The notes under the pieces were generated by a model. That model saw only the letters and a program-made list of their open reading frames with translations, was not told the DNA's origin and ran no database searches. Both the position numbers and the translations under genes were made by a program. A stretch of DNA of 64,000 nucleotides from Crambe crambe (Eukaryota; Porifera; Demospongiae; Poecilosclerida; Crambeidae): contig OZ004581.1 in the NCBI GenBank assembly GCA_963924555.1, forward strand, positions 8,223,338 through 8,287,337. The letters are read 5' to 3'. Positions 1 to 64,000 of this stretch are shown one piece after another (within the stretch, counting starts at the first letter, position 1; each line of letters begins with the position of its first letter).

Positions 1-1121
1 ACTTAGCAGTTATGTATAAAAGTGGGGGTTTGCACTGGAGCTACACAAAAATCAGATACAGTGGAAAAGGATACTCTGAAAGAGGACAAACCTCTCAACA
101 AAGGACAATCTTTGTATATGCACTCAAAGTACTGATAAACTCTCTACAAAGGACAAAAACTGGGTCCCAAGTGCATCCATTATTCGGAAGTTCCACTCTA
201 GATCTAAAATGTCACGTTCACTGCATCTAAAATAATACACTGATAGTCAGAGTTCCTCATGATCTAAGACACGTTTCCTAGATATAGTCAGATCTCCACT
301 ATTAAGTGAACTCAGAGTTTTAGTATATCTGTGATGGTTATTCCTCTAATGACCTCTTGAACGGTCAAAGTGAAGCAGTGGGATGAGCCCCACCCTCAAA
401 CAATAGCCTCTGACAAGCAGACTAGCTAGCTAGCAACTTTGACAATTCATGGCTAATAAGAATCAAATTAGCCTGCTTTATACTACATTATAGTCTAACC
501 ACTGTGTAAAGTTTAACAAACTACTTTGGCAAAAATGTGGGAGTAATGTGTTTCAGTCTTCCTTTTCTAGAGTGCTTACGGTGTTGTGTAGATTTCCTTG
601 GATTTCAAGTCTTGGTGATGGCATAGATCGAACACTGCGATTCCAATACCCCTTTACGAATATGATCCATGTCACGGGACCGGAACCGGACCCATGACAC
701 GCCCATTGCACGTGATGTTATTATAGCGCAGACGAGCCCCGCCCCCAGTCTAGGGACAGTAGCGCCAGAACTGGCCAGAGCTGTACATTAATGATAAAAA
801 TTGTACCTGGCATCCATTAGATCTATACCTATTAGAGGTGTCAGGGTCATGATAATCCTCCACCAACTGTCCCAAGAAGTCCTGGGATAAACATTTGATC
901 CAAGCCACACTAAACCACCTTTTCCACACATGATTCAGATCTAGCTGCTACTGAAAAGGATGGGGCATGGCTACATGCTTTGCCAGTATCGTCTCTTGGA
1001 CTGAGACTTGATGACACCATCGTAGTATCCAACTGATTTTGTTTATGCCAATTTTTTGTACCTTGCACTCATTCCTATTTTCATTGTTAAAATTATTATC
1101 ATGACAAAAAATAAACAAAGT
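1..1121. other. Region 3' of gene 1, no gene recognised
   Basis: No open frame here has support from domain content or splice sites. A GC-richer patch near 670-770 contains a CACGTG-like E-box and a GCCCCGCCCCC-like box, which could be promoter-like, but nothing downstream confirms a gene. Confidence 0.4.
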
Positions 1122-1438
1122 TCAAAAATACCAATCACTGATAGTTTCGTTTATTTCTTCTGCAAGTATTTTCAATCCGATATCATTTAAGACTTTGACA
1201 AGACTCTTCCACGAAACTTCCACTCCCTTTCCTTCCAACCAGTTGTTGAGTATTCTGGTGGTGATGTCCACTGGAACCCCACGAAGTTCTTTTTGAATGG
1301 CCTTCACATGAGCACCTGTTTCATCCTTCAGCAGTGATATCCCAAAACTGGTATAATCTGCTCCAATCTTGTTTGGAATGTTGATGTTACGCTTGAGGCC
1401 AGGGAAGTTGAGTAAACAGGGCATAGTGGGCTTCAAAC
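1122..1438 (-). CDS. Gene 1 last exon: death domain
   Basis: The acceptor is TTACTCTTCCAG, entered in phase 1, so the G ending the TM exon joins GT to make glycine. The roughly 85 C-terminal residues show a death-fold pattern: an amphipathic helix FGISLLKD, then ITTRILNNWLEGKG, VSWKSLVKVLNDIG and LAEEI. It is clearly homologous to the first death domain of gene B (LEDQTGAH, EWLQGKG, VSWETLVSVLEDIGL). The stop is TGA at 1124-1122. Confidence 0.85.
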
Positions 1439-4400
1439 CTGGAAGAGTAAGTGACAACCAAAACTTTCATTAATATTGCCCCTGAAGGAACTGCAATCAA
1501 AAGGGGACATGCTTGGACAATGACTGCAAGTAACTAGCTATTCTAGTAATAGTTAGCTAAGTAACATAATAATATTATTATGGTGGCTAGACTTGTTCAT
1601 GTTTGGATTTCTTTAATGACCAGGTCCACTGGCTATCACAGTCAATAGCTTTAGGCTTTTTTATTTTTTAGTATTCTTACATTCTGAAGTGCTCATCCCT
1701 CCCTGAGATGACGGGTAGACCTTTAAATCAGCTGTACCTAATGATTGAGTGTGCATATAAAACACTATGGAGAGCACATTGGCACTACGTAGCTTACCAG
1801 GCATCCACTTTGGCATAAAGATAGCTAAAATGATGGCTAGGAGGGCAATAACAATTGCGATGATGGTGGTAACTGCAATGGGTCCAAATAATTATTATTG
1901 CATGTATGGAGAGTACATTGGTGCTACGTAGCTTACCAGGCATCCACTTCAGCATAAAGATAGCTGAAATGATGGCTACTAGAAGGGCAATAACAATTGC
2001 GATGATGGTGGCTGTTGTGGTAGCTGTAATGGGTCCAAATAACAATTTCATGGAATGAGCTAGTGCTAGTGACAAGCACTATAACTTATGCTACTAAATC
2101 ACATACTAACCACACTAAACACCCCACTTTCAGGCACCCCACATTTGCATCCTATAAAATTTTGTGTAAATAAACATTTTTGAACACAATGGTAACTACC
2201 CTCAGTCATCATGTTAAAGAATAATTTTGCAGAATCTTTGCAACAAGAATATCGTTATGATAGAGCTATACTGCTGTGGTCCAGGCCTATTGTTCTAGCT
2301 ACCACTACTCTGCTACTACTTCCAAATAAGGAATGGTCTTGGGTCCTTCCGTCTGTTGCAAAGATTCTGCAAAACCCTGTAAATATTGTGACTATACTAT
2401 TATTCATCGTGCTAGTAACACACACTCTGATCCAATGATTACCTGTATGAGGAAATTGTGAGGATTGATGGTGTCTATTAGCCTCTGTCGAAGGTTGTTC
2501 ATCTATTAAAGATCGTTTGCCTATCAGAGAATAGATTTATGTGAAAATCACAATGCTCTATACTGTAGGTAAAGGAAACTGTTAAGATAAAAATTACAAG
2601 CTATATTCAAACAGAAAATAACTTTGGGATCAATAATATTGAACTAAGTAATAATTATTTGAAAGATGATTAACCAAATTCCACTTTCTGCTCCAAACAG
2701 AATTGATATACCGTCTATGCATAAATAAACATTGATCAACATGTATCAGAAAATTTATAAAAGAGGAGAAGAATAGAATTAGTTAATGGGCATAAAATTA
2801 AATAGTTATGGAGACGCAAAAATTCATCTGCTGACATAAAAATTAATGTCCCTCTTGGACTAAAACTTGCTCCCTCCTTGCCAGAATGATAATGGGGGTA
2901 AAAAGGATGGTCTCCTCCCATTTGCCACAAAATAATAACCACTCAATCCCTCTGAGGTGGTAAAACATGCAAGTATGAATTTCTTGCTTGTATGAATACA
3001 CAGTGATGTGGGTGTCACACTGTGGTGGTGGACCATTGATGATATCTAATTACCTTTCCATGAGCAGGACAAACAGCTGCTAGATCAAGACTAGTGATCT
3101 CATTATATAACTCACACCATCCCATAAAAAAGTTATACCGAATCACAATGACACACAGGAAGTGTTAGGTGAGAGAGAGAGAGAGAGAGAGAGAGAATAT
3201 TGCTGCTAAGGACGCATTAAGAAGGATTAGCTTGCAACCTCCTGAATTCTGGTTAGGAACTCACAGGAGGACTGCTTATATATCTCTTTTCAGCATGTAG
3301 TGTGGATACCCAAAGTCCCAGCTGAAGCTATAACTAGTGTTGTGTCAGATAAAATTAATGACAAGTTTGTTTCTGACAGAGCTAAATGAATGAAGTGCAC
3401 TGCCTTTTCTTCACACTCTCTACTTTAAATAATAAAATGGGCTGGGCTTCTGTTAGTTATCGTACCTGGATCAATGTTGATGGTAAAAAAATTATTATTC
3501 AAAGTGCCATATATTTCCACAATGTATTCAAGTGGCTGTACTTTCTGTCCCTCCTTTATCCACTTTGCCACTAATTCACAATGCGGTACTACTTGACTTT
3601 CTGGTTTATGAAGATCCACTCGTTTCTTATCAATCTACAAGATAGCCAGTGCAATACTATAGCTAATTATGTGCACACACATTTATTACCTCTGGTAATA
3701 CTGAGGGGAAAATCTTCCATTTTTCTTGTAGAGTAACACCTTCTCTCTCAATGCTTAAGTTGATTTTATTGTCTCTGAAGTAAAATGATTGTTCTGGACC
3801 AGTTGCAGCTTTTTTAGATGAATACTGTTTCCGGACAGTCTATAATTATAACAAAGTAGTATGAATGGACTGGTCATGATATTATGATATAAAAGCTACA
3901 CATAGACATTCCTAGAAGTAGCCGAGTCAGCAAAAAGTGACAAGCCATGTCAATATTAGCACCTATGAACTTCAATTTTACACACCTTGGAATATTATTC
4001 TATGATTAACTCACATTTACGTGTGCATCATCACTCCATGTAACAGCAAAGTGTATATCTTTGTTGGTATGCTTTCCCATATAAAACACACCAAACCAAT
4101 ATACACGTTCATCAGATCCGTTTTCTACTACTGCTATTCCACAAAATTGGTTTAAAGTTATCATTCCATAGGTGCTGTGTTCATTAAAGGTCCCTCCATG
4201 GATGATAGTGAAGGAAACTGGACGATCCTCTTTGGTTTTTGAAGATGATGGTTGTAGGTATGTGGTATGTGAAGCCCTAGCAAAGGAGAGGCAGAAGCTG
4301 TTCTTACGTGGAGCACAGTGCTGAATTTCTAGACTCAATTGAACTTGAAATTTACACTTTGGGTTAGATCGAAACCAAAAAACAGGACTGACCAGTTCAG

Positions 4401-7400
4401 TATTTAATGGGAATACATAGTGACCGGAAAGTGAAGCAATGATAGTAATAGTGCAGGTGCTCAAGTTGCTAGGTAGGGATCCTGGTGGAATATTTAGTCT
4501 CAATCCATATCCTTTCCAATCAAAGAATTGAGAAGAATTGGTCACCTGGATTTCTGTAACTTGTATTCCTGTACCAAATGAATCAGATATGCATGATATA
4601 CCGTGTTCACTTGCATATGGAATAGAGCATTATGTTATGATGTGGTCTTATAGAGCCACATAAAAGATAGGTTGGTATAATGCTTAATGCTCGACATTTA
4701 ATTATGATATTAATAACTATACCTTTATAAACAGTAAGGACAGCAACAGTGCTATTTATAGAATGTCCACCACCAGAGATAGTACAATAATACTCTCCAC
4801 TTGATTCCACAGATACGTTGTAAATTCTCAAAGTAGCAAGATTGGAACCTTCAATATTGATCTTGTTTGATAGTGGTGTGCCATTCTTATACCACTTGTA
4901 GACCAAGTCCATTCCATCTGCTCTCACTTCAAAACTCACATCACTTCTTTCGGCAATACTTATGTTTGATGGTTGCTTCTTAATTAGAGGAGTGACTACA
5001 ATGAATGTTGTTACAAAAGTCAGTGAATGCATTCACACAATTATTCAATGTATAGCTATTCTAGCCAGATACTAAAGGACTGCAATCAGTGCTTCAAACA
5101 ACAGCCAAAGGACATAATATATTCCAACCAATCTTCTTATTTTTGTTTAACTATAGCAGGCACTAGCAGGCACTGCAGGGGTGGGTGGCCGTGGGGCAAG
5201 GGCTCTCCACTGTTAGCAGCCTGATATCTTGAATGTGTAGTCATGAGTCACATCCTTATGTGTAGATAGTTTTGTAGCATGCTGTGCTGAAGGAACACTG
5301 CCAGCTTTCTGTAGCAAACTGCTTTCCCTTCCTAAAGCAGGCAGGCACTACTATATATAATAAGCACATTATAGAGTATGCTAGCACTAGAGCAAGCAAT
5401 AGAAGGTATAGAGCAGGTATTTAACAGACACCATAGAGCAGTCCTACTGTTGTTAGTAGAAGGCTTTAGGCTTTCTTAGCATTCTTACATTCTGAAATGA
5501 CTTTATAGCTCATTCCTCCTCGAGATGATGGACTGGCCCTGACATCTTCTAAATCAGCTATACCTAATGATTGAGTTTGTATGATACATGCAGCACTGGC
5601 ATGGAATAAGCACTGCATGGAGAACATGCACACATGATCATATTATCTTACCAGGCATCCACTTTATCATAACAGAAGCTGAAACAAAGGCTAGGAGGGC
5701 AATAACAGTTGCAATGATGTAATACTGGCATGGAGTAAATACGACAGTGAAAGCACGGCAAGATAAGAGAATAGATAGCATGTAAGTAACACTGCAAAGA
5801 GTGAGTCAATCCAGAGATAACTTACCCACTGAAGGAATGAAATTAAGCATCAAAATATGACAGTGAAGGTATGACAGGGTAAGAGAATAGACAGCATGTA
5901 AGTAACAATGCAGAGAGTGAGTATGTTCAGAATAACTTACATGCTGAAGGAATGAAATTAAGCATCGAAGTATGACAGTGAAGGTATGATAGGGTAAGAG
6001 AATAACACCATGTAAGTAACAATGCAGAGAGTGAGTCAGTTCAGAATGACTTACATGCTGAAGGAATGAAATTAAGCATCGAAATACGACAGTGAAGGTA
6101 CGACAGGGTAAGAGAATAGACACCATGTAAGTAACAATGCAGAAAGTGAGTCAGTTCAGAATAACTTACCAACTGAAGGAATGAAATTAGGCATCGAAAT
6201 ACAAAGTGAAGGTACGACAGGGTAAGAAAATAACAATACAGAAAATAAGTTCAGGATAACTTACCAACAGAAGAAATAAAATAAACAATACTATGGTGAA
6301 GGCGTGACAGGACAGGATAAGAGAATAGAGTGTATATAAGTAGTGAGTCATTTCAGATTAACTTACCGACTGAAGGAATGAAATTAAGCATAAAAATATA
6401 ACAGTGAAGATAGAGAATAGGCAGCATGTAAGTAATAATGTAGAGAGTGAGTCAGTTAAGAATAACTTACCAACTGAGGAAAAAATTAAGCATCGAAATA
6501 CGACAGTGAAGGTACGACAGGGTAAGAGAATAGACAGCATATAAATAATAATGAAGAGAGTGGATATGTTCAGAATAACTCACCTTCTGAACAAAAGAAA
6601 TGAAGTGTCAAAATACGATAGTGAAGGTACAACAGGGTAAGAGAATAGACAGCATGTAAGTAATAATGCAGAGAGTGAGTCAGGTCAGAGTAACTTACCG
6701 ACTGAAGGAATGAAATTAAGCATCAAAATACGACAGTGAAGGTACGACAGGGTAAGAGAATAGACAGCATGTAAGTAACAATGCAGAAAGTGAGTCAGTT
6801 TTGAATAACTTACACACTGAAGGAATGAAATTAAGCATCAAAATAATTATGACAGTGAAGGTACAACAGGGTAAGAGAATAGACAGCATGTAAGTAACAA
6901 TGCAGAGAGTGAGTCAGTTCAGAATAACTTACCCACTGAAGCATCAAAATATGACAGTGAAGGTGTGACAGGGTAACAGAATAGACAGCATATAAGTAAC
7001 AATGCAGAGAGTGAGTCAGTTAGTATTAACTTACTGGCTGAAGGAATGAAATTAAGCATCAAAATACGACAGTGAAGGTATAACAGGGTTAGAGAATAGA
7101 CAGCATGTAGAGAGTGAGTCAGTTAAGAATAACTTACCAACTGAAGGAATGAAATTTAGCATCAAAATACGACAGTGAAGGTATGACAGGGTAAGAGAAT
7201 AGACAACATGTAAGTAACAATGAAGAGAGTGAGTCAGTTAAGAATAACTTACAAACTGAAGGAATAAAATAAAGCACCAAAATACACAAGTGAAGGTACG
7301 ATAGGGTAAGAGAATAGACAGCATGTAAGTAATAATGCAGAGAGTGAGTCAGTTCAGAATAACTTACAAACTGAAGGAATGAATTTAACATCAAAATACG

Positions 7401-10400
7401 ACAGTGAAGGTATGACAGGGTAAGAGAATAGACAGCATATAAGTAATAATGAAGAGAGTGAGTCAGTTAAGAATAACTTACCCACTGAAGGAATGAAATT
7501 TAGCATCAAGATACAACAGTGAAGGTATGACAGGGTAAGAGAATAGACAGCATGTAAGTAATAATGAAGAGAGTGAGTCAGTTAAGAATAACTTACCCAC
7601 TGAAGGAATGAAATTTAGCATCAAAATACGACAGTGAAAGTACGACAGGGTAAGAAAAAAGAATGTAAGTAACAATGCAGAAAGTGAGTCAGTTCATAAT
7701 AACTTACCAGCTGAAGGAACATAAAATACGACAGTAAAAGTATGACATGGTAAGAAAATAGACAGCATTTAAGTAATAATGCAGAGAGTGAGAGAATAAC
7801 TGACCCACTGAAGGTATGGAATTAAGCATCAAAATACAACAGTGAAGGTACAGAGAATAGACAGCATGTAAGTAACAATGCAGAGAGTGAGTCAGTTAAC
7901 TTACCAGCTGAAGGAATAAAATAAAGCACCAAAATACAACAGTGAAGGTACGACAGGGTAAGAGAATAGACAGCTTATAAGTAACAATGCAGAGAGTGAG
8001 TCAATTCAGATTAACTTACGAGCTAAAGGAATGAAATTAAGCATCAAAAAACGACAGTGAAGGTACGACAGGGTAAGCGAATAGACAGCATGTAAGTAAA
8101 TGTAGAGAGTGAGTCAATTCGAAATAACTTACCTCCTGAAGGAAAGAAATGAAGTGTCAAAATACGACAATGAAAGTACGACAGGGTAAGAGAATAGACA
8201 GCATGTAAGTAACAATACAGAGAGTGAGTATGTTCAGAATAACTTACCTTCTGAAGGAATGAAATTAAGCATCGAAATATGACAGTGAAGGTAAGACAGG
8301 GTAAGAGAATAAACAGCATGTAAGTAACAATGCAAAGAGTGAGTCAGTTCAGAATAACTTACCCATTGAAGGAATGTAATTTAGGACTGTGAAGGTACAA
8401 CAGGGTAAGAGAACAGCATGTAAGTAATAATGCAGAAAGTGTGTCGGTTAAGAATAACTTACCTTCTGAAGGAATGAAATTAAGCATCGAAATATGACAG
8501 TGAAGGTATTACAAAGTAAGAGAATAGACAACATGTAAGTAACAATAAAGAGAGTGAGTCAGTTCAGAATAACTTACCCACTGAAGGAATGAAATTTAAC
8601 GACAGTGAAGGTATGACAGGGTAAAAGAATAGACAGCATGTAAGTAACAATGCAGAAAGTAAGTCAGTTTATAATAACTTACCATCTGAAGGAATGAAAT
8701 TTAGCATCAAAATACGACAGTGAAAGTACGACATGGTAAGAAAATAGACAGCATGTAAGTAACAATGCAGAGAGTGAGTCAATTAAGAATAACTTACCCA
8801 CTGAAGGAATGAAATTTAATGACAGTGAAGATATGACAGGGTAAGAGAATAGACAGCATGTAAGTAACAATGCAGAGAGTGAGTCAGTTAAGAATAACTT
8901 ACCCACTGAAGGAATGAAATTTAATGACAGTGAAGGTATGACAGGGTAAGAGAACAGACAGCATGTAAGTAATAATGCAGAGAGAGAGAGAGTCAGTTCA
9001 GAATAACTTACCCACTGAAGGAATGAAATTTAATGACAGTGAAAGTATGACAGGGTAAGAGAATAGACAGCATGTAAGTAATAATGCAGAGAGAGAGTCA
9101 GTTCAGGATAACTTACCCACTGAAGGAATGAAATTTAGCATCAAAATACGACAGTGAAGGTATGCAGGGTAAGAAAATAGACAGCATGTAAGTAACAATG
9201 CAGAGAGTGAGTCAGTTCAGAATAACTTACCCACTGAATGAATGAAATTTAGCATCAAAATAAGACAGTGAAGGCATGACAGGGTAAGAGAATAGACAGC
9301 ATGTAAGTAACAATGCAGAGAGTGAGTCAATTCAGAATAACTTACCCACTGAAGGAATGAAATTTAACGACAGTGAAGGTATGACAGGGTAAGAGAATAG
9401 ACAGCATGTAAGTAACAATGCAAAGAGTGAGTCAGTTAAGAATAACTTACCCACTGAAGGAATGAAATTTAACAACAGTGAAAGTACGACAGGGTAAGAG
9501 AATAGACAGCATGTAAGTAATAATACAGAGAGTGAGTCAGTTAAGAATAACTTACCCACTGAAGGAATAAAATTTAGCATCAAAATATGACAGTGAAGGT
9601 ATGCAGGGTAAGAAAATAGACAGCATGTAAGTAACAATGAAGAGAGCGAGTCAGTTAAGAATGACTTACCCACTGAAGAATGAAATTTAGCATCAAAATA
9701 CGACAGTGAAGGTATGACAGGGTAAGAGAATAGACAGCATGTAACAATGCAGAGAGTGAGTCAGTTCAGAATAACTTACCCACTGATTTAGCATCAAAAT
9801 ACGACAGTGAAGGTATGCAGGGTAAGAAAATAGACAGCATGTAAGTAACAATGAAGAGAGTGAGTCAGTTTATAATAACTTACAAACTGAAGGAATAAAA
9901 TTTAGCATCAAAATACAACAGTGAAAGTACGACATGGTAAGAAAATAGACAGCATGTAAGTAACAATGTAGAAAGTAAATCAGTTCAGAATAATTAACTT
10001 ACTAACTGAAGGAATAAATAAAGCACCAAAATACAACAGTGAAGGTATGACAGGGTAAGAGAATAAACAGCATGTAAGTAACAATGCAGAATGTGAGTCA
10101 GTTCATAATAACTTACCAGCTGACGGAACATAAAATACGACAGTGAAAGTACGACATGATGAAAAAATAGACAGCATTTAAGTAATAATGCAGAGAGTGA
10201 GTCAGTTCAGAATAACTTACCCACTGAAGGAATGAAATTTAGCATCAAAATACAACAGTGAAGGTATGACAGGGTAAGAGAATAGACAGAATGTAAGTAA
10301 CAATGCAGAAAGTGAGTCAGTTCATAATAACTTACCAGCTGAAGGAACATAAAATACGACAGTGAAAGTACGACATGGTGAGAAAATAGACAGCATTTAA

Positions 10401-11733
10401 GTAATAATGCAGAGAGTGAATCAGTTCAGATTAACTTACCCACTGAAGGAATGGAATTAAGCATCAAAATACAACGGTGAAGGTACAAAAGGGTAAGAGA
10501 ATAGACAGCATGTAAGTAACAATGCAGAGTCGGTCAGTTCAGAATAACTTACCAACTGAAGTAATAAAATTAAGCATCAAAATACGACAGTGAAGGTAGG
10601 ACAGAGTAAGAGATTGCATATATGTAACAATGCAGAGAATGAGTATGTTCAAAATAACTTACTCACTAAAAGAATGAAATTAAATATCACATACGACAGT
10701 GAAGGTACGTCATGTAAGAGAATAGATAGCATATAAGTAACAATGCAAAATAACTTACCTCTTGAAGGAAAGAAATTAAACATCAAAATACGACAGTGAA
10801 GGTACGACAGGGTAAGAGAATAGACAGCATGTAAGTAACAATGCAGACAGTGAGTCAGTTCAGAATAACTTACCTGCAGAAGGAATGAAATTAAGATCAA
10901 AATATGACAGTGAAGGTACGACAGGGTAAGAAAATAGACGGCATGTATGTAACATTGCAGAGCTAGAGAGAGTGAGTATGTTCAGAATAACTTACCTCTC
11001 TAAGGAAATTAACTAAGCATCAAAATATGACAGTGAAAGTACAGCAAGGTAAGGGAATAGACAGTATGTAAGTAATAATGCAGAAAGTGAGTCAGTTCAG
11101 AAGGAGATCTAAATATGTCAATGAAGGTATGACAGGGTAAGATAATGAGAAGGGATAAAACAATATCTTAATAAAATATAAGTAATGACTTACCAGGAGA
11201 AAGGGTCCAACATCAAATTGAGTGTATAATATTATGGTATGAAAGAACATGATGCCAAATATAATAATGTCAGTCTTGAATGACTCACCTCCTGAAAGAA
11301 AACATTGATACACATACTAACTAAAGGTCGTGATCATAACATAATTCAACACTTTCTAATCAATAGACATTCCAGACACAATCCTTATTTCCTTCCTTGT
11401 TTTGGTAAAGGGTTGGCAAGTGAGAATAGGTTCCACATGCATATGACACACTGCAGTACAGCGCAAGCTTCACTTCATGTGAGGAAGGAATGAGCTTCCA
11501 TGTCATTACCAGTGGTGGGTTGCATTGGTACACACTCTATACTCCACAACTAAATGAGCTGGTGTCACACCCTAGCCCCTAGTCCCTAGCTACCTTTTTC
11601 ATGTGAATGCACTCACAAAAATTGTTTCTTCATTCTCTTCATCTTTTTTATCACTCATAGAAGTAGCCTTCTTCTCTATTTCTTCATTCTCTTCATCTTT
11701 TTTATCACTCCTAATATAAATTACCTGCGCCAT
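1122..11733 (-). CDS. Gene 1: microexon-array / TM / Ig / ZU5 / TM / death-domain protein
   Basis: This is a multi-exon gene on the minus strand. Exons in coding order are 11733-11617 (start), a codon-sized microexon array (11291-5826), 5724-5652 (TM), 4995-4723 (Ig), 4568-4015 (ZU5), 3839-3690, 3634-3466, 2520-2443 (linker), 2023-1937 and 1872-1798 (two TM exons), and 1438-1122 (death domain, TGA stop). Every junction has GT-AG borders, and the phases agree all the way through (0, 0, 1, 1, 1, 0, 0, 1, 1, 1). Ig, ZU5 and death domains occur together in UNC5-type receptors; here ZU5 lies before the second membrane segment, which is unusual. I infer a membrane-anchored receptor signalling through the death fold. 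The array of this gene shows decay (one TGA microexon and several lost acceptors), so current full function is uncertain. Confidence 0.75.
1798..1872 (-). CDS. Gene 1 transmembrane exon copy b
   Basis: This 75-nt exon encodes one hydrophobic helix (IIAIVIALLAIILAIF) followed by KWMPG. It enters and leaves in phase 1. It is a tandem duplicate of the exon at 1937-2023. Either exon can join the death-domain exon in frame, and including both also keeps frame, so alternative use is possible. Confidence 0.7.
1937..2023 (-). CDS. Gene 1 transmembrane exon copy a
   Basis: This 87-nt exon, phase 1 to 1, encodes a threonine-rich lead-in and a hydrophobic helix (IIAIVIALLVAIISAIF) ending in KWMPG. The acceptor is CCCATTACAG and the donor GTAAGC. 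It is the closest copy to the upstream linker exon. Confidence 0.72.
2225..2374. repeat. Perfect 21-bp inverted repeat in a gene 1 intron
   Basis: The arms at 2225-2245 and 2354-2374 are exact reverse complements, separated by 108 bp. The matching intron of gene B (about 52.44-52.50 kb) lacks this segment, so it is either an insertion in gene 1 or a loss from gene B. Confidence 0.6.
2443..2520 (-). CDS. Gene 1 linker exon (KRSLIDEQP type)
   Basis: This 78-nt exon, phase 1 to 1, encodes a polar linker containing KRSLIDEQP and RHHQSSQ. Near-identical exons occur twice in gene B (55368-55445 and 52563-52640), which shows exon shuffling between an Ig/ZU5 gene and Roc-COR genes. Confidence 0.75.
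3173..3335. repeat. GA microsatellite and SINE-body relic
   Basis: A short (GA)n tract (about 3173-3195) is followed by sequence matching the body of the SINE-like element at 31.69-32.05 kb. Shared stretches include CAACCTCCTG, GGAACT(C/T)(A/G)CAGGAGGACT and ACCCAAAGTCCCA. The tRNA-like head is missing. It lies in a gene 1 intron. Confidence 0.5.
3466..3634 (-). CDS. Gene 1 exon after ZU5, second part
   Basis: This exon has 169 nt, phase 0 in and 1 out. It contains ELVAKWIKEGQKVQPLEYIV and FFTINIDP. Its position directly after ZU5 suggests an inter-domain region like UPA, but I cannot assign the fold by eye. The acceptor is CTATCTTGTAG and the donor GTACGA. Confidence 0.7.
3690..3839 (-). 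CDS. Gene 1 exon after ZU5, first part
   Basis: This 150-nt exon (50 codons) is phase 0 at both ends. It begins TVRKQYSSKK and includes KINLSIEREG and EKWKIFPSVLPE. The acceptor is TAATTATAG and the donor GTAATA. No domain is recognised with certainty. It keeps the reading frame between the ZU5 exon and the next exon. Confidence 0.7.
4015..4568 (-). CDS. Gene 1 ZU5 domain exon
   Basis: This exon has 554 nt, phase 1 in and 0 out. The ZU5 signature is visible as GYGLRLNIPPGSLP, then an SPVFWFRSNPKCKF strand region and VQLSLEIQHCA. A later segment, GTFNEHSTYGMITLNQFCGIAV, completes the beta-rich module. ZU5 is found in UNC5, ankyrin and PIDD proteins, where it packs against UPA and death domains. 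The donor is AAT|GTGAGT. Confidence 0.82.
4723..4995 (-). CDS. Gene 1 immunoglobulin-like domain exon
   Basis: This 273-nt exon, phase 1 to 1, encodes one Ig-like domain. It shows VSFEVRADG, the tryptophan strand YKWYKNGTPL, LATLRIYNV, and the hallmark ESSGEYYC followed by a G-strand TVAVLTVYK. A first cysteine at the usual position is not evident, so the canonical disulfide may be absent. Phase 1 borders are typical of Ig exons. Confidence 0.85.
5652..5724 (-). CDS. Gene 1 adapter exon with transmembrane helix
   Basis: This 73-nt exon begins after CCATGCCAG in phase 0 and ends MPG|GTAAGA in phase 1. It encodes IIATVIALLAFVSASVMIKW, a membrane helix related to the two TM exons near the death domain. 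The intron upstream begins as an ordinary array unit and then changes into this exon. Because 73 is 1 modulo 3, the exon converts phase 0 of the microexons to phase 1 of the Ig exon and cannot be skipped without breaking frame. Confidence 0.65.
5745..11300 (-). repeat. Array 1: tandem codon-sized microexon units of gene 1
   Basis: The array has about 50 tandem units of 100-120 bp. In gene orientation each intact unit reads TTCCTTCAG, three bases, GTAAGTTATTC. I count about 44 intact units. The triplets are TGG (about 18, ten of them consecutive between about 8.76 and 9.79 kb), plus TTG, CTG, TTT, CAT, TCG, AAG, GAG, TGT, CCA, CTC, ATG, TTA and one TGA (10665-10663). Broken units include 6.26 kb (acceptor CTTCTG), 8.37 kb (CTTCAA) and most of those between 10.74 and 11.2 kb. 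The 5'-most microexon (GAG, 11291-11289) uses a GTGAGT donor and more diverged flanks; the 3'-most is TGG at 5828-5826. Small open frames here follow the repeat and are not genes. Confidence 0.85.
11617..11733 (-). CDS. Gene 1 first coding exon (acidic/lysine-rich)
   Basis: The exon has 39 codons starting at ATG 11733 (MAQVIYIR...), with a tandem internal duplication of SDKKDEENEE. It ends TTT|GTGAGTGCATTC in phase 0. Gene A has a homologous first exon (42933-43007) with the same donor and the same following intron. A second in-frame ATG inside the duplication corresponds to the gene A start, so initiation there is also possible. No signal peptide is visible. Confidence 0.68.
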
Positions 11734-11987
11734 CCAAAGGTATGGAATCTTGCAAAAAATTAATCGTCAGCAGGCGTCATCCGTAAACCGACTACTACGC
11801 ATGCGCACAACTTAAAAATTTGAAATTGCAGTCAGATTTGGAAAGAACTTTTGAAGAGCTAGCTAGTGACTGTTCTAGTATAGTTCTAACCTATTAGTAT
11901 GCCATTCATCTTCTCTGGTGAGATTTTCGAGGCTCAAAGTTGAGCATGCGCGAGAATACACACTCAGCAAGTTAATGTCTAACCTAC

Positions 11988-14900
11988 AGATGAGTGGGGT
12001 GTCTAGAATCGGTGGACCAGGAACGGTGGAATGGAATACTGGAATGGAAATTATTAATTATTGCAAATAATTATGATCATTTAGAACTAAAATGAATTAT
12101 AAACATCCAGGCATGTGCATGGTGCAGAGCCTCCAACCATAGTGATTTATCAGTATTTTTACTGAAATTTGACCAAAAATACTGAAGATTTTTCCAAAAA
12201 TACTGAAATTTAAGCAAATTCACTATACACATTTTATATTAGTGTTACTTAAAAATGGCTGAAAATACTGAAAATGAGACAATTTATACTGAAATCAAAG
12301 TTTACAGGTTGGAGGCACTGATGGTGAGATACTGTGTATGTGTTGGTAGCAACTGTACCAACAATGAGGCTGGCATTTGCAGCATAGAAGGCTCGAAGTC
12401 TGGACAATGAACTTTGATGCATGGAATATTGCAATGATAGTAGACATTTCCATAACGTGTTTGGGGATCGTCCAGTGATCCAAATTTTTGCCACTCTTGG
12501 TGCTTCACACACAAATCAAAAGGTTTGGGAGGCTTTGGATACTTCTGCCTACAACCATGACAGACACGAATGTTCCCTGTGATAAATGACAGTATAAAAG
12601 GATTACTACTTGAATGCTGCACTGATGGACTGCAGTGGACCAGTGGAGGTGGGAAAGTTGGCATTTGATGATACCGAGTGACGAAACTTGAATCATGTGG
12701 TAGAATATTCAACTGACCACCAGTTACAACAACATTAGCAATAGTTCCCCGAGGATAAAAGTCATCAGGCTCATGCGAAGTAGAGACAGAATTTCCTGAT
12801 AAAACAGTAGTAGTACTTCCACTAATATCTACTTCATTACCCAAACCTGCTATAGTAGCAAAGGAAACTCGTGATTCAGGTGGCTGAACTTTTCTTTTTT
12901 TCCTTGGGGGAACTCCACCTTTACGACCTCGACCAGCTGGCATGTTTGTTGTAGCAAGTTTTGATATATTTGGTGCTTTCTTGGCATTTGAAAACCACCT
13001 GACATATGCCTGCAAGTCATGATTATCTTCAGCAGCAGCAACTGAATGAGCACATATTCCCATTGACCTCCAGTTCGGGCACGCATTGTCACAAGAATAT
13101 TGTCCACCCTTTTTTCGTACTACCAAGTGAGGACGGGTCCCAGAATAGCTTTTTACCATTCTAGCAGTATCAGCACACCCAGGAGCCAACATAACAGCAT
13201 TAGATTCATGTAACAACTCAGATGCCTTATTCCAAATTGCTACTAAAACTTCCATTGGTGTAGTGACTGAATCCAATTGACTAACATCAACAGAGATATC
13301 ACAGGAAGGGGCTGCTGAAGGTGATGAAGTAGAAGATGAAGAGGCTGCTGAAGGTGACAATGCAAAAGAGGAAGCTGCTGCTGATGGCAATAACGCAGAA
13401 CAAGAAGAGGATGCCATTGACAATGTCGATGAGGAAGTGGCTACTGAAGGTGGAAACATAGATGAAGATGAAGGTACATCATGACAAAGGTCATTTGAAG
13501 TAGGTTTATCAAACAAAAGGCGTCTACATCCAGGTTTTTTTGTTCAATGAATATGCAGCTACTTTCTTGAGGTGAGATTTTTGCTGATTAACGGTCATTT
13601 TTATGAACCACTCATGTTCATCCTTTTGTAGATCATGCTTGTATGCTGGACACAGCTGGTATTTCCCCCTTTTTATCACAGCCCTTTCTAATTCTCTCTC
13701 TTGCTCTTCGATGGCAGCTTTAAGCTCATCAATAAACACAGGCAATTCATTCTTTCTGTAATCAACCTTTTTCTTTAGAAGTGCATTCATGCTTTCACTT
13801 GCATTCGTAGTAAATATTACAGGAGGGTTACCAAGTCCAGCTTTTTGACGGTTGGAATGTAGCAAACCATTTTTTATATCTTCACTTTTGTACTTGTGGA
13901 ACCAGGCAATGAACGACTGTATTGGACCTTTCTCACAGCTATCAAATCTTTTCCATTTCTTTCCCAAAGAGTCTAGTCCACTCTCATATTCTTTGTCATT
14001 AACTGCATCAACCAGTCCTTCATACTGATGGCTTCCGATTCGCTTCCCAAAAATGTCGTGAATAATCATTTCTCGAATATTTTCAGCAATACCAATTTCA
14101 TGAAGTTTGTCCTTCAGATTTTGTTGCATATGATTAAAACATAACAGGTGGATGGCTGATGGAAACGAGTGGTGGAATGCTTGAAATAATGCATTTTCAC
14201 CATCTGTACCAAACGATTGTAGTGTTGATAATGATGGACGCAGTCCAACTAAAGTTGAACTGAAGAATAAATATGTAGAAAAAGTCTTTTTATAATGCAC
14301 CATAACAGGACCAATAAAAGAAGGATGGTTCTTGGTACGATTGCACTGCAGAAGAAGGTGGTGGTATGTTGTGATTGTTACATCAAAATCACCCAATGAA
14401 AAAGTGGGATCAACGGTTAACACTCCAAAGTTTTCCTTGGTAGTACAGAATCTTACGATATCATTTAGCTGGCGATCCAAAGCAACAACGATGGCAGGTT
14501 TGTGAAGTGTTCTAACTTCCCTGATGAAACAATTATCTTCTAGGAATGCCTTGTGCATTACTACAGATAACTCATCATTTGCTGATGCAGATGGAAAGGA
14601 AATCTTCTTTTGACACTGCTTCAAATAAGAAACCTGTTGTTCGTTCCTTGGTAATTCACAAGCATCAATAGCAGAAACGACTCCACCTACTACAGCTGAA
14701 ACAGTGGCAACTGCATCTTTGGGGCCACTTCCACAAGCACATTGATCTTCCATTGTACTTGGTAATGTTGGGAAAAATGGTTTATCCCTATCTTTGCTAT
14801 TTCCATGTGGAAAGATGGATGGCTTGAAATTCTCGGGTAGATAATACACAACAAGGCACAGATGATGAGGCTGATTAGATGTATCTGTAAGTTGTAAAGT

Positions 14901-16206
14901 TCCGTATCACATTTAGACTATATGCATGCACGTCAGAAAAACAAATAGTCTAAGCCAATGCCCCAAGCAGAGGGACATTCCTTCAATCAGTAGGTACTCA
15001 AGGCACGTGCTATACCCTATACAATTAGAATAAAAAATTCACCTGAGATCAATGCCACTATCCTTCGGAAATATTTGTTGCAAGGATGGGTAGAATGCAA
15101 TCGCCTCAAATAAAAAATATCTTCCCCACTGGCTCCTTGAGCCACCTTTTCCACACAAACTTTGTTGTCCTGATTGAAAGAACACTTAAAGACATCAGTA
15201 TGGGAACCATGATGCTGCCATCTACCATACATATCTTTTTTTTACATCATCTGGGTGCTTTAAATTCCTGAGATCCACTACAAATGTCGAATTACATTGT
15301 ATTTCTAGGGGCCTCTGTTGTGCAATTCTTTCCTCATTGATATTAGGATCCAAAAGTATCTGCATTATCTGGTGAGCCGAATACTTTAAAGGTGGACTTT
15401 CATAAATTGGAACACCATTTGCAGTTCTATATCACAAAGAAAAAATGCTACGTGTTTTGATGGTTTACACAACTGCATGGATTGTATAGGACATGTTTCT
15501 TAGGTCCTTGTAAGCCACTACCTATTTCTCATTCCTTATGGACAACTACAGTATGGAGCCTCAGCATTGGCTCAGACGACTAGAGCCTCACCTTTTATCA
15601 CTTCTACATTCAACAATATTGGAATCATCATCATCTGTGACACAATAAGAAGATCATTGCAATGCCAAAAAGAAGTTATACAGTACTCTAGGAGTTTGCT
15701 CTATAATGATTATCAAGTTTGGAGCAAATAGTCGTGACTTATGCACACAAGTCTTCCTCTTCTGATGATAAATTTTTCACTATTCTTCTAAATATAAAAA
15801 AGCATTATATTGGACATATCTGGCTGATGCATGGGTCTGGTAAGATAGTCTAGCCATATCTATGATTAGTTAGATAACCATAACATTGCTACCTAATTTT
15901 ACTATACACAACTAGTAGCAAGCTTTTTACCAACTAACCTGTACTGCTCTCCATAGAGGACTTTTACTGGAGAAGCCGCTTCATCCACAACTATGGGGCT
16001 ACTAAAGGTACCCGACATCGTAGCCTTAAAAAAAGACACAAGGCTTTTAGCCACAGTTTAGGTTAATCAGTCTTGAAACGAACAAAGCATGCACGAGCTA
16101 GGTGAAAAGAACATTATGCGCATGCGCATAATATTCCACTGTTCCAGTCCAGTGTTCCATTCCACCGTTCCCGTTCCACCGATTCTAGACACCCCCCAGA
16201 GGAGTG
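11988..16206 (-). mobile_element. MULE-type DNA transposon with TIRs and 9-bp target duplication
   Basis: The inverted termini, starting GGGTGTCTAGAATCGGTGGA at 11997 and ending at about 16197 on the opposite strand, match over roughly 50 bp with a few differences. The flanks AGATGAGTG (11988-11996) and AGAGGAGTG (16198-16206) form a 9-bp target duplication with one mismatch, as expected for Mutator-like elements. The element carries the frameshifted transposase described separately. It lies just upstream of gene 1 exon 1, so it may affect that promoter. Confidence 0.85.
12302..16018 (-). pseudogene. MULE transposase with SWIM zinc finger, frameshifted
   Basis: Coding is minus-strand. A first exon starts at ATG 16018 (MSGTFSSPIVVDEA) and ends at 15939 with donor GTTAGT. 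An exon near 15.43-15.02 kb carries a cysteine/histidine-rich DNA-binding-like region (CSFNQDNKVC...HSTHPC). The large exon from 14849 has a MULE core: VDPTFSLGDF and GTDGEN supply the two aspartates, CFNHMQQNLKD the C/H motif, and NASESMNALL the likely acidic residue. From about 13516 to 12302 a serine-rich stretch and a SWIM-type finger (CDNAC...GICAHS) follow. The reading frame breaks at two A-runs, near 13540 (TAG follows) and near 15240. These could be mutations or homopolymer sequencing errors. Confidence 0.8.
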
Positions 16207-16774
16207 AATGGTTTTAAGAAAGCATGATTAGACAGCGTGATAAGCATTGAGTGACACCTGCACATGAACAGGGGAGTCATTCAGTCTGCAGTGTTAAATA
16301 ATGTCACACTGATCCATCTTTCTTTACTTCTCTCTATTTATTACACAGGTGCACATGTCTGCATCCTTCATAATATAATTATCATTCTGTAAAGGATGCA
16401 GTCATGTATATGTCTACCTGTAAAACCTGTGTGATGAACAGAGAGAAGTTATTGAAGATGGATGGATCAGTGTAACATAGAACCTCATTTATTTACTCAT
16501 AAATTGAAGAGCCTGAGTGAATACATTCACACACTTCTTCTCTATCTAACTTCTCACTCACTTCTCTCTCATCCACTAGCCCTAGATCCTAGACCATCTA
16601 ACCTCTCGCCCACTTAATTCCTTCTCCATTTAGGTTACCTCTCACCCACTTCTCCATCTCTACTTTTTCTCCATCTAACCTCTCACCCACTTCTTTATCC
16701 TGTCACGCACTTCCTCTCCACCTAGCCTGTCGCACAACCCATTTGATGGAGGAACTCTTTCAGAGGATCATCAT

Positions 16775-16833
16775 GAGAAATGCATGGAAGATAGGATACT
16801 TTATTGAAGTATCCTATCTTCCATACATTTCTC
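16775..16833. repeat. Long near-perfect hairpin
   Basis: Arms 16775-16800 and 16808-16833 pair over 26 bases with a single mismatch. One further pair (16801/16807) leaves a 5-base loop (TATTG). It could fold as an RNA hairpin if transcribed, or be a young palindrome. No neighbouring gene explains it. Confidence 0.75.
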
Positions 16834-17032
16834 AAATTATTTCGATGCAGAGTTCTGACACCAAAGATGTTGACAACATTCAATGCACTGCAATATGAAA
16901 TAGCTAGTAGAATGCATATAGCTAAATGACTAACCAAATACCAGATGCAATCTAAAAATTTTCCCAGGGGACCCGTGGGCTGGCTCGCGAGACTATCTTC
17001 AATTCCTCAATGGAACAACCCAAATTTGGTAC

Positions 17033-17052
17033 CCCCCCCCCCCCCCCCCCCC
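17033..17052. repeat. Poly-C tract
   Basis: An uninterrupted run of about 20 C. Its length is unreliable in any assembly. Confidence 0.8.
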
Positions 17053-17120
17053 ACATCCACATCATAATAAAATTCTTGTTTTTCAAGGGGAACCACAGGC
17101 TCTATATCTAATTACTACTG

Positions 17121-17150
17121 GGCGCGCGCGTCATACGTCTTGCGCGCGCC
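17121..17150. repeat. GC-rich hairpin
   Basis: GGCGCGCGC at 17121 pairs with GCGCGCGCC ending at 17150 across a 12-base loop. A similar alternating GCGCGC pair occurs at 33.26-33.30 kb and, in part, at 51.31 kb. Confidence 0.5.
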
Positions 17151-17249
17151 TGGAGGCGCCGATCCTTTACCTCCTTTTTTTTTCCTTGGGCGGCCAGACT
17201 ACACGTGTCCTACATGCACTGTGGTTATATTATAATAATTATTATGCAT

Positions 17250-17948
17250 TTAAATACACAACTCCTGATCTGAAATGAAGTGAGATGCTAAAGGCATCTC
17301 AGGAACAATCAGTTCACAAGGTTGTGGGCCAGCCCCACCCACTTCTTTCACAGCTAAATACTGTGAATGTGATGAACTGTAATCTGGGAGATCTTCATCA
17401 CTGTCAAATTCATTCCCACTGGAGCTGGCAGTAGAATCTTCGATACTCCCCTCGGTTTCAATGGTTCCACTCATCTCAGGAGGTACTTCGTGGGACGGCT
17501 GGTAAGTGGTGTGAGCACGAAGAGAAAATGGCATTGCGATGACAAACCCGTCTCCCTCAATATAAACAGCATTCGCTTCAGGGAGAAGTAGCATAGCATA
17601 GTTGCCATCTTGTGTCTCAGTGGCCTCATCACTTGCATCACCAGCTGCTTCAATAATTGCTATGGTATTGTTTCGACCAAGACCAAATAAAAAGCGCAAG
17701 TATTCATAAAGACGTGAAAAAAAATGGCTGATAAGGATAGTGATTCTCCATCTGTTCTGATTCAATGGTGCTTGGAATTCAGATGATGCAGAATCGACTG
17801 AGTAATGAGGTGTAACGTCAGGAGTCTGAAAGTGATGAGTGACGGAAGAGGTGGAGGTATGCAATCTGTCGACTGTGGCTGCTTGTGGAGGCAGGGGAGG
17901 TCGCTGAAGGGGTTGCTGTTGATAGCGAGGGTTCACACGTCGAATGAT
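17250..17948 (-). CDS. Exon of an unrecognised acidic, proline/serine-rich protein
   Basis: An open frame of about 232 codons ends in a stop at 17250. It has a proline/glutamine-rich start (QQQPLQRPPLPPQ), a short hydrophobic aromatic segment (ITILISHFFSRLYEYLRFLF) and an acidic serine-rich tail (SSGNEFDSDEDLPDYSSS). I do not recognise a domain. There is no ATG near the start; instead a good acceptor (CCCCTTATTCCTTGATAG) precedes ATC ATT CGA CGT in phase 0, so this is probably a 3' exon of a longer gene whose upstream exon I cannot place. The upstream intron resembles the array unit (CACTGT, TTTTGATGC, TTAATTT, ATTCCTT), a weak hint of relation to the array genes. Confidence 0.5.
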   Translation of the reverse strand: MIRRVNPRYQQQPLQRPPLPPQAATVDRLHTSTSSVTHHFQTPDVTPHYSVDSASSEFQAPLNQNRWRITILISHFFSRLYEYLRFLFGLGRNNTIAIIEAAGDASDEATETQDGNYAMLLLPEANAVYIEGDGFVIAMPFSLRAHTTYQPSHEVPPEMSGTIETEGSIEDSTASSSGNEFDSDEDLPDYSSSHSQYLAVKEVGGAGPQPCELIVPEMPLASHFISDQELCI

Positions 17949-20540
17949 CTATCAAGGAATAAGGGGACAATAAAATTAATTTGCATCAAAAAAGTGTACA
18001 GCAAAGAGAAAGTGAAAAAAGTGTACAGTGAAAAAAAATGATCGCCTACCCCTTGCTGCTCTAATCGTGAACAAACACAAGCTTCAGATGGTCAAAGTGA
18101 AACTGTTCCTTATTTGCTACTTTTATGGTCTAGAGAGATAGAAAGGTCTTTGTTCTACATGCATGAAAAATAGGAGCTCTACAGAAGAGACTACCTGACT
18201 GTAACTAAGAATCCAAGAACTGCATTTATGCTCCTTGTGCCATGAGAATTTTGCTAAAGCTCAGACTGGCCAATTATGTTGTGGACGCAAAGCAAGCTCA
18301 GGGTAAAATCTCTAATCACTAATGAAATCACATTTATGAATTTCTTCATGATGAATGAAGTGTTGAGTTTTAATACTGTTACTCAGTAGTGACGCCTGAA
18401 TATACAATGTAAAACACTCGTGAATTACAAAAACAATTCTATATTGACCCAATATGCTAAAAACAATCAAAAGTGAAGTTTACTATTGATGCCAAAGTAT
18501 CCTGAGCTAGCTACAAGCTGAAGTTACAACTCACCAGTATGCAGTCAGCTTCACATTAACATTATGGAAGTTGATTGAAAGTCATTAATAGGGCCTGGGG
18601 TAGTACATTTTTGTGGCACTGAAAGTCTGTCTGGCACATTGCCATTATTTGTTATGGCCATACTAGTGGAGAGTTACTGTTGGACACCTTTTTTCGTTAA
18701 ATCACTAACCCTTGAATTTTATGCTGAGGATGACCACTGGCACTGTATGGTGGTTGAAACTGTGATTGAATGCAGAAAAAAAGATGTCAAATTCTGACAA
18801 TACCTAGCCACACTGGACTATAGCTACAGAGAGTTGTATTACGTAGAGCTACAGAGCAGGCTTGTGGCATTGTGGGGGTGGACCCTTCAATTAAACTCTT
18901 TATGGGTTGGGACAGACATGTCAATTATAGTGGTGCTCATGGGTCCACAATTCACATCAAAAAAGGTTATTATCATATCCTCTAATTAGATTGTAGATGT
19001 ACTTATCTTTCCTCCAAGCAATTTTCACCTTGTAAGGTTTCCCTATGTAGTGACTAACTGAAAGATTTGTGATCTTCTAACATGGGATACATCATAATGA
19101 AGATGGTCAATAAAATATTTTTTTAAGTCTGCATGCTAGGGTTGTCTAGCCAAGAGGCAGTGTGGCCTGCCTCTAGGGGCAGGGGTGGAGTCTTAGGTCA
19201 GGTATGGGGGTTTACCTGACCACTTTTTAGTCATGAACTTTGACCTTCTACACACCATATGAAAAATCTCCCTAGAATGCACCAGATTCATCTAAGAGGC
19301 ATGCCCCCAGACCAGATGGCGTGCTTTGCACGCTGTGTAGTCACAATACCAGTACTACCTGATCACTTCACTCCATCCTCAGGTTGGTTTATGGGCCCTC
19401 TCTGCATCTGGGTTCTGGGAAATTGTTGAGTCATTGTCAACACATTTTATGGGATATCTGTGTGTATCTGGTCTGAATAGCCAACAAAGATAAATTCAAA
19501 GTACATTCCAAATATCGAGGGTTGAGATTGGTCATTGGAACTACAAAGTGTTGGTGGGAATGTGGGTAATCTATGTACTTGTGCCTCGGGCTTTCTGGTA
19601 GATGCCATTAGTCTTGCAGGTGTTGAGGTAAACTTATGTGGGCTGTGACCAGGAAGAGACCTAGAAAGGTTACCTTAAAATGTGTTGGTATGTGACCTTT
19701 TTCTTTGGGAGGTCACTGCAAGTAAACAACACGATTTTTTGTTTAGTTGTCCCATGTATCCACACAATGAATATTGTACTACTATATCAACAATGAATAT
19801 TATACTATCATATCAGTGATGATATGGTCATGTGACTCTACACCTATTTTGGTATTTTTAAAACAACAATAACAATAACAACAACAATGAGAATTATTCT
19901 TAATAGATCCCCTTTCATTTTAAGATTCAATATCATTTGCAAGTGTACGTATTCTCACTTTGACTCAGGCCATCTTGATGGTCCACATACAGCCCTTCAC
20001 TGTCTCACAAGTGCTGGCACACACCTTTTTTTAATTTATTATTTTTTTAAAGCATATACCTCGCACACTGCACAGGGACGATTTAATAGAAAAATAATAT
20101 CATGTGTAAGTGATTATTGCACACAAAAGAAGAGATTGATTGGTGAAGTAATAAGACAGTGTGATAAGTGCATTATGTATAAAGAATATGAAAATGATTG
20201 GACTGTGATAAGTGATAGATTGGATTAGCTAAGTGATATCATTTAATAATAAAACAGAGGGAAGGTCACATCAGCCTGCGACTCTGCAGTCTTAAATAAT
20301 AACTGTGTAATAAAAAATAGGTATGTTTTTCACAACACAGCTGCTCAAACTAATGAGTTGCAGACAAGACCTCGCAATGTGGAAACCATAGTTACTTTAT
20401 GAAGGATTTTTGGGAGGTTGGAGGGTGCGTAGTAGATACATGCTTATACTTACTATGTGCCCATTTCATACAAGACGACCATCAATTCACTAGCAGCACC
20501 ATCTTGGCTTTTTCCTTCTCCACCATTAACTCATTCCAAA
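17949..20540. other. Intergenic stretch, no gene recognised
   Basis: I see no supported coding exon. The + frame at 19887-20228 is low-complexity and lacks splice or domain support. Confidence 0.4.
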
Positions 20541-21076
20541 CCCTAACACAAACTCCTTCCTCCACCTCTTGTCTCTCTCACGGCCCTCACAATGCAACCC
20601 TCCATGGAGTCCACCTCTCCCTCGCAAGTAGGAGGTGAGGCCTGAGCATGAAAAGATTTCAAGTACACTGGGAAGGATTCCGAAGTATTGGACAACCAAG
20701 AGGATTCAAGTAGCAACTCTTGATCGTTTAACGCACCATTTCCACCACCATTCAATCGTGCTAGTTCTAGTTCTGCAGTAAGATAAGCAGTTGTGTTAAC
20801 AAGTTAGCTGTACAAGATCTGAACGATGACGTAATCTATGCTTACATGTGTCTGCGACCGACGACTGTGATCTATCGTGCCATGCCTTCCAAGTATCATC
20901 TCACGCTTTAGCTATTTAACTCTAATGACTTACCTTGCTGGCTACATCATCGAGCAGCCTTTTGTTTCGAGCATTGTAATCAGATAGCTTCTTTCTTTGG
21001 CCACGGCTTGTAACTCATAGAATACTCATTCGAGCGTATTAATTTTTTTTTATTTTTTTTTTTTAAATTAAGAATA

Positions 21077-21642
21077 AGGTAGGCGGGGGTAACTCCGGAC
21101 GAACTTTCAATTGGGAAGGATAACTTTGGAATGGAAGCAGCTATGATCGAGCAATAAAGTTCAAAAAGAAGCTGAACTCTTCATCTATCAAGGCCCCAAG
21201 CGTTATTATTTTAGTACTTACTCTTGTGAAGTTATCGGGCAAAATTCATAGCTAGTATAAAATCGCGGTTTGGGGTAACTCCGGACACTACTGGTAGAAA
21301 TCTCTGATAGAGCTAGCTAGCAACCCAACATGAAAATTTTTAGAGAGAGATGACCTTGGTTTATCTGATACACATGCAATTTTTTCCTGCACTCTCTTGA
21401 TGTTCAACCAGGCCTGCTTGAAATGCACAAGATCGAGACGTAAAGTTTCGGCTCGATGATTATAGATTTCGGGGCACGATGCAGTCCAGAACGGTGGAAG
21501 AAGAGTTTAGCTAAGCATGCATTTAAACAAGTAGCAGTTATAGTTACTGCAGGTATAAAGACTGCCTCTCAATCTTTGTAGTTTCTGAAAAAAAGTCGAA
21601 AGTCCGAAGTTACCCCATGTCCGGAGATACCCCCGCCTACCT
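21077..21642. mobile_element. MITE nested in the retroelement, TA target duplication
   Basis: Terminal inverted repeats begin AGGTAGGCGGGGGTA and continue CTCCGGAC at both ends, with TA dinucleotides at 21075-21076 and 21643-21644. The element is about 566 bp with no coding capacity. A further GGGGTAACTCCGGAC copy lies internally near 21.27 kb. The TA duplication suggests mobilisation by a Tc1/mariner-type transposase. Confidence 0.75.
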
Positions 21643-21750
21643 TAACTTCTTTTTTTTTCTTCTTGAAAACAACAGTACAGTCAATTTTTTGATGGCAAAG
21701 GGAATATAAGGATGATGAGAATGTAAGGTTATAAAAACAAAACACAATAG

Positions 21751-22344
21751 TCAATCAGGGTCTGGTGATAGTCTGCTCTCCGCTGAGGCAAGATTAATGT
21801 CAGTCTCGAGAAGTGGATTTTTTCTTGTTGATCTAGAACCCCTTATGCATAAAATGGCAGAGCGTAGTAGGGCAAAATTGAGGCGGCATCGAAGCCATCC
21901 CATTGTCCTTGAGTATGGCATGTCTCTTTTCGTAGATAAAAAATCAGCTAATCTCTTGTAGAACACACTACTCTCTTTCCCCATGCCACCTGAGGTTGAG
22001 AAAATGAGGGGGGTGAACACACCGGCCTCTACTTCCTAGACTCTCTGGTTGTACTCTCTCTTCTTTTCTTGTTCATTTCTTCGATATAAATGTGTCAGAT
22101 CCTGGGAGCGATAGCTAGGAGCATTTGGGTTGAAAACCCTAACGTCAAAGTATGCATCCTGGCCTCGGTTCCAGAATCCTCTAGCTTTAATATCAAGCCT
22201 CGCTTCAGAGTCGGTGTTAGCAGTTCGATAATTGAAAATTTCTCCTTGCAATGGTTGGAGTGGGGGTTCTGTGGATACATTATGACACACTTCAGTTAGG
22301 AGGGTAGCTGTAAAGTCACGAAGTTCATTGTGCCTCTGGATCAT
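21751..22344 (-). pseudogene. C-terminal part of a retroelement-associated protein, one in-frame stop
   Basis: Two frame-aligned segments (22344-22039 and 22035-21751) are separated only by a TAG at 22036-22038. Recognisable stretches are RHNELRDFTATLLTEVC, ARLDI...FDVRVFNPNAPS, YRRNEQEKK, FTPLIFSTSGGMGKE and FYKRLADFLSTKR. These belong to a C-terminal region I know from reverse-transcriptase-bearing repeats in sponges and cnidarians. The LDI...DVRV spacing would fit a nuclease-like fold, which is my inference. There is no RT domain in the window, so this is a fragment. Confidence 0.7.
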
Positions 22345-22517
22345 GAAGCCACCTCTCTTGCAGCTTCGAGCGTATTAATAGTTTTTAATTTAACCACGAA
22401 CCCAGCGCCATTCACCTTATTTTCGCGGGTCAACCTGATTGCATATTAAACTGGTAACAGGATGGTGCGTGTTGTTTTGATATAATATACAGCAGCCATG
22501 GTCTGAGGATATGCACA

Positions 22518-24280
22518 CTATGCAGCCATGGGGTCCTCCTGTTCAGCTTGTAGGCTTCCATTTCTTCTTCAGTGGGTTCCCGACACTCCCCATCCCTCTT
22601 CAGAGAGTTGTATGGTCTCATCCATCACCATCAGTCTCTCCATCTTCCCCTCTCGGTCCTCCTCAGCCAGTAGTGCCTGAGGGTGGGGGAGGGGAATAGA
22701 TCAGGTGATTTTATCAAAGCTGAAAGATACTGATTATGGTACAGTAAACTCCCTCCTTAATTAACAAAACCTTCTGAATTCCTATTAAGAGCCATTAGTT
22801 ATTAATTGGATAGAGAAAACATGACTACATTTTTGAGAAATAACAACACTTTATTTTTTGAAATTCCTCATTTTCCTAACAATAATTCTTTCAATTTAGT
22901 GTGACCTGATAACATAGATGTCAATATGCAATTTTCCCCACTTTGGAATTTCACCAATTTTCATAGCAACAAATACCACCAAGGATTAAACAAAGAGGGT
23001 TATACAATAGAATTACTCAAACCCACCCCAAGGCAATTGCACTTCATTATTATGGTGATGGCATTGTGTCATCACCTGCCAGACGTGTGACAGTGGAGGG
23101 TAGAAATCTTTTGAAAAACGACTCACCAGTGACCTCAGCTACCTAATTAACCCTACCAGTGAGGTAAGATAGCTCTTGGATCCACAGAAACCTTATAGAC
23201 CAGATAAAGGGAATCTTCCCCTGCTATCCCCCTAAAAACCACTAATTCAATGATTATTTAATAGGACCTAGACACAATAAATCTAGAAAACTATTGTAAT
23301 TATTGTGTATCCATACACCAGCCACTACTATGATATTCCACACGAATAGTTCAACATCATCCTTATACGACATCCACTTCCTATAGGATTAGCTATAGGA
23401 TTGGACAGCTGCTACTAATAATGACAGGGACAATCACAGGAGGAGGGAGGGCATGTTAGAGTCTTGCTACTAATAATCACATGACCTTGAGTTCCCATAG
23501 TATAAAAATAACTAACACTGTGTTGCCTTGGAAACCCCAGGCAGATATTAGCCTTATACCTGATGTTACCAAGGACAACGGAATTATGAATATTCCAACT
23601 AGAAACAGCATGTTAACAATTTCCTCCATGTGGTAGATTGCCTGAGGATAGAGAGCTATGAAGTGGGTCCAACCCAAATAATATGGTTGTGCATACAAAT
23701 ACTGTTCCTGATTGTTCAAGCCGTAGTAAAGATGAAACTTAATTAGTAAACAACTGAGAAAAGTGGAATACAAATAGACTATTGCCACAAAGAATGAATG
23801 TACCCACTTCAATAAATTTCAATTTATGGCCAAATGAAATTAATGGCCACTTCAAATTCATCAACAGTTAACTTGAGCCACGTGCCAGAACATGCTGTGG
23901 ACCTGTTCAGAACACTTGTATGAATAATATAAAATGGCTCATTGGCTCAAGTTACTTGTTGAATTAGACCACTTTTCTCTGCTTTTGAGAGATCCTTAGT
24001 GCAAAGGTCATCATGATATTCACACTCTTGCAGTTAGTGAATTTCTCTCCAGTTTTGGTTCAAGGTTTTTTTGCATGAGGTGTTCTAGAGGTCTTTTGCA
24101 TGAGGTGTTCTAGGGGTACTCTCTCTCTTTCAGCTAACTTAATACTTACTGAGTGATTGTTTGGGAAGATGTCTTCTTCATAACATGACTTAGCAATGGC
24201 TTTCTCTTGTCCCTTGATGACATTGCCAGAGCGAGAATACTCCACATAATTCTCAACAACAGTTCATTGGGTGGTACCTA
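22518..24280 (-). pseudogene. SLU7: SLU7 splicing-factor pseudogene fragment 1
   Basis: The 3' piece (22676-22518) preserves the SLU7 C-terminus: ALLAEEDREGKMERLM, RPYNSLK, EPTEEEMEAYKL and QEDPMAA-stop, but in different frames because of small deletions. The 5' piece (about 24280-24150) preserves [16 protein letters not shown] and [13 protein letters not shown] before a GTAAGT donor. The human SLU7 equivalents are VEYSRHGTVIKGQERA and EPTEEEMEAYRMKR (from memory). SLU7 acts in the second splicing step and 3' splice-site choice. The frame breaks and missing middle make this a pseudogene. Confidence 0.72.
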
Positions 24281-24289
24281 CACAATGAC

Positions 24290-25447
24290 AAATACGCATA
24301 CCATATAAGGTAGCAGTAATATATCATAGCTCCAGCCAAGACCCACAGAATAGCAGCAAAGAAAAGGGAAAGAGCAGTCAGTGAAGTCATCATTATTGTT
24401 GGGACCAGATATTATGCTGTGAGCAAATGTGTGCGAAATTTTCAGAGAAACCAACCAATCAGCATTGGACTGCAGTAAAGCAGAAATATCTCAGAGGCAC
24501 AGTCAATTTGTTTGTATGGCAAATGAGGCTCCAGTATGACTATTGCTTTGAAAGTCCTGTGTGCCTACGAATCTTGATACAATTAGGCCCTGAAGGAGGT
24601 AACTACCATTGGGTCATGTGTGATAGCTAACTACATCACTTCTTAAACCAACAAACTTCTGGCCTAGCCCAAGAATCCATTTTCTTGGTCTGGCCAGGAG
24701 CGTTAATGGATTGTATTATACATGTTTATCGTATCACACTATTTTTATCTTTGTTTATATTTCCTGATTTGAGCAAGCTAAAATCAATGATTGAATTCCT
24801 AGCAGGATTAGAATTGTGGAGATGTCTTGCCACCTGTACCTAGAGCACACACCACACCATACCACACCACACCACACCACACCTCTGTCAATACCATACC
24901 ACCTGCAAGCTAGCACCTAGAAAACAGTCCAGATAGTAATCATCACTATTGCCCCATCCCTCATTGGACCTGTTGCATTGGACTACATGATTGGTTTAGA
25001 AAACTCTTTGGTCAAGTCAGTGCCCAGTCACTTGACCATTACAAGAAGTGATTATGCCCACAAAGTGCCTATTATGATGCTCCCTAACTAATTATAGAAG
25101 CATGTCTAACGAGGTTAGTGAATTAGAACCATGGAAACAGAGGAGGGGGGAATATTATTATAACAAAGTGGCTTATCATATGACCTGGGAGTCCAGGAAA
25201 AGCATGTCACCCACACCTTAATTCTTATTTGCCTAACAAAATTAGAAATTAGTGTGACCTGAAAACCGTAGGACACAGGACAAACATCATCATGACTTCC
25301 TACTACACTCATGCAAATTCTTCATTCTCATGGTCTTCTAGCATGGTCTCTCATGTACACATCTGTCATGATTATTATGTATGTCTGTCATGACTGTCTC
25401 CCACCCTCTGCATGTAATCCTTGGTTCTAATGATCTTCTAGCATGGG

Positions 25448-25515
<68 letters not shown>

Positions 25516-26276
25516 CCTCCTCCATAGTAAGCAAGTGCAACAAAAATACCACTTAGGACTTACAACCACCAGTAACCACCCAAGAAATAGCAACTTCCTG
25601 GTTGTAACAGTGTACCTCCCCGAGGCAATCCATTATGGGCATAAACCAAGTTCATAAGGTCACTTTCAGGCATGGGTATACTTTCTTCCATCATTGTTGA
25701 TGTGTTTAGAGGTATGTGACCTACCCATGCAATGGTGACAGACAAGATGTACACATGATAAGGTAACCTTTCTCTCACATGTACAGTATCTCTTCTCTCA
25801 AAGTGAGCTTGCTATATGTTATACATGCTCCCTTCACAGTCTGTCTACATATTACAGTGTTTCCCCCACCATACTAAATGCAGGGCGGGCCACCCTGTTG
25901 GGATATAGAACTTCAAAGAAATTGGGCTGGGTCTATGGCATTAATTGAATTATATTCTCATGAATATACTTAAGCACCCTGTTTGAAAGTACAGCTAGGG
26001 GAAACTCTGATATTCCCTCATTCTGTGCTGAGTATTAACCATAACAAAACAACAGATTCCAACAAAGTGCAATACTCTAACATGGACTGCTTGCGATTCC
26101 CTAATATGGTGACTATTAAGGCTCTCTTGATCTGTCTGTCATGTGACGTGGCTACCACCTGCCAGGACAGACCTACCATGCCATACATAACATGCACTTG
26201 CTATGGAAACTCACCAGTTATTTTAGCACAACAATCTTTTGATAAGCAATTATCATGAGTCTACATCTATTAGCTG
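24290..26276. other. Non-coding stretch with dispersed repeats
   Basis: No supported exon. It contains a short CACCACAC repeat (about 24.84-24.88 kb), the CT microsatellite, and blocks shared with later positions, for example the sequence around 25.84-25.98 kb that recurs near 28.86 and 46.77-46.91 kb. Confidence 0.4.
25450..25513. repeat. (CT)n microsatellite
   Basis: About 32 near-perfect CT dinucleotides. Confidence 0.9.
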
Positions 26277-26549
26277 ATGTGGCCATGGGGTCCTCCTGTC
26301 GTGCCCTCTTCAGCTTGTAGGCTTCCATCGCTACTGTACTTTGGTGGGTTCCCAACACTTCCCTCTCATCAATCGCTCCATCTTCCTCTCTCGTTCTCTT
26401 CAGCCAGTAGTGCCTGGGGGGAGGGGAATAGATCAGGTGACCTCATTATTCTATCAAAGCTGAATCATGGTACAGTGAACTCCCCAATGTGTACTCCCTT
26501 AATTAAACCCAAACCTGTCTTGAAACAGCCTGACATAGGACCATAATTA

Positions 26550-29500
26550 TTACTATGAACTGTCATAATCAGAGGGAGAACATATCAGGGGGAAATGATC
26601 ATGGCACAGTACAACATTTCAATATGTTGTTATTTGTTTGGAGGGAAAGCGTATCACTACATGTACAGCTGTTTTCGTAACAAAGGAGTCCAGGGAAACC
26701 TTACCCACATTCACATTCCCCACATCAAATATCACTTTTATGAAATCTCATTTCCCTAACAAATTGGAAATGACCTTTCAATTAGTGTGACCTGATAACC
26801 GTAGGACATAGGACAGTTTTTACGATCAAATGCAGTCAGAATGCAATTTCTATGACTTTCCTTACTTGGCAGGCCACAGCTCAACATGCAACTCATGATC
26901 TTCTAACATGGTCTCTCGTGTCTGTCATGTTAGTCATTATATGACATGTCATTGTACACCCTGTCTACACTAATACCTTCACCTGACTATCTCCCTCCTT
27001 TGCTCAGCATGTGGATCTTCGGTGGGTGCAGACCACACACCACTTAGTACCAGTCCAGTAACCACCAATTAATTCTTAATAATTATAACTCATAAAGAAA
27101 TGGCAAATTGTATTCATGTAGACAGTGATAACTAAAGACATTGCTTTCTTCCATCACTATTAATTGGTGGGAGCACAGCAGGCTAGCATTTCCAAAAGAG
27201 AAGTTGAAAAACCACACACTAGCTAGTTTGCACACACTGACAGGTGCAGCTAGCATGATAAGGCCATCTTTCTCACACATGTACTGTATCTCTTCTCTCA
27301 AACAAGAGCAATCGTAGATTTCATAACCCCGCGCGAATTTTGCATGCCGTATAAATTTAGTAGTAGGTACAGAGTGAATTACATACGTTTAATTAGAACT
27401 TGTTAGAACTTGTGATTTCTGTTCGGCAATGAAGGTGGTTTGTCAAGTTAGACTACTGTTGTGGAGCTATATTTGAGAGGTGAGTCTTCTGCCATCGCAA
27501 TAGAGGGTAAAAAGTGATGATTTACGTGGTTTTTCAAAATTTTTGGTATATATATATATGACACCACGACCGAGTGCTTTACCCCTTGTTGCACATGCAC
27601 GTGTGGGTAATAAAAGTTGAGCTTTGAGGTTGACCATCATGAGCTTGCTACATGCTCCCTTCAACGAGAGTTGCCATTGCCTATGCTTTGATTGATTGAT
27701 ACAGAGCACGAGTCTGTATTACTAGATGCAATATTAGCTGCATGATTATCCAAAACAAGTGCAAGTCACATGATCATATCAGTGGGATAATTACAAACCA
27801 GATCACAGACTGGAGCTAGCCATGGTGAGTGGATGGAGAGGAGTGCCCACTACAGGAGAAGGGATAGACATTATGTGTTTTCGCTTATCCATGGTGTGAC
27901 CTCGCTCCCTAAGAACCAGAACCTGGGTAGACTTAGTGCTGCTAGAGGCCATCAGGGTTTCTTTCAGGGGGGGGGGGGGGGGGGGGTCTTGTTGTATAGC
28001 TAGTAACTATGTCAATATTACTGAAATCACAAATTCCCTTTGCTGACTACACCTGATGTTACCAAGGGCAACCAGAAACACATGATGCAGCAAATTCCTC
28101 CTGTGGTATGATACATATGAAGTAGGGTCCAACCCCGCCAATAAATGCCACAAGCTTGACCCTTTCAGATTGTTCAAGCTCTGTGTACAGTAGCAGGGAA
28201 GTAACTTAGCAACTGAGAAAGGTGAAACTTAATGAACCAAGTAGATACGAAATTGACTAGTGCCACATACGAGTAGTTAGAAACTTAGAGGGAAGGAAGT
28301 AAGTTAGAACTTAGTAATGTACCCAAGGAAGCATGTGTTGTGGACCAGTTCATTAATAAGATTATTGTTGTCAATTTTTTCATTTTCACATAAATATTCT
28401 TGCGCTGTTTGCTTGAACTTGGGGTTATGAAATACAAGTGCTTTCATGTGTACAAGTATTCCAAATGCTATAGCATAGAAGTCTTGATTGCGTATGGGGC
28501 ACAGCTTCTCGTCAAAGTGTGCACTAAAAGGTTGGCAAATTCTTAGCTGCAATTCTAATTATGTAAACTTATTTCTCTGAGAGGCATGGGTTAGGAGAGA
28601 GGACCCACATTCCCATGTCACAAAACCTGAATAACAGGTCAACAATAACTCAGCAATTCTCATTGTTATAAAGCAGTTTGCAAGTTGGTTGCATGAGACA
28701 GTGGATTGTGTGTGTGGGTTGCAACTAGTAAACAATTTACCTCCAGAATTTGTATAAATAAATAGTAGAGCACATGGTCTATTTCCTATGCCAAAGAAAG
28801 ATCCTCTCTTAAGATTACACTGTGCAATACAACACCAGTATAAAGTGGGCTGGGTCCATGGCACTAATCGAATTATATTCTCATGAATATACTTAAGCAC
28901 TTTGTTTGAAAGTACAGCTAGGGGAGACTGCACAGGTAACTGTACGTGTGCTAAACTTACATATTTTAGTGGACGCAATAATAATAGGTAACCAAAGAGA
29001 GTCACGTTCTGCTATCTAAGAATCAACCAATGTGGCAGCTTACAGACAAGGACTATGTTTGTGGGTTACGTGAGGTAGTACGTGATAGGAAACAGGAAAT
29101 AGCCTTTCTGATTTCTGATGCTACCGGACTCCATTAGCAGGAGTGGTCCCTCACTTTCCAGGAGCTAGCCATGGGTCGGGAGATTAATGGGACTGAAACT
29201 TAGTGTTGATCGGATTGGGTTCTCCCCTGATGGCACAAAAGCCTCTAGACCAACTCTTTAAAAAAAAGAAAAAAAAAGAAACAGGAGTATTTCACTGTTT
29301 TATGTGAAATAGGTTCCATCAGGTAATTGGTCCTAGCCAGTAGAGTGGCAGACAAATACATTTCCAAAAGTCACTTCTTTATTTTTCTCTTAAAAACTTT
29401 CTCAAACACATACACACACTCCACTGAGTATGGCAACCATTGTGCATGTCCACTGGATCTGTTGTTTTCTTACCACTATTAACAACTTATAGGCAATGGC

Positions 29501-31390
29501 AACTCTCATTCTGTACTGTGAAGGGAGCATGTAGCAAGCTCATGATGGTCAACCTCAAAGCTCAAGTTTTATTTGAGAGAAAAGGTACTGTACATGTGTG
29601 AGAAAGATCACCTTATCATGTGAGCTAGCTAGCTGCACTTGTGTGCTAACAAATAAGATAGTGTGTAAACAGGTCAACAAGGACTCTACAATTTCTCATT
29701 GTTGTTCATCCACTCTCTCTGCTGATATTTATAAGTTATAGTGAATGATCAAGGTGCCAGGTGAATGTAAACCACACACACAGAGACAGAACTTGCATAC
29801 CCCATGCATATGCATAACAACTGGTCAACAACAACTCAGCAGTTTTCAGTCAGAAATGGTAAGCCATTGTTGCCCATGGACATTGGCTTTCATTTTAATA
29901 GTGTACAAATTCCAATAAAGAAACTTATGACCATAAGGATTAGCTTATATGGTCAGTCTTCTTGCTGCTAATAATGGCAGGGGGCACTTATTCTACAGAG
30001 TTCCCATAGTATAAAAAAGAATGCAATTCAGTAGACTGATAGCCCAGCTGCCATGCCTGAAACAATAACAGTGAAGATTAACAGACCATTCAGAGAATTG
30101 TTATATAGGTAATACGGTATTGGTGGTCAGATAACAGAGTGAGACACTTCAGTGATTTTGAACTTAAAAGAAAAAGTTTACAGCAATTAGCCACATAGTC
30201 TGCACAACTTGTCTGTCTGTATGACCAGTCAAGAGTGACAGTTTAGTGACCAGTGACCGGCTGTTATGATCCACTCTGAATAATGACAGGGGCAATCATA
30301 TGACCTTATTCTATAGAGAAAAGGACTGTAATATTGTGTTACCTTGGAGACCCAAGGGTTTATAGGTATAATAGCCTGGGCTGCCTGAAGCTGGAGTGTA
30401 CCTGATGTTATCAAGGCTGGCAACACATGAATACACCCCCTTCCAGAAAATGCTGAATTGCTGATAACATGTGGAGCGCCATGTCTGTCCCAACCACACA
30501 AATTAGAAGGTGCTTGTGCAACCTTAGCACAAACCTGACACAATTGTGACAAACTGGCCAGTTTAAACGCAAATTGCCACAGGCCCTCCACCTATTGACC
30601 ACTGTGATAAGTTGACCTTCAGGCTTCAGCTACATGTCAGACATGCTGTCAGACATGCCAGGGACAAGATGATTATAATTATGGTGGACAGTAGGTATTT
30701 GTGAATCCCTGGTTGGTCATAGAACGAGATATAAATCACTGGTAGAATACTGTATTTCCATCATACATTATGCTCATGACAACACTGTTCAGAATATTTC
30801 CTAGTTTATCTAGTTCCTAGTTTATCTAGACTCAGTCTTGCTTTTGGCAACCAAGCTATGAACATGTGATCGTTAAAAGGACCAGAGGACTATTATAAAG
30901 TAAGTTCCTTGCATCAGCTAGTGTCCGTCATTTGTGTTAGTTGTATTGTGATGGGCACATAATTGTGACCCACTTTGGTTTATACATGTTCGTGCAACCT
31001 TTATGGACACTATTTGGATCAGCAAACTGATTAAAGAAAAGTGACCTGCCAATGGACAATGCACCCAAGCAGTTCCATTGATTGAATAGAAATCTGTGGT
31101 ATCTAGTATACTAAGGTGTGCATTATTTAAGGTTTGTTTCACTGTGTTACGAACACACACACACAGTAGTACTCAGCACCTCCATAACACTCCAGGATGT
31201 TCTGAGAGGGTGGATGTCATTGCCATGCTTGTATGCAAGCACTAGTGGGAGGAGGGAGGGGCAAGAGAGGGAGGAGAAGGAGGAGGAGGAAGAGGGGAGG
31301 GGCAGGAGAAGGAAAAGGGGAGGGGGAGGAGAGGGATTGAGAGATGAACCCCCATATATAGTAGTAGGTTATCTCAACTTCATTACATTT
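26550..31390. other. Non-coding interior of duplicated block, copy A
   Basis: No supported exon. Most of this interval is repeated at about 44.79-49.37 kb. The stretch 29.4-31.1 kb matches 47.3-49.1 kb almost base for base, including a 363-nt open frame that is identical in both and has no recognisable domain. A poly-G run lies at about 27.97 kb and a GGAGGA-rich purine tract at 31.24-31.34 kb. Confidence 0.55.
27969..27987. repeat. Poly-G tract
   Basis: A run of about 19 G. The duplicate copy near 46.00 kb has only a short G run. Confidence 0.8.
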
Positions 31391-31689
31391 AGTACGTACT
31401 TTTGAGTCCATCTTTGATTTCACCTTCAGGAGCTGATGTCCTCACAAAGTTATCACCAGAAAACTCCAACCTGCACACATAACACACATCAGATGGCTCA
31501 GTGAAGTCAGTGAACACTATTTCAATGATACATTAGGTAAAGGGTAATCACATGGATAAATTTCAGGTGAGCATTAGCACACCATTTATGGATTTACAGT
31601 GAAGGGTCTTTGTTGGTGGGATTGTCCCTCATGGAATGAGTCTTGGGGTTGCATTACTGTCAGGTACTTGGCAGTGTCTTGCTATCTGC

Positions 31690-32050
31690 CGCTGAGCGGT
31701 CACAGCGCACCAGGATGCCTGTGCACTAAGCAGGCACTAAGAGCCAGTGCTGGCAACCTCCTGGAGCCCGGGCTAGGAACTTGCAGGAGGACTGACTACC
31801 TCTACTCAGCAAGTGGTGCGGGCACCCAAAGTCCCACCTGGACCACAGCTGGTATTGGAGTTTGATTTGCACCCTGGAAATTCCAGGTACCCATTTTCAG
31901 TTGGGTGGACTGGTGGCATGGTGTTAGGTGGATAGTCACAGCAAATTAATGCTGGTGAAAAGGAGGATGGATAAACACCATATGTCACTGGTGGGACTCG
32001 AACTCACGGTCTCCCGCTTACAAGCCCAGAGTGCAAACCAGTGACTCCAC
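31690..32050 (-). mobile_element. tRNA-derived SINE
   Basis: On the minus strand, 32048-31986 resembles a tRNA: a D-arm-like CACTGGTTTGCACTC, an anticodon-like loop CTTGTAA, and the B box GAGTTCGAGTCCCACC. The anticodon stem does not pair properly, so it is not a functional tRNA gene. A non-tRNA body continues to about 31.69 kb, and the body recurs at 3.2-3.33 kb. The block is absent from the matching place in the duplicate (about 49.65-50.05 kb). A (CATA)n run adjoins its head. Confidence 0.65.
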
Positions 32051-32077
32051 ACATACATACATACATACATACATACA
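32049..32077. repeat. (CATA)n microsatellite
   Basis: A short CATA tract. The duplicate at about 50.06 kb has fewer repeats. Confidence 0.8.
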
Positions 32078-33329
32078 ATTTTACATACCTTGATGGAGTC
32101 TATCTGCTTTGAGTTGCATCTTCATCTTGGCATACTCCTCCACCACAGCCTGGTGAATGTCATTCCAACAATCCCTCTTCTTGCCGTATGTCAGGGTCAA
32201 GTTAGGATGCAGGTACTCATCAAGCATGATGTCCTCACCCGTGAACCACTTAATGAGGCCTCTACAAAATGCATGAATATGATCATGCTGCCTTGCTTGC
32301 CAGTGCATATCAGTTGGGACAGACACACTAGAAGTGTCCTAATGCTCATCACAGCATAACTAGTTAATCTTCATTAAAATTGGGATTTGCCATGCTGACT
32401 ATTATAACGCCATAATATTGGATCCACTTATTTTTGCCCCTTTTTTGTTACCATGGTGTACTCAGGTGTCTCAAGTCCACTGTAACAGGTAAAGGGTCGT
32501 CATTGTGATAAACTCATAATACATGCAGGACTTATAAGCAGCTGCTCCATGAACCTTACATAGTGTGGTGATGTCTGGATAGAGTTCAATAAAAAGAACT
32601 TTACAGTCAAAGCTGGAATCAACAGTACAGTGAAACCTCTGAATCTTGGGACCCATCCTTTCATCCTTAGTATAGAGAGGTTGTCCTCTTTTGGAAGTTA
32701 TTTTGTATAGAGTGTAAAGGATGGAGAGGTTTGTCCTCTTTCAGACTGTCCTTTATTTGGAGGTTCCAATCACTGAAGGCAACCAAATCCTTATTTCTAC
32801 TACTTCAGTAATCCTTCACTCAACCAATCAGAAGTACTAACAGTGAAATCTCTATTAAGAGACTACCCTATTATAAAGGGACCAGACCACTTGGTTATGT
32901 CCCAATAGTGCTTGTACCATTGACTTGGACTTCTATAAAGAGACCACTTTTTTGTGGTTGCTATAGACAGGTTGCACTCAAAATAACAGCCTGATCATGA
33001 CACAGGACAATTTCCAGCCATTTTCCCCGCATAATAAGTCATGACTCTCAATACATTAATTTCCTAACCTTCCTTTTTTTGGACTGGTCCTATTTCCTTC
33101 ACTTTGTGTAGGACAACCTCCTTCCTTTCCATGAACATGGATGTCTCATGCACTGCACTGCACTGCTAAGTCAAAGTCCCCATCTTCTCCCTCCCCTACT
33201 ATGCTAACTACTGTACATGTTGGTTTATCAATTGGTAAAAGATCGTTTTCACGCTATATATAAGCGCGCGCTTAATAATTAATTTAGCGCGCGCATGCAT
33301 AATTATAAATACATGAATAGCTGAATCAT

Positions 33330-33402
33330 CAAGCAGTGCTGTGGGGTCCTCTTGCTAGGAGTACACTCTCTTCCTCTCTCCCTCCTCATCTGCCACTGGT
33401 GC
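33330..33402 (-). pseudogene. SLU7 C-terminal-like exon relic downstream of gene A
   Basis: After the acceptor-like CTCCCTCAG, the frame reads APVADEEGERKRVYS then a stop, and QEDPTA follows in the same frame. This resembles the ERKRPYNS...DPMA end of SLU7. An equivalent lies at about 51.39-51.46 kb. It could alternatively serve as an untranslated 3' exon of the Roc-COR genes; I prefer a relic. Confidence 0.4.
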
Positions 33403-33512
33403 CTGAGGGAGAGGAATGCACACAATTTAAATGAGAGAATTCTGTATGTATTAAAAAGAGGACATTTTCTTTTCTGGGGAGAGGCCTTCACATTATCCAT
33501 ATCCACATCAAA

Positions 33513-33826
33513 TCACACATCATAGCTATCCTCCACCTCCTTCTCCCACCAACCTACCATACAGTATTTTTGTTCGATTCTAGATGCAATATCTTTGCGA
33601 TTAACCAAAGGATCTCTGAGGGCTGTGCAGAGACTGTTCCAAGATGGTGGCTGACTTCCCTTCATCTTCAGCCACTGTTTGATGAGTTCTCTTATGCATC
33701 CATTGATGTCATGGGGGTTGTCAACTCCTATCTTCTCAACTTCAGCATCTGATAGTCCTAGGACAACTCCAAGGTCCTCCCATTCCTTCACTATGTCAAT
33801 CAATGCTGTCCTCACATTGCGAGAGG
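33513..33826 (-). CDS. Gene A death-domain exon
   Basis: Phase 1 in, stop at 33513. The pattern SRNVRTALIDIVKEWEDLG, LGLSDAEVEKIGVDNP, CIRELIKQWLKMKG and PSWNSLCTALRDP is a canonical death domain of about 85 residues, including the tryptophan in the fifth helix region. A short tail follows (VGWWEKEVEDS). Confidence 0.88.
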
Positions 33827-36800
33827 CTGCATACAGGCAAACACCCAATGGCATGACTCACAGCTATGTTGCTAAGTAACTCACTGAGTATAGCTATACA
33901 TGTGCATGATATATACTAGTAAACTATCCACTCACTTAAGGTGTCATCTCTAACTTGACTTGCTTCAACTGATTTTCTCATTGGTTGACTCTATAGACAT
34001 GCACAATGGAGGTTGTCTTAATCATAGAAGATGATGTTCTTTAACTTACATCAGGATCACTGCTTGTTCCTAGTGGTTGAGTTTTGCTGGTCAAAGATGG
34101 TGTGGACTGAGTAGGTGTTGGACTGCAACCAGGTTGAAGTTGAGGTGCACTTTGCAACTGGTTCAATGCTGAGATGAAAACATAATCATAACAATCATAT
34201 TATAGCTATCTACCATCAGTGACAGGTCAGGGAGTAGTGTTGGTTCACTACGCTGGTACCTTTCTCCAATCCTTTTTTTAACTGACACTCTAAAGGTAAG
34301 GAGGAATGATCTTGATGAGTATCCATTTATAGATAAACCACACACTTCACCTTTCTCCAATTCTTTCTTTAACTGATCAATCTCCTTGTTCTTTTTTTGT
34401 ATTTCTCTGTCCTTTAAACTCAGTTGCTGCTCATAGTGTTCCTTGTGAGTCTGCTCAAACTTGTGATAAAACAATCTGGAAAAACAACAACAACAACAAC
34501 AACAAAACAAACAAACAAACAAACAAACAAAACCCATGCATGGGTATAGTACAAGTTAGTTAATACAGTCATCACAAGTACTTTTTCTGCATGTCTTGAA
34601 TGCCTATAGTGCTCAGATGTTGGAGGAGGTGAGGTCTGGATACCATCTCAATCTCTTCCTGCCACAGGTCTAGCAGAATCTTGGCATTATTGTTGATGTA
34701 CTCCAAGTGTTCTGACATCTCCAAGACTTCTGCCAGTTCCTTCACCTTCTCACACTTCTGAACCTCAATGGTAATAACCTCAAGTTCAGAAGAAGAGACA
34801 ATAGCAATCTCCTGAAAAAACAACAACAACAACAACAACAACATTAAATAACACCCACTTATCGTAGTTAGCTACTCACCTGTCGAATACTCAACCAGAA
34901 GTTTTGGTCAATATTTAATTTTATCCGAACACTTTTTTCACAAACTAGTGTAGGATTAGAAATGGTGGCATCCTCTGGAAGGATGATGAAATGATCTCTC
35001 TGTGGACAACCTTCACACTTCAATGCAAAATTGATGCCAATCCCTGGCAGCCATTTCTTGATTTCTGTGAATGACTGTTGAATGATTTCAAGTATGGCAT
35101 GACATGAACTTATGAAGGTGGGACATTTATATTTCCTTGAGTCAATACGTTGTACGTCAATTCTCACACTAAACTTTTCCTCTGTAATGAAAAGTCTGTC
35201 CAGTTGCTGTCCAGGAGATCCAAACAAGAATTGGATTTGATTTCGATATATTTTCTTATCGACTGGTAGATGACATTTAGGATGCTTTGACATGACTGCT
35301 GCCAGTTGAGTGAAGAAGCCTGGAGGTAAGTAGTTGGTGCTGAAAACAAGATGCAATGGAATTGCAGAGTTGATGGCAGTGCTAGTCGAGTATGGATCAT
35401 CAACTTTCGGTAAATAAGGTAGCATCGATGGAACAAAATACTTCCTACCAGGACCTTTATGCTTTTCAGTACTGATTTTAGCAATAATCAAAAAATGCTC
35501 CAATAGATCCACAATCTGTTGAGGTTCCAACTTTTTTTGAGCTCTCAATACTTTTTGGTATAATGATTCTACCAGTATTCCATCCTTACGCAGCAATTTC
35601 CAGAGACGTTTGTTTCTATATTCTTCTTGCCCTTCCAGTGCCAACAAACGGGCTATTTGCTTGATGAGCCATTGAGGGTCAGCAATGACACAAGACTTCA
35701 AGCTGGGGATGTCTGAGTAGTGAAAGAACACGGCAAGATCGTGATAGAATGCAAGAATGCTAGTAAGAGTATCTTCAGGGATTAGACATGCTCTACATAA
35801 TTCCTTCACTTCCTCTAAAGGAACTACTGGCTTCTTTTGAGATCTGGTATATCTCTGGAACACTTTCCTGAACAGCAACCAAGTGATTGGAGTACGAATA
35901 GCTAAATCTTCAGTTGCAAAGTCACTCACAATCGTACGAATGAACTTAAAAGTGTCATCTTCAAGCTCTTCCTTACCAGCTGTTGTGTTATCGACTATTG
36001 CTCCATCCAGAACAATGTCAGAAAAGGCTTTACCTGTTAATTCTGAAGAAAGCTTTTCAAGAATCTCATGTTTTCTTTCCTTGACAGAAACATTGTCACC
36101 ATGTGAACCAACAGGCAGAACGAGAGGATACTTGGGGACTTCTTCATCTTCATCACTTTCTTTATCAATAATGAGCCTCTTATTCAAGAGAGTAGCATGA
36201 ATGGTGGATATCCACTGCACCATCAAGTCAAGTGTGGATATATCTTCTAGATGCGCAGTGGCTCTTCCTTTAAAATAGGTAAGACACTGATACCGATCAT
36301 GGAGATCACACCTGGCATCGAACATTAAGAGAAACAATGTCCTCGCGGTTAGAAATGCAGGAAGAATTTTAAGAAAGACTGGCTGGCCTCCACAATCCCA
36401 CACATGCAGATAAACTTCCTCTTTGATAAATGGGTCACCAGTGGTTATAACAGAAAGAATCTCTTTTAAAATCCCCACAATTAATGGGTGGTCAAACTTG
36501 GGGGCAGTTTTACTAGGTTGAATCTCACCACTGCTCACATCACTTTCACTGCTTGCATCACTTCCACTGTTCGCATCACTTCCACTGTTCGCATCACTTC
36601 CACTGTTTGCATCACTTCCTGTGGCAGAATTGGAATCTTTGTGGTCAAGAATAGTTTGTATCAACTGAGCAAGTCCTTTGATTTCATCAGCATCAGTTAT
36701 TTTTGTCCAGAATTTTCCTTCCTGGCTGCAGGCCCAGTAACTCTCAGTGGGACGGAGGGAGAATGTGTCAGCCACCTGGGTGCTGTAGGCTTCACAGGGA

Positions 36801-39800
36801 AGGGGCAGATTCATCAAACCATTGAGTAGACTGCTCTTGCCCACACCTCCAGGACCAACGATCATCACACGAGCATATGCAACCTTTGTTTCACCCTGCC
36901 CCAGGGCATTCAAGTAATCCACTGAAAATCAAATGTACAAAATAATTAATATCTATCAAAATAAAAATATTACCTTCAGTCCTTGAGGCTCGAATCTCAA
37001 TGAAAAAGGATTCAACATGGAAACGAAGTTAATTCACAAGTGAATTATGCACAAAAGACATACACTCACCATCTGAAAATATGAACACCACAACAGTGAA
37101 AATATTATGAGATTCAGTGAGCGAGCATGGACTCTCAGGTCATGACTCAATGTATGTGTTATGATTAACAATGCATTAATTTTGGTAGACAGCATGTAAG
37201 TAACAATGCAGAGAGTGAGTCAGTTCAGAATAACTTACTCGCTGAAGGAATGAAATTAAGCATCAAAGTACGAGAGTGAAGGTACGACAGGGTAAGAGAA
37301 TAGACAGCATGTAAGTAACAATGCGGAGAGTGAGTACGTTCAGAATAACTTACCAACTGAAGGAATGAAATTAAGCATCAAAATACGATGACAGGGTAAG
37401 AGAATAGACAGCATGTAAGTAACAATGCAGAGAGTGAGTACGTTCAGAATAACTTACTTGCTGAAGGAATGAAATTAAGCATCAAAAGACGACAGTGAAG
37501 ATACAATAGGGTAAGAAAATAGACAGCATGTAAGTAACCATGCAGAACAGTTCAGAATAACTTACGAACTGAAGGAATCATCAAAATACGACAGTGAAAG
37601 TACGACAGGGTAAGAGAATAGATAGCATGTAAGTAAAAATGCAGAGAGTGAATACGTTCAGAATAACTTACCGACTGAAGGAATGAAATTAAAGCATCGA
37701 ATACGACAGTGAAGGTACGACAGGATAAGAGAATAGACAGCATGTAAGTAACAATGCAGAGAGTGAGTACGTTCAGAATAACTTACTGGCTGAAGGAATC
37801 ATCAAAATACGACAGTGAAGGTAAGACAGAATAAGAGAATAGACAGCATGTAAGTAACAATGCAGAGAGTGAGTACGTTCAGAATAACTTACAAACTGAA
37901 GAAATCATCAAAATATGTCAGTGAAGGTACGACAGAGTAAGAGAATAGACAGCATGTAAGTAACAATGCAGAGAGTGAGTACGTTCAGAATAACTTACAT
38001 CCTGAAGGAATAAAATTAAGCATCAAAATACAACAGTGAAGGTAAGACAGGGTAAGAGAATAGACAGCATGTAAGTAACAATGCAGAGAGTGAGTACGTT
38101 CAGAATAACTTACTGGCTGAAGGAATCATCAAAATACGACAGTGAAGGTAAGACAGAATAAGAGAATAGACAGCATGTAAGTAACAATGCAGAGAGTGAG
38201 TACGTTCAGAATAACTTACAAACTGAAGAAATCATCAAAATATGTCAGTGAAGGTACGACAGAGTAAGAGAATAGACAGCATGTAAGTAACAATGCAGAG
38301 AGTGAGTACGTTCAGAATAACTTACATCCTGAAGGAATAAAATTAAGCATCAAAATACAACAGTGAAGGTAAGACAGGGTAAGAGAATAGACAGCATGTA
38401 AGTAACAATGCAGAGAGTGAGTACGTTCAGAATAACTTACTGCCTGAAGGAATGAAATTAAGCATCAAAATACGACAGTGAAGGTACGGCAGGGTAAGAG
38501 AATAGACAGCATGTAAGTAACAATGCAGAGAGTGAGTCAGTTCAGAGTAACTTACATACTGAAGGAATGAAATTAAGCATCGAAAGACGACAGTGAAGGT
38601 ATGGCATGATAAGAGAATAGACAGCATGTAAGTAACCATGCAGAGAGTGAGTCAGTTCAGAATAACTTACCACCTGAAGGAATCACCAAAATACGACAGT
38701 GAAGATACGACAGGATAAGAGAATAGACAGCATGTAAGTAACAATGCAGAGAGTGAGTCAGTTTAGAATAACTTACCTCCTGAAGGAATGAAATTAAGCA
38801 TCAAAATATGACAGTGAAGGTACGACAGGGCAAGAGAATAGACAGCATGTAAGTAACAATGCAGAGAGTGAGTACGTTCAGAATAACTTACCTTCTGAAG
38901 GAATGAAATTAAGCATCGAAATACGACAGTGAAGGTACGACAGGGTAAGAGAATAGACAGCATGTAAGTAACAATGCAGAGAGTGAGTACGTTCAGAATA
39001 ACTTACCTTCTGAAGGAATGAAATTAAGCATCAAAATACGACAGTGAAGGTACGACAGGGTAAGAGAATAGATAGCATGGGAGCATGTAAGTAACAAAGT
39101 CAGTTCAGAATGACTTACATCCTGAAGAAATGAAATCAAACATCAAAATACGACAGAGAAGGTAAGACAGGGTAAGAGAATAGACAGCATGTAAGTAACA
39201 ATGTAGAGAGTGAGTACGTTCAGAATAACTTACCTTCTAAAGGAATGAAATTAAGCATCGAAATACGACAGTGAAGGTAAGACAGGGTAAGAGAATAGAC
39301 AGCATGTAAGTAACAATGCAGAGAGTGAGTACGTTCAGAATAACTTACCTTCTGAAGGAATGAAATTAAGCATCAAAATACGACAGTGAAGGTACGGCAG
39401 GGTAAGAGAATAGACAGCATGTAAGTAACAATGCAGAGAGTGAGTCAGTTCAGAATAACTTACCACCTGAAGGAATGAAATTAAGCATCAAAATACGACG
39501 ACAGCATAAGAGAATAGACAGCATGTAAGGGTAAGAGAATAGACAGCATGTAAGTAACAATGCAGAGAGTGAGTCAGTTCAGAATAACTTACCGACTGAA
39601 GGAATGAAATTAATACGACGACAGCATGAGAGAATAGACAGCATGTAAGGGTAAGAGAATAGACAGCATGTAAGTAACCATGCAGAGAGTGAGTACGTTC
39701 AGAATAACTTACTGACTGAAGGAATCATCAAAATACGACAGTGAAGGTACGACAGGGTAAGAGAATAGACAGCATGTAAGTAACAATGCATAGAGTGAGT

Positions 39801-42800
39801 CAGTTTAGAATAACTTACCACCTGAAGGAATGAAATTAAGCATCAAAATATGACGACAGCATAAGAGAATAGACAGCATGTAAGGGTAAGAGAATAGACA
39901 GCATGTAAGTAACCATGCAGAGAGTGAGTACGTTCAGAATAACTTACTGGCTGAAGGAATCATCAAAATACGACAATGAAGGTACGACAGGGTAAGAGAA
40001 TAGACAGCATGTAAGTAACAATGCAGATAGTGAGTATGTCAAGAATAACTTACCACCTGAAGGAATGAAATTAAGCATCAAAATACGACAATGAAGGTAC
40101 GACAGGGTAAGAGAATAAACAGCATGTAAGTAACAATGCAGAGAGTGAGTACGTTCAGAATAACTTACCGACTGAAGGAATGAAATTAAGCATCAAAATA
40201 CGACGACAGGGTAAGAGAATAGACAGCATGTAAGGGTAAGAGAATAGACAGCATGTAAGTAACAATGCAGAGAGTGAGTACGTTCAGAATAACTTACTGG
40301 CTGAAGGAATCATCAAAATACGACAGTGAAGGTACGGCGTAAGAGAATAGACAGCATGTAAGTAACAATGCAGAGAGTGAGTACGTTCAGAATAACTTAC
40401 CGACTGAAGGAATGAAATTAAGCATCAAAATACGACGACAGGGTAAGAGAATAGACAGCATGTAAGTAACAATGCAGAGAGTGAGTACGTTCAGAATAAC
40501 TTACAAACTGAAGGAATGAAATTAAGCATCAAAATACGACAGTGAAGGTAAGACAGGGTAAGAGAATAGACAGCATGTAAGTAACAATGCAGAGAGTGAG
40601 TACGTTCAGAATAACTTACCAACTGAAGGAATGAAATTAAGCATCAAAATACGACGACAGGGTGAGAATAGACAGCATTTAAGTAACAATGCAGAGAGTG
40701 AGTACGTTCAGAATAAGGAATGAAATTAAGCATCAAAATACGACAGTGAAGGTAAGACAGGGTAAGAGAATAGACAGCATGTAAGTAACAATGCAGAGAG
40801 TGAGTACGTTCAGAATAACTTACATCCTGAAGGAATAAAATTAAGCATCAAAATACAACAGTGAAGGTAAGACAGGGTAAGAGAATAGACAGCATGTAAG
40901 TAACAATGCAGAGAGTGAGTACGTTCAGAATAACTTACCGACTGAAGGAATGAAATTAAGCATCAAAATACGACGACAGGGTAAGAGAATAGACAGCATG
41001 TAAGTAACAATGCAGAGAGTGAGTACGTTCAGAATAACTTACAATCTGAAGGAATGAAATTAAGCATCAAAATACGACAGTGAAGGTAAGACAGGGTAAG
41101 AGAATAGACAGCATGTAAGTAACAATGCAGAGAGTGAGTACGTTCAGAATAACTTACATCCTGAAGGAATAAAATTAAGCATCAAAATACAACAGTGAAG
41201 GTAAGACAGGGTAAGAGAATAGACAGCATGTAAGTAACAATGCAGAGAGTGAGTACGTTCAGAATAACTTACCTTCTGAAGGAATGAAATTAAGCATCAA
41301 AATACGACAGTGAAGGTACGGCGTAAGAGAATAGACAGCATGTAAGTAACAATGCAGAGAGTGAGTACGTTCAGAATAACTTACCGACTGAAGGAATGAA
41401 ATTAAGCATCAAAATACGACGACAGGGTAAGAGAATAGACAGCATGTAAGTAACAATGCAGAGAGTGAGTACGTTCAGAATAACTTACAAACTGAAGGAA
41501 TGAAATTAAGCATCAAAACACGACAGTGAAGGTAAGACAGGGTAAGAGAATAGACAGCATGTAAGTAACAATGCAGAGAGTGAGTACGTTCAGAATAACT
41601 TACCAACTGAAGGAATGAAATTAAGCATCAAAATACGACAGTGAAGGTAAGACAGGGTAAGAGAATAGACAGCATGTAAGTAACAATGCAGAGAGTGAGT
41701 ACGTTCAGAATAACTTACCGGCTGAAGCAAATATTAAGAATCAAAATACGACAGTGAAGGTAAGAGAGGGTGAGAGAATAGACAGCATGTAAGTAACAAT
41801 GCAGAGAGTGAGTACGTTCAGAATAACTTACTGGCTGAATGAAATATTAAGCATCAAAATACGACAGTGAAGGTACGGCAGGGTGAGAGAACAGACAGCA
41901 TGTAAGTAACGATACAGAGAGTGAGTACGTTCAGAATAACTTACCTCCTGAAGGAATTAAGCATCAAAATACGACAGTGAAGGTAATAGAGAGGATAATA
42001 GAATAGAGAGCATAGACAGTATGTAAGTAACAATGCAGACGTTCAGAATAACTTACAGTCTGAAAGAATGAAATTAAGCATCAAAATACGACAGTAAAGG
42101 TAAGAAAAGATAAGAGAATAGACAGCATGTAAGTAACAATGCAAAGAGTGAGTCAGTTCAGAATAACTTACCCACTAAAAGAATGATATTAAGCATCAAA
42201 ATACGACAGTGAAGGTATGACAGAGTAAGAGAAAAGACAGCATGTAAGTAAAAATGCAGAGAGTGAGTATAACTTACCAACTGAAGGAATAAAATTAAGC
42301 ATCAAAATACGACAGTAATGGTACAACAGAGTAAGAGAATAGACAGCATGTAAGTAATAGTTATGAAGTAAGTTGTCAAGAATAACTCACATCCTGAAGG
42401 ATCTAAGTATGTCAATGAAGGTATGACAGGGTATGATAATGAGAAGGGATAAATTAATATGTTAATGAAGTATAAGTAATGACTTACCAGGAGAAGGGGT
42501 AATAAGTTCCAACATCAAATTGAGTGTGTATGGTGTGAAAGAACATGATGCCAAATATAATAATGTCAGTCTTGAATGACTCACCTCCTGAAAGAAAACA
42601 TTGATACACATACTAACTAAAGGTCGTGATCATAACATAATTCAGCACTTTCTAATTAATAGACATTCCAGACACAATCTTAAAACCTCCTTCCTTTGTG
42701 TTGGTAAAGGGTTGACAAGTGAGAATTGGTCCCACCCGTGGGCCACATATATACACTGCAGTACAGCACAATCTGTACTTCAGGTGAGGAAGGAATGAGC

Positions 42801-43007
42801 TTCCAAGTCATTACCAGTGGTGGGTTGCATTGGTACACCCTCTATAATTAATACTCCACAACTAAATGAGCTGGTGTCACACCCTAACCCCTAGCCCCTA
42901 GCTAGCCACCTTTTTCATGTGAATGCACTCACAAAATATGGTTCAGCTCTGCTAGAAGTTGCCTTCTTCTCTGTCTCTTCGTTCTCTTTATCTATTGTAT
43001 CACTCAT
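33513..43007 (-). CDS. Gene A: microexon-array / Roc-COR / death-domain protein
   Basis: Exons in coding order: 43007-42933 (start), about 48 three-base microexons (42587-37070), 36995-36974 (22 nt), 36921-34880 (Roc-COR), 34811-34582, 34475-34351 (coiled coil), 34168-34050, 33990-33936, and 33826-33513 (death domain, stop). All borders are GT-AG and the phases fit throughout (0, 0, 1, 0, 2, 1, 0, 1). The Roc G1 loop is GPGGVGKSS, G3 is DCGGQ, and the G4-like motif is VGSHGD. Roc-COR proteins are GTPases that dimerise through COR; the terminal death domain implies coupling to death-fold signalling. With all microexons included the protein would be roughly 1,070 residues. Gene A is a tandem paralogue of gene B. 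Confidence 0.82.
33936..33990 (-). CDS. Gene A linker exon 2
   Basis: This 55-nt exon encodes a polar linker (MRKSVEASQVRDDTL), phase 0 in and 1 out. It is conserved twice in gene B (54771-54825, 51971-52025). Confidence 0.75.
34050..34168 (-). CDS. Gene A linker exon 1 (Gln/Pro/Thr-rich)
   Basis: This 119-nt exon, phase 1 in and 0 out, encodes a low-complexity linker (LNQLQSAPQLQPG then TPTQSTPSLTS). Copies in gene B are at 54887-55005 and 52085-52203. Confidence 0.75.
34351..34475 (-). CDS. Gene A coiled-coil exon
   Basis: This 125-nt exon, phase 2 in and 1 out, encodes FYHKFEQTHKEHYEQQL and LKDREIQKKNKEIDQLKKEL with heptad-like spacing, a probable short coiled coil. AAC microsatellites flank it. 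The gene B counterpart is much shorter. Confidence 0.75.
34582..34811 (-). CDS. Gene A helical (death-fold-like) exon after COR
   Basis: This 230-nt exon, phase 0 in and 2 out, encodes about 77 helical residues, including CEKVKELAEVLEMSEHLEYI, ILLDLWQEEI and HLLQHLSTIGIQDMQ. The spacing suggests a death-superfamily or similar helical bundle, but I cannot assign the subfamily. It is well conserved in gene B. Confidence 0.72.
34880..36921 (-). CDS. Gene A Roc-COR exon
   Basis: One 2,042-nt exon enters in phase 1 (G|TG GAT TAC) after TTGATTTTCAG and leaves in phase 0 at CGACAG|GTGAGT. Roc begins about 20 residues in, with MIVGPGGVGKSSLLNGL. An inserted loop carries repeated GSDANS/GSDASS hexapeptides. 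YLHVWDCGGQPVFLKILPAF is the switch II region. COR follows with TPITWLLFRKVFQRY, ELCRACLIPEDTLTSILAFY, CVIADPQWLIKQIARLL and VDLLEHFLIIAK. The C-terminal roughly 160 residues (LPPGFFTQLAAVMSKHPKC onward) are conserved with gene B. Confidence 0.9.
36974..36995 (-). CDS. Gene A 22-nt adapter exon
   Basis: The exon ATTCGAGCCTCAAGG...GAAG lies between TTTTCATTGAG and GTAATA. It encodes IRASRTE plus one base, converting phase 0 to phase 1. The same exon, two bases different, is at 58288-58309 in gene B with its own acceptor and donor. Conservation across the duplication and an exact phase fit support it. Confidence 0.75.
37070..42587 (-). repeat. Array 2: tandem codon-sized microexon units of gene A
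   Basis: About 50 units with a typical spacing of 115 bp. In sense orientation each unit is a donor (GTAAGTTATTCTGAAC), an intron body with CACTCTCTGCATTG and TTCACTGTCG, a branch-like GCTTAAT, the acceptor CATTCCTTCAG, three variable bases, then the next donor. I count 48 intact units with 19 different triplets: GAT 6, TCG 6, TCA 1, AAG 5, CCA 5, CCG 1, TTT 4, TTC 1, TTG 4, GTG 4, GAG 3, and one each of ATG, CGA, CAA, GCA, TAT, ATT, ACT and TGG. None is a stop. One unit (about 40.71 kb) has lost the donor, triplet and acceptor in a deletion, and one near 42.49 kb lacks an AG. The outermost units use GTGAGT donors. Confidence 0.9.
42933..43007 (-). CDS. Gene A first coding exon
   Basis: The exon has 25 codons from ATG 43007: MSDTIDKENEETEKK, then ATSSRAEPYF, ending TTT|GTGAGTGCATTC in phase 0. 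It is homologous to gene 1 exon 1. An in-frame stop lies just upstream, so this ATG is the first available. The following intron (42.60-42.93 kb) is also conserved with gene 1 (11.30-11.62 kb). Confidence 0.72.
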
Positions 43008-44520
43008 GATGTTATTTCTTACCTGACAAAAAAATCGCACGAGTGCTATATAGTGGACAGTGAGGAGTGGATTCATTGCGCATGCGCATGGTGAACTGAA
43101 ACAGGAGGAGCTTGCAATTAATCAACTGAAAGTGAAAATTCGATTTAAAAGATTGACCTTTGTGAGTCCAATTAGTGATCGTCATAGCTACTAGGGACAA
43201 GGCTGTTATCAAAGTACAAGAGGCCTGGAAGCTAGACCTGTCCACATAATTATAACTAGCTGTATCCAGCAGTAGCTTAATAAATGTACTAACTACTCAA
43301 ACACCAAATGAACCAGTTGGCTATGTTCACAGTTAGCGCCATTGATTTTAGTTCTATGGAAATTTATCTCTATAGCATCTATATACTTCACCTGTTCCTT
43401 GACAAACCCACACCAGCAGGTAGGCCTTGTTATAAGCTAGCTAGTGATACCTAAACATCAAGTGCAGTTTGGCAGCGCAGGCCGGGATGGCTTCACCTAG
43501 GGGGAAATAGATGGAGATCATGAAGATGAGAGAGATATGATCAGAAAGAGAATTCCACAAGTGTCTACTATGGTGTCTCCTCCTGAGAGCAGTGATGATG
43601 AAGAAGCTAAACAAAGAACATTGAGAAAAAAGACTGCAAAGGCTAAGCACGAAATGCAACTGTGAGTTCATGCAACATGTTAGCTATATTTCATAATGTC
43701 ATAGACTAAATTTGCTGTTTATCATCACAATTTTTAAGATTTCCATGAGGAAGGGAGGTCTATCAGTTTTAGCTATTGTACTTTGGGTAACCAAACCAAC
43801 TTGAATTAAGGGGGAATGCTGTGGCCTTTACCAATTTCTTGATGATTATAATTTTTGTCTGAAATGCCTCACCAAAATTCAATATTTTGCTGACTAAATT
43901 GGATGAGGGAGGTGACAATAAACAGTTCACTTGGCCTAATGATATTGTAGCCATGACATCATCATCCTCTTAAAGAAAGTAGCTACACATACGTAGGCTG
44001 CAGTCACACAGTTGTATGGCCAACAACTCTCTTCATCAGACTACTCAGGTTGACTATGTTAGCTAGCTAGCTAGCTAGCATCGATGTTATTTATTTCATA
44101 TTTCATATTCGATGTTATTTATTTCATATTTCATAGCCCGTAAAAGAACTTGAGGGCACTAGTAATAGCTAGGGTAAGAACTTAGCTACATACATTCTAG
44201 ATCTCTCCACCCCACCTGAGTCCTAGCTACAGAGATGCTCAAAGGTGCTCCACTAGCTAGCTCAAGATGCCTGCATGTACTGTGTAATAAAGAAAACCAA
44301 GCCACATGCATCAATTCTGTGGTCGTTTCCTGTTACGCAATGATTGCCTTATCATCTGTCACTTGAACAGATTTCAGCACTGTCTGCCACTGCTTATTTG
44401 CACGGCGTGACACATATTATTACAAACTTCAGGATCAACACAATAATGAAAAATGGTGCTCCAAAAATATTGTCAGCATTGTTTTATAAGTTGATAGTTT
44501 GCAGCCCAAGGCTATAGATA
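43008..44520. other. Region 5' of gene A
   Basis: Presumed promoter region of gene A. It holds one possible + strand exon (43501-43661), a GCTAGCTAGC run near 44.06 kb and a short tandem repeat ATTTATTTCATATTTCATA at 44.09-44.13 kb. No other gene is seen. Confidence 0.45.
43501..43661 (+). CDS. Possible isolated exon of a charged protein
   Basis: Between the acceptor-like CTTCACCTAG and donor GTGAGT, one frame is open for 53 codons. It is rich in acidic and basic residues (DHEDERDMIRKRIPQVS, PPESSDDEEAKQRTLRKKTA). The composition looks nuclear-protein-like, but no domain or partner exon is identified. Confidence 0.3.
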
Positions 44521-44789
44521 TGTGGTCATGAGGTCCTCCTGTTGTGCCCTCTTCAGCTTGTAGGCTTCCATTGCTACTTTAGTGGGTTCCCAACACTTCC
44601 CTCTCATCAGTCGCTCCATCTTCCTCTCTCGTTCTCTTCAGCCAGTACTACCTGGGGGGAGGGGAATAGATCAGGTGACCTCATTATTCTATCAAAGCTG
44701 AATCATGGTACAGTAAACTCCCCAATGTGTACTCCCTTAATTAAACCCAAACCTGTCTTGAAACAGCCTGACATAGGACCATAATTATT

Positions 44790-47700
44790 ACTATGAACTG
44801 CCATAATCAGAGGGAGAACATATGTCACTGAGTGACTGAAACCAGGGGAAATGATCATGGCACAGGACAACACTTCAATACGTTTCATTTTTGTTATTAA
44901 TTTTGTTTGGAGGGAAAGCGTATCACTACATGTACAGCTGTTTTCATAACAAAGGAGTCCAGGGAAACCCATCATGTGTTACCCACATTCACATTCCCCA
45001 CATCAAATATCACTTTTTGAAATCTCATTTGCCTAACAAATTGGAAATGACCTTTCAATTTAGTGTGACCTGATAACTGTAGGACACAGGACAGCTTTTA
45101 CGATTCCTTACTTGGCAGGCCATAGCTCAGCATGCAACTCATGATCTTCTAACATGGTCTCTCGTGTCTGTCATGTTAGTCATTATATGAAATACCTTCA
45201 CCTAACTGTCTCCCTCCTTTGCTCAGCATGTGGATCTTTTGGTTTTCCTCCCTTGGTCCGTGTATGGGTGTTTCCCCCTAGGGATGCAGATAATACACCA
45301 TTTTAGTACCAGTCCAGTAACCACCAATTAATTCTTAACATAACTCATCAAAGAAATGGTCAGAATTGGTGGGAGCAGGCTAGCATTTCCAAAAGAGAAG
45401 TTTAATTGTTTGCACACACTGACAGGTGCAGCTAGTATGACAAGGTACACATGTACTGTATAAATAAAAGTTGAGCTTTGAAGTTGACCATTATGAGCTT
45501 GCTACATGCTCCCTTCACAGTACAGAATGAGAGTTGCCATTGCCTATGCTTTGATTGATACAGAGCATGAGTCTATTCCCACTTGTATTACTAGATGCAT
45601 CATTACCAAAACAGGTGCAAGTCACATGACCATATCAGTGGGATAATTACAAACCAGGTGCAAGTCACATGACCATATCAGTGGGATAATTACAAACCAG
45701 ATGTAAGTCACATGACCATATCAGTGGGATAATTACAAACCAGATGCAAGTCACATGATCATATCAGTGGGATAATTACAAACCAGATGCAAGTCACATG
45801 ATCATATCAGTGGGATAATTACAAACCAGATCACAGACTGGACCTATAGCCATGGTGAGTGGATGGAGAGGAGTGCCCACTACAGGAGAAGGGTAGCTAG
45901 ACATTATGTGTTTTCTTATCCATGGCGTGACCTCGCTCCCTAAGAACCAGAACCTGGGTAGACTTAGTGCTGCTAGAGGCCATCAGGGTTTCTTTAAGGG
46001 GGGGTCTTACACCCCCTGGAATTTCAGTAATATTCACATACTACACCTGATGTTACCAAGGGCAACCAGAAATACATGATTCCTCCTGTGGTACGATACA
46101 TTATGAAGTAGGGTCCAACCCCACAATAAATTCTAAATAAATAGACTCTTTCAGATTGTTTAAGCTCTGTGTACAGTAGCAGGGAAGTAACTTAACAACT
46201 GAGAAAGGTGAAACTTAATGAACCAATTGACTAGTGCCACATATGAGTAGTTAGAAACTTAGAAGGAAGGAAGTTAGAACTTAGTAAAAGTGGCAATGCC
46301 TTAATAGACTATAGTAGACTATAGTACTGAATGTACCCAAGGAAGCATGTGTTGTGGACCAGTTCATTAACAAGTGAGGCAATACCTGTAGCAGGCTGGT
46401 GGCCCTTCCTGGGTAAACAACAATGAGTCATTGTTGACCTGTTATTCAAGTTTTGTGAAGTGGGAATGTGGGTCCTCTCTCCTAACCCATGCCTCTCAGA
46501 GAAATAAGTTTACATTTTATGTGAAAATGAAAAAAATTGAGAGCAATAATCACTACAGGATAACTTTAGTGCTTGTCCAACTGGTATTTTAATCCTAGCA
46601 GTTTGCAAGTTGGTTGCATGAGACAGTGGATTGTGTGTGTGGGTTGCAACTAGTAAACAATTCACCTCCAGAATTTGTATAAATAAAATAGTAGAGCACA
46701 TGGTCTATTTCCTATACCAAAGAAAGATCCTCAGGTACATATCTTAGGATTACACTGTGCAATACAACACTGTTTCCTCCAGTATACTAAATGCAGGGTG
46801 GGCCACTCTGTTGGGATATAGAACTTCAAAGAAAGTGGGCTGGGTCTATGGCACTAATTGAATTATATTCTCATGAATATACTTAAGCACCCTGTTTGAA
46901 AGTGCAGCTAGGGGAGACTGCACAGGTAACTGTGTGCTAAACTTACATATTTTAGTGGACGCAATAATAATAGGTAACCAAAGAGAGTCACGTTCTGCTA
47001 TCTAAGAATCAACCAATGTGGCAGCTTACAGACAAGGACTATGTTTGTTTGTGGGCTACGTGAGGTAGTAGGTGATAGGAACTTTCTGATGCTACCGGAC
47101 TCCATTAGCAGGAGTGGTCCCTCACTTTCCAGGAGCTAGCCATGGGTCGGGAGATTAATGGGACTGAAACTTAGTGTTGATCGGATTGGGTTCTCCCCTG
47201 ATGGCATAAAAGCCTCTAGACCAGCAAACAGGAGTATTTCACTGTTTTATGTAAAATAGGTTCCATCAGGTAATTGGTCCTAGCCAGTAGAGTGGCAGAC
47301 AAATACATTTCCAAAAGTCACTTCTTTATTTTTCTCTAAAAACTTTCTCAAACACATACACACACTCCACTGAGTATGGTAACCCTTGTGCATGTCCACT
47401 GGATCTGTTGTTTTCTTACCACTATTAACAACTTAGGCAATGTTCTGTACTGTGAAGGGAGCATGTAGCAAGCTCATGATGGTCAACCTCAAAGCTCAAG
47501 TTTTATTTGAGAGAAAAGGTACTGTACATGTGTGAGAAAGATCACCTTATCATGTGAGCTAGCTAGCTGCACTTGTGTGCTAACAAATAAGATAGTGTGT
47601 AAACAGGTCAACAAGGACTCTACAATTTCTCATTGTTGTTCATCCACTCTCTCTGCTGATATTTATAAGTTATAGTGAATGATCAAGGTGCCAGGTGAAT

Positions 47701-49360
47701 GTAAACCACACACACAGAGACAGAACTTGCATACCCCATGCATATGCATAACAACTGGTCAACAACAACTCAGCAGTTTTCAGTCAGAAATGGTAAGCCA
47801 TTGTTGCCCATGGACATTGGCTTTCATTTTAATAGTGTACAAATTCCAATAAAGAAACTTATGACCATAAGGATTAGCTTATATGGTCAGTCTTCTTGCT
47901 GCTAATAATGGCAGGGGGCACTTATTCTACAGAGTTCCCATAGTATAAAAAAGAATGCAATTCAGTAGACTGATAGCCCAGCTGCCATGCCTGAAACAAT
48001 AACAGTGAAGATTAACAGACCATTCAGAGAATTGTTATATAGGTAATACGGTATTGGTGGTCAGATAACAGAGTGAGACACTTCAGTGATTTTGAACTTA
48101 AAAGAAAAAGTTTACAGCAATTAGCCACATAGTCTGCACAACTTGTCTGTCTGTATGACCAGTCAAGAGTGACAGTTTAGTGACCAGTGACCGGCTGTTA
48201 TGATCCACTCTGAATAATGACAGGGGCAATCATATGACCTTATTCTATAGAGAAAAGGACTGTAATATTGTGTTACCTTGGAGACCCAAGGGTTTATAGG
48301 TATAATAGCCTGGGCTGCCTGAAGCTGGAGTGTACCTGATGTTATCAAGGCTGGCAACACATGAATACACCCCCTTCCAGAAAATGCTGAATTGCTGATA
48401 ACATGTGGAGCGCCATGTCTGTCCCAACCACACAAATTAGAAGGTGCTTGTGCAACCTTAGCACAAACCTGACACAATTGTGACAAACTGGCCAGTTTAA
48501 ACGCAAATTGCCACAGGCCCTCCACCTATTGACCACTGTGATAAGTTGACCTTCAGGCTTCAGCTACATGTCAGACATGCTGTCAGACATGCCAGGGACA
48601 AGATGATTATAATTATGGTGGACAGTAGGTATTTGTGAATCCCTGGTCATAGAAGGATATATAAATCACTGGTAGAATACTGTATTTCCATCATACATTA
48701 TGCTCATGACAACACTGTTCAGAATATTTCCTAGTTTATCTAGTTCCTAGTTTATCTAGACTCAGTCTTGCTTTTGGCAACCAAGCTATGAACATGTGAT
48801 CGTTAAAAGGACCAGAGGACTATTATAAAGTAAGTTCCTTGCATCAGCTAGTGTGTCTGTCATTTGTGTTAGCTGTATTGTGATGGGCACATAATTGTGA
48901 CCCACTTTGGTTTATACATGTTTGTGCAACCTTTATGGACACTATTTGGATCAGCAAACTGATTAAAGAAAAGTGATCTGCCAATGGACAATGCACCCAA
49001 GCAGTTGCATTGATTGAATAGAAATCTGTGGTACCTAGTATATTAAGGTGTGCATTATTTAAGGTTTGTTTCACTGTGTTACGAACACACACACACAAAG
49101 TAGTACTCAGCACCTCCATAACACTCCAGGATGCTCTGAGAGGGTGGATGTCATTGCCATGCTTGTATGCAAGCACTAGTGGGAGGAGGGAGGGGCAAGA
49201 GAAGGGTAAGGGGGGAGGAGAAGGAGGAGGAGGAAGAGGGGAGGGGCAGGAGAAGGAAGAGGGGAGGGGCAGGAGAAGGAAAAGAGGGAGGGGGAGGAGA
49301 GGGATTGAGAGATGAACCCCCATATATAGTAGTAGGTTATCTCAACTTCATTACATTTAG
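44790..49360. other. Non-coding interior of duplicated block, copy B
   Basis: No supported exon. It is collinear with 26.55-31.39 kb with small indels, such as the minisatellite expansion and a longer GGAGGA-type purine tract (about 49.18-49.31 kb). Confidence 0.55.
45614..45831. repeat. 43-bp minisatellite, five copies
   Basis: The unit containing CAAGTCACATGACCATATCA and GTGGGATAATTACAAACC is repeated about five times. The corresponding place in copy A (about 27.76-27.80 kb) has a single unit, so the expansion followed the duplication. Confidence 0.85.
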
Positions 49361-51389
49361 TACGTACTTTTGAGTCCAAGCAAAATCTTTGATTTCACCT
49401 TCAGGAGCTGATGTCCTCACAAAGTTATCACCAGCAAACTCCAACCTGCACACATAACACATCAGATGACTGAGTGAAGTCAGTGAACACTATTTCAATG
49501 ATACATTAGGTAAAGGGTAATCACATGGATAAATTTCAGGTGAGCATTAGCACACCATTTATGGATTTACAGTGAAGGGTCTTTGTTGGTGGGATTGTCC
49601 CTCATGTAATGGGTCTTGGGGTTGTATTACTGTCAGGTACTTGGCAGTGTCTTCCTCGATGTCGTCCGAGTCTTTGGGTCAAACTTGGTCTCCGCCATGT
49701 CAGCATAATCTCCTCAGCAGCATCATTGTCCTGAGAAGCCTCCTGCATGTCACATGATAGTCACATGATCAGTGCTGAGTGAGCATAATACACATGTAGC
49801 AGAGCATGATAAAGAGGTTGGTTTAAGGAGTTGGCCTGCAGCCCCTACACTAAGTCCAGACTTAACAGTTACCTACTTTTGCTTGCCAGACTGTTGGAAA
49901 GGGTCTGGTTGTTAGACCTTTCAGTTGTCTTACTCTTATACTTGTGATTTCGATTGGCCATACCAATACGGAACAATCAGTCAGACCCTTTCCTTCCTTT
50001 GGTTGGTAAGGGGTGAGACTATAGCAGATGCCTCTAGTTATTGGACCGACTACTCCTCTATACATACATACATACCTTGATGGAGTCTATCCGCTTTGAG
50101 TTGCTTCTTGACCATCTCCATCTTGGCATACTCCTCCACCACAGCCTGGTGAGCGTCAGGGTTGTACCCATTCCAATAATCCCTCTTCCTGTTGTATGTC
50201 AGGGTCAAGTTAGGGTGCAGGTACTCATCAAGCATGATGTCCTCACCCGTGAACCACTTTATGAGGCCTCTATAAAATGCATAAATATGATCATGCTGCC
50301 TTGCTTGCCAGTGCATATCAGTTGGGACAGACACACTAGAAGTGTCCTAATGCAATTGTAATTCATCACAGCATAACTTGAAATAGTCAATCTCAATTTC
50401 TTTGGGATTTGCCATGACGACTATTATGCCATAATATTGGATCCACTTATAATGCTGACCTTTGCTTTTTTTTGCTTTTTTTCCTTTTTTTTTGTTAGCT
50501 ACCATGGTGCACTCAGGTGTCCCAAGTCCCCAGTATCCACTGTAACAGGTAAAGGGTCATCATTGTGATAAAATCATGATATAACACATGCAAGGACTTA
50601 CATCCACCACAACACTTGATAAGCAGCTGCTCCATGAACCTTATATAGTGTGGTGATATCTGGATAGAGTTCAATAAAAAGAACTTTACAGTCTAAGCTG
50701 GAATCAACAGTACAGTGAAACCTCTGAATCTTGGGACCCATCCTTTCATCCTTAGTATAGAGAGGTTGTCCTCTTTTGGAAGTTATTTTGTATAGAGTGT
50801 AAAGGATGGAGAGGTTTGTCCTCTTTCAGACTGTCCTTTATTTGGAGGTTCCACTGAAGGCAACCAAATCCTTATACTTCTGTAATGCACTTCACTCAAC
50901 AATTCAGATTAAGAGTATGAAACCTGTATTAAGAGACCACCCTACACCTCTTTAACACTTGGTTATGTCCCAATAGTGCTTGTACCATTGATTTTGACCT
51001 CTATAAAAAGACCACCTTTTTGTGGTTGCTAAAGACAGGTTGCACTGTATCAGTATGTTTGATCAGTGGTCAAAATAACAGCCTGATCATGAAACAGGAC
51101 GTTTTCCAGCCATTTTCCCCACATATCTGGTCACACTACTATCTAACCTCCTTTTTTTGGACTGGTCCTATTTCCTTCCTTTCTATGAACATGGATGTCT
51201 CTTGCACTGCACTCACGACTAAATCAAAGCCCCATCTTCTCCCTCTCTCTCAAGCCCACTGTGGTTCATCAATTGGTAAAGGATCGTTTTCGCGCCGATT
51301 CTTATTAATTTAGCGCGCGCATGCATAATTATAACCTATCCCAATAGATGAATCATTGTAGTTAGATCAATAGAACTGTTGATGGCCAC

Positions 51390-51457
51390 CAAGCAGTGGG
51401 GTTCTCTTGTTAGGAATACGCTCTCTTCCTCTCTTGTTCTTCATCTGCCAGTGGTGC
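51390..51457 (-). pseudogene. SLU7 C-terminal-like exon relic downstream of gene B
   Basis: After the CCCTCAG acceptor-like site the frame reads APLADEEQERKRAYS then TAA. It is the counterpart of the relic at 33.33-33.40 kb. Confidence 0.4.
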
Positions 51458-51558
51458 CTGAGGGAGAGGAATACACACAATTTAAATGAGAGAGAATTCT
51501 GAATGTAAGAGGACATTTTCTTTTCTGGGGAGAGGCCTTCACATTATCCATATCCACA

Positions 51559-51869
51559 TCAAATCATGCTATCCTCCACCTCCTTCTCCCACCAACCTAC
51601 CATACAGTACTTTTGTTCGATACTTGTTGCAATGTCTTTGTGATTAACCAAAGGGTCTTTGAGGGCTGTGCAGAGACTGCTCCAAGATGGTGGCTGACTT
51701 CCCTTCATCTTCAGCCACTGCTCAATGAGATCCATCATGCAACCATTGATGTCATTGGGGTTGTCATATCTGATTTTATCTACTTCTGCATCTGGCAGTC
51801 CTAAAGCTGCTCCAAGATCTCTCCACTCCCTCACTATATCAATCAGTGCTGTCCTCACATTGCGATAGG
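51559..51869 (-). CDS. Gene B death domain 2
   Basis: Phase 1 in, stop TGA at 51561-51559. YRNVRTALIDIVREWRDLG, GLPDAEVDKIRYDNPNDING and WSSLCTALKDPLVNHKDIA are close to gene A's death domain. Confidence 0.88.
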
Positions 51870-54800
51870 CTGCATGCAGGCAAACACCCAATGGCATGAC
51901 TCACAGCTATGTTGCTAGGTAGCTCACTGGGTATAACTATACATGTGCATGAGATATACTATCCACTCACTCAAGGTGTCATCTTTAACTTGACTTGCTC
52001 CAACTGATTTTCTCATTGGTTGACTCTATAGACATACACAATGGAGGTTGTCTTAATCATAGAAGATGATGTTCTTTAACTTACATCAGGAGCACTGCTT
52101 GTTCCTAGTGGTTGAGGTTTGCTGGTCAAAGATGGTGTGGACTGAGTAGGTGCTGGACTGCAACCAGGTTGAAGTTGAGGTACACTTTGCAACTGGTTCA
52201 ATGCTGAGATGGAAACAATAACTACCATCAGTGACAGGTCAAGGAATTTGTGAATACACACCATTAGAGGTAACAAACCAGGTGGGTCTTTCACTTCTGT
52301 CCTCTGAGATAGTTTGGCAGCTATCCATCTACAGTATCTAGTCACAACCCACCCATACCATGTAACACTGGATAGGGCCCCCACTTCAGCTAGCTAGCAT
52401 CTTAATTTTTTGAGAACAAACATTTTTGAACACAATGGTAGCTACCCTCAGTCATCACGTTATAGCTCTGGGCCACGATATAAATATTGTGACTAAACCA
52501 TATTCATTGTACTAGTAACCTAATATTATTCACCCTAACACACACTCTGATCCAATGATTACCTGTATGAGCAAATTGTGAGGATTGATGGTGTCTATTA
52601 GACTCTGTCAAAGGTTGTTCGTCTATTAAAGATCGTTTGCCTATCAGAGAATACAAGATCATGTGACAATTAGAATGCTGTATACTGTAGGCACAGGAAA
52701 CTGTTAAGATTAAAATTACAAGCTGAAAATAATTTTGGGACCAACTTAAGTTATAATTATTTGAAAGACGATTAACCAAATTCCAATTTCTGCTCCAAGC
52801 AGAATTGATGTACTCTCCATGCATAAATAAACATCGATCAATTTATAAAATAAGGAAAATAGAATTAGTTAATGGGCATACCCTGCGAAAAAAGCAGGTC
52901 TGGGTGGGCATATCATGCAAAAATTAGTTCTCTATGAAAATAGTTGGGGAGACAGTTCATATTGCAAAAATTCATCTGCTGACATAAAATCAATGGTCCC
53001 TCAAGGACCAGAATTTGAGGGTCCCTCCTTGCTAGGGGATGATTTTTGTAAAATGAATGGTCTCCTCCCATCTGCCACAAATAATAAAGTCCCCTCTAAG
53101 GTGGTAAAACAAAGTGTGTGAATTTCTTGCTTGTATGAATACACAGTGATGTGGGTGTCACACTGTGGTGGTGTACCATTGATGATACCGTAATCGTATA
53201 AATTTTCAATGGGGTTTTATTTTTGTTTTTTTCGTAGTCGATCAGAATCCTCGAAAATAATAAACGAAGCCTTAGTACTATGACGTCATAATATCTATGA
53301 CGACGATGCGCATGCGTGTGCGATGCGATATCATATTATATAGTTAGTACATTTATTAAGCTGCTGCTGGATATGAGTTACATGTTCATGTGTTGATTGA
53401 TGTTTGAGATAGAGCTAGTGATATGTGGGCAGGTCTAGCTTCCGGAATCAAGCCCAACTTTTCTTCTTTTTGGGGGACTATCTAGATTTCTCTGTAGTAG
53501 CCACGAATCACGAGAAGGTAGCCATCATGCATGTCACTTGGCCCCAGCAGCAGGCAATGATATAGCTATTATGCGCATGCATTATTTTCCATGTGCTTGC
53601 TACGAAAATTAGACCTGCGGAAAATTTTTATTATAGGAACAGCTCCAGAAATCACGAAATTTTAAACCTCCGATAATTACGGTATCCAATTACCTTTCCA
53701 AATCGCTGTGTCTCTAATAGATTCAGCAAGTTGGTTCAATCCAATATCTTCCAGCACAGACACCAGAGTCTCCCAGGACACAGGCTGTCTCCCTTTCCCT
53801 TGCAGCCATTCTTGAAACACTCGATAGTTGATGTCTTGTGCGTTCTTCATCAGTTCTTTTTCAAGGGAACTGATGTGTGCTCCAGTCTGGTCTTCTAGGA
53901 GGAGTATTCCGAACTCAAGGTACTTAGTTCCAACTTCTTTAGTCAAGTTCACTTTAGAGTCTTGCAAAGGGAAGCAGATGATGTTCATCATGGTTGGGGG
54001 ACTGCAAGAACCTGCAATTAAAGCCCCATGAAGTTTCACTCAGATAAGGGAGTCAATAGTCCATTATAGTCCACCAGACCCACTTTGCCAGTGTATACAT
54101 ATACTGTAACTATGACGACTGTAGTGATAGGCATTCCTGCTTATGATTGCATCATGCATTTGCAGCACATGCACTTGAAGCTGCACTGTGTTGAAAGAGA
54201 TGAATTGTATTGCCAGTCAGAGGCAGTTGCCAGCTCATCTAAGGGCACTGGAAGAATGGTTCATATTGAAGTCAGAGAAGTGTGTAATCAGACAACCTTA
54301 TGATGAGATCACCTAGCTCTCTATTATTAAAGGCCACTCCACCATGTTGCATTTATTTCAGCTACAGTGAAACCTGTCTAATCAGACCACCCCATAATGA
54401 GACCACCTAGTTATAGCTCCCTATTAAAGCCACTCCATCATGTTCCAACAGCACTTATAATTGATCTCCCTAAAGAAACAACCTCCCTATTAAGGTCACT
54501 TGTTCCTGGCCCATAGGTGCATTCAGTAAGTAGGTTGCACTGTACATGTAAAAGAGGAGCCTTGAAGTGCATGTTGTGATTCACCAACTGAAATGCCTGG
54601 AACTCCATGCAGTACTAGTTCTACTAATACTAGAGGTTGTCCCTTTACAGAGGAAAATTATATATTGGGACATAACCAAGTGGTCTTTAAAGAGAGGAAG
54701 TCTCTGATTCCCTGAAGATTCTCTGAATAGGGAGGTCTTGTTTCACTGTAGCTACTAGCAAAGCACTCACTTAAGGTGTCATCTTTAACTTGACTTGCTT

Positions 54801-55759
54801 CAACTGATTTTCTTGTTGGTTCACTCTATAGACATACACAATGGAGGTTGTCTTTAATCATAGAAGATGATGTTCTTTAAACTTACATCAGGAGCACTGC
54901 TTGTTCCTAGTGGTTGAGTTTTGCTGGTCAAAGATGGTGTGGACTGAGTAGGTGTTGGACTGCAACCAGGTTGAAGTTGAGGTGCACTTTGCAACTGGTT
55001 CAATGCTGAGATGGAAACATTATCATAGCAATATTAATAACTACCATCAGTGACACGTCACAGGTCAGGGAATTTGTGAGTGCACACCATTAGAGGTATC
55101 AGACCAGGTGGGGTCTCACTTTCTGTCCTCTAAGATAGTTTGCATGTTATCTACAGTATCCAACCCATACCATGTAACACTAGATAGGGCCCCCACTTCA
55201 CCAGATATATACCCATAAAATTATGTTGAATTAATTTTTGAGGACAAATATTTTTGAGCACAATGGTAGCTTGTTAACATAACTCAAAAGTGGATTAGGA
55301 GGCTCTTCATTGTGCTAGTAACCTAACAATCTTTGCACCCTAACACACACTCTGATCCAATAATTACCTGTATGAGCCAATTGTGAGGACTGATGGTGTC
55401 TATTAGACTCTGTCAAAGGTTGTTCATCTATTAAAGATCGTTTGCCTATCAGAGAATACCAATACAAGATTTATGTGAAAATCAGAATGTAGGTAGGTAC
55501 AGGGACAACTCCTAAAAATGTTAAGATAAAAATCACACGCTATATTCAAAAACATTGGGATCAACTAAGTTATAATTATTTGAAAGATGATTAACCAAAT
55601 ACCAATTTCTGCTCCAAGCAGAAATTGGATATGCTCTCTATGAAATAAATAAACAGGTATCAACATTGATCAGAAAATTTATAAAAGAGGGGAAGAAGAG
55701 AGAGAGAGAGAGAGAGGGGAAGAGAGAGAGAGAGGGAAAGAGAGAGGGGAAGAGAGAGG

Positions 55760-55798
<39 letters not shown>

Positions 55799-58700
55799 AA
55801 AAATGATGAACCTTGTGGAGTGTGTGTTTCTTTTTCCTTATAACTTCCGTCTTTGTGGTACATTAGTCTAGATGGGGGGGGGGGGGGGGGGGGGGGAGTG
55901 TTAAATCATGAGAAATTATTATTTGGCATAACTTACTTCATTTGCATGTCTTTTATTCCTATGCAACTCAAGTGGTGGAGGAGGTAAGGTCTGGCTGGAA
56001 TATTCATCATCTCCATCTCCTTCTGCCATTGTTCTAGCAGAATCATAGCATCATTTTCGATGTATGGAAGATGTTTTGACATCTCCAAGGCTTCTGCCAG
56101 TTCCTTCACCTTCTCACACTTCAGAACCTCCATGGCAATAACTTCAAGTTCAGAGGAAGAGATGTTTGCATTAGGTGGATGGTCCTGCATGAAATAGGTA
56201 AAGAGCAACAGTCATTATGAAATGAGACAAAGAGGTATGACTCACTTGTCGAATATTGAACCAAAATCTCTGGAAATCATTTAACTTTGTTTGATTCCCT
56301 TTCTGACAAATGAGGGCTGGGTTGGAAGTGGTGGGAGATGATGGAAGGATCACAAAATGATCGTTTTGTGGGCAGCCTTCACATTTCAGTGCAAAATCAA
56401 TATTGATTCCAGGAAGCCACTTTTTGATATCGGAAGATGAGTCTTGAAGTATTTCAAGAATATCACGACATGAATTTATGAAGAAGGGACAGTTGTACTC
56501 TCTTGAATTGATACGTTGTACATCAACTCTCATGCTCAACTTTTCTTCTGTAATGAAAAGTCTGTCCAGTTGCTGTCCAGGAGATCCAAACAAAAATTGG
56601 ATTTGATTTCGATATATTTTTTCATTGACAGGTAAATAACATTTCGGGTGCTTTGACATGACTGCTGCCAGTTGAGTGAAGAAGCCTGGAGGCAAGTAGT
56701 TGGTGCTGAAAACAAGATGAAAAGGAATTGCAGAGTTGATGGCAGTGCTAATTGATCGTGGATCATCAACTTTCAATAAATGAGGTAGCATGGATGGAAC
56801 AAAATACTTCATACCAGGACCCTTATGCTTTTCAATATTGATTGTAGCAATAATCAAGAAATGTTCCAACAGATCAATGATTTGTTGAGGTTGCAACTCT
56901 TTTTGAGCACTCAATACTTCCTGGCATAATGATTCTACCAATACTCCATCCTCGCGCAGCAACTTCCAGAGACGGCTGTTTCTACATTCTTCTCGCCCTT
57001 CCAGTGCTAACAAACGGGCTATTTGCTTGATGAGCCATTGAGGGTCAGCAATGACACAAGACTTCAAGCTGGGGATGTCTGAGTAGTGAAAGAACACGGC
57101 AAGATCGTGATAGAATGCAAGAATGCTAGTAAGAGTATCTTCAGGGATTAAACATGCTCTGCACAATTCCTTCACTTCCTCTAAAGGAACTACTGGCTTC
57201 TTTTGAGATCTGGCATATCTCTGGAACACTTTCCTGAACAGCAACCAAGTGATTGGAGTACGAATAGCTAAGTTTTTTGTTGCAAACTTATTCACAATTG
57301 TACGAATGAGCTTAAAAGTGTTATCTTCTTCAAGCTCTCCTTTACCAGCTGATGTATTATCGACTATTGCTCCATCCAGAACAATGTCAGAAAAAGCTTT
57401 ATCTGTAAATTCTGTAGAAAGCTTTTCAAGAATCTCATCCTTCCTTTCCTTGACAGAAAAATCATCACCGTGTGAACCAACTGGTAGAATGCGGGGATAT
57501 TTGGGGAATGCTTCATCTTTATCATTTTCTTTATCGAAAAAGAGCCTCTTATTCAAGAGAGTAGCATGAATGGTGGATATCCACTGCACCATCAGGTCCA
57601 GTGTGGATATATCTTCTAGATGCTCAGTGGCTCTTCCTTTCAAATACGTGAGTGACCGACACTGATCATGGAGATCAAGTCTGGCATCAAACATTAAGAG
57701 AAACAATGTCCTCGCTGTTAGGAATGCAGGAAGAATTTTAAGAAAGACTGGCTGGCCTCCACAATCCCACACATTCAGATAAACTTCCTCTTCAATAAAT
57801 GGGCCACCAGTGGTTATAACAGAAAAAATCTCTTTCAAAATCCCCTCAATTAATGGGTCGTCAAACTTGGGGACAATTTTACTAGATTGACTTTTGCCAC
57901 TGCTCACATCACTTCCACTGCTTGCATCACTTTCTGTGGCAGAATTAGAATCTTTGTGCTCAAGAATAGTTTGTATCAACTGAGCCATTGCCTTGATTTC
58001 ATCAGTATCAATTATTTTAGTCCAGAATTTTCCTTCCTGGCTGCAGGCCCAGTAACTCTCAGTGGGGCGGAGGGAGAACGTGTCTGCCACCTGGGTGCTG
58101 TAGGCTTCACAGGGAAGGGGCAGATTCATCAAGCCATTGAGTAGACTGCTCTTTCCCACACCTCCAGGACCAACGATCATCACACGAGCATATGCAACCT
58201 TCACTTCACCCTGCCCCAGGGCATTCAAATAATCCACTGAATATTCATATGCAATAAAATTATAATGTATTGAAGTATAATATTAACCTTCTGTCCTTGG
58301 TGCTCGAATCTAAGAATTCATCAATGAATGAAATTTTAGAGTGGATTACACATGATCATCATATAACAAACAACGCATAACAATGCAGAGTGAGTATGTT
58401 CAGAATGACTTACCACCTGAAGGAATGAAATTAAGCATCAAAATATGACAGTAAAGGTACGACAGGGTAAGAGAATAGACAGCATGTAAGTAACAATGTA
58501 GAGAGTGAGTATGTTCAGAATGACTTACCACCTGAAGGAATGAAATTAAGCATCAAAATATGACAGTAAAGGTACGACAGGGTAAGAGAATAGACAGCAT
58601 GTAAGTAACAATGTAGAGAGTGAGTATGTTCAGAATGACTTACCACCTGAAGGAATGAAATTAAGCATCAAAATATGACAGTAAAGGTACGACAGGGTAA

Positions 58701-61700
58701 GAGAATAGACAGCATGTAAGTAACAATGTAGAGAGTGAGTATGTTCAGAATAACTTACTGGCTGAAGGAATGAAATTAAACATCAAAATACGACAGTAAA
58801 GGTATGACAGGGTAAGAGAATAGACAGCATGTAAGTAACAATGCAGAGAGTGAGTCAGTTCAGAATAACTTACTCGCTGAAGGAATGAAATTAAGCATAA
58901 AAATACGACGACAGGGTAAGAGAATAGACAGCATGTAAGTAACAATGCAGAGAGAGAGTATGTAGAATAACTTACTTCCTGAAGGAATGAAATTAAGCAT
59001 CAAAATACGACGGTGAGGTACGGCAGGGTAAGAGAATAGACAGCATGTAAGTAACAATGCAGAGAGTGAGTACGTTCAGAATAACTTACCCACTGAAAAA
59101 ATGAATTAAGCATCAAAATATAACATGTGAAGATACGACAGGGTAAGAGAATAGACAGCATGTAAGTAACGATGCAGGGAGTGAGTCAGTTCAGGATAAC
59201 TTACCGGCTAAAGGAATGATCAAAATATAACATGTGAAGATACGACAGGGTAAGAGAATAGACAGCATGTAAGTAACGATGCAGGGAGTGAGTCAGTTCA
59301 GGATAACTTACCGGCTAAAGGAATGATCAAAATATAACAGTGAAGATACGACAGGGTAAGAAAATAGACAGCATGTAAGTAACAATGCAGAGAGTGAGTC
59401 AGTTCAGGATAACTTACCAGCTAAAGGAATGAAATTAAGCATCAAAATATAACAGTGAAGATACGACAGGGTAAGAGAATAGACAGCATGTAAGTAACAA
59501 TGCAGAGAGTGAGTATTTTCAGAATAACTTACTTTCTGAAGGAATAAAATTAAGCATCGAAATACGACAGTGAAGGTACAACAGGGTAAGAGAATAAACA
59601 GCATGTAAGTAACAATGCAGAGAGTGAGTACGTTCAGAATAACTTACATCCTGAAGGAATAAAAATAAAGCATCGAATATGACAGTGACGGTACAACAGG
59701 GTAAGAGAATAGACAGCATGTAAGTAACAAAGTCAGTTCAGAATAACTTACTGGCTGAAGGAATGATATTAAGCATCAAAATACGACAGTGACGGTATAA
59801 CAGAGTAAGAGAATAGACAGCATGTAAGTAACAATGCAGAGAGTGAGTCAGTTCAGAATAACTTACTAACTGTAGGAATCATCAAAATACGACAGTGAAG
59901 GTACGACAGGATAAAAGAATAGACAGCATGTAAGTAACCATGCTGAGAGTAAGTACGTTCAGAATAACTTACCGACTGAAGGAATGAAATTAAAGCATCA
60001 AATACGACAGTCAGGGTACAACAGGGTAAGAGAATAGACAGCATGTAAGTAACCATGCAGAGAGTGAGTCAGTTCAGAATAACTTACTTTCTGAAGGAAT
60101 GAAATTAAGCATCGAAATACGACAGTGAAGGTACAACAGGGTAAGAGAATAAACAGCATGTAAGTAACCATGCAGAGAGTGAGTACGTTCAGAATAACTT
60201 ACCGACTGAAGAAATGAAATTAAGCATCAAAATATAACATGTGAAGATATGACAGGGTAAGAGAATAGACAGCATGTAAGTAACCATGCTGAGAGTGAGT
60301 ACGTTCAGAATAACTTACCGACTGAAGGAATGAAATTAAAGCATCAAATACGACAGTGAGGGTACGACAGGGTAAGAGAATAGACAGCATGTAAGTAACA
60401 ATGCAGACAGTGAGTCTGTACAGAATAACTTACTTTCTGAAGGAATGAAATTAAGCATCGAAATACGACAGTGAAGGTAAAAAAGGGTAAGAGAATAAAC
60501 AGCATGTAAGTAACAATGCAGAGGGTGAGTACGTTCAGAATAACTTACCGACTGAAGGAATGAAATTAAGCATCAAAATACGACAGTGAAGGTAAGACAG
60601 GGTAAGAGAATAGACAGCATTTAAGTAACAATGCAGAGAGTGAGTCTGTACAGAATAACTTACTTGCTGAAGGAATAAAATTAAGCATCAAAATACAACA
60701 GTGAAGATACGACAGGATAAGAGAATAGACAGCATGTAAGTAACAATGTAGAGAGTGAGTCAGTTCAGAATAACTTACATCCTGAAGGAATGAAATTAAG
60801 CATCAAATACAATGGTGACAGTATAACAGAGTAAGAAAATAGACAGCATGTAAGTAACAATGCAGAGAGTGAGTCAGTTTAGAATAACTTACATACTGAA
60901 GGAATGAAATTAAGCATCAAATACGACAATGAAGGTATGACAGGGTAAGAGAATAGACAGCATGTAAGTAACAATGCAGAGAGTGAGTCAGTTCAGAATA
61001 ACTTACTCGCTGAAGGAATGAAATTAAGCATCAAAATACGACAACAGGGTAAGAGAATAGACAGCATGTAAGTAACAATGCAGAGAGTGAGTACGTTCAG
61101 AATAACTTACCGACTGAAGGAATGAAATTAAGCATCAAAATACGACAGTTAAGGTACGACAGGGTAAGAGAATAGACAGCATGTAAGTAACAATGCAGAG
61201 AGTGAGTCAGTTCAGGATAACTTACCGGCTAAAGGAATGAAATTAAGCATCAAAATATAACAGTGAAGATATGACAGGGTAAGAGAATAGACAGCATGTA
61301 AGTAAGTAACAATGCAGAGAGTGAGTCAGTTTAGAATAACTTACATACTGAAGGAATGAAATTAAGCATCAAATACGACAATGAAGGTATGACAGGGTAA
61401 GAGAATAGACAGCATGTAAGTAACAATGCAGAGAGTGAGTCAGTTCAGAATAACTTACTCGCTGAAGGAATGAAATTAAGCATCAAAATACGACAGTGAA
61501 GGTAAGACAAGGTAAGAGAAGACAGCATGTAAGTAACAATGCAGAGAGTGAGTACATTCAGAATAACTTACCGGCTAAAGGAATGAAATTAAGCATCAAA
61601 ATATAACAGTAAAGATATGACAGGGTAAGAGAATAGACAGCATGTAAGTAACAATGCAGAGAGTGAGTCAGTTCAGGATAACTTACCGGCTAAAGGAATG

Positions 61701-64000
61701 AAATTAAGCATCAAAATATAACAGTAAAGATATGACAGGGTAAGAGAATAGACAGCATGTAAATAACAATGCAGAGAGTGAGTCAATTCAGAATAACTTA
61801 CCAACTGAAGGAATGAAATTAAGCATCAGAATACGACAGGGTAAGAGAATAGACAGCATGTAAGTAACAATGCAGAGAGTGAGTACATTCAGAATAACTT
61901 ACCTCCTGAAGGAATGAAATTGAGCATCAAAATATGACAGTGAAGGTACAGCAGGGTAAGAGAATAGACAGCATGTAAGTAACAATGCAGAGAGTGAGTA
62001 CGTTCAGAATAACTTACCTCCTGAAGGAATGAAATTAAGCATCAAAATACGACAGTGAAGGTAAGACAGGGTAAGAGAATAGACAGCATTTAAGTAACAA
62101 TGCAGAGAGTGAGTCTGTACAGAATAACTTACTGCCTAAAGGAATAAAATTAAGCATCAAAATACAACAGTGAAGATACGACAGGATAAGAGAATAGACA
62201 GCATGTAAGTAACAATGCAGAGAGTGAGTCAGTTCAGAATAACTTACATCCTGAAGGAATGAAATTAAGCATCAAAATACGACAGTGAAGGTACAGCAGG
62301 GTAAGAGAATAGACAGCATGTAAGTAACAATGCAGAGAGTGAGTCAGTTCAGAATAACTTACTAACTGTAGGAATCATCAAAATACGACAGTGAAGGTAC
62401 GACAGGATAAAAGAATAGACAGCATGTAAGTAACCATGCTGAGAGTAAGTACGTTCAGAATAACTTACCGACTGAAGGAATGAAATTAAAGCATCAGATA
62501 CGACAGTCAGGGTACAACAGGGTAAGAGAATAGACAGCATGTAAGTAACAATGCAGAGAGTGAGTCTGTACAGAATAACTTACTTTCTGAAGGAATGAAA
62601 TTAAGCATCGAAATACGATAGTGAAGGTACGACAGGGTAAGAGAATAAACAGCATGTAAGTAACAATGCAGAGAGTGAGTACGTTCAGAATAACTTACCG
62701 ACTGAAGAAATGAAATTAAGCATCAAAATATAACATGTGAAGATACGACAGGGTAAGAGAACAGACAGTATGTGTAAGTAACAATGCAGAGAGTGAGTCA
62801 GTTCAGGATAACTTACCAGCTAAAGGAATGGAATTAAGCATCAAAATATAACAGTGAAGATACGACAGGGTAAGAGAATAGACAGCATGTAAGTAACAAT
62901 GCAGAGAGTGAGTATTTTCAGAATAACTTACTTTCTGAAGGAATAAAATTAAGCATCGAAATACGACAGTGAAGGTACAACAGGGTAAGAGAATAGACAG
63001 CATGTAAGTAACCATGCAGAAAGTGAGTATGTTTAGAATAACTTACCTCCTGAAGGAATAAAAATAAAGCATCGAATATGACAGTGACGGTACAACAGGG
63101 TAAGAGAATAGACAGCATGTAAGTAACAAAGTCAGTTCAGAATAACTTACTGGCTGAAGGAATGATATTAAGCATCAAAATACGACAGTGACGGTATAAC
63201 AGAGTAAGAGAATAGACAGCATGTAAGTAACCATGCAGAGAGTGAGTCAGTTCAGAATAACTTACTAACTGTAGGAATCATCAAAATACGACAGTGAAGG
63301 TAAGACAGGATAAAAGAATAGACAGCATGTAAGTAACCATGCTGAGAGTAAGTACGTTCAGAATAACTTACCGACTGAAGGAATGAAATTAAAGCATCAA
63401 ATACGACAGTCAGGGAACAACAGGGTAAGAGAATAGACAGCATGTAAGTAACAATGCAGAGAGTGAGTCTGTACAGAATAACTTACTTTCTGAAGGAATG
63501 AAATTAAGCATCGAAATACGATAGTGACGGTACAACAGGGTAAGAGAATAGACAGCATGTAAGTAACAATGCAGAGAGTGAGTCTGTACAGAATAACTTA
63601 CTTTCTGAAGGAATGAAATTAAGCATCGAAATACGACAGTGAAGGTACAGCAGGATAAGAGAATAGACAGCATGTAAGTAACAATGCAGAGAGTGAGTAC
63701 GTTCAGAATAACTTACCTCCTGAAGGAATGAAATTGAGCATCAAAATACGACAATGAAGGTACAGCAGGGTAAGAGAATAGACAGCATGTAAGTAACAAT
63801 GCAGAGAGTGAGCACGTTCAGAATAACTTACCTCCTGAAGGAATGAAATTAAGCATCAAAATACGATAGTGAAGGTACGACAGGGTAAGAGAATAGACAG
63901 CATGTAAGTAACAATGCAGAGAGTGAGTCAGTTCAGGATAATTTACCGGCTAAAGGAATGAAATTAAGCATCAAAATATAACAGTGAAGATATGACAGGG
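51559..64000 (-). CDS. Gene B: microexon-array / Roc-COR / two-death-domain protein (5' end outside window)
   Basis: Exons in coding order inside the window: about 50 microexons (to 58416-58414), 58309-58288 (22 nt), 58236-56246 (Roc-COR), 56184-55937, 55867-55812, 55445-55368, 55005-54887, 54825-54771, 54011-53694 (death domain 1), 52640-52563, 52203-52085, 52025-51971, and 51869-51559 (death domain 2, TGA). The phases fit at every junction. Compared with gene A it has an extra linker exon and an extra death domain, the latter resembling that of gene 1. The first coding exon should lie beyond 64000. Its predicted role is the same as gene A, a Roc GTPase feeding a death-fold platform; no ligand is evident. 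Confidence 0.8.
51971..52025 (-). CDS. Gene B linker exon 2, second copy
   Basis: 55 nt, phase 0 in and 1 out (MRKSVGASQVKDDTL). It precedes death domain 2. Confidence 0.7.
52085..52203 (-). CDS. Gene B linker exon 1, second copy
   Basis: 119 nt, phase 1 in and 0 out; Gln/Pro/Thr-rich, near-identical to 54887-55005. Confidence 0.7.
52563..52640 (-). CDS. Gene B KRSLIDEQP linker exon, second copy
   Basis: 78 nt, phase 1 to 1; nearly identical to 55368-55445 and to the gene 1 linker exon. Confidence 0.7.
53188..53682. mobile_element. MITE in a gene B intron, TA target duplication with empty site in gene 1
   Basis: The inverted ends CCGTAATCG... and ...AATTACGG are flanked by TA on both sides (53186-53187 and 53683-53684). 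The same flank in gene 1 (around 3030-3055) reads GATGATATCTAATTACC with a single TA, i.e. the unoccupied site. The element is about 495 bp and non-coding. It ends only 11 bp from the donor of the death-domain 1 exon. Confidence 0.82.
53694..54011 (-). CDS. Gene B death domain 1
   Basis: 318 nt, phase 1 to 1. It shows GTKYLEFGILLLEDQTGAH, INYRVFQEWLQGKG, VSWETLVSVLEDIGLNQLAE. It is homologous to the gene 1 death domain rather than to gene A's. Its donor is AAAG|GTAATT. Confidence 0.85.
54771..54825 (-). CDS. Gene B linker exon 2, first copy
   Basis: 55 nt encoding SEPTRKSVEASQVKDDTL, phase 0 in and 1 out. Confidence 0.7.
54887..55005 (-). CDS. Gene B linker exon 1, first copy
   Basis: 119 nt, phase 1 in and 0 out; nearly identical to gene A linker exon 1. 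Confidence 0.72.
55368..55445 (-). CDS. Gene B KRSLIDEQP linker exon, first copy
   Basis: 78 nt, phase 1 to 1. I found no equivalent between the coiled-coil and linker exons of gene A. Confidence 0.7.
55697..55795. repeat. (GA)n/(GGGA) microsatellite in a gene B intron
   Basis: An imperfect AG-rich tract of about 100 bp just inside the intron after exon 55812-55867. Confidence 0.9.
55812..55867 (-). CDS. Gene B shortened counterpart of the coiled-coil exon
   Basis: 56 nt, phase 2 in and 1 out, encoding LMYHKDGSYKEKETHTPQ. It aligns with the start of the gene A coiled-coil exon (LFYHKFEQTHKEHYEQQ), but the rest is missing and the donor is a weak GTTCAT. Poly-G lies just upstream and GA repeats just downstream. 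Confidence 0.5.
55876..55898. repeat. Poly-G tract
   Basis: About 22 G immediately 5' of the acceptor of exon 55812-55867, so the intron has a poly-C run close to its 3' splice site. Confidence 0.85.
55937..56184 (-). CDS. Gene B helical (death-fold-like) exon after COR
   Basis: 248 nt, phase 0 in and 2 out. SSSELEVIAMEVLKCEKVKE, LAEALEMSKHLPYI and LLHHLSCIGIKDMQ match the gene A exon. Confidence 0.75.
56246..58236 (-). CDS. Gene B Roc-COR exon
   Basis: 1,991 nt, phase 1 in and 0 out. It carries the same G1 (GPGGVGKSS), G3 (DCGGQ) and VGSHGD motifs and COR block as gene A, with high identity through most of COR. The serine/aspartate repeat in the Roc loop is shorter than in gene A. Identity drops in the C-terminal part (INSREYNCPFFINSC versus IDSRKYKCPTFISSC). 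Confidence 0.9.
58288..58309 (-). CDS. Gene B 22-nt adapter exon
   Basis: Encodes IRAPRTE plus one base between GAATTCTTAG and GTTAAT. It carries phase 0 to phase 1 into the Roc exon. Confidence 0.72.
58380..64000 (-). repeat. Array 3: tandem codon-sized microexon units of gene B (continues past window)
   Basis: I count about 50 intact units. The triplets are TCG 8, AAA 7, GAG 5, CCG 6, CCA 3, TTA 3, GAT 3, GTG 3, CGA 3, TAT 2, CTG 2 and one each of CAA, GCA, GAA, TGG and TTG (counts by eye). None is a stop. Several units use CTTTAG or CCTACAG as acceptor. Multi-unit blocks are repeated: the three GTG units at 58.41-58.66 kb are nearly identical, and the TTA-TCG-AAA series recurs at about 59.87, 62.36 and 63.27 kb. 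Confidence 0.9.

Follow-up and report, generated by a model that had tools for sequence, protein, structure and literature searches.

The question raised by this locus is whether a stretch of protein can be encoded one codon per exon. The window analysed is a 64,000-nt stretch of Crambe crambe DNA, and the original prediction placed about 48 three-nucleotide exons at positions 37070 to 42587, in compatible phase between a first coding exon and the Roc-COR body of the gene here called gene 2. A recount gave exactly 48 YAG-NNN-GTRAGT sites on the minus strand between 42587 and 37072, with the same outermost bases, 42587 and 37070. Exon 1 (43007-42933), the 48 triplets, the adapter (36995-36974) and the Roc exon (from 36921) join into one frame that is free of stops to approximately position 34870, confirming the compatible phase. 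The 47 introns have a median length of 112 nt (range 100-201 nt), and near 40.7 kb the acceptor, triplet and donor of one unit are gone in a single clean deletion. Exon 1 starts MSDTIDKENEETEKK..., with no signal-like start by inspection, and its region has 35 matches genome-wide, all on contig C1. The flank of the first single-codon exon recurs in gene 1 and in loci L029 and L030, and the last single-codon exon, ATG in gene 2, is GTG in the other 6 of the 7 Roc arrays read to their end. The adapter acceptor is GAG in 6 of the 7 genes read at that point, which is unusual and counts against a one-codon reading.

Table 1. Positions of the predicted exons, arrays and open frames in the 64,000-nt window.
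Feature	Positions	Strand	Remarks
Gene 2 first coding exon (MSDTIDKENEETEKKATSSRAEPYF)	42933..43007	-	Ends in phase 0 at GTGAGT
Gene 2 array, 48 strict single-codon exons, decoded EDLWTEPPLFSKDISDLFSPSVPVSSVKKDKKEVYADFPDFPSFQLRM	37070..42587	-	
Gene 2 first single-codon exon, GAG	42585..42587	-	Flanks unlike array unit
Gene 2 last single-codon exon, ATG	37070..37072	-	Flanks unlike array unit
Gene 2 22-nt adapter exon ATTCGAGCCTCAAGGACTGAAG	36974..36995	-	Phase 0 in, phase 1 out
Gene 2 Roc-COR exon	34880..36921	-	Pfam and frame; candidate donor GTGAGT at 34879
Death-domain ORF	33513..33857	-	Pfam Death, 8e-07; downstream of Roc-COR
Gene 3 array, 49 strict units in window	58414..64000	-	Runs past window edge
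Gene 3 adapter exon ATTCGAGCACCAAGGACAGAAG	58288..58309	-	
Gene 3 open frame with Roc-COR exon	56171..58282	-	ORF begins upstream of exon
Gene 1 array, 43 strict units, tryptophan-rich	5826..11291	-	TGA triplet at 10665, several damaged units
Gene 1 exon after array	5652..5724	-	Phase 0, transmembrane-like by inspection

The body of gene 2 is a single open frame in which a Roc GTPase domain (Pfam, 3.3e-09) with the P-loop GPGGVGKSS is followed by COR (COR-A, 7.2e-17), the order that characterizes the Roco family. Compared with PDB sequences, it gave weak matches to LRRK2 and other Roco-type chains (best 6.8e-07). The Death-domain ORF probably encodes the C-terminus of gene 2. Roc exons of the genes concerned are open, inner stops being absent from 23 of 23 close C1 matches. 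An N-terminal repeat domain such as LRR or ankyrin is common in Rocos, though not universal. Between exon 1 and Roc, gene 2 was found to contain only the array and the 22-nt adapter, with no LRR/ankyrin-type repeat domain (Pfam scan outside the introns).

The window has 127 occurrences of YTTYAGNNNGTAAGT, every one on the minus strand; 100 dinucleotide shuffles put the chance expectation at 0.06. A T-rich tract before YAG and a GTRAGT donor lie on either side of the predicted exons, the YAG and GTRAGT columns themselves being fixed by the search. The strict motif misses weaker donors (GTAAAT, GTACGT, GTAAGC) and AAG acceptors; the union of strict and relaxed parsing raised the count in eight arrays from 766 to 836 units, and gene 2 stayed at 48. 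The bare YAG-NNN-GTRAGT motif also turns up 227 times on the antisense strand of the window. It sits at two positions within the unit, where the sequence upstream looks rich in purines and the triplets are near-fixed, being CAT or AGA at 97 of 107 sites in L029 and 84 of 93 in L030. Since the antisense strand carries the same motif in this way, the bare motif alone proves little, and the evidence rests on how the sense triplets vary, keep the frame and are constrained. The antisense motif, and the fact that the units form a tandem repeat, would also suit an ordinary satellite in the first intron, functionless and owing its splice-like look to a founder unit.

The triplets read as codons are free of stops. 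None was present among the 766 strict triplets of the eight Roc arrays (shuffle mean 97.5, minimum 73 in 5000), nor among 812 under relaxed parsing; when only unique 100-nt contexts were kept the count was 0 of 508, against 67.6 expected and a minimum of 49. These shuffles ignore shared ancestry, and the sense codon ACG is absent too (0 vs 13.9). The depletion of TAG is confounded, as CAG is also depleted (1 vs 23.8), while that of TAA (0 vs 17.8) is unconfounded, as is the result for four stretches of the C11 clade, in which 0 of 99 triplets are stops against 6.7 expected (0 of 5000 shuffles reached 0). Freedom from stops in the Roc arrays argues against a satellite. The decayed-looking array of gene 1, which is probably decaying, does hold a stop and broken sites, and the two non-Roc arrays still fall below the shuffle mean (1 stop in 68 triplets vs 6.6).

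Exon length is nearly fixed. In 11 regions there are 890 GTRAGT sites, and for 846 of them the acceptor lies exactly 3 nt before the donor; of the remaining 44, 8 have an acceptor distance of 16, fitting exon-1 donors, and exon 1 was seen for 7 of these 8. Intron length varies, the spacings between strict exons taking 12-48 different values in the eight Roc arrays. Near-identical introns surrounding diverse codons could mean that a mobile, introner-type intron was inserted at every codon boundary of an old exon, a proposal that concerns the origin of the arrays and not their use. Exons of 6, 9 and 12 nt would then be expected, but only one 12-nt candidate was found among the 890 donors and one 9-nt candidate in the C11 set. 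Block duplication, and two lone 3-nt exons with unlike introns in a C20 paralogue, fit unit duplication instead, and we regard an introner origin as rather unlikely.

The decoded strings have a charged-helix look, but a coiled-coil order was dropped as an idea, as none of the 8 arrays had helical periodicity beyond order-shuffled controls at p<0.05. A DNA search for an intron-free copy, using the joined triplets of one array with the adapter and the start of Roc, gave no match, an uninformative result when empty; a protein query made from another array gave one match, with an unconvincing E value of 0.73.

Constraint on splicing is evident around the triplets. Upstream of the acceptors, AG was found 16 times in 375 windows against 284 expected from base composition, compared with 411 for the control GA (284 expected); this depletion, which also speaks against a satellite, is not selected for by the search. 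No internal AG is present in 670 of 785 introns. Within the triplets, the ratio of NAG to NAA is 96:6 when N is G, 24:47 when it is A, 1:13 when it is C and 0:0 when it is T. CAG and TAG are the two best acceptors, and the choice of triplet fits avoidance of a second acceptor, strongest for these two. Of 34 units with weak donors, 18 have an xAG triplet, as compared with 124 of 504 strict units (Fisher p = 0.0009). Acceptor strength alone does not explain G versus A endings, CGG:CGA being 13:21, and 95 of 99 C11 codons end in T or A although the donor is the same.

The triplets are also the variable part of the unit. Their column entropies are 1.95, 1.81 and 1.37 bits, whereas most columns between -18 and +16 stay at 0-0.9; farther upstream than -20, where units compared without gaps fall out of register, entropy is high again and reaches 1.91 bits. 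In unit pairs with 1 of 48 flank mismatches (n=1070) the triplet differs at 59% of sites while the near flanks are 98% alike. For the other 3-nt windows, compared in pairs that were allowed as many as 2 mismatches elsewhere, the difference is 0-12% in 15 of 16 and 50% in the one at +16. Identical contexts were removed from this all-pairs test, which raises triplet differences, and the zero-mismatch row, biased by the removal, was not used; the invariance of the CAG and GTRAGT columns in it follows from the search pattern. A satellite should diverge uniformly along its unit, its triplet in step with the flanks; here the triplet is saturated at about 60% and most other windows lie at 0-12%. A functionless repeat, which we find scarcely credible, is also at odds with the lone single-codon exons that occupy this place in a paralogue with no array.

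Stop avoidance and codon diversity would be without reason if the sites were stepping stones that remove one intron of ~5-24 kb stepwise and the triplets formed no meaningful string. Back-to-back acceptors and donors do resemble ratchet sites, and the commonest step is 115 nt. In recursive splicing, ratchet sites have the acceptor directly upstream of the donor, forming a zero-length exon that leaves nothing in the mRNA. Here 3 nt rather than 0 nt would be left each time, and the triplets would therefore still reach the mRNA. Stepwise removal of this kind is very improbable.

Between the close paralogues g8192 and g8341, whose flanks are 0.3% different, the arrays differ mainly by inserted, lost and repeated codons and blocks. 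Six of 104 paired codons differ, all changing the residue, and some may be mispairings; alignments between arrays pair units by their flanks and may match non-orthologous units, and the all-pairs test was relied on more. Blocks of many units have been duplicated together. Frame, splice signals, constraint, paralogy and these whole-codon or block differences between close paralogues are present in the DNA itself.

The reading that we prefer, and hold to be likely, is that the one-codon exons are spliced in order into a variable, gene-specific segment of 48-193 residues N-terminal to Roc-COR, where repeat domains are found in other Rocos. Each unit of ~115 nt would consist of a codon and an intron; the spliceosome would remove the ~112-nt introns and link exon 1, the triplets in their genomic order, and the adapter. 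For gene 2 the product would run from the TTT of exon 1 through 144 nt of triplets to ATTCGAGC of the adapter, and we infer that most or all triplets are in the mRNA. Because each unit is a symmetric one-codon exon, the gain, loss, swap or skipping of a unit never breaks the frame, and recombination between near-identical introns, the mechanism we propose, could therefore edit the protein by a codon or a codon block. Selection would then keep or favour different codons.

The same frame safety under skipping, together with the similar splice sites of the units, would allow each transcript to take only some of the triplets, by skipping or mutually exclusive choice, giving many N-terminal segments. 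Some skipping is likely, because both splicing complexes could hardly fit on a 3-nt exon simultaneously. Introns on C1 contain ACTTAC and CTTACC, complementary to the donor GGTAAGT, but a docking-type structure is unsupported: when a single unit was folded locally, 191 of 200 shuffles equalled or bettered it (z +1.42), and ACTTAC was not seen by eye in the L031 units of C11. No Rfam match above cut-offs was obtained in the window. We consider combinatorial choice of this kind unlikely.

Splicing of one-codon exons in order is also consistent with other loci. The window holds 140 YAG-NNN-GTRAGT units in three arrays (43 at 5.8-11.3 kb, 48 in gene 2 and 49 at 58.4-63.8 kb), and one unit form has 2256 exact copies genome-wide. 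The gene 3 array extends to C1:8291472 and has 85 strict or 86 union units in all; the body of gene 1 differs from that of the Roc genes. Seven C1 Roc arrays read to their end have 48-193 consecutive 3-nt exons predicted from the DNA, and arrays overall have 16 to 193. Searches with the unit pattern found nothing in viral contigs and, among bacterial and archaeal genomes, a single match in a Roseobacter MAG, which was discounted because ~2 are expected by chance by our own arithmetic. In the C20 Roco the same kind of adapter is preceded by CCT and TGG, two lone single-codon exons in unique introns, a state that is plausibly ancestral. Adapter equivalents of 19 nt in C20 and of 37 and 31 nt in C11, with boundaries set by eye, make the same phase change. 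It was considered whether all Rocos of this genome carry arrays, and this was ruled out by four other subfamilies, sampled at one locus each (C3, C5, C8 and C11:2.9 Mb), in which no array was seen. A single isolated motif match at the C8 locus lacks a pyrimidine tract; at the C3 locus, a 204-bp tandem repeat that looks ankyrin-like precedes the P-loop. The predicted coding of one codon per exon is supported at sequence level by the open frame, near-fixed exon length, absence of stops in the eight C1 Roc arrays and four C11 stretches, AG depletion, triplet choice and hypervariable triplets in homogenised introns, and it appears to extend to a diverged paralogous clade and to a paralogue with two lone single-codon exons.

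We give about even chances to a broader reading, in which each residue would be a separate genomic cassette that is gained, lost, reordered and perhaps chosen by splicing, so that an expanded Roco-Death family, dozens of genes with several thousand one-codon exons, would yield fast, frame-safe diversity in recognition. The Roco-Death setting hints at an innate-immune or cell-death role, and the segment may serve variable recognition or assembly in a Death-domain signalling protein. If true, this would be a new extreme of splicing, with up to ~190 consecutive one-codon exons per gene, every one of which must be joined correctly, and ordinary ~112-nt introns; it would test the spliceosome on exons too short for both splice-site complexes and let a protein evolve one codon at a time with its frame intact. 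Exons of 3 nt are seldom called by aligners and gene finders, so standard annotation can miss such segments, and similar arrays may therefore hide in other genomes.

No array of single-codon exons was found in the open-licence PMC literature, and as far as that search found, this extreme way to build and vary a protein appears undescribed. The MEG genes of Schistosoma have 10-20 exons per gene, mostly of 15 bp, with a range given as 6-81 bp in the text and 3-81 bp in the abstract, separated by introns of 100 to almost 5000 bp, and encode secreted proteins (PMC10526429). They resemble the arrays in that very short exons make up most of the coding region and usually have lengths divisible by three, which lets skipping preserve the frame; they differ from the predicted 3-nt exons, 48-193 per C1 Roc gene, that lie here among near-identical ~112-nt introns before Roc-COR. 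The predicted run of many consecutive short symmetric exons is thus common to both, and a secreted product is not, the body here being Roc-COR. Individual 3-nt microexons of animals, of which RPS24 reportedly has one, share the use of a single codon as an exon. They are isolated exons in unique sequence, as are the two of the C20 paralogue, whereas the arrays here have 16 to 193. In Dscam-type clusters, each exon codes for part of a domain, and splicing picks a single exon from every cluster; tandem duplicates at one place in a gene, with diverged exons, are a shared feature, but here the exons would be single codons and folding of one unit revealed no local structure. Ratchet sites share an acceptor just before a donor, but here a codon would remain each time. 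LRRK2, MFHAS1 and prokaryotic Roco are Roco proteins, and the genes described here resemble them in the Roc-COR module, in their weak LRRK2/Roco-type sequence matches and in the Death domain downstream; they differ in the predicted one-codon-per-exon segment that sits N-terminal of Roc.

A motif scan of the minus strand at 37070-42587 found exactly 48 YAG-NNN-GTRAGT sites, in agreement with the original prediction of about 48 triplet exons in gene 2, and the introns between them had a median length of 112 nt (n = 47, range 100-201 nt). When both strands were counted, a tighter form of the motif, YTTYAGNNNGTAAGT, had 127 copies in the window, none of them on the plus strand, where shuffling predicted 0.06. 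The bare motif is weak evidence when taken alone, since the antisense strand of the window carries it too, at 227 sites falling at two places of the unit (a triplet exon with its intron). By inspection these antisense sites were purine-rich upstream with no pyrimidine tract, and they served as a control for triplet variability: of two array loci, L029 had CAT or AGA as the triplet at 97 of its 107 sites and L030 at 84 of its 93. On the plus strand of 37070-42587 and of other arrays, YAG-CAT-GTAAGT and YAG-AGA-GTGAGT were present in many units and almost fixed. Near 40700 (minus strand) a unit had lost acceptor, triplet and donor through one clean deletion, and a like loss was observed in one L029 unit.

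Reading covered eight Roc arrays on C1, the contig that carries the window, and two non-Roc arrays, with g6636 (Roc) and g8377 (non-Roc) taken in part; other exon-1 loci were left out. Over 11 regions, an acceptor lay exactly 3 nt upstream of 846 of 890 GTRAGT donors; among the remainder, 8 at a distance of 16 fit exon-1 donors and 25 had no acceptor under the rule used. None of the 766 strict triplets of the eight Roc arrays was a stop (mean 97.5 in shuffles, which ignore ancestry; the sense codon ACG was likewise absent, with 13.9 expected). Together with the exon length, this bears out at the sequence level the claim of one codon per exon. Stops were also absent from unique contexts (0/508, against 67.6 by shuffling), from relaxed parsing that admits weaker splice sites (0/812 units), and from four array stretches of diverged paralogues on contig C11 (0/99, 6.7 expected), and the two non-Roc arrays had one (1/68, 6.6 expected). 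The absence of TAG is confounded, as CAG was depleted as well (1 versus 23.8 expected). Spacing of strict exons took 12 to 48 distinct values per Roc array.

Exon 1, the array and the Roc-COR body had been predicted to be in compatible phase, and this held for gene 2: exon 1 ends in phase 0, each array triplet preserves phase, and the shift introduced by the adapter exon, a short exon between array and Roc-COR exon, is matched by the Roc exon.

Exons flanking the array of gene 2
Feature	Coordinates	Strand	Remarks
Exon 1	43007-42933	-	ends in phase 0
Adapter exon	36995-36974	-	22 nt, moves phase by one
Roc exon	start 36921, open to about 34870	-	phase fits adapter exon

Pfam matches on this Roc exon were Roc (3.3e-09) and COR-A (7.2e-17), with a Death domain downstream (8e-07); at E up to 0.01 the PDB gave sequence matches to 28 distinct sequences, mostly LRRK2, all of them weak (lowest E 6.8e-07). 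Using a simple pattern, exon 1 was located upstream in seven of the eight Roc arrays read, g8140 being the exception. The first decoded residue was E in all eight and the second D in seven. In the seven read to the end, which had 48-193 units, the last triplet was GTG (six) or ATG (one), followed by the adapter exon, with acceptor GAG in six and TAG in one, and the Roc exon. The Roc exon also contained an 18-bp tandem repeat encoding SDANSG-type repeats (window 36528-36619 and 57897-57932); gene 2 has 5.1 copies of it and gene 3 has 2.0.

Over the 42 nt preceding the acceptor, AG was seen 16 times where composition predicts 284, and GA 411 times; part of this scarcity is inheritance from a common unit. 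The NAG:NAA shares (GAG 96:6, AAG 24:47, CAG 1:13, TAG and TAA none) fit avoidance of triplets creating a second acceptor with the amino acid kept, given the relative strengths of acceptors. Triplet endings have other influences too: CGG:CGA was 13:21, and on C11 the last base was T or A for 95 of 99 codons. Where the donor was weak (GTAAAT, GTACGT or GTAAGC), the triplet before it was xAG for 18 of the 34 unique units, compared with 124 of 504 among strict units (p = 0.0009, which is optimistic as units are related), as pairing of the triplet with U1 would predict. C1-type introns, such as that at window 41045-41160 (minus strand), contained ACTTAC and CTTACC, two elements that complement the GGTAAGT of their own donor; one unit, when folded, formed no stable structure, and ACTTAC was absent by inspection from units of the C11 locus L031.

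Column entropies of the triplet were 1.95, 1.81 and 1.37 bits, while those from -18 to +16 were mostly 0-0.9 (position -14 had 0.93, while -16 and -11 stood out with 1.02 and 1.37), and +17 and +18 reached 1.72 and 1.46 bits. Values up to 1.91 upstream of -20 arose because ungapped register is lost there. Triplets differed at 59% of sites in 1070 unit pairs with one mismatch per 48 flank sites and at 60% in 3613 pairs with two or fewer, removal of identical contexts lifting the figure somewhat. Other 3-nt windows differed by 0-12% in 15 of 16 cases (pairs with two or fewer mismatches in the remaining 45 sites), and the window at +16, a two-state polymorphism, by 50%. Its forms GAACTGACTC and GAACGTACTC (+16 to +18) were mixed among otherwise near-identical units, as if units were exchanging short tracts. 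Most differences between two close paralogous arrays, whose flanks differ by 0.3%, concerned whole codons and blocks, such as RLPREQHSLL, present three times in one and twice in the other. Either codons are held apart by selection and introns homogenised by recombination, or codons are pushed to change.

A genome search with exon 1 gave 35 matches, on C1 only. The Roc search gave 23 close exons on C1, all free of inner stops within the match, and more distant matches on C11 (19, at 5.83-5.89 and 7.08-7.28 Mb), C20 and C46 (one each), with weaker ones elsewhere. Across the 143-Mb genome the exact unit CAGNNNGTAAGTTATTCTGAAC, counting the copies on C11, was present 148 times forward and 2108 times in reverse, and its reversed control gave no matches there. 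As this form fits only 337 of the 836 units of eight arrays, the genome total is probably several thousand; scaling gave about 5600, a rough figure as the eight arrays are a non-random choice. The genome has a very large Roco expansion, clustered on several contigs: COR-A matches that pass the Pfam cut-off number at least 149 (150 scored out of 339 candidates).

The non-array Roco paralogue on C20 (Roc 42% identical) has two exons of one codon each, CCT and TGG, lying in unique introns, and then an adapter exon of 19 nt that alters the phase just as the C1 adapter does. The four C11 stretches had 17 (16 strict), 34, 19 and 29 units, some possibly partial, and introns partly unlike the C1 type, the start GTAAGTTATTCTGAAC being common to both. 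This suggests a possible order of lone exon, short array and long array within one Roco clade. Arrays were not found in four other Roco subfamilies, one locus each. One of these, the C3 locus (L037), carried 5.2 copies of a 204-bp tandem repeat at 2687-3749, upstream of its P-loop; by inspection the repeat was ankyrin-like.

Gene 1 (window 5652-11658, minus strand) has an exon 1 and array of the same kind, with a different body downstream, in which a transmembrane-like exon is followed by Ig (I-set 3.9e-10) and by matches to ZU5 and Death that stay under their Pfam cut-offs. The gene 1 array is rich in tryptophan triplets, includes one TGA and has several damaged units. Two adjacent open frames at 12302-14906 (minus strand), the second of which matched MULE transposase weakly and below cut-off (0.0018), are perhaps a DNA transposon near the first exon of gene 1. 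Identical 120-codon open frames at 30229-30591 and 48163-48525 (minus strand), with a common 16-bp tandem repeat close by, indicate that a segment was recently duplicated between the surroundings of gene 2 and those of gene 3.

Most simply, the triplets would be translated exons, joined in order to encode a variable N-terminal segment. A link of array genes to immunity or cell death might be proposed, only from their Roc-COR and Death domains and gene-specific change. Arrays of single-codon exons were not found in a search of the open literature (subscription papers and preprints were outside its scope), which did bring up lone 3-nt exons and schistosome micro-exon genes.
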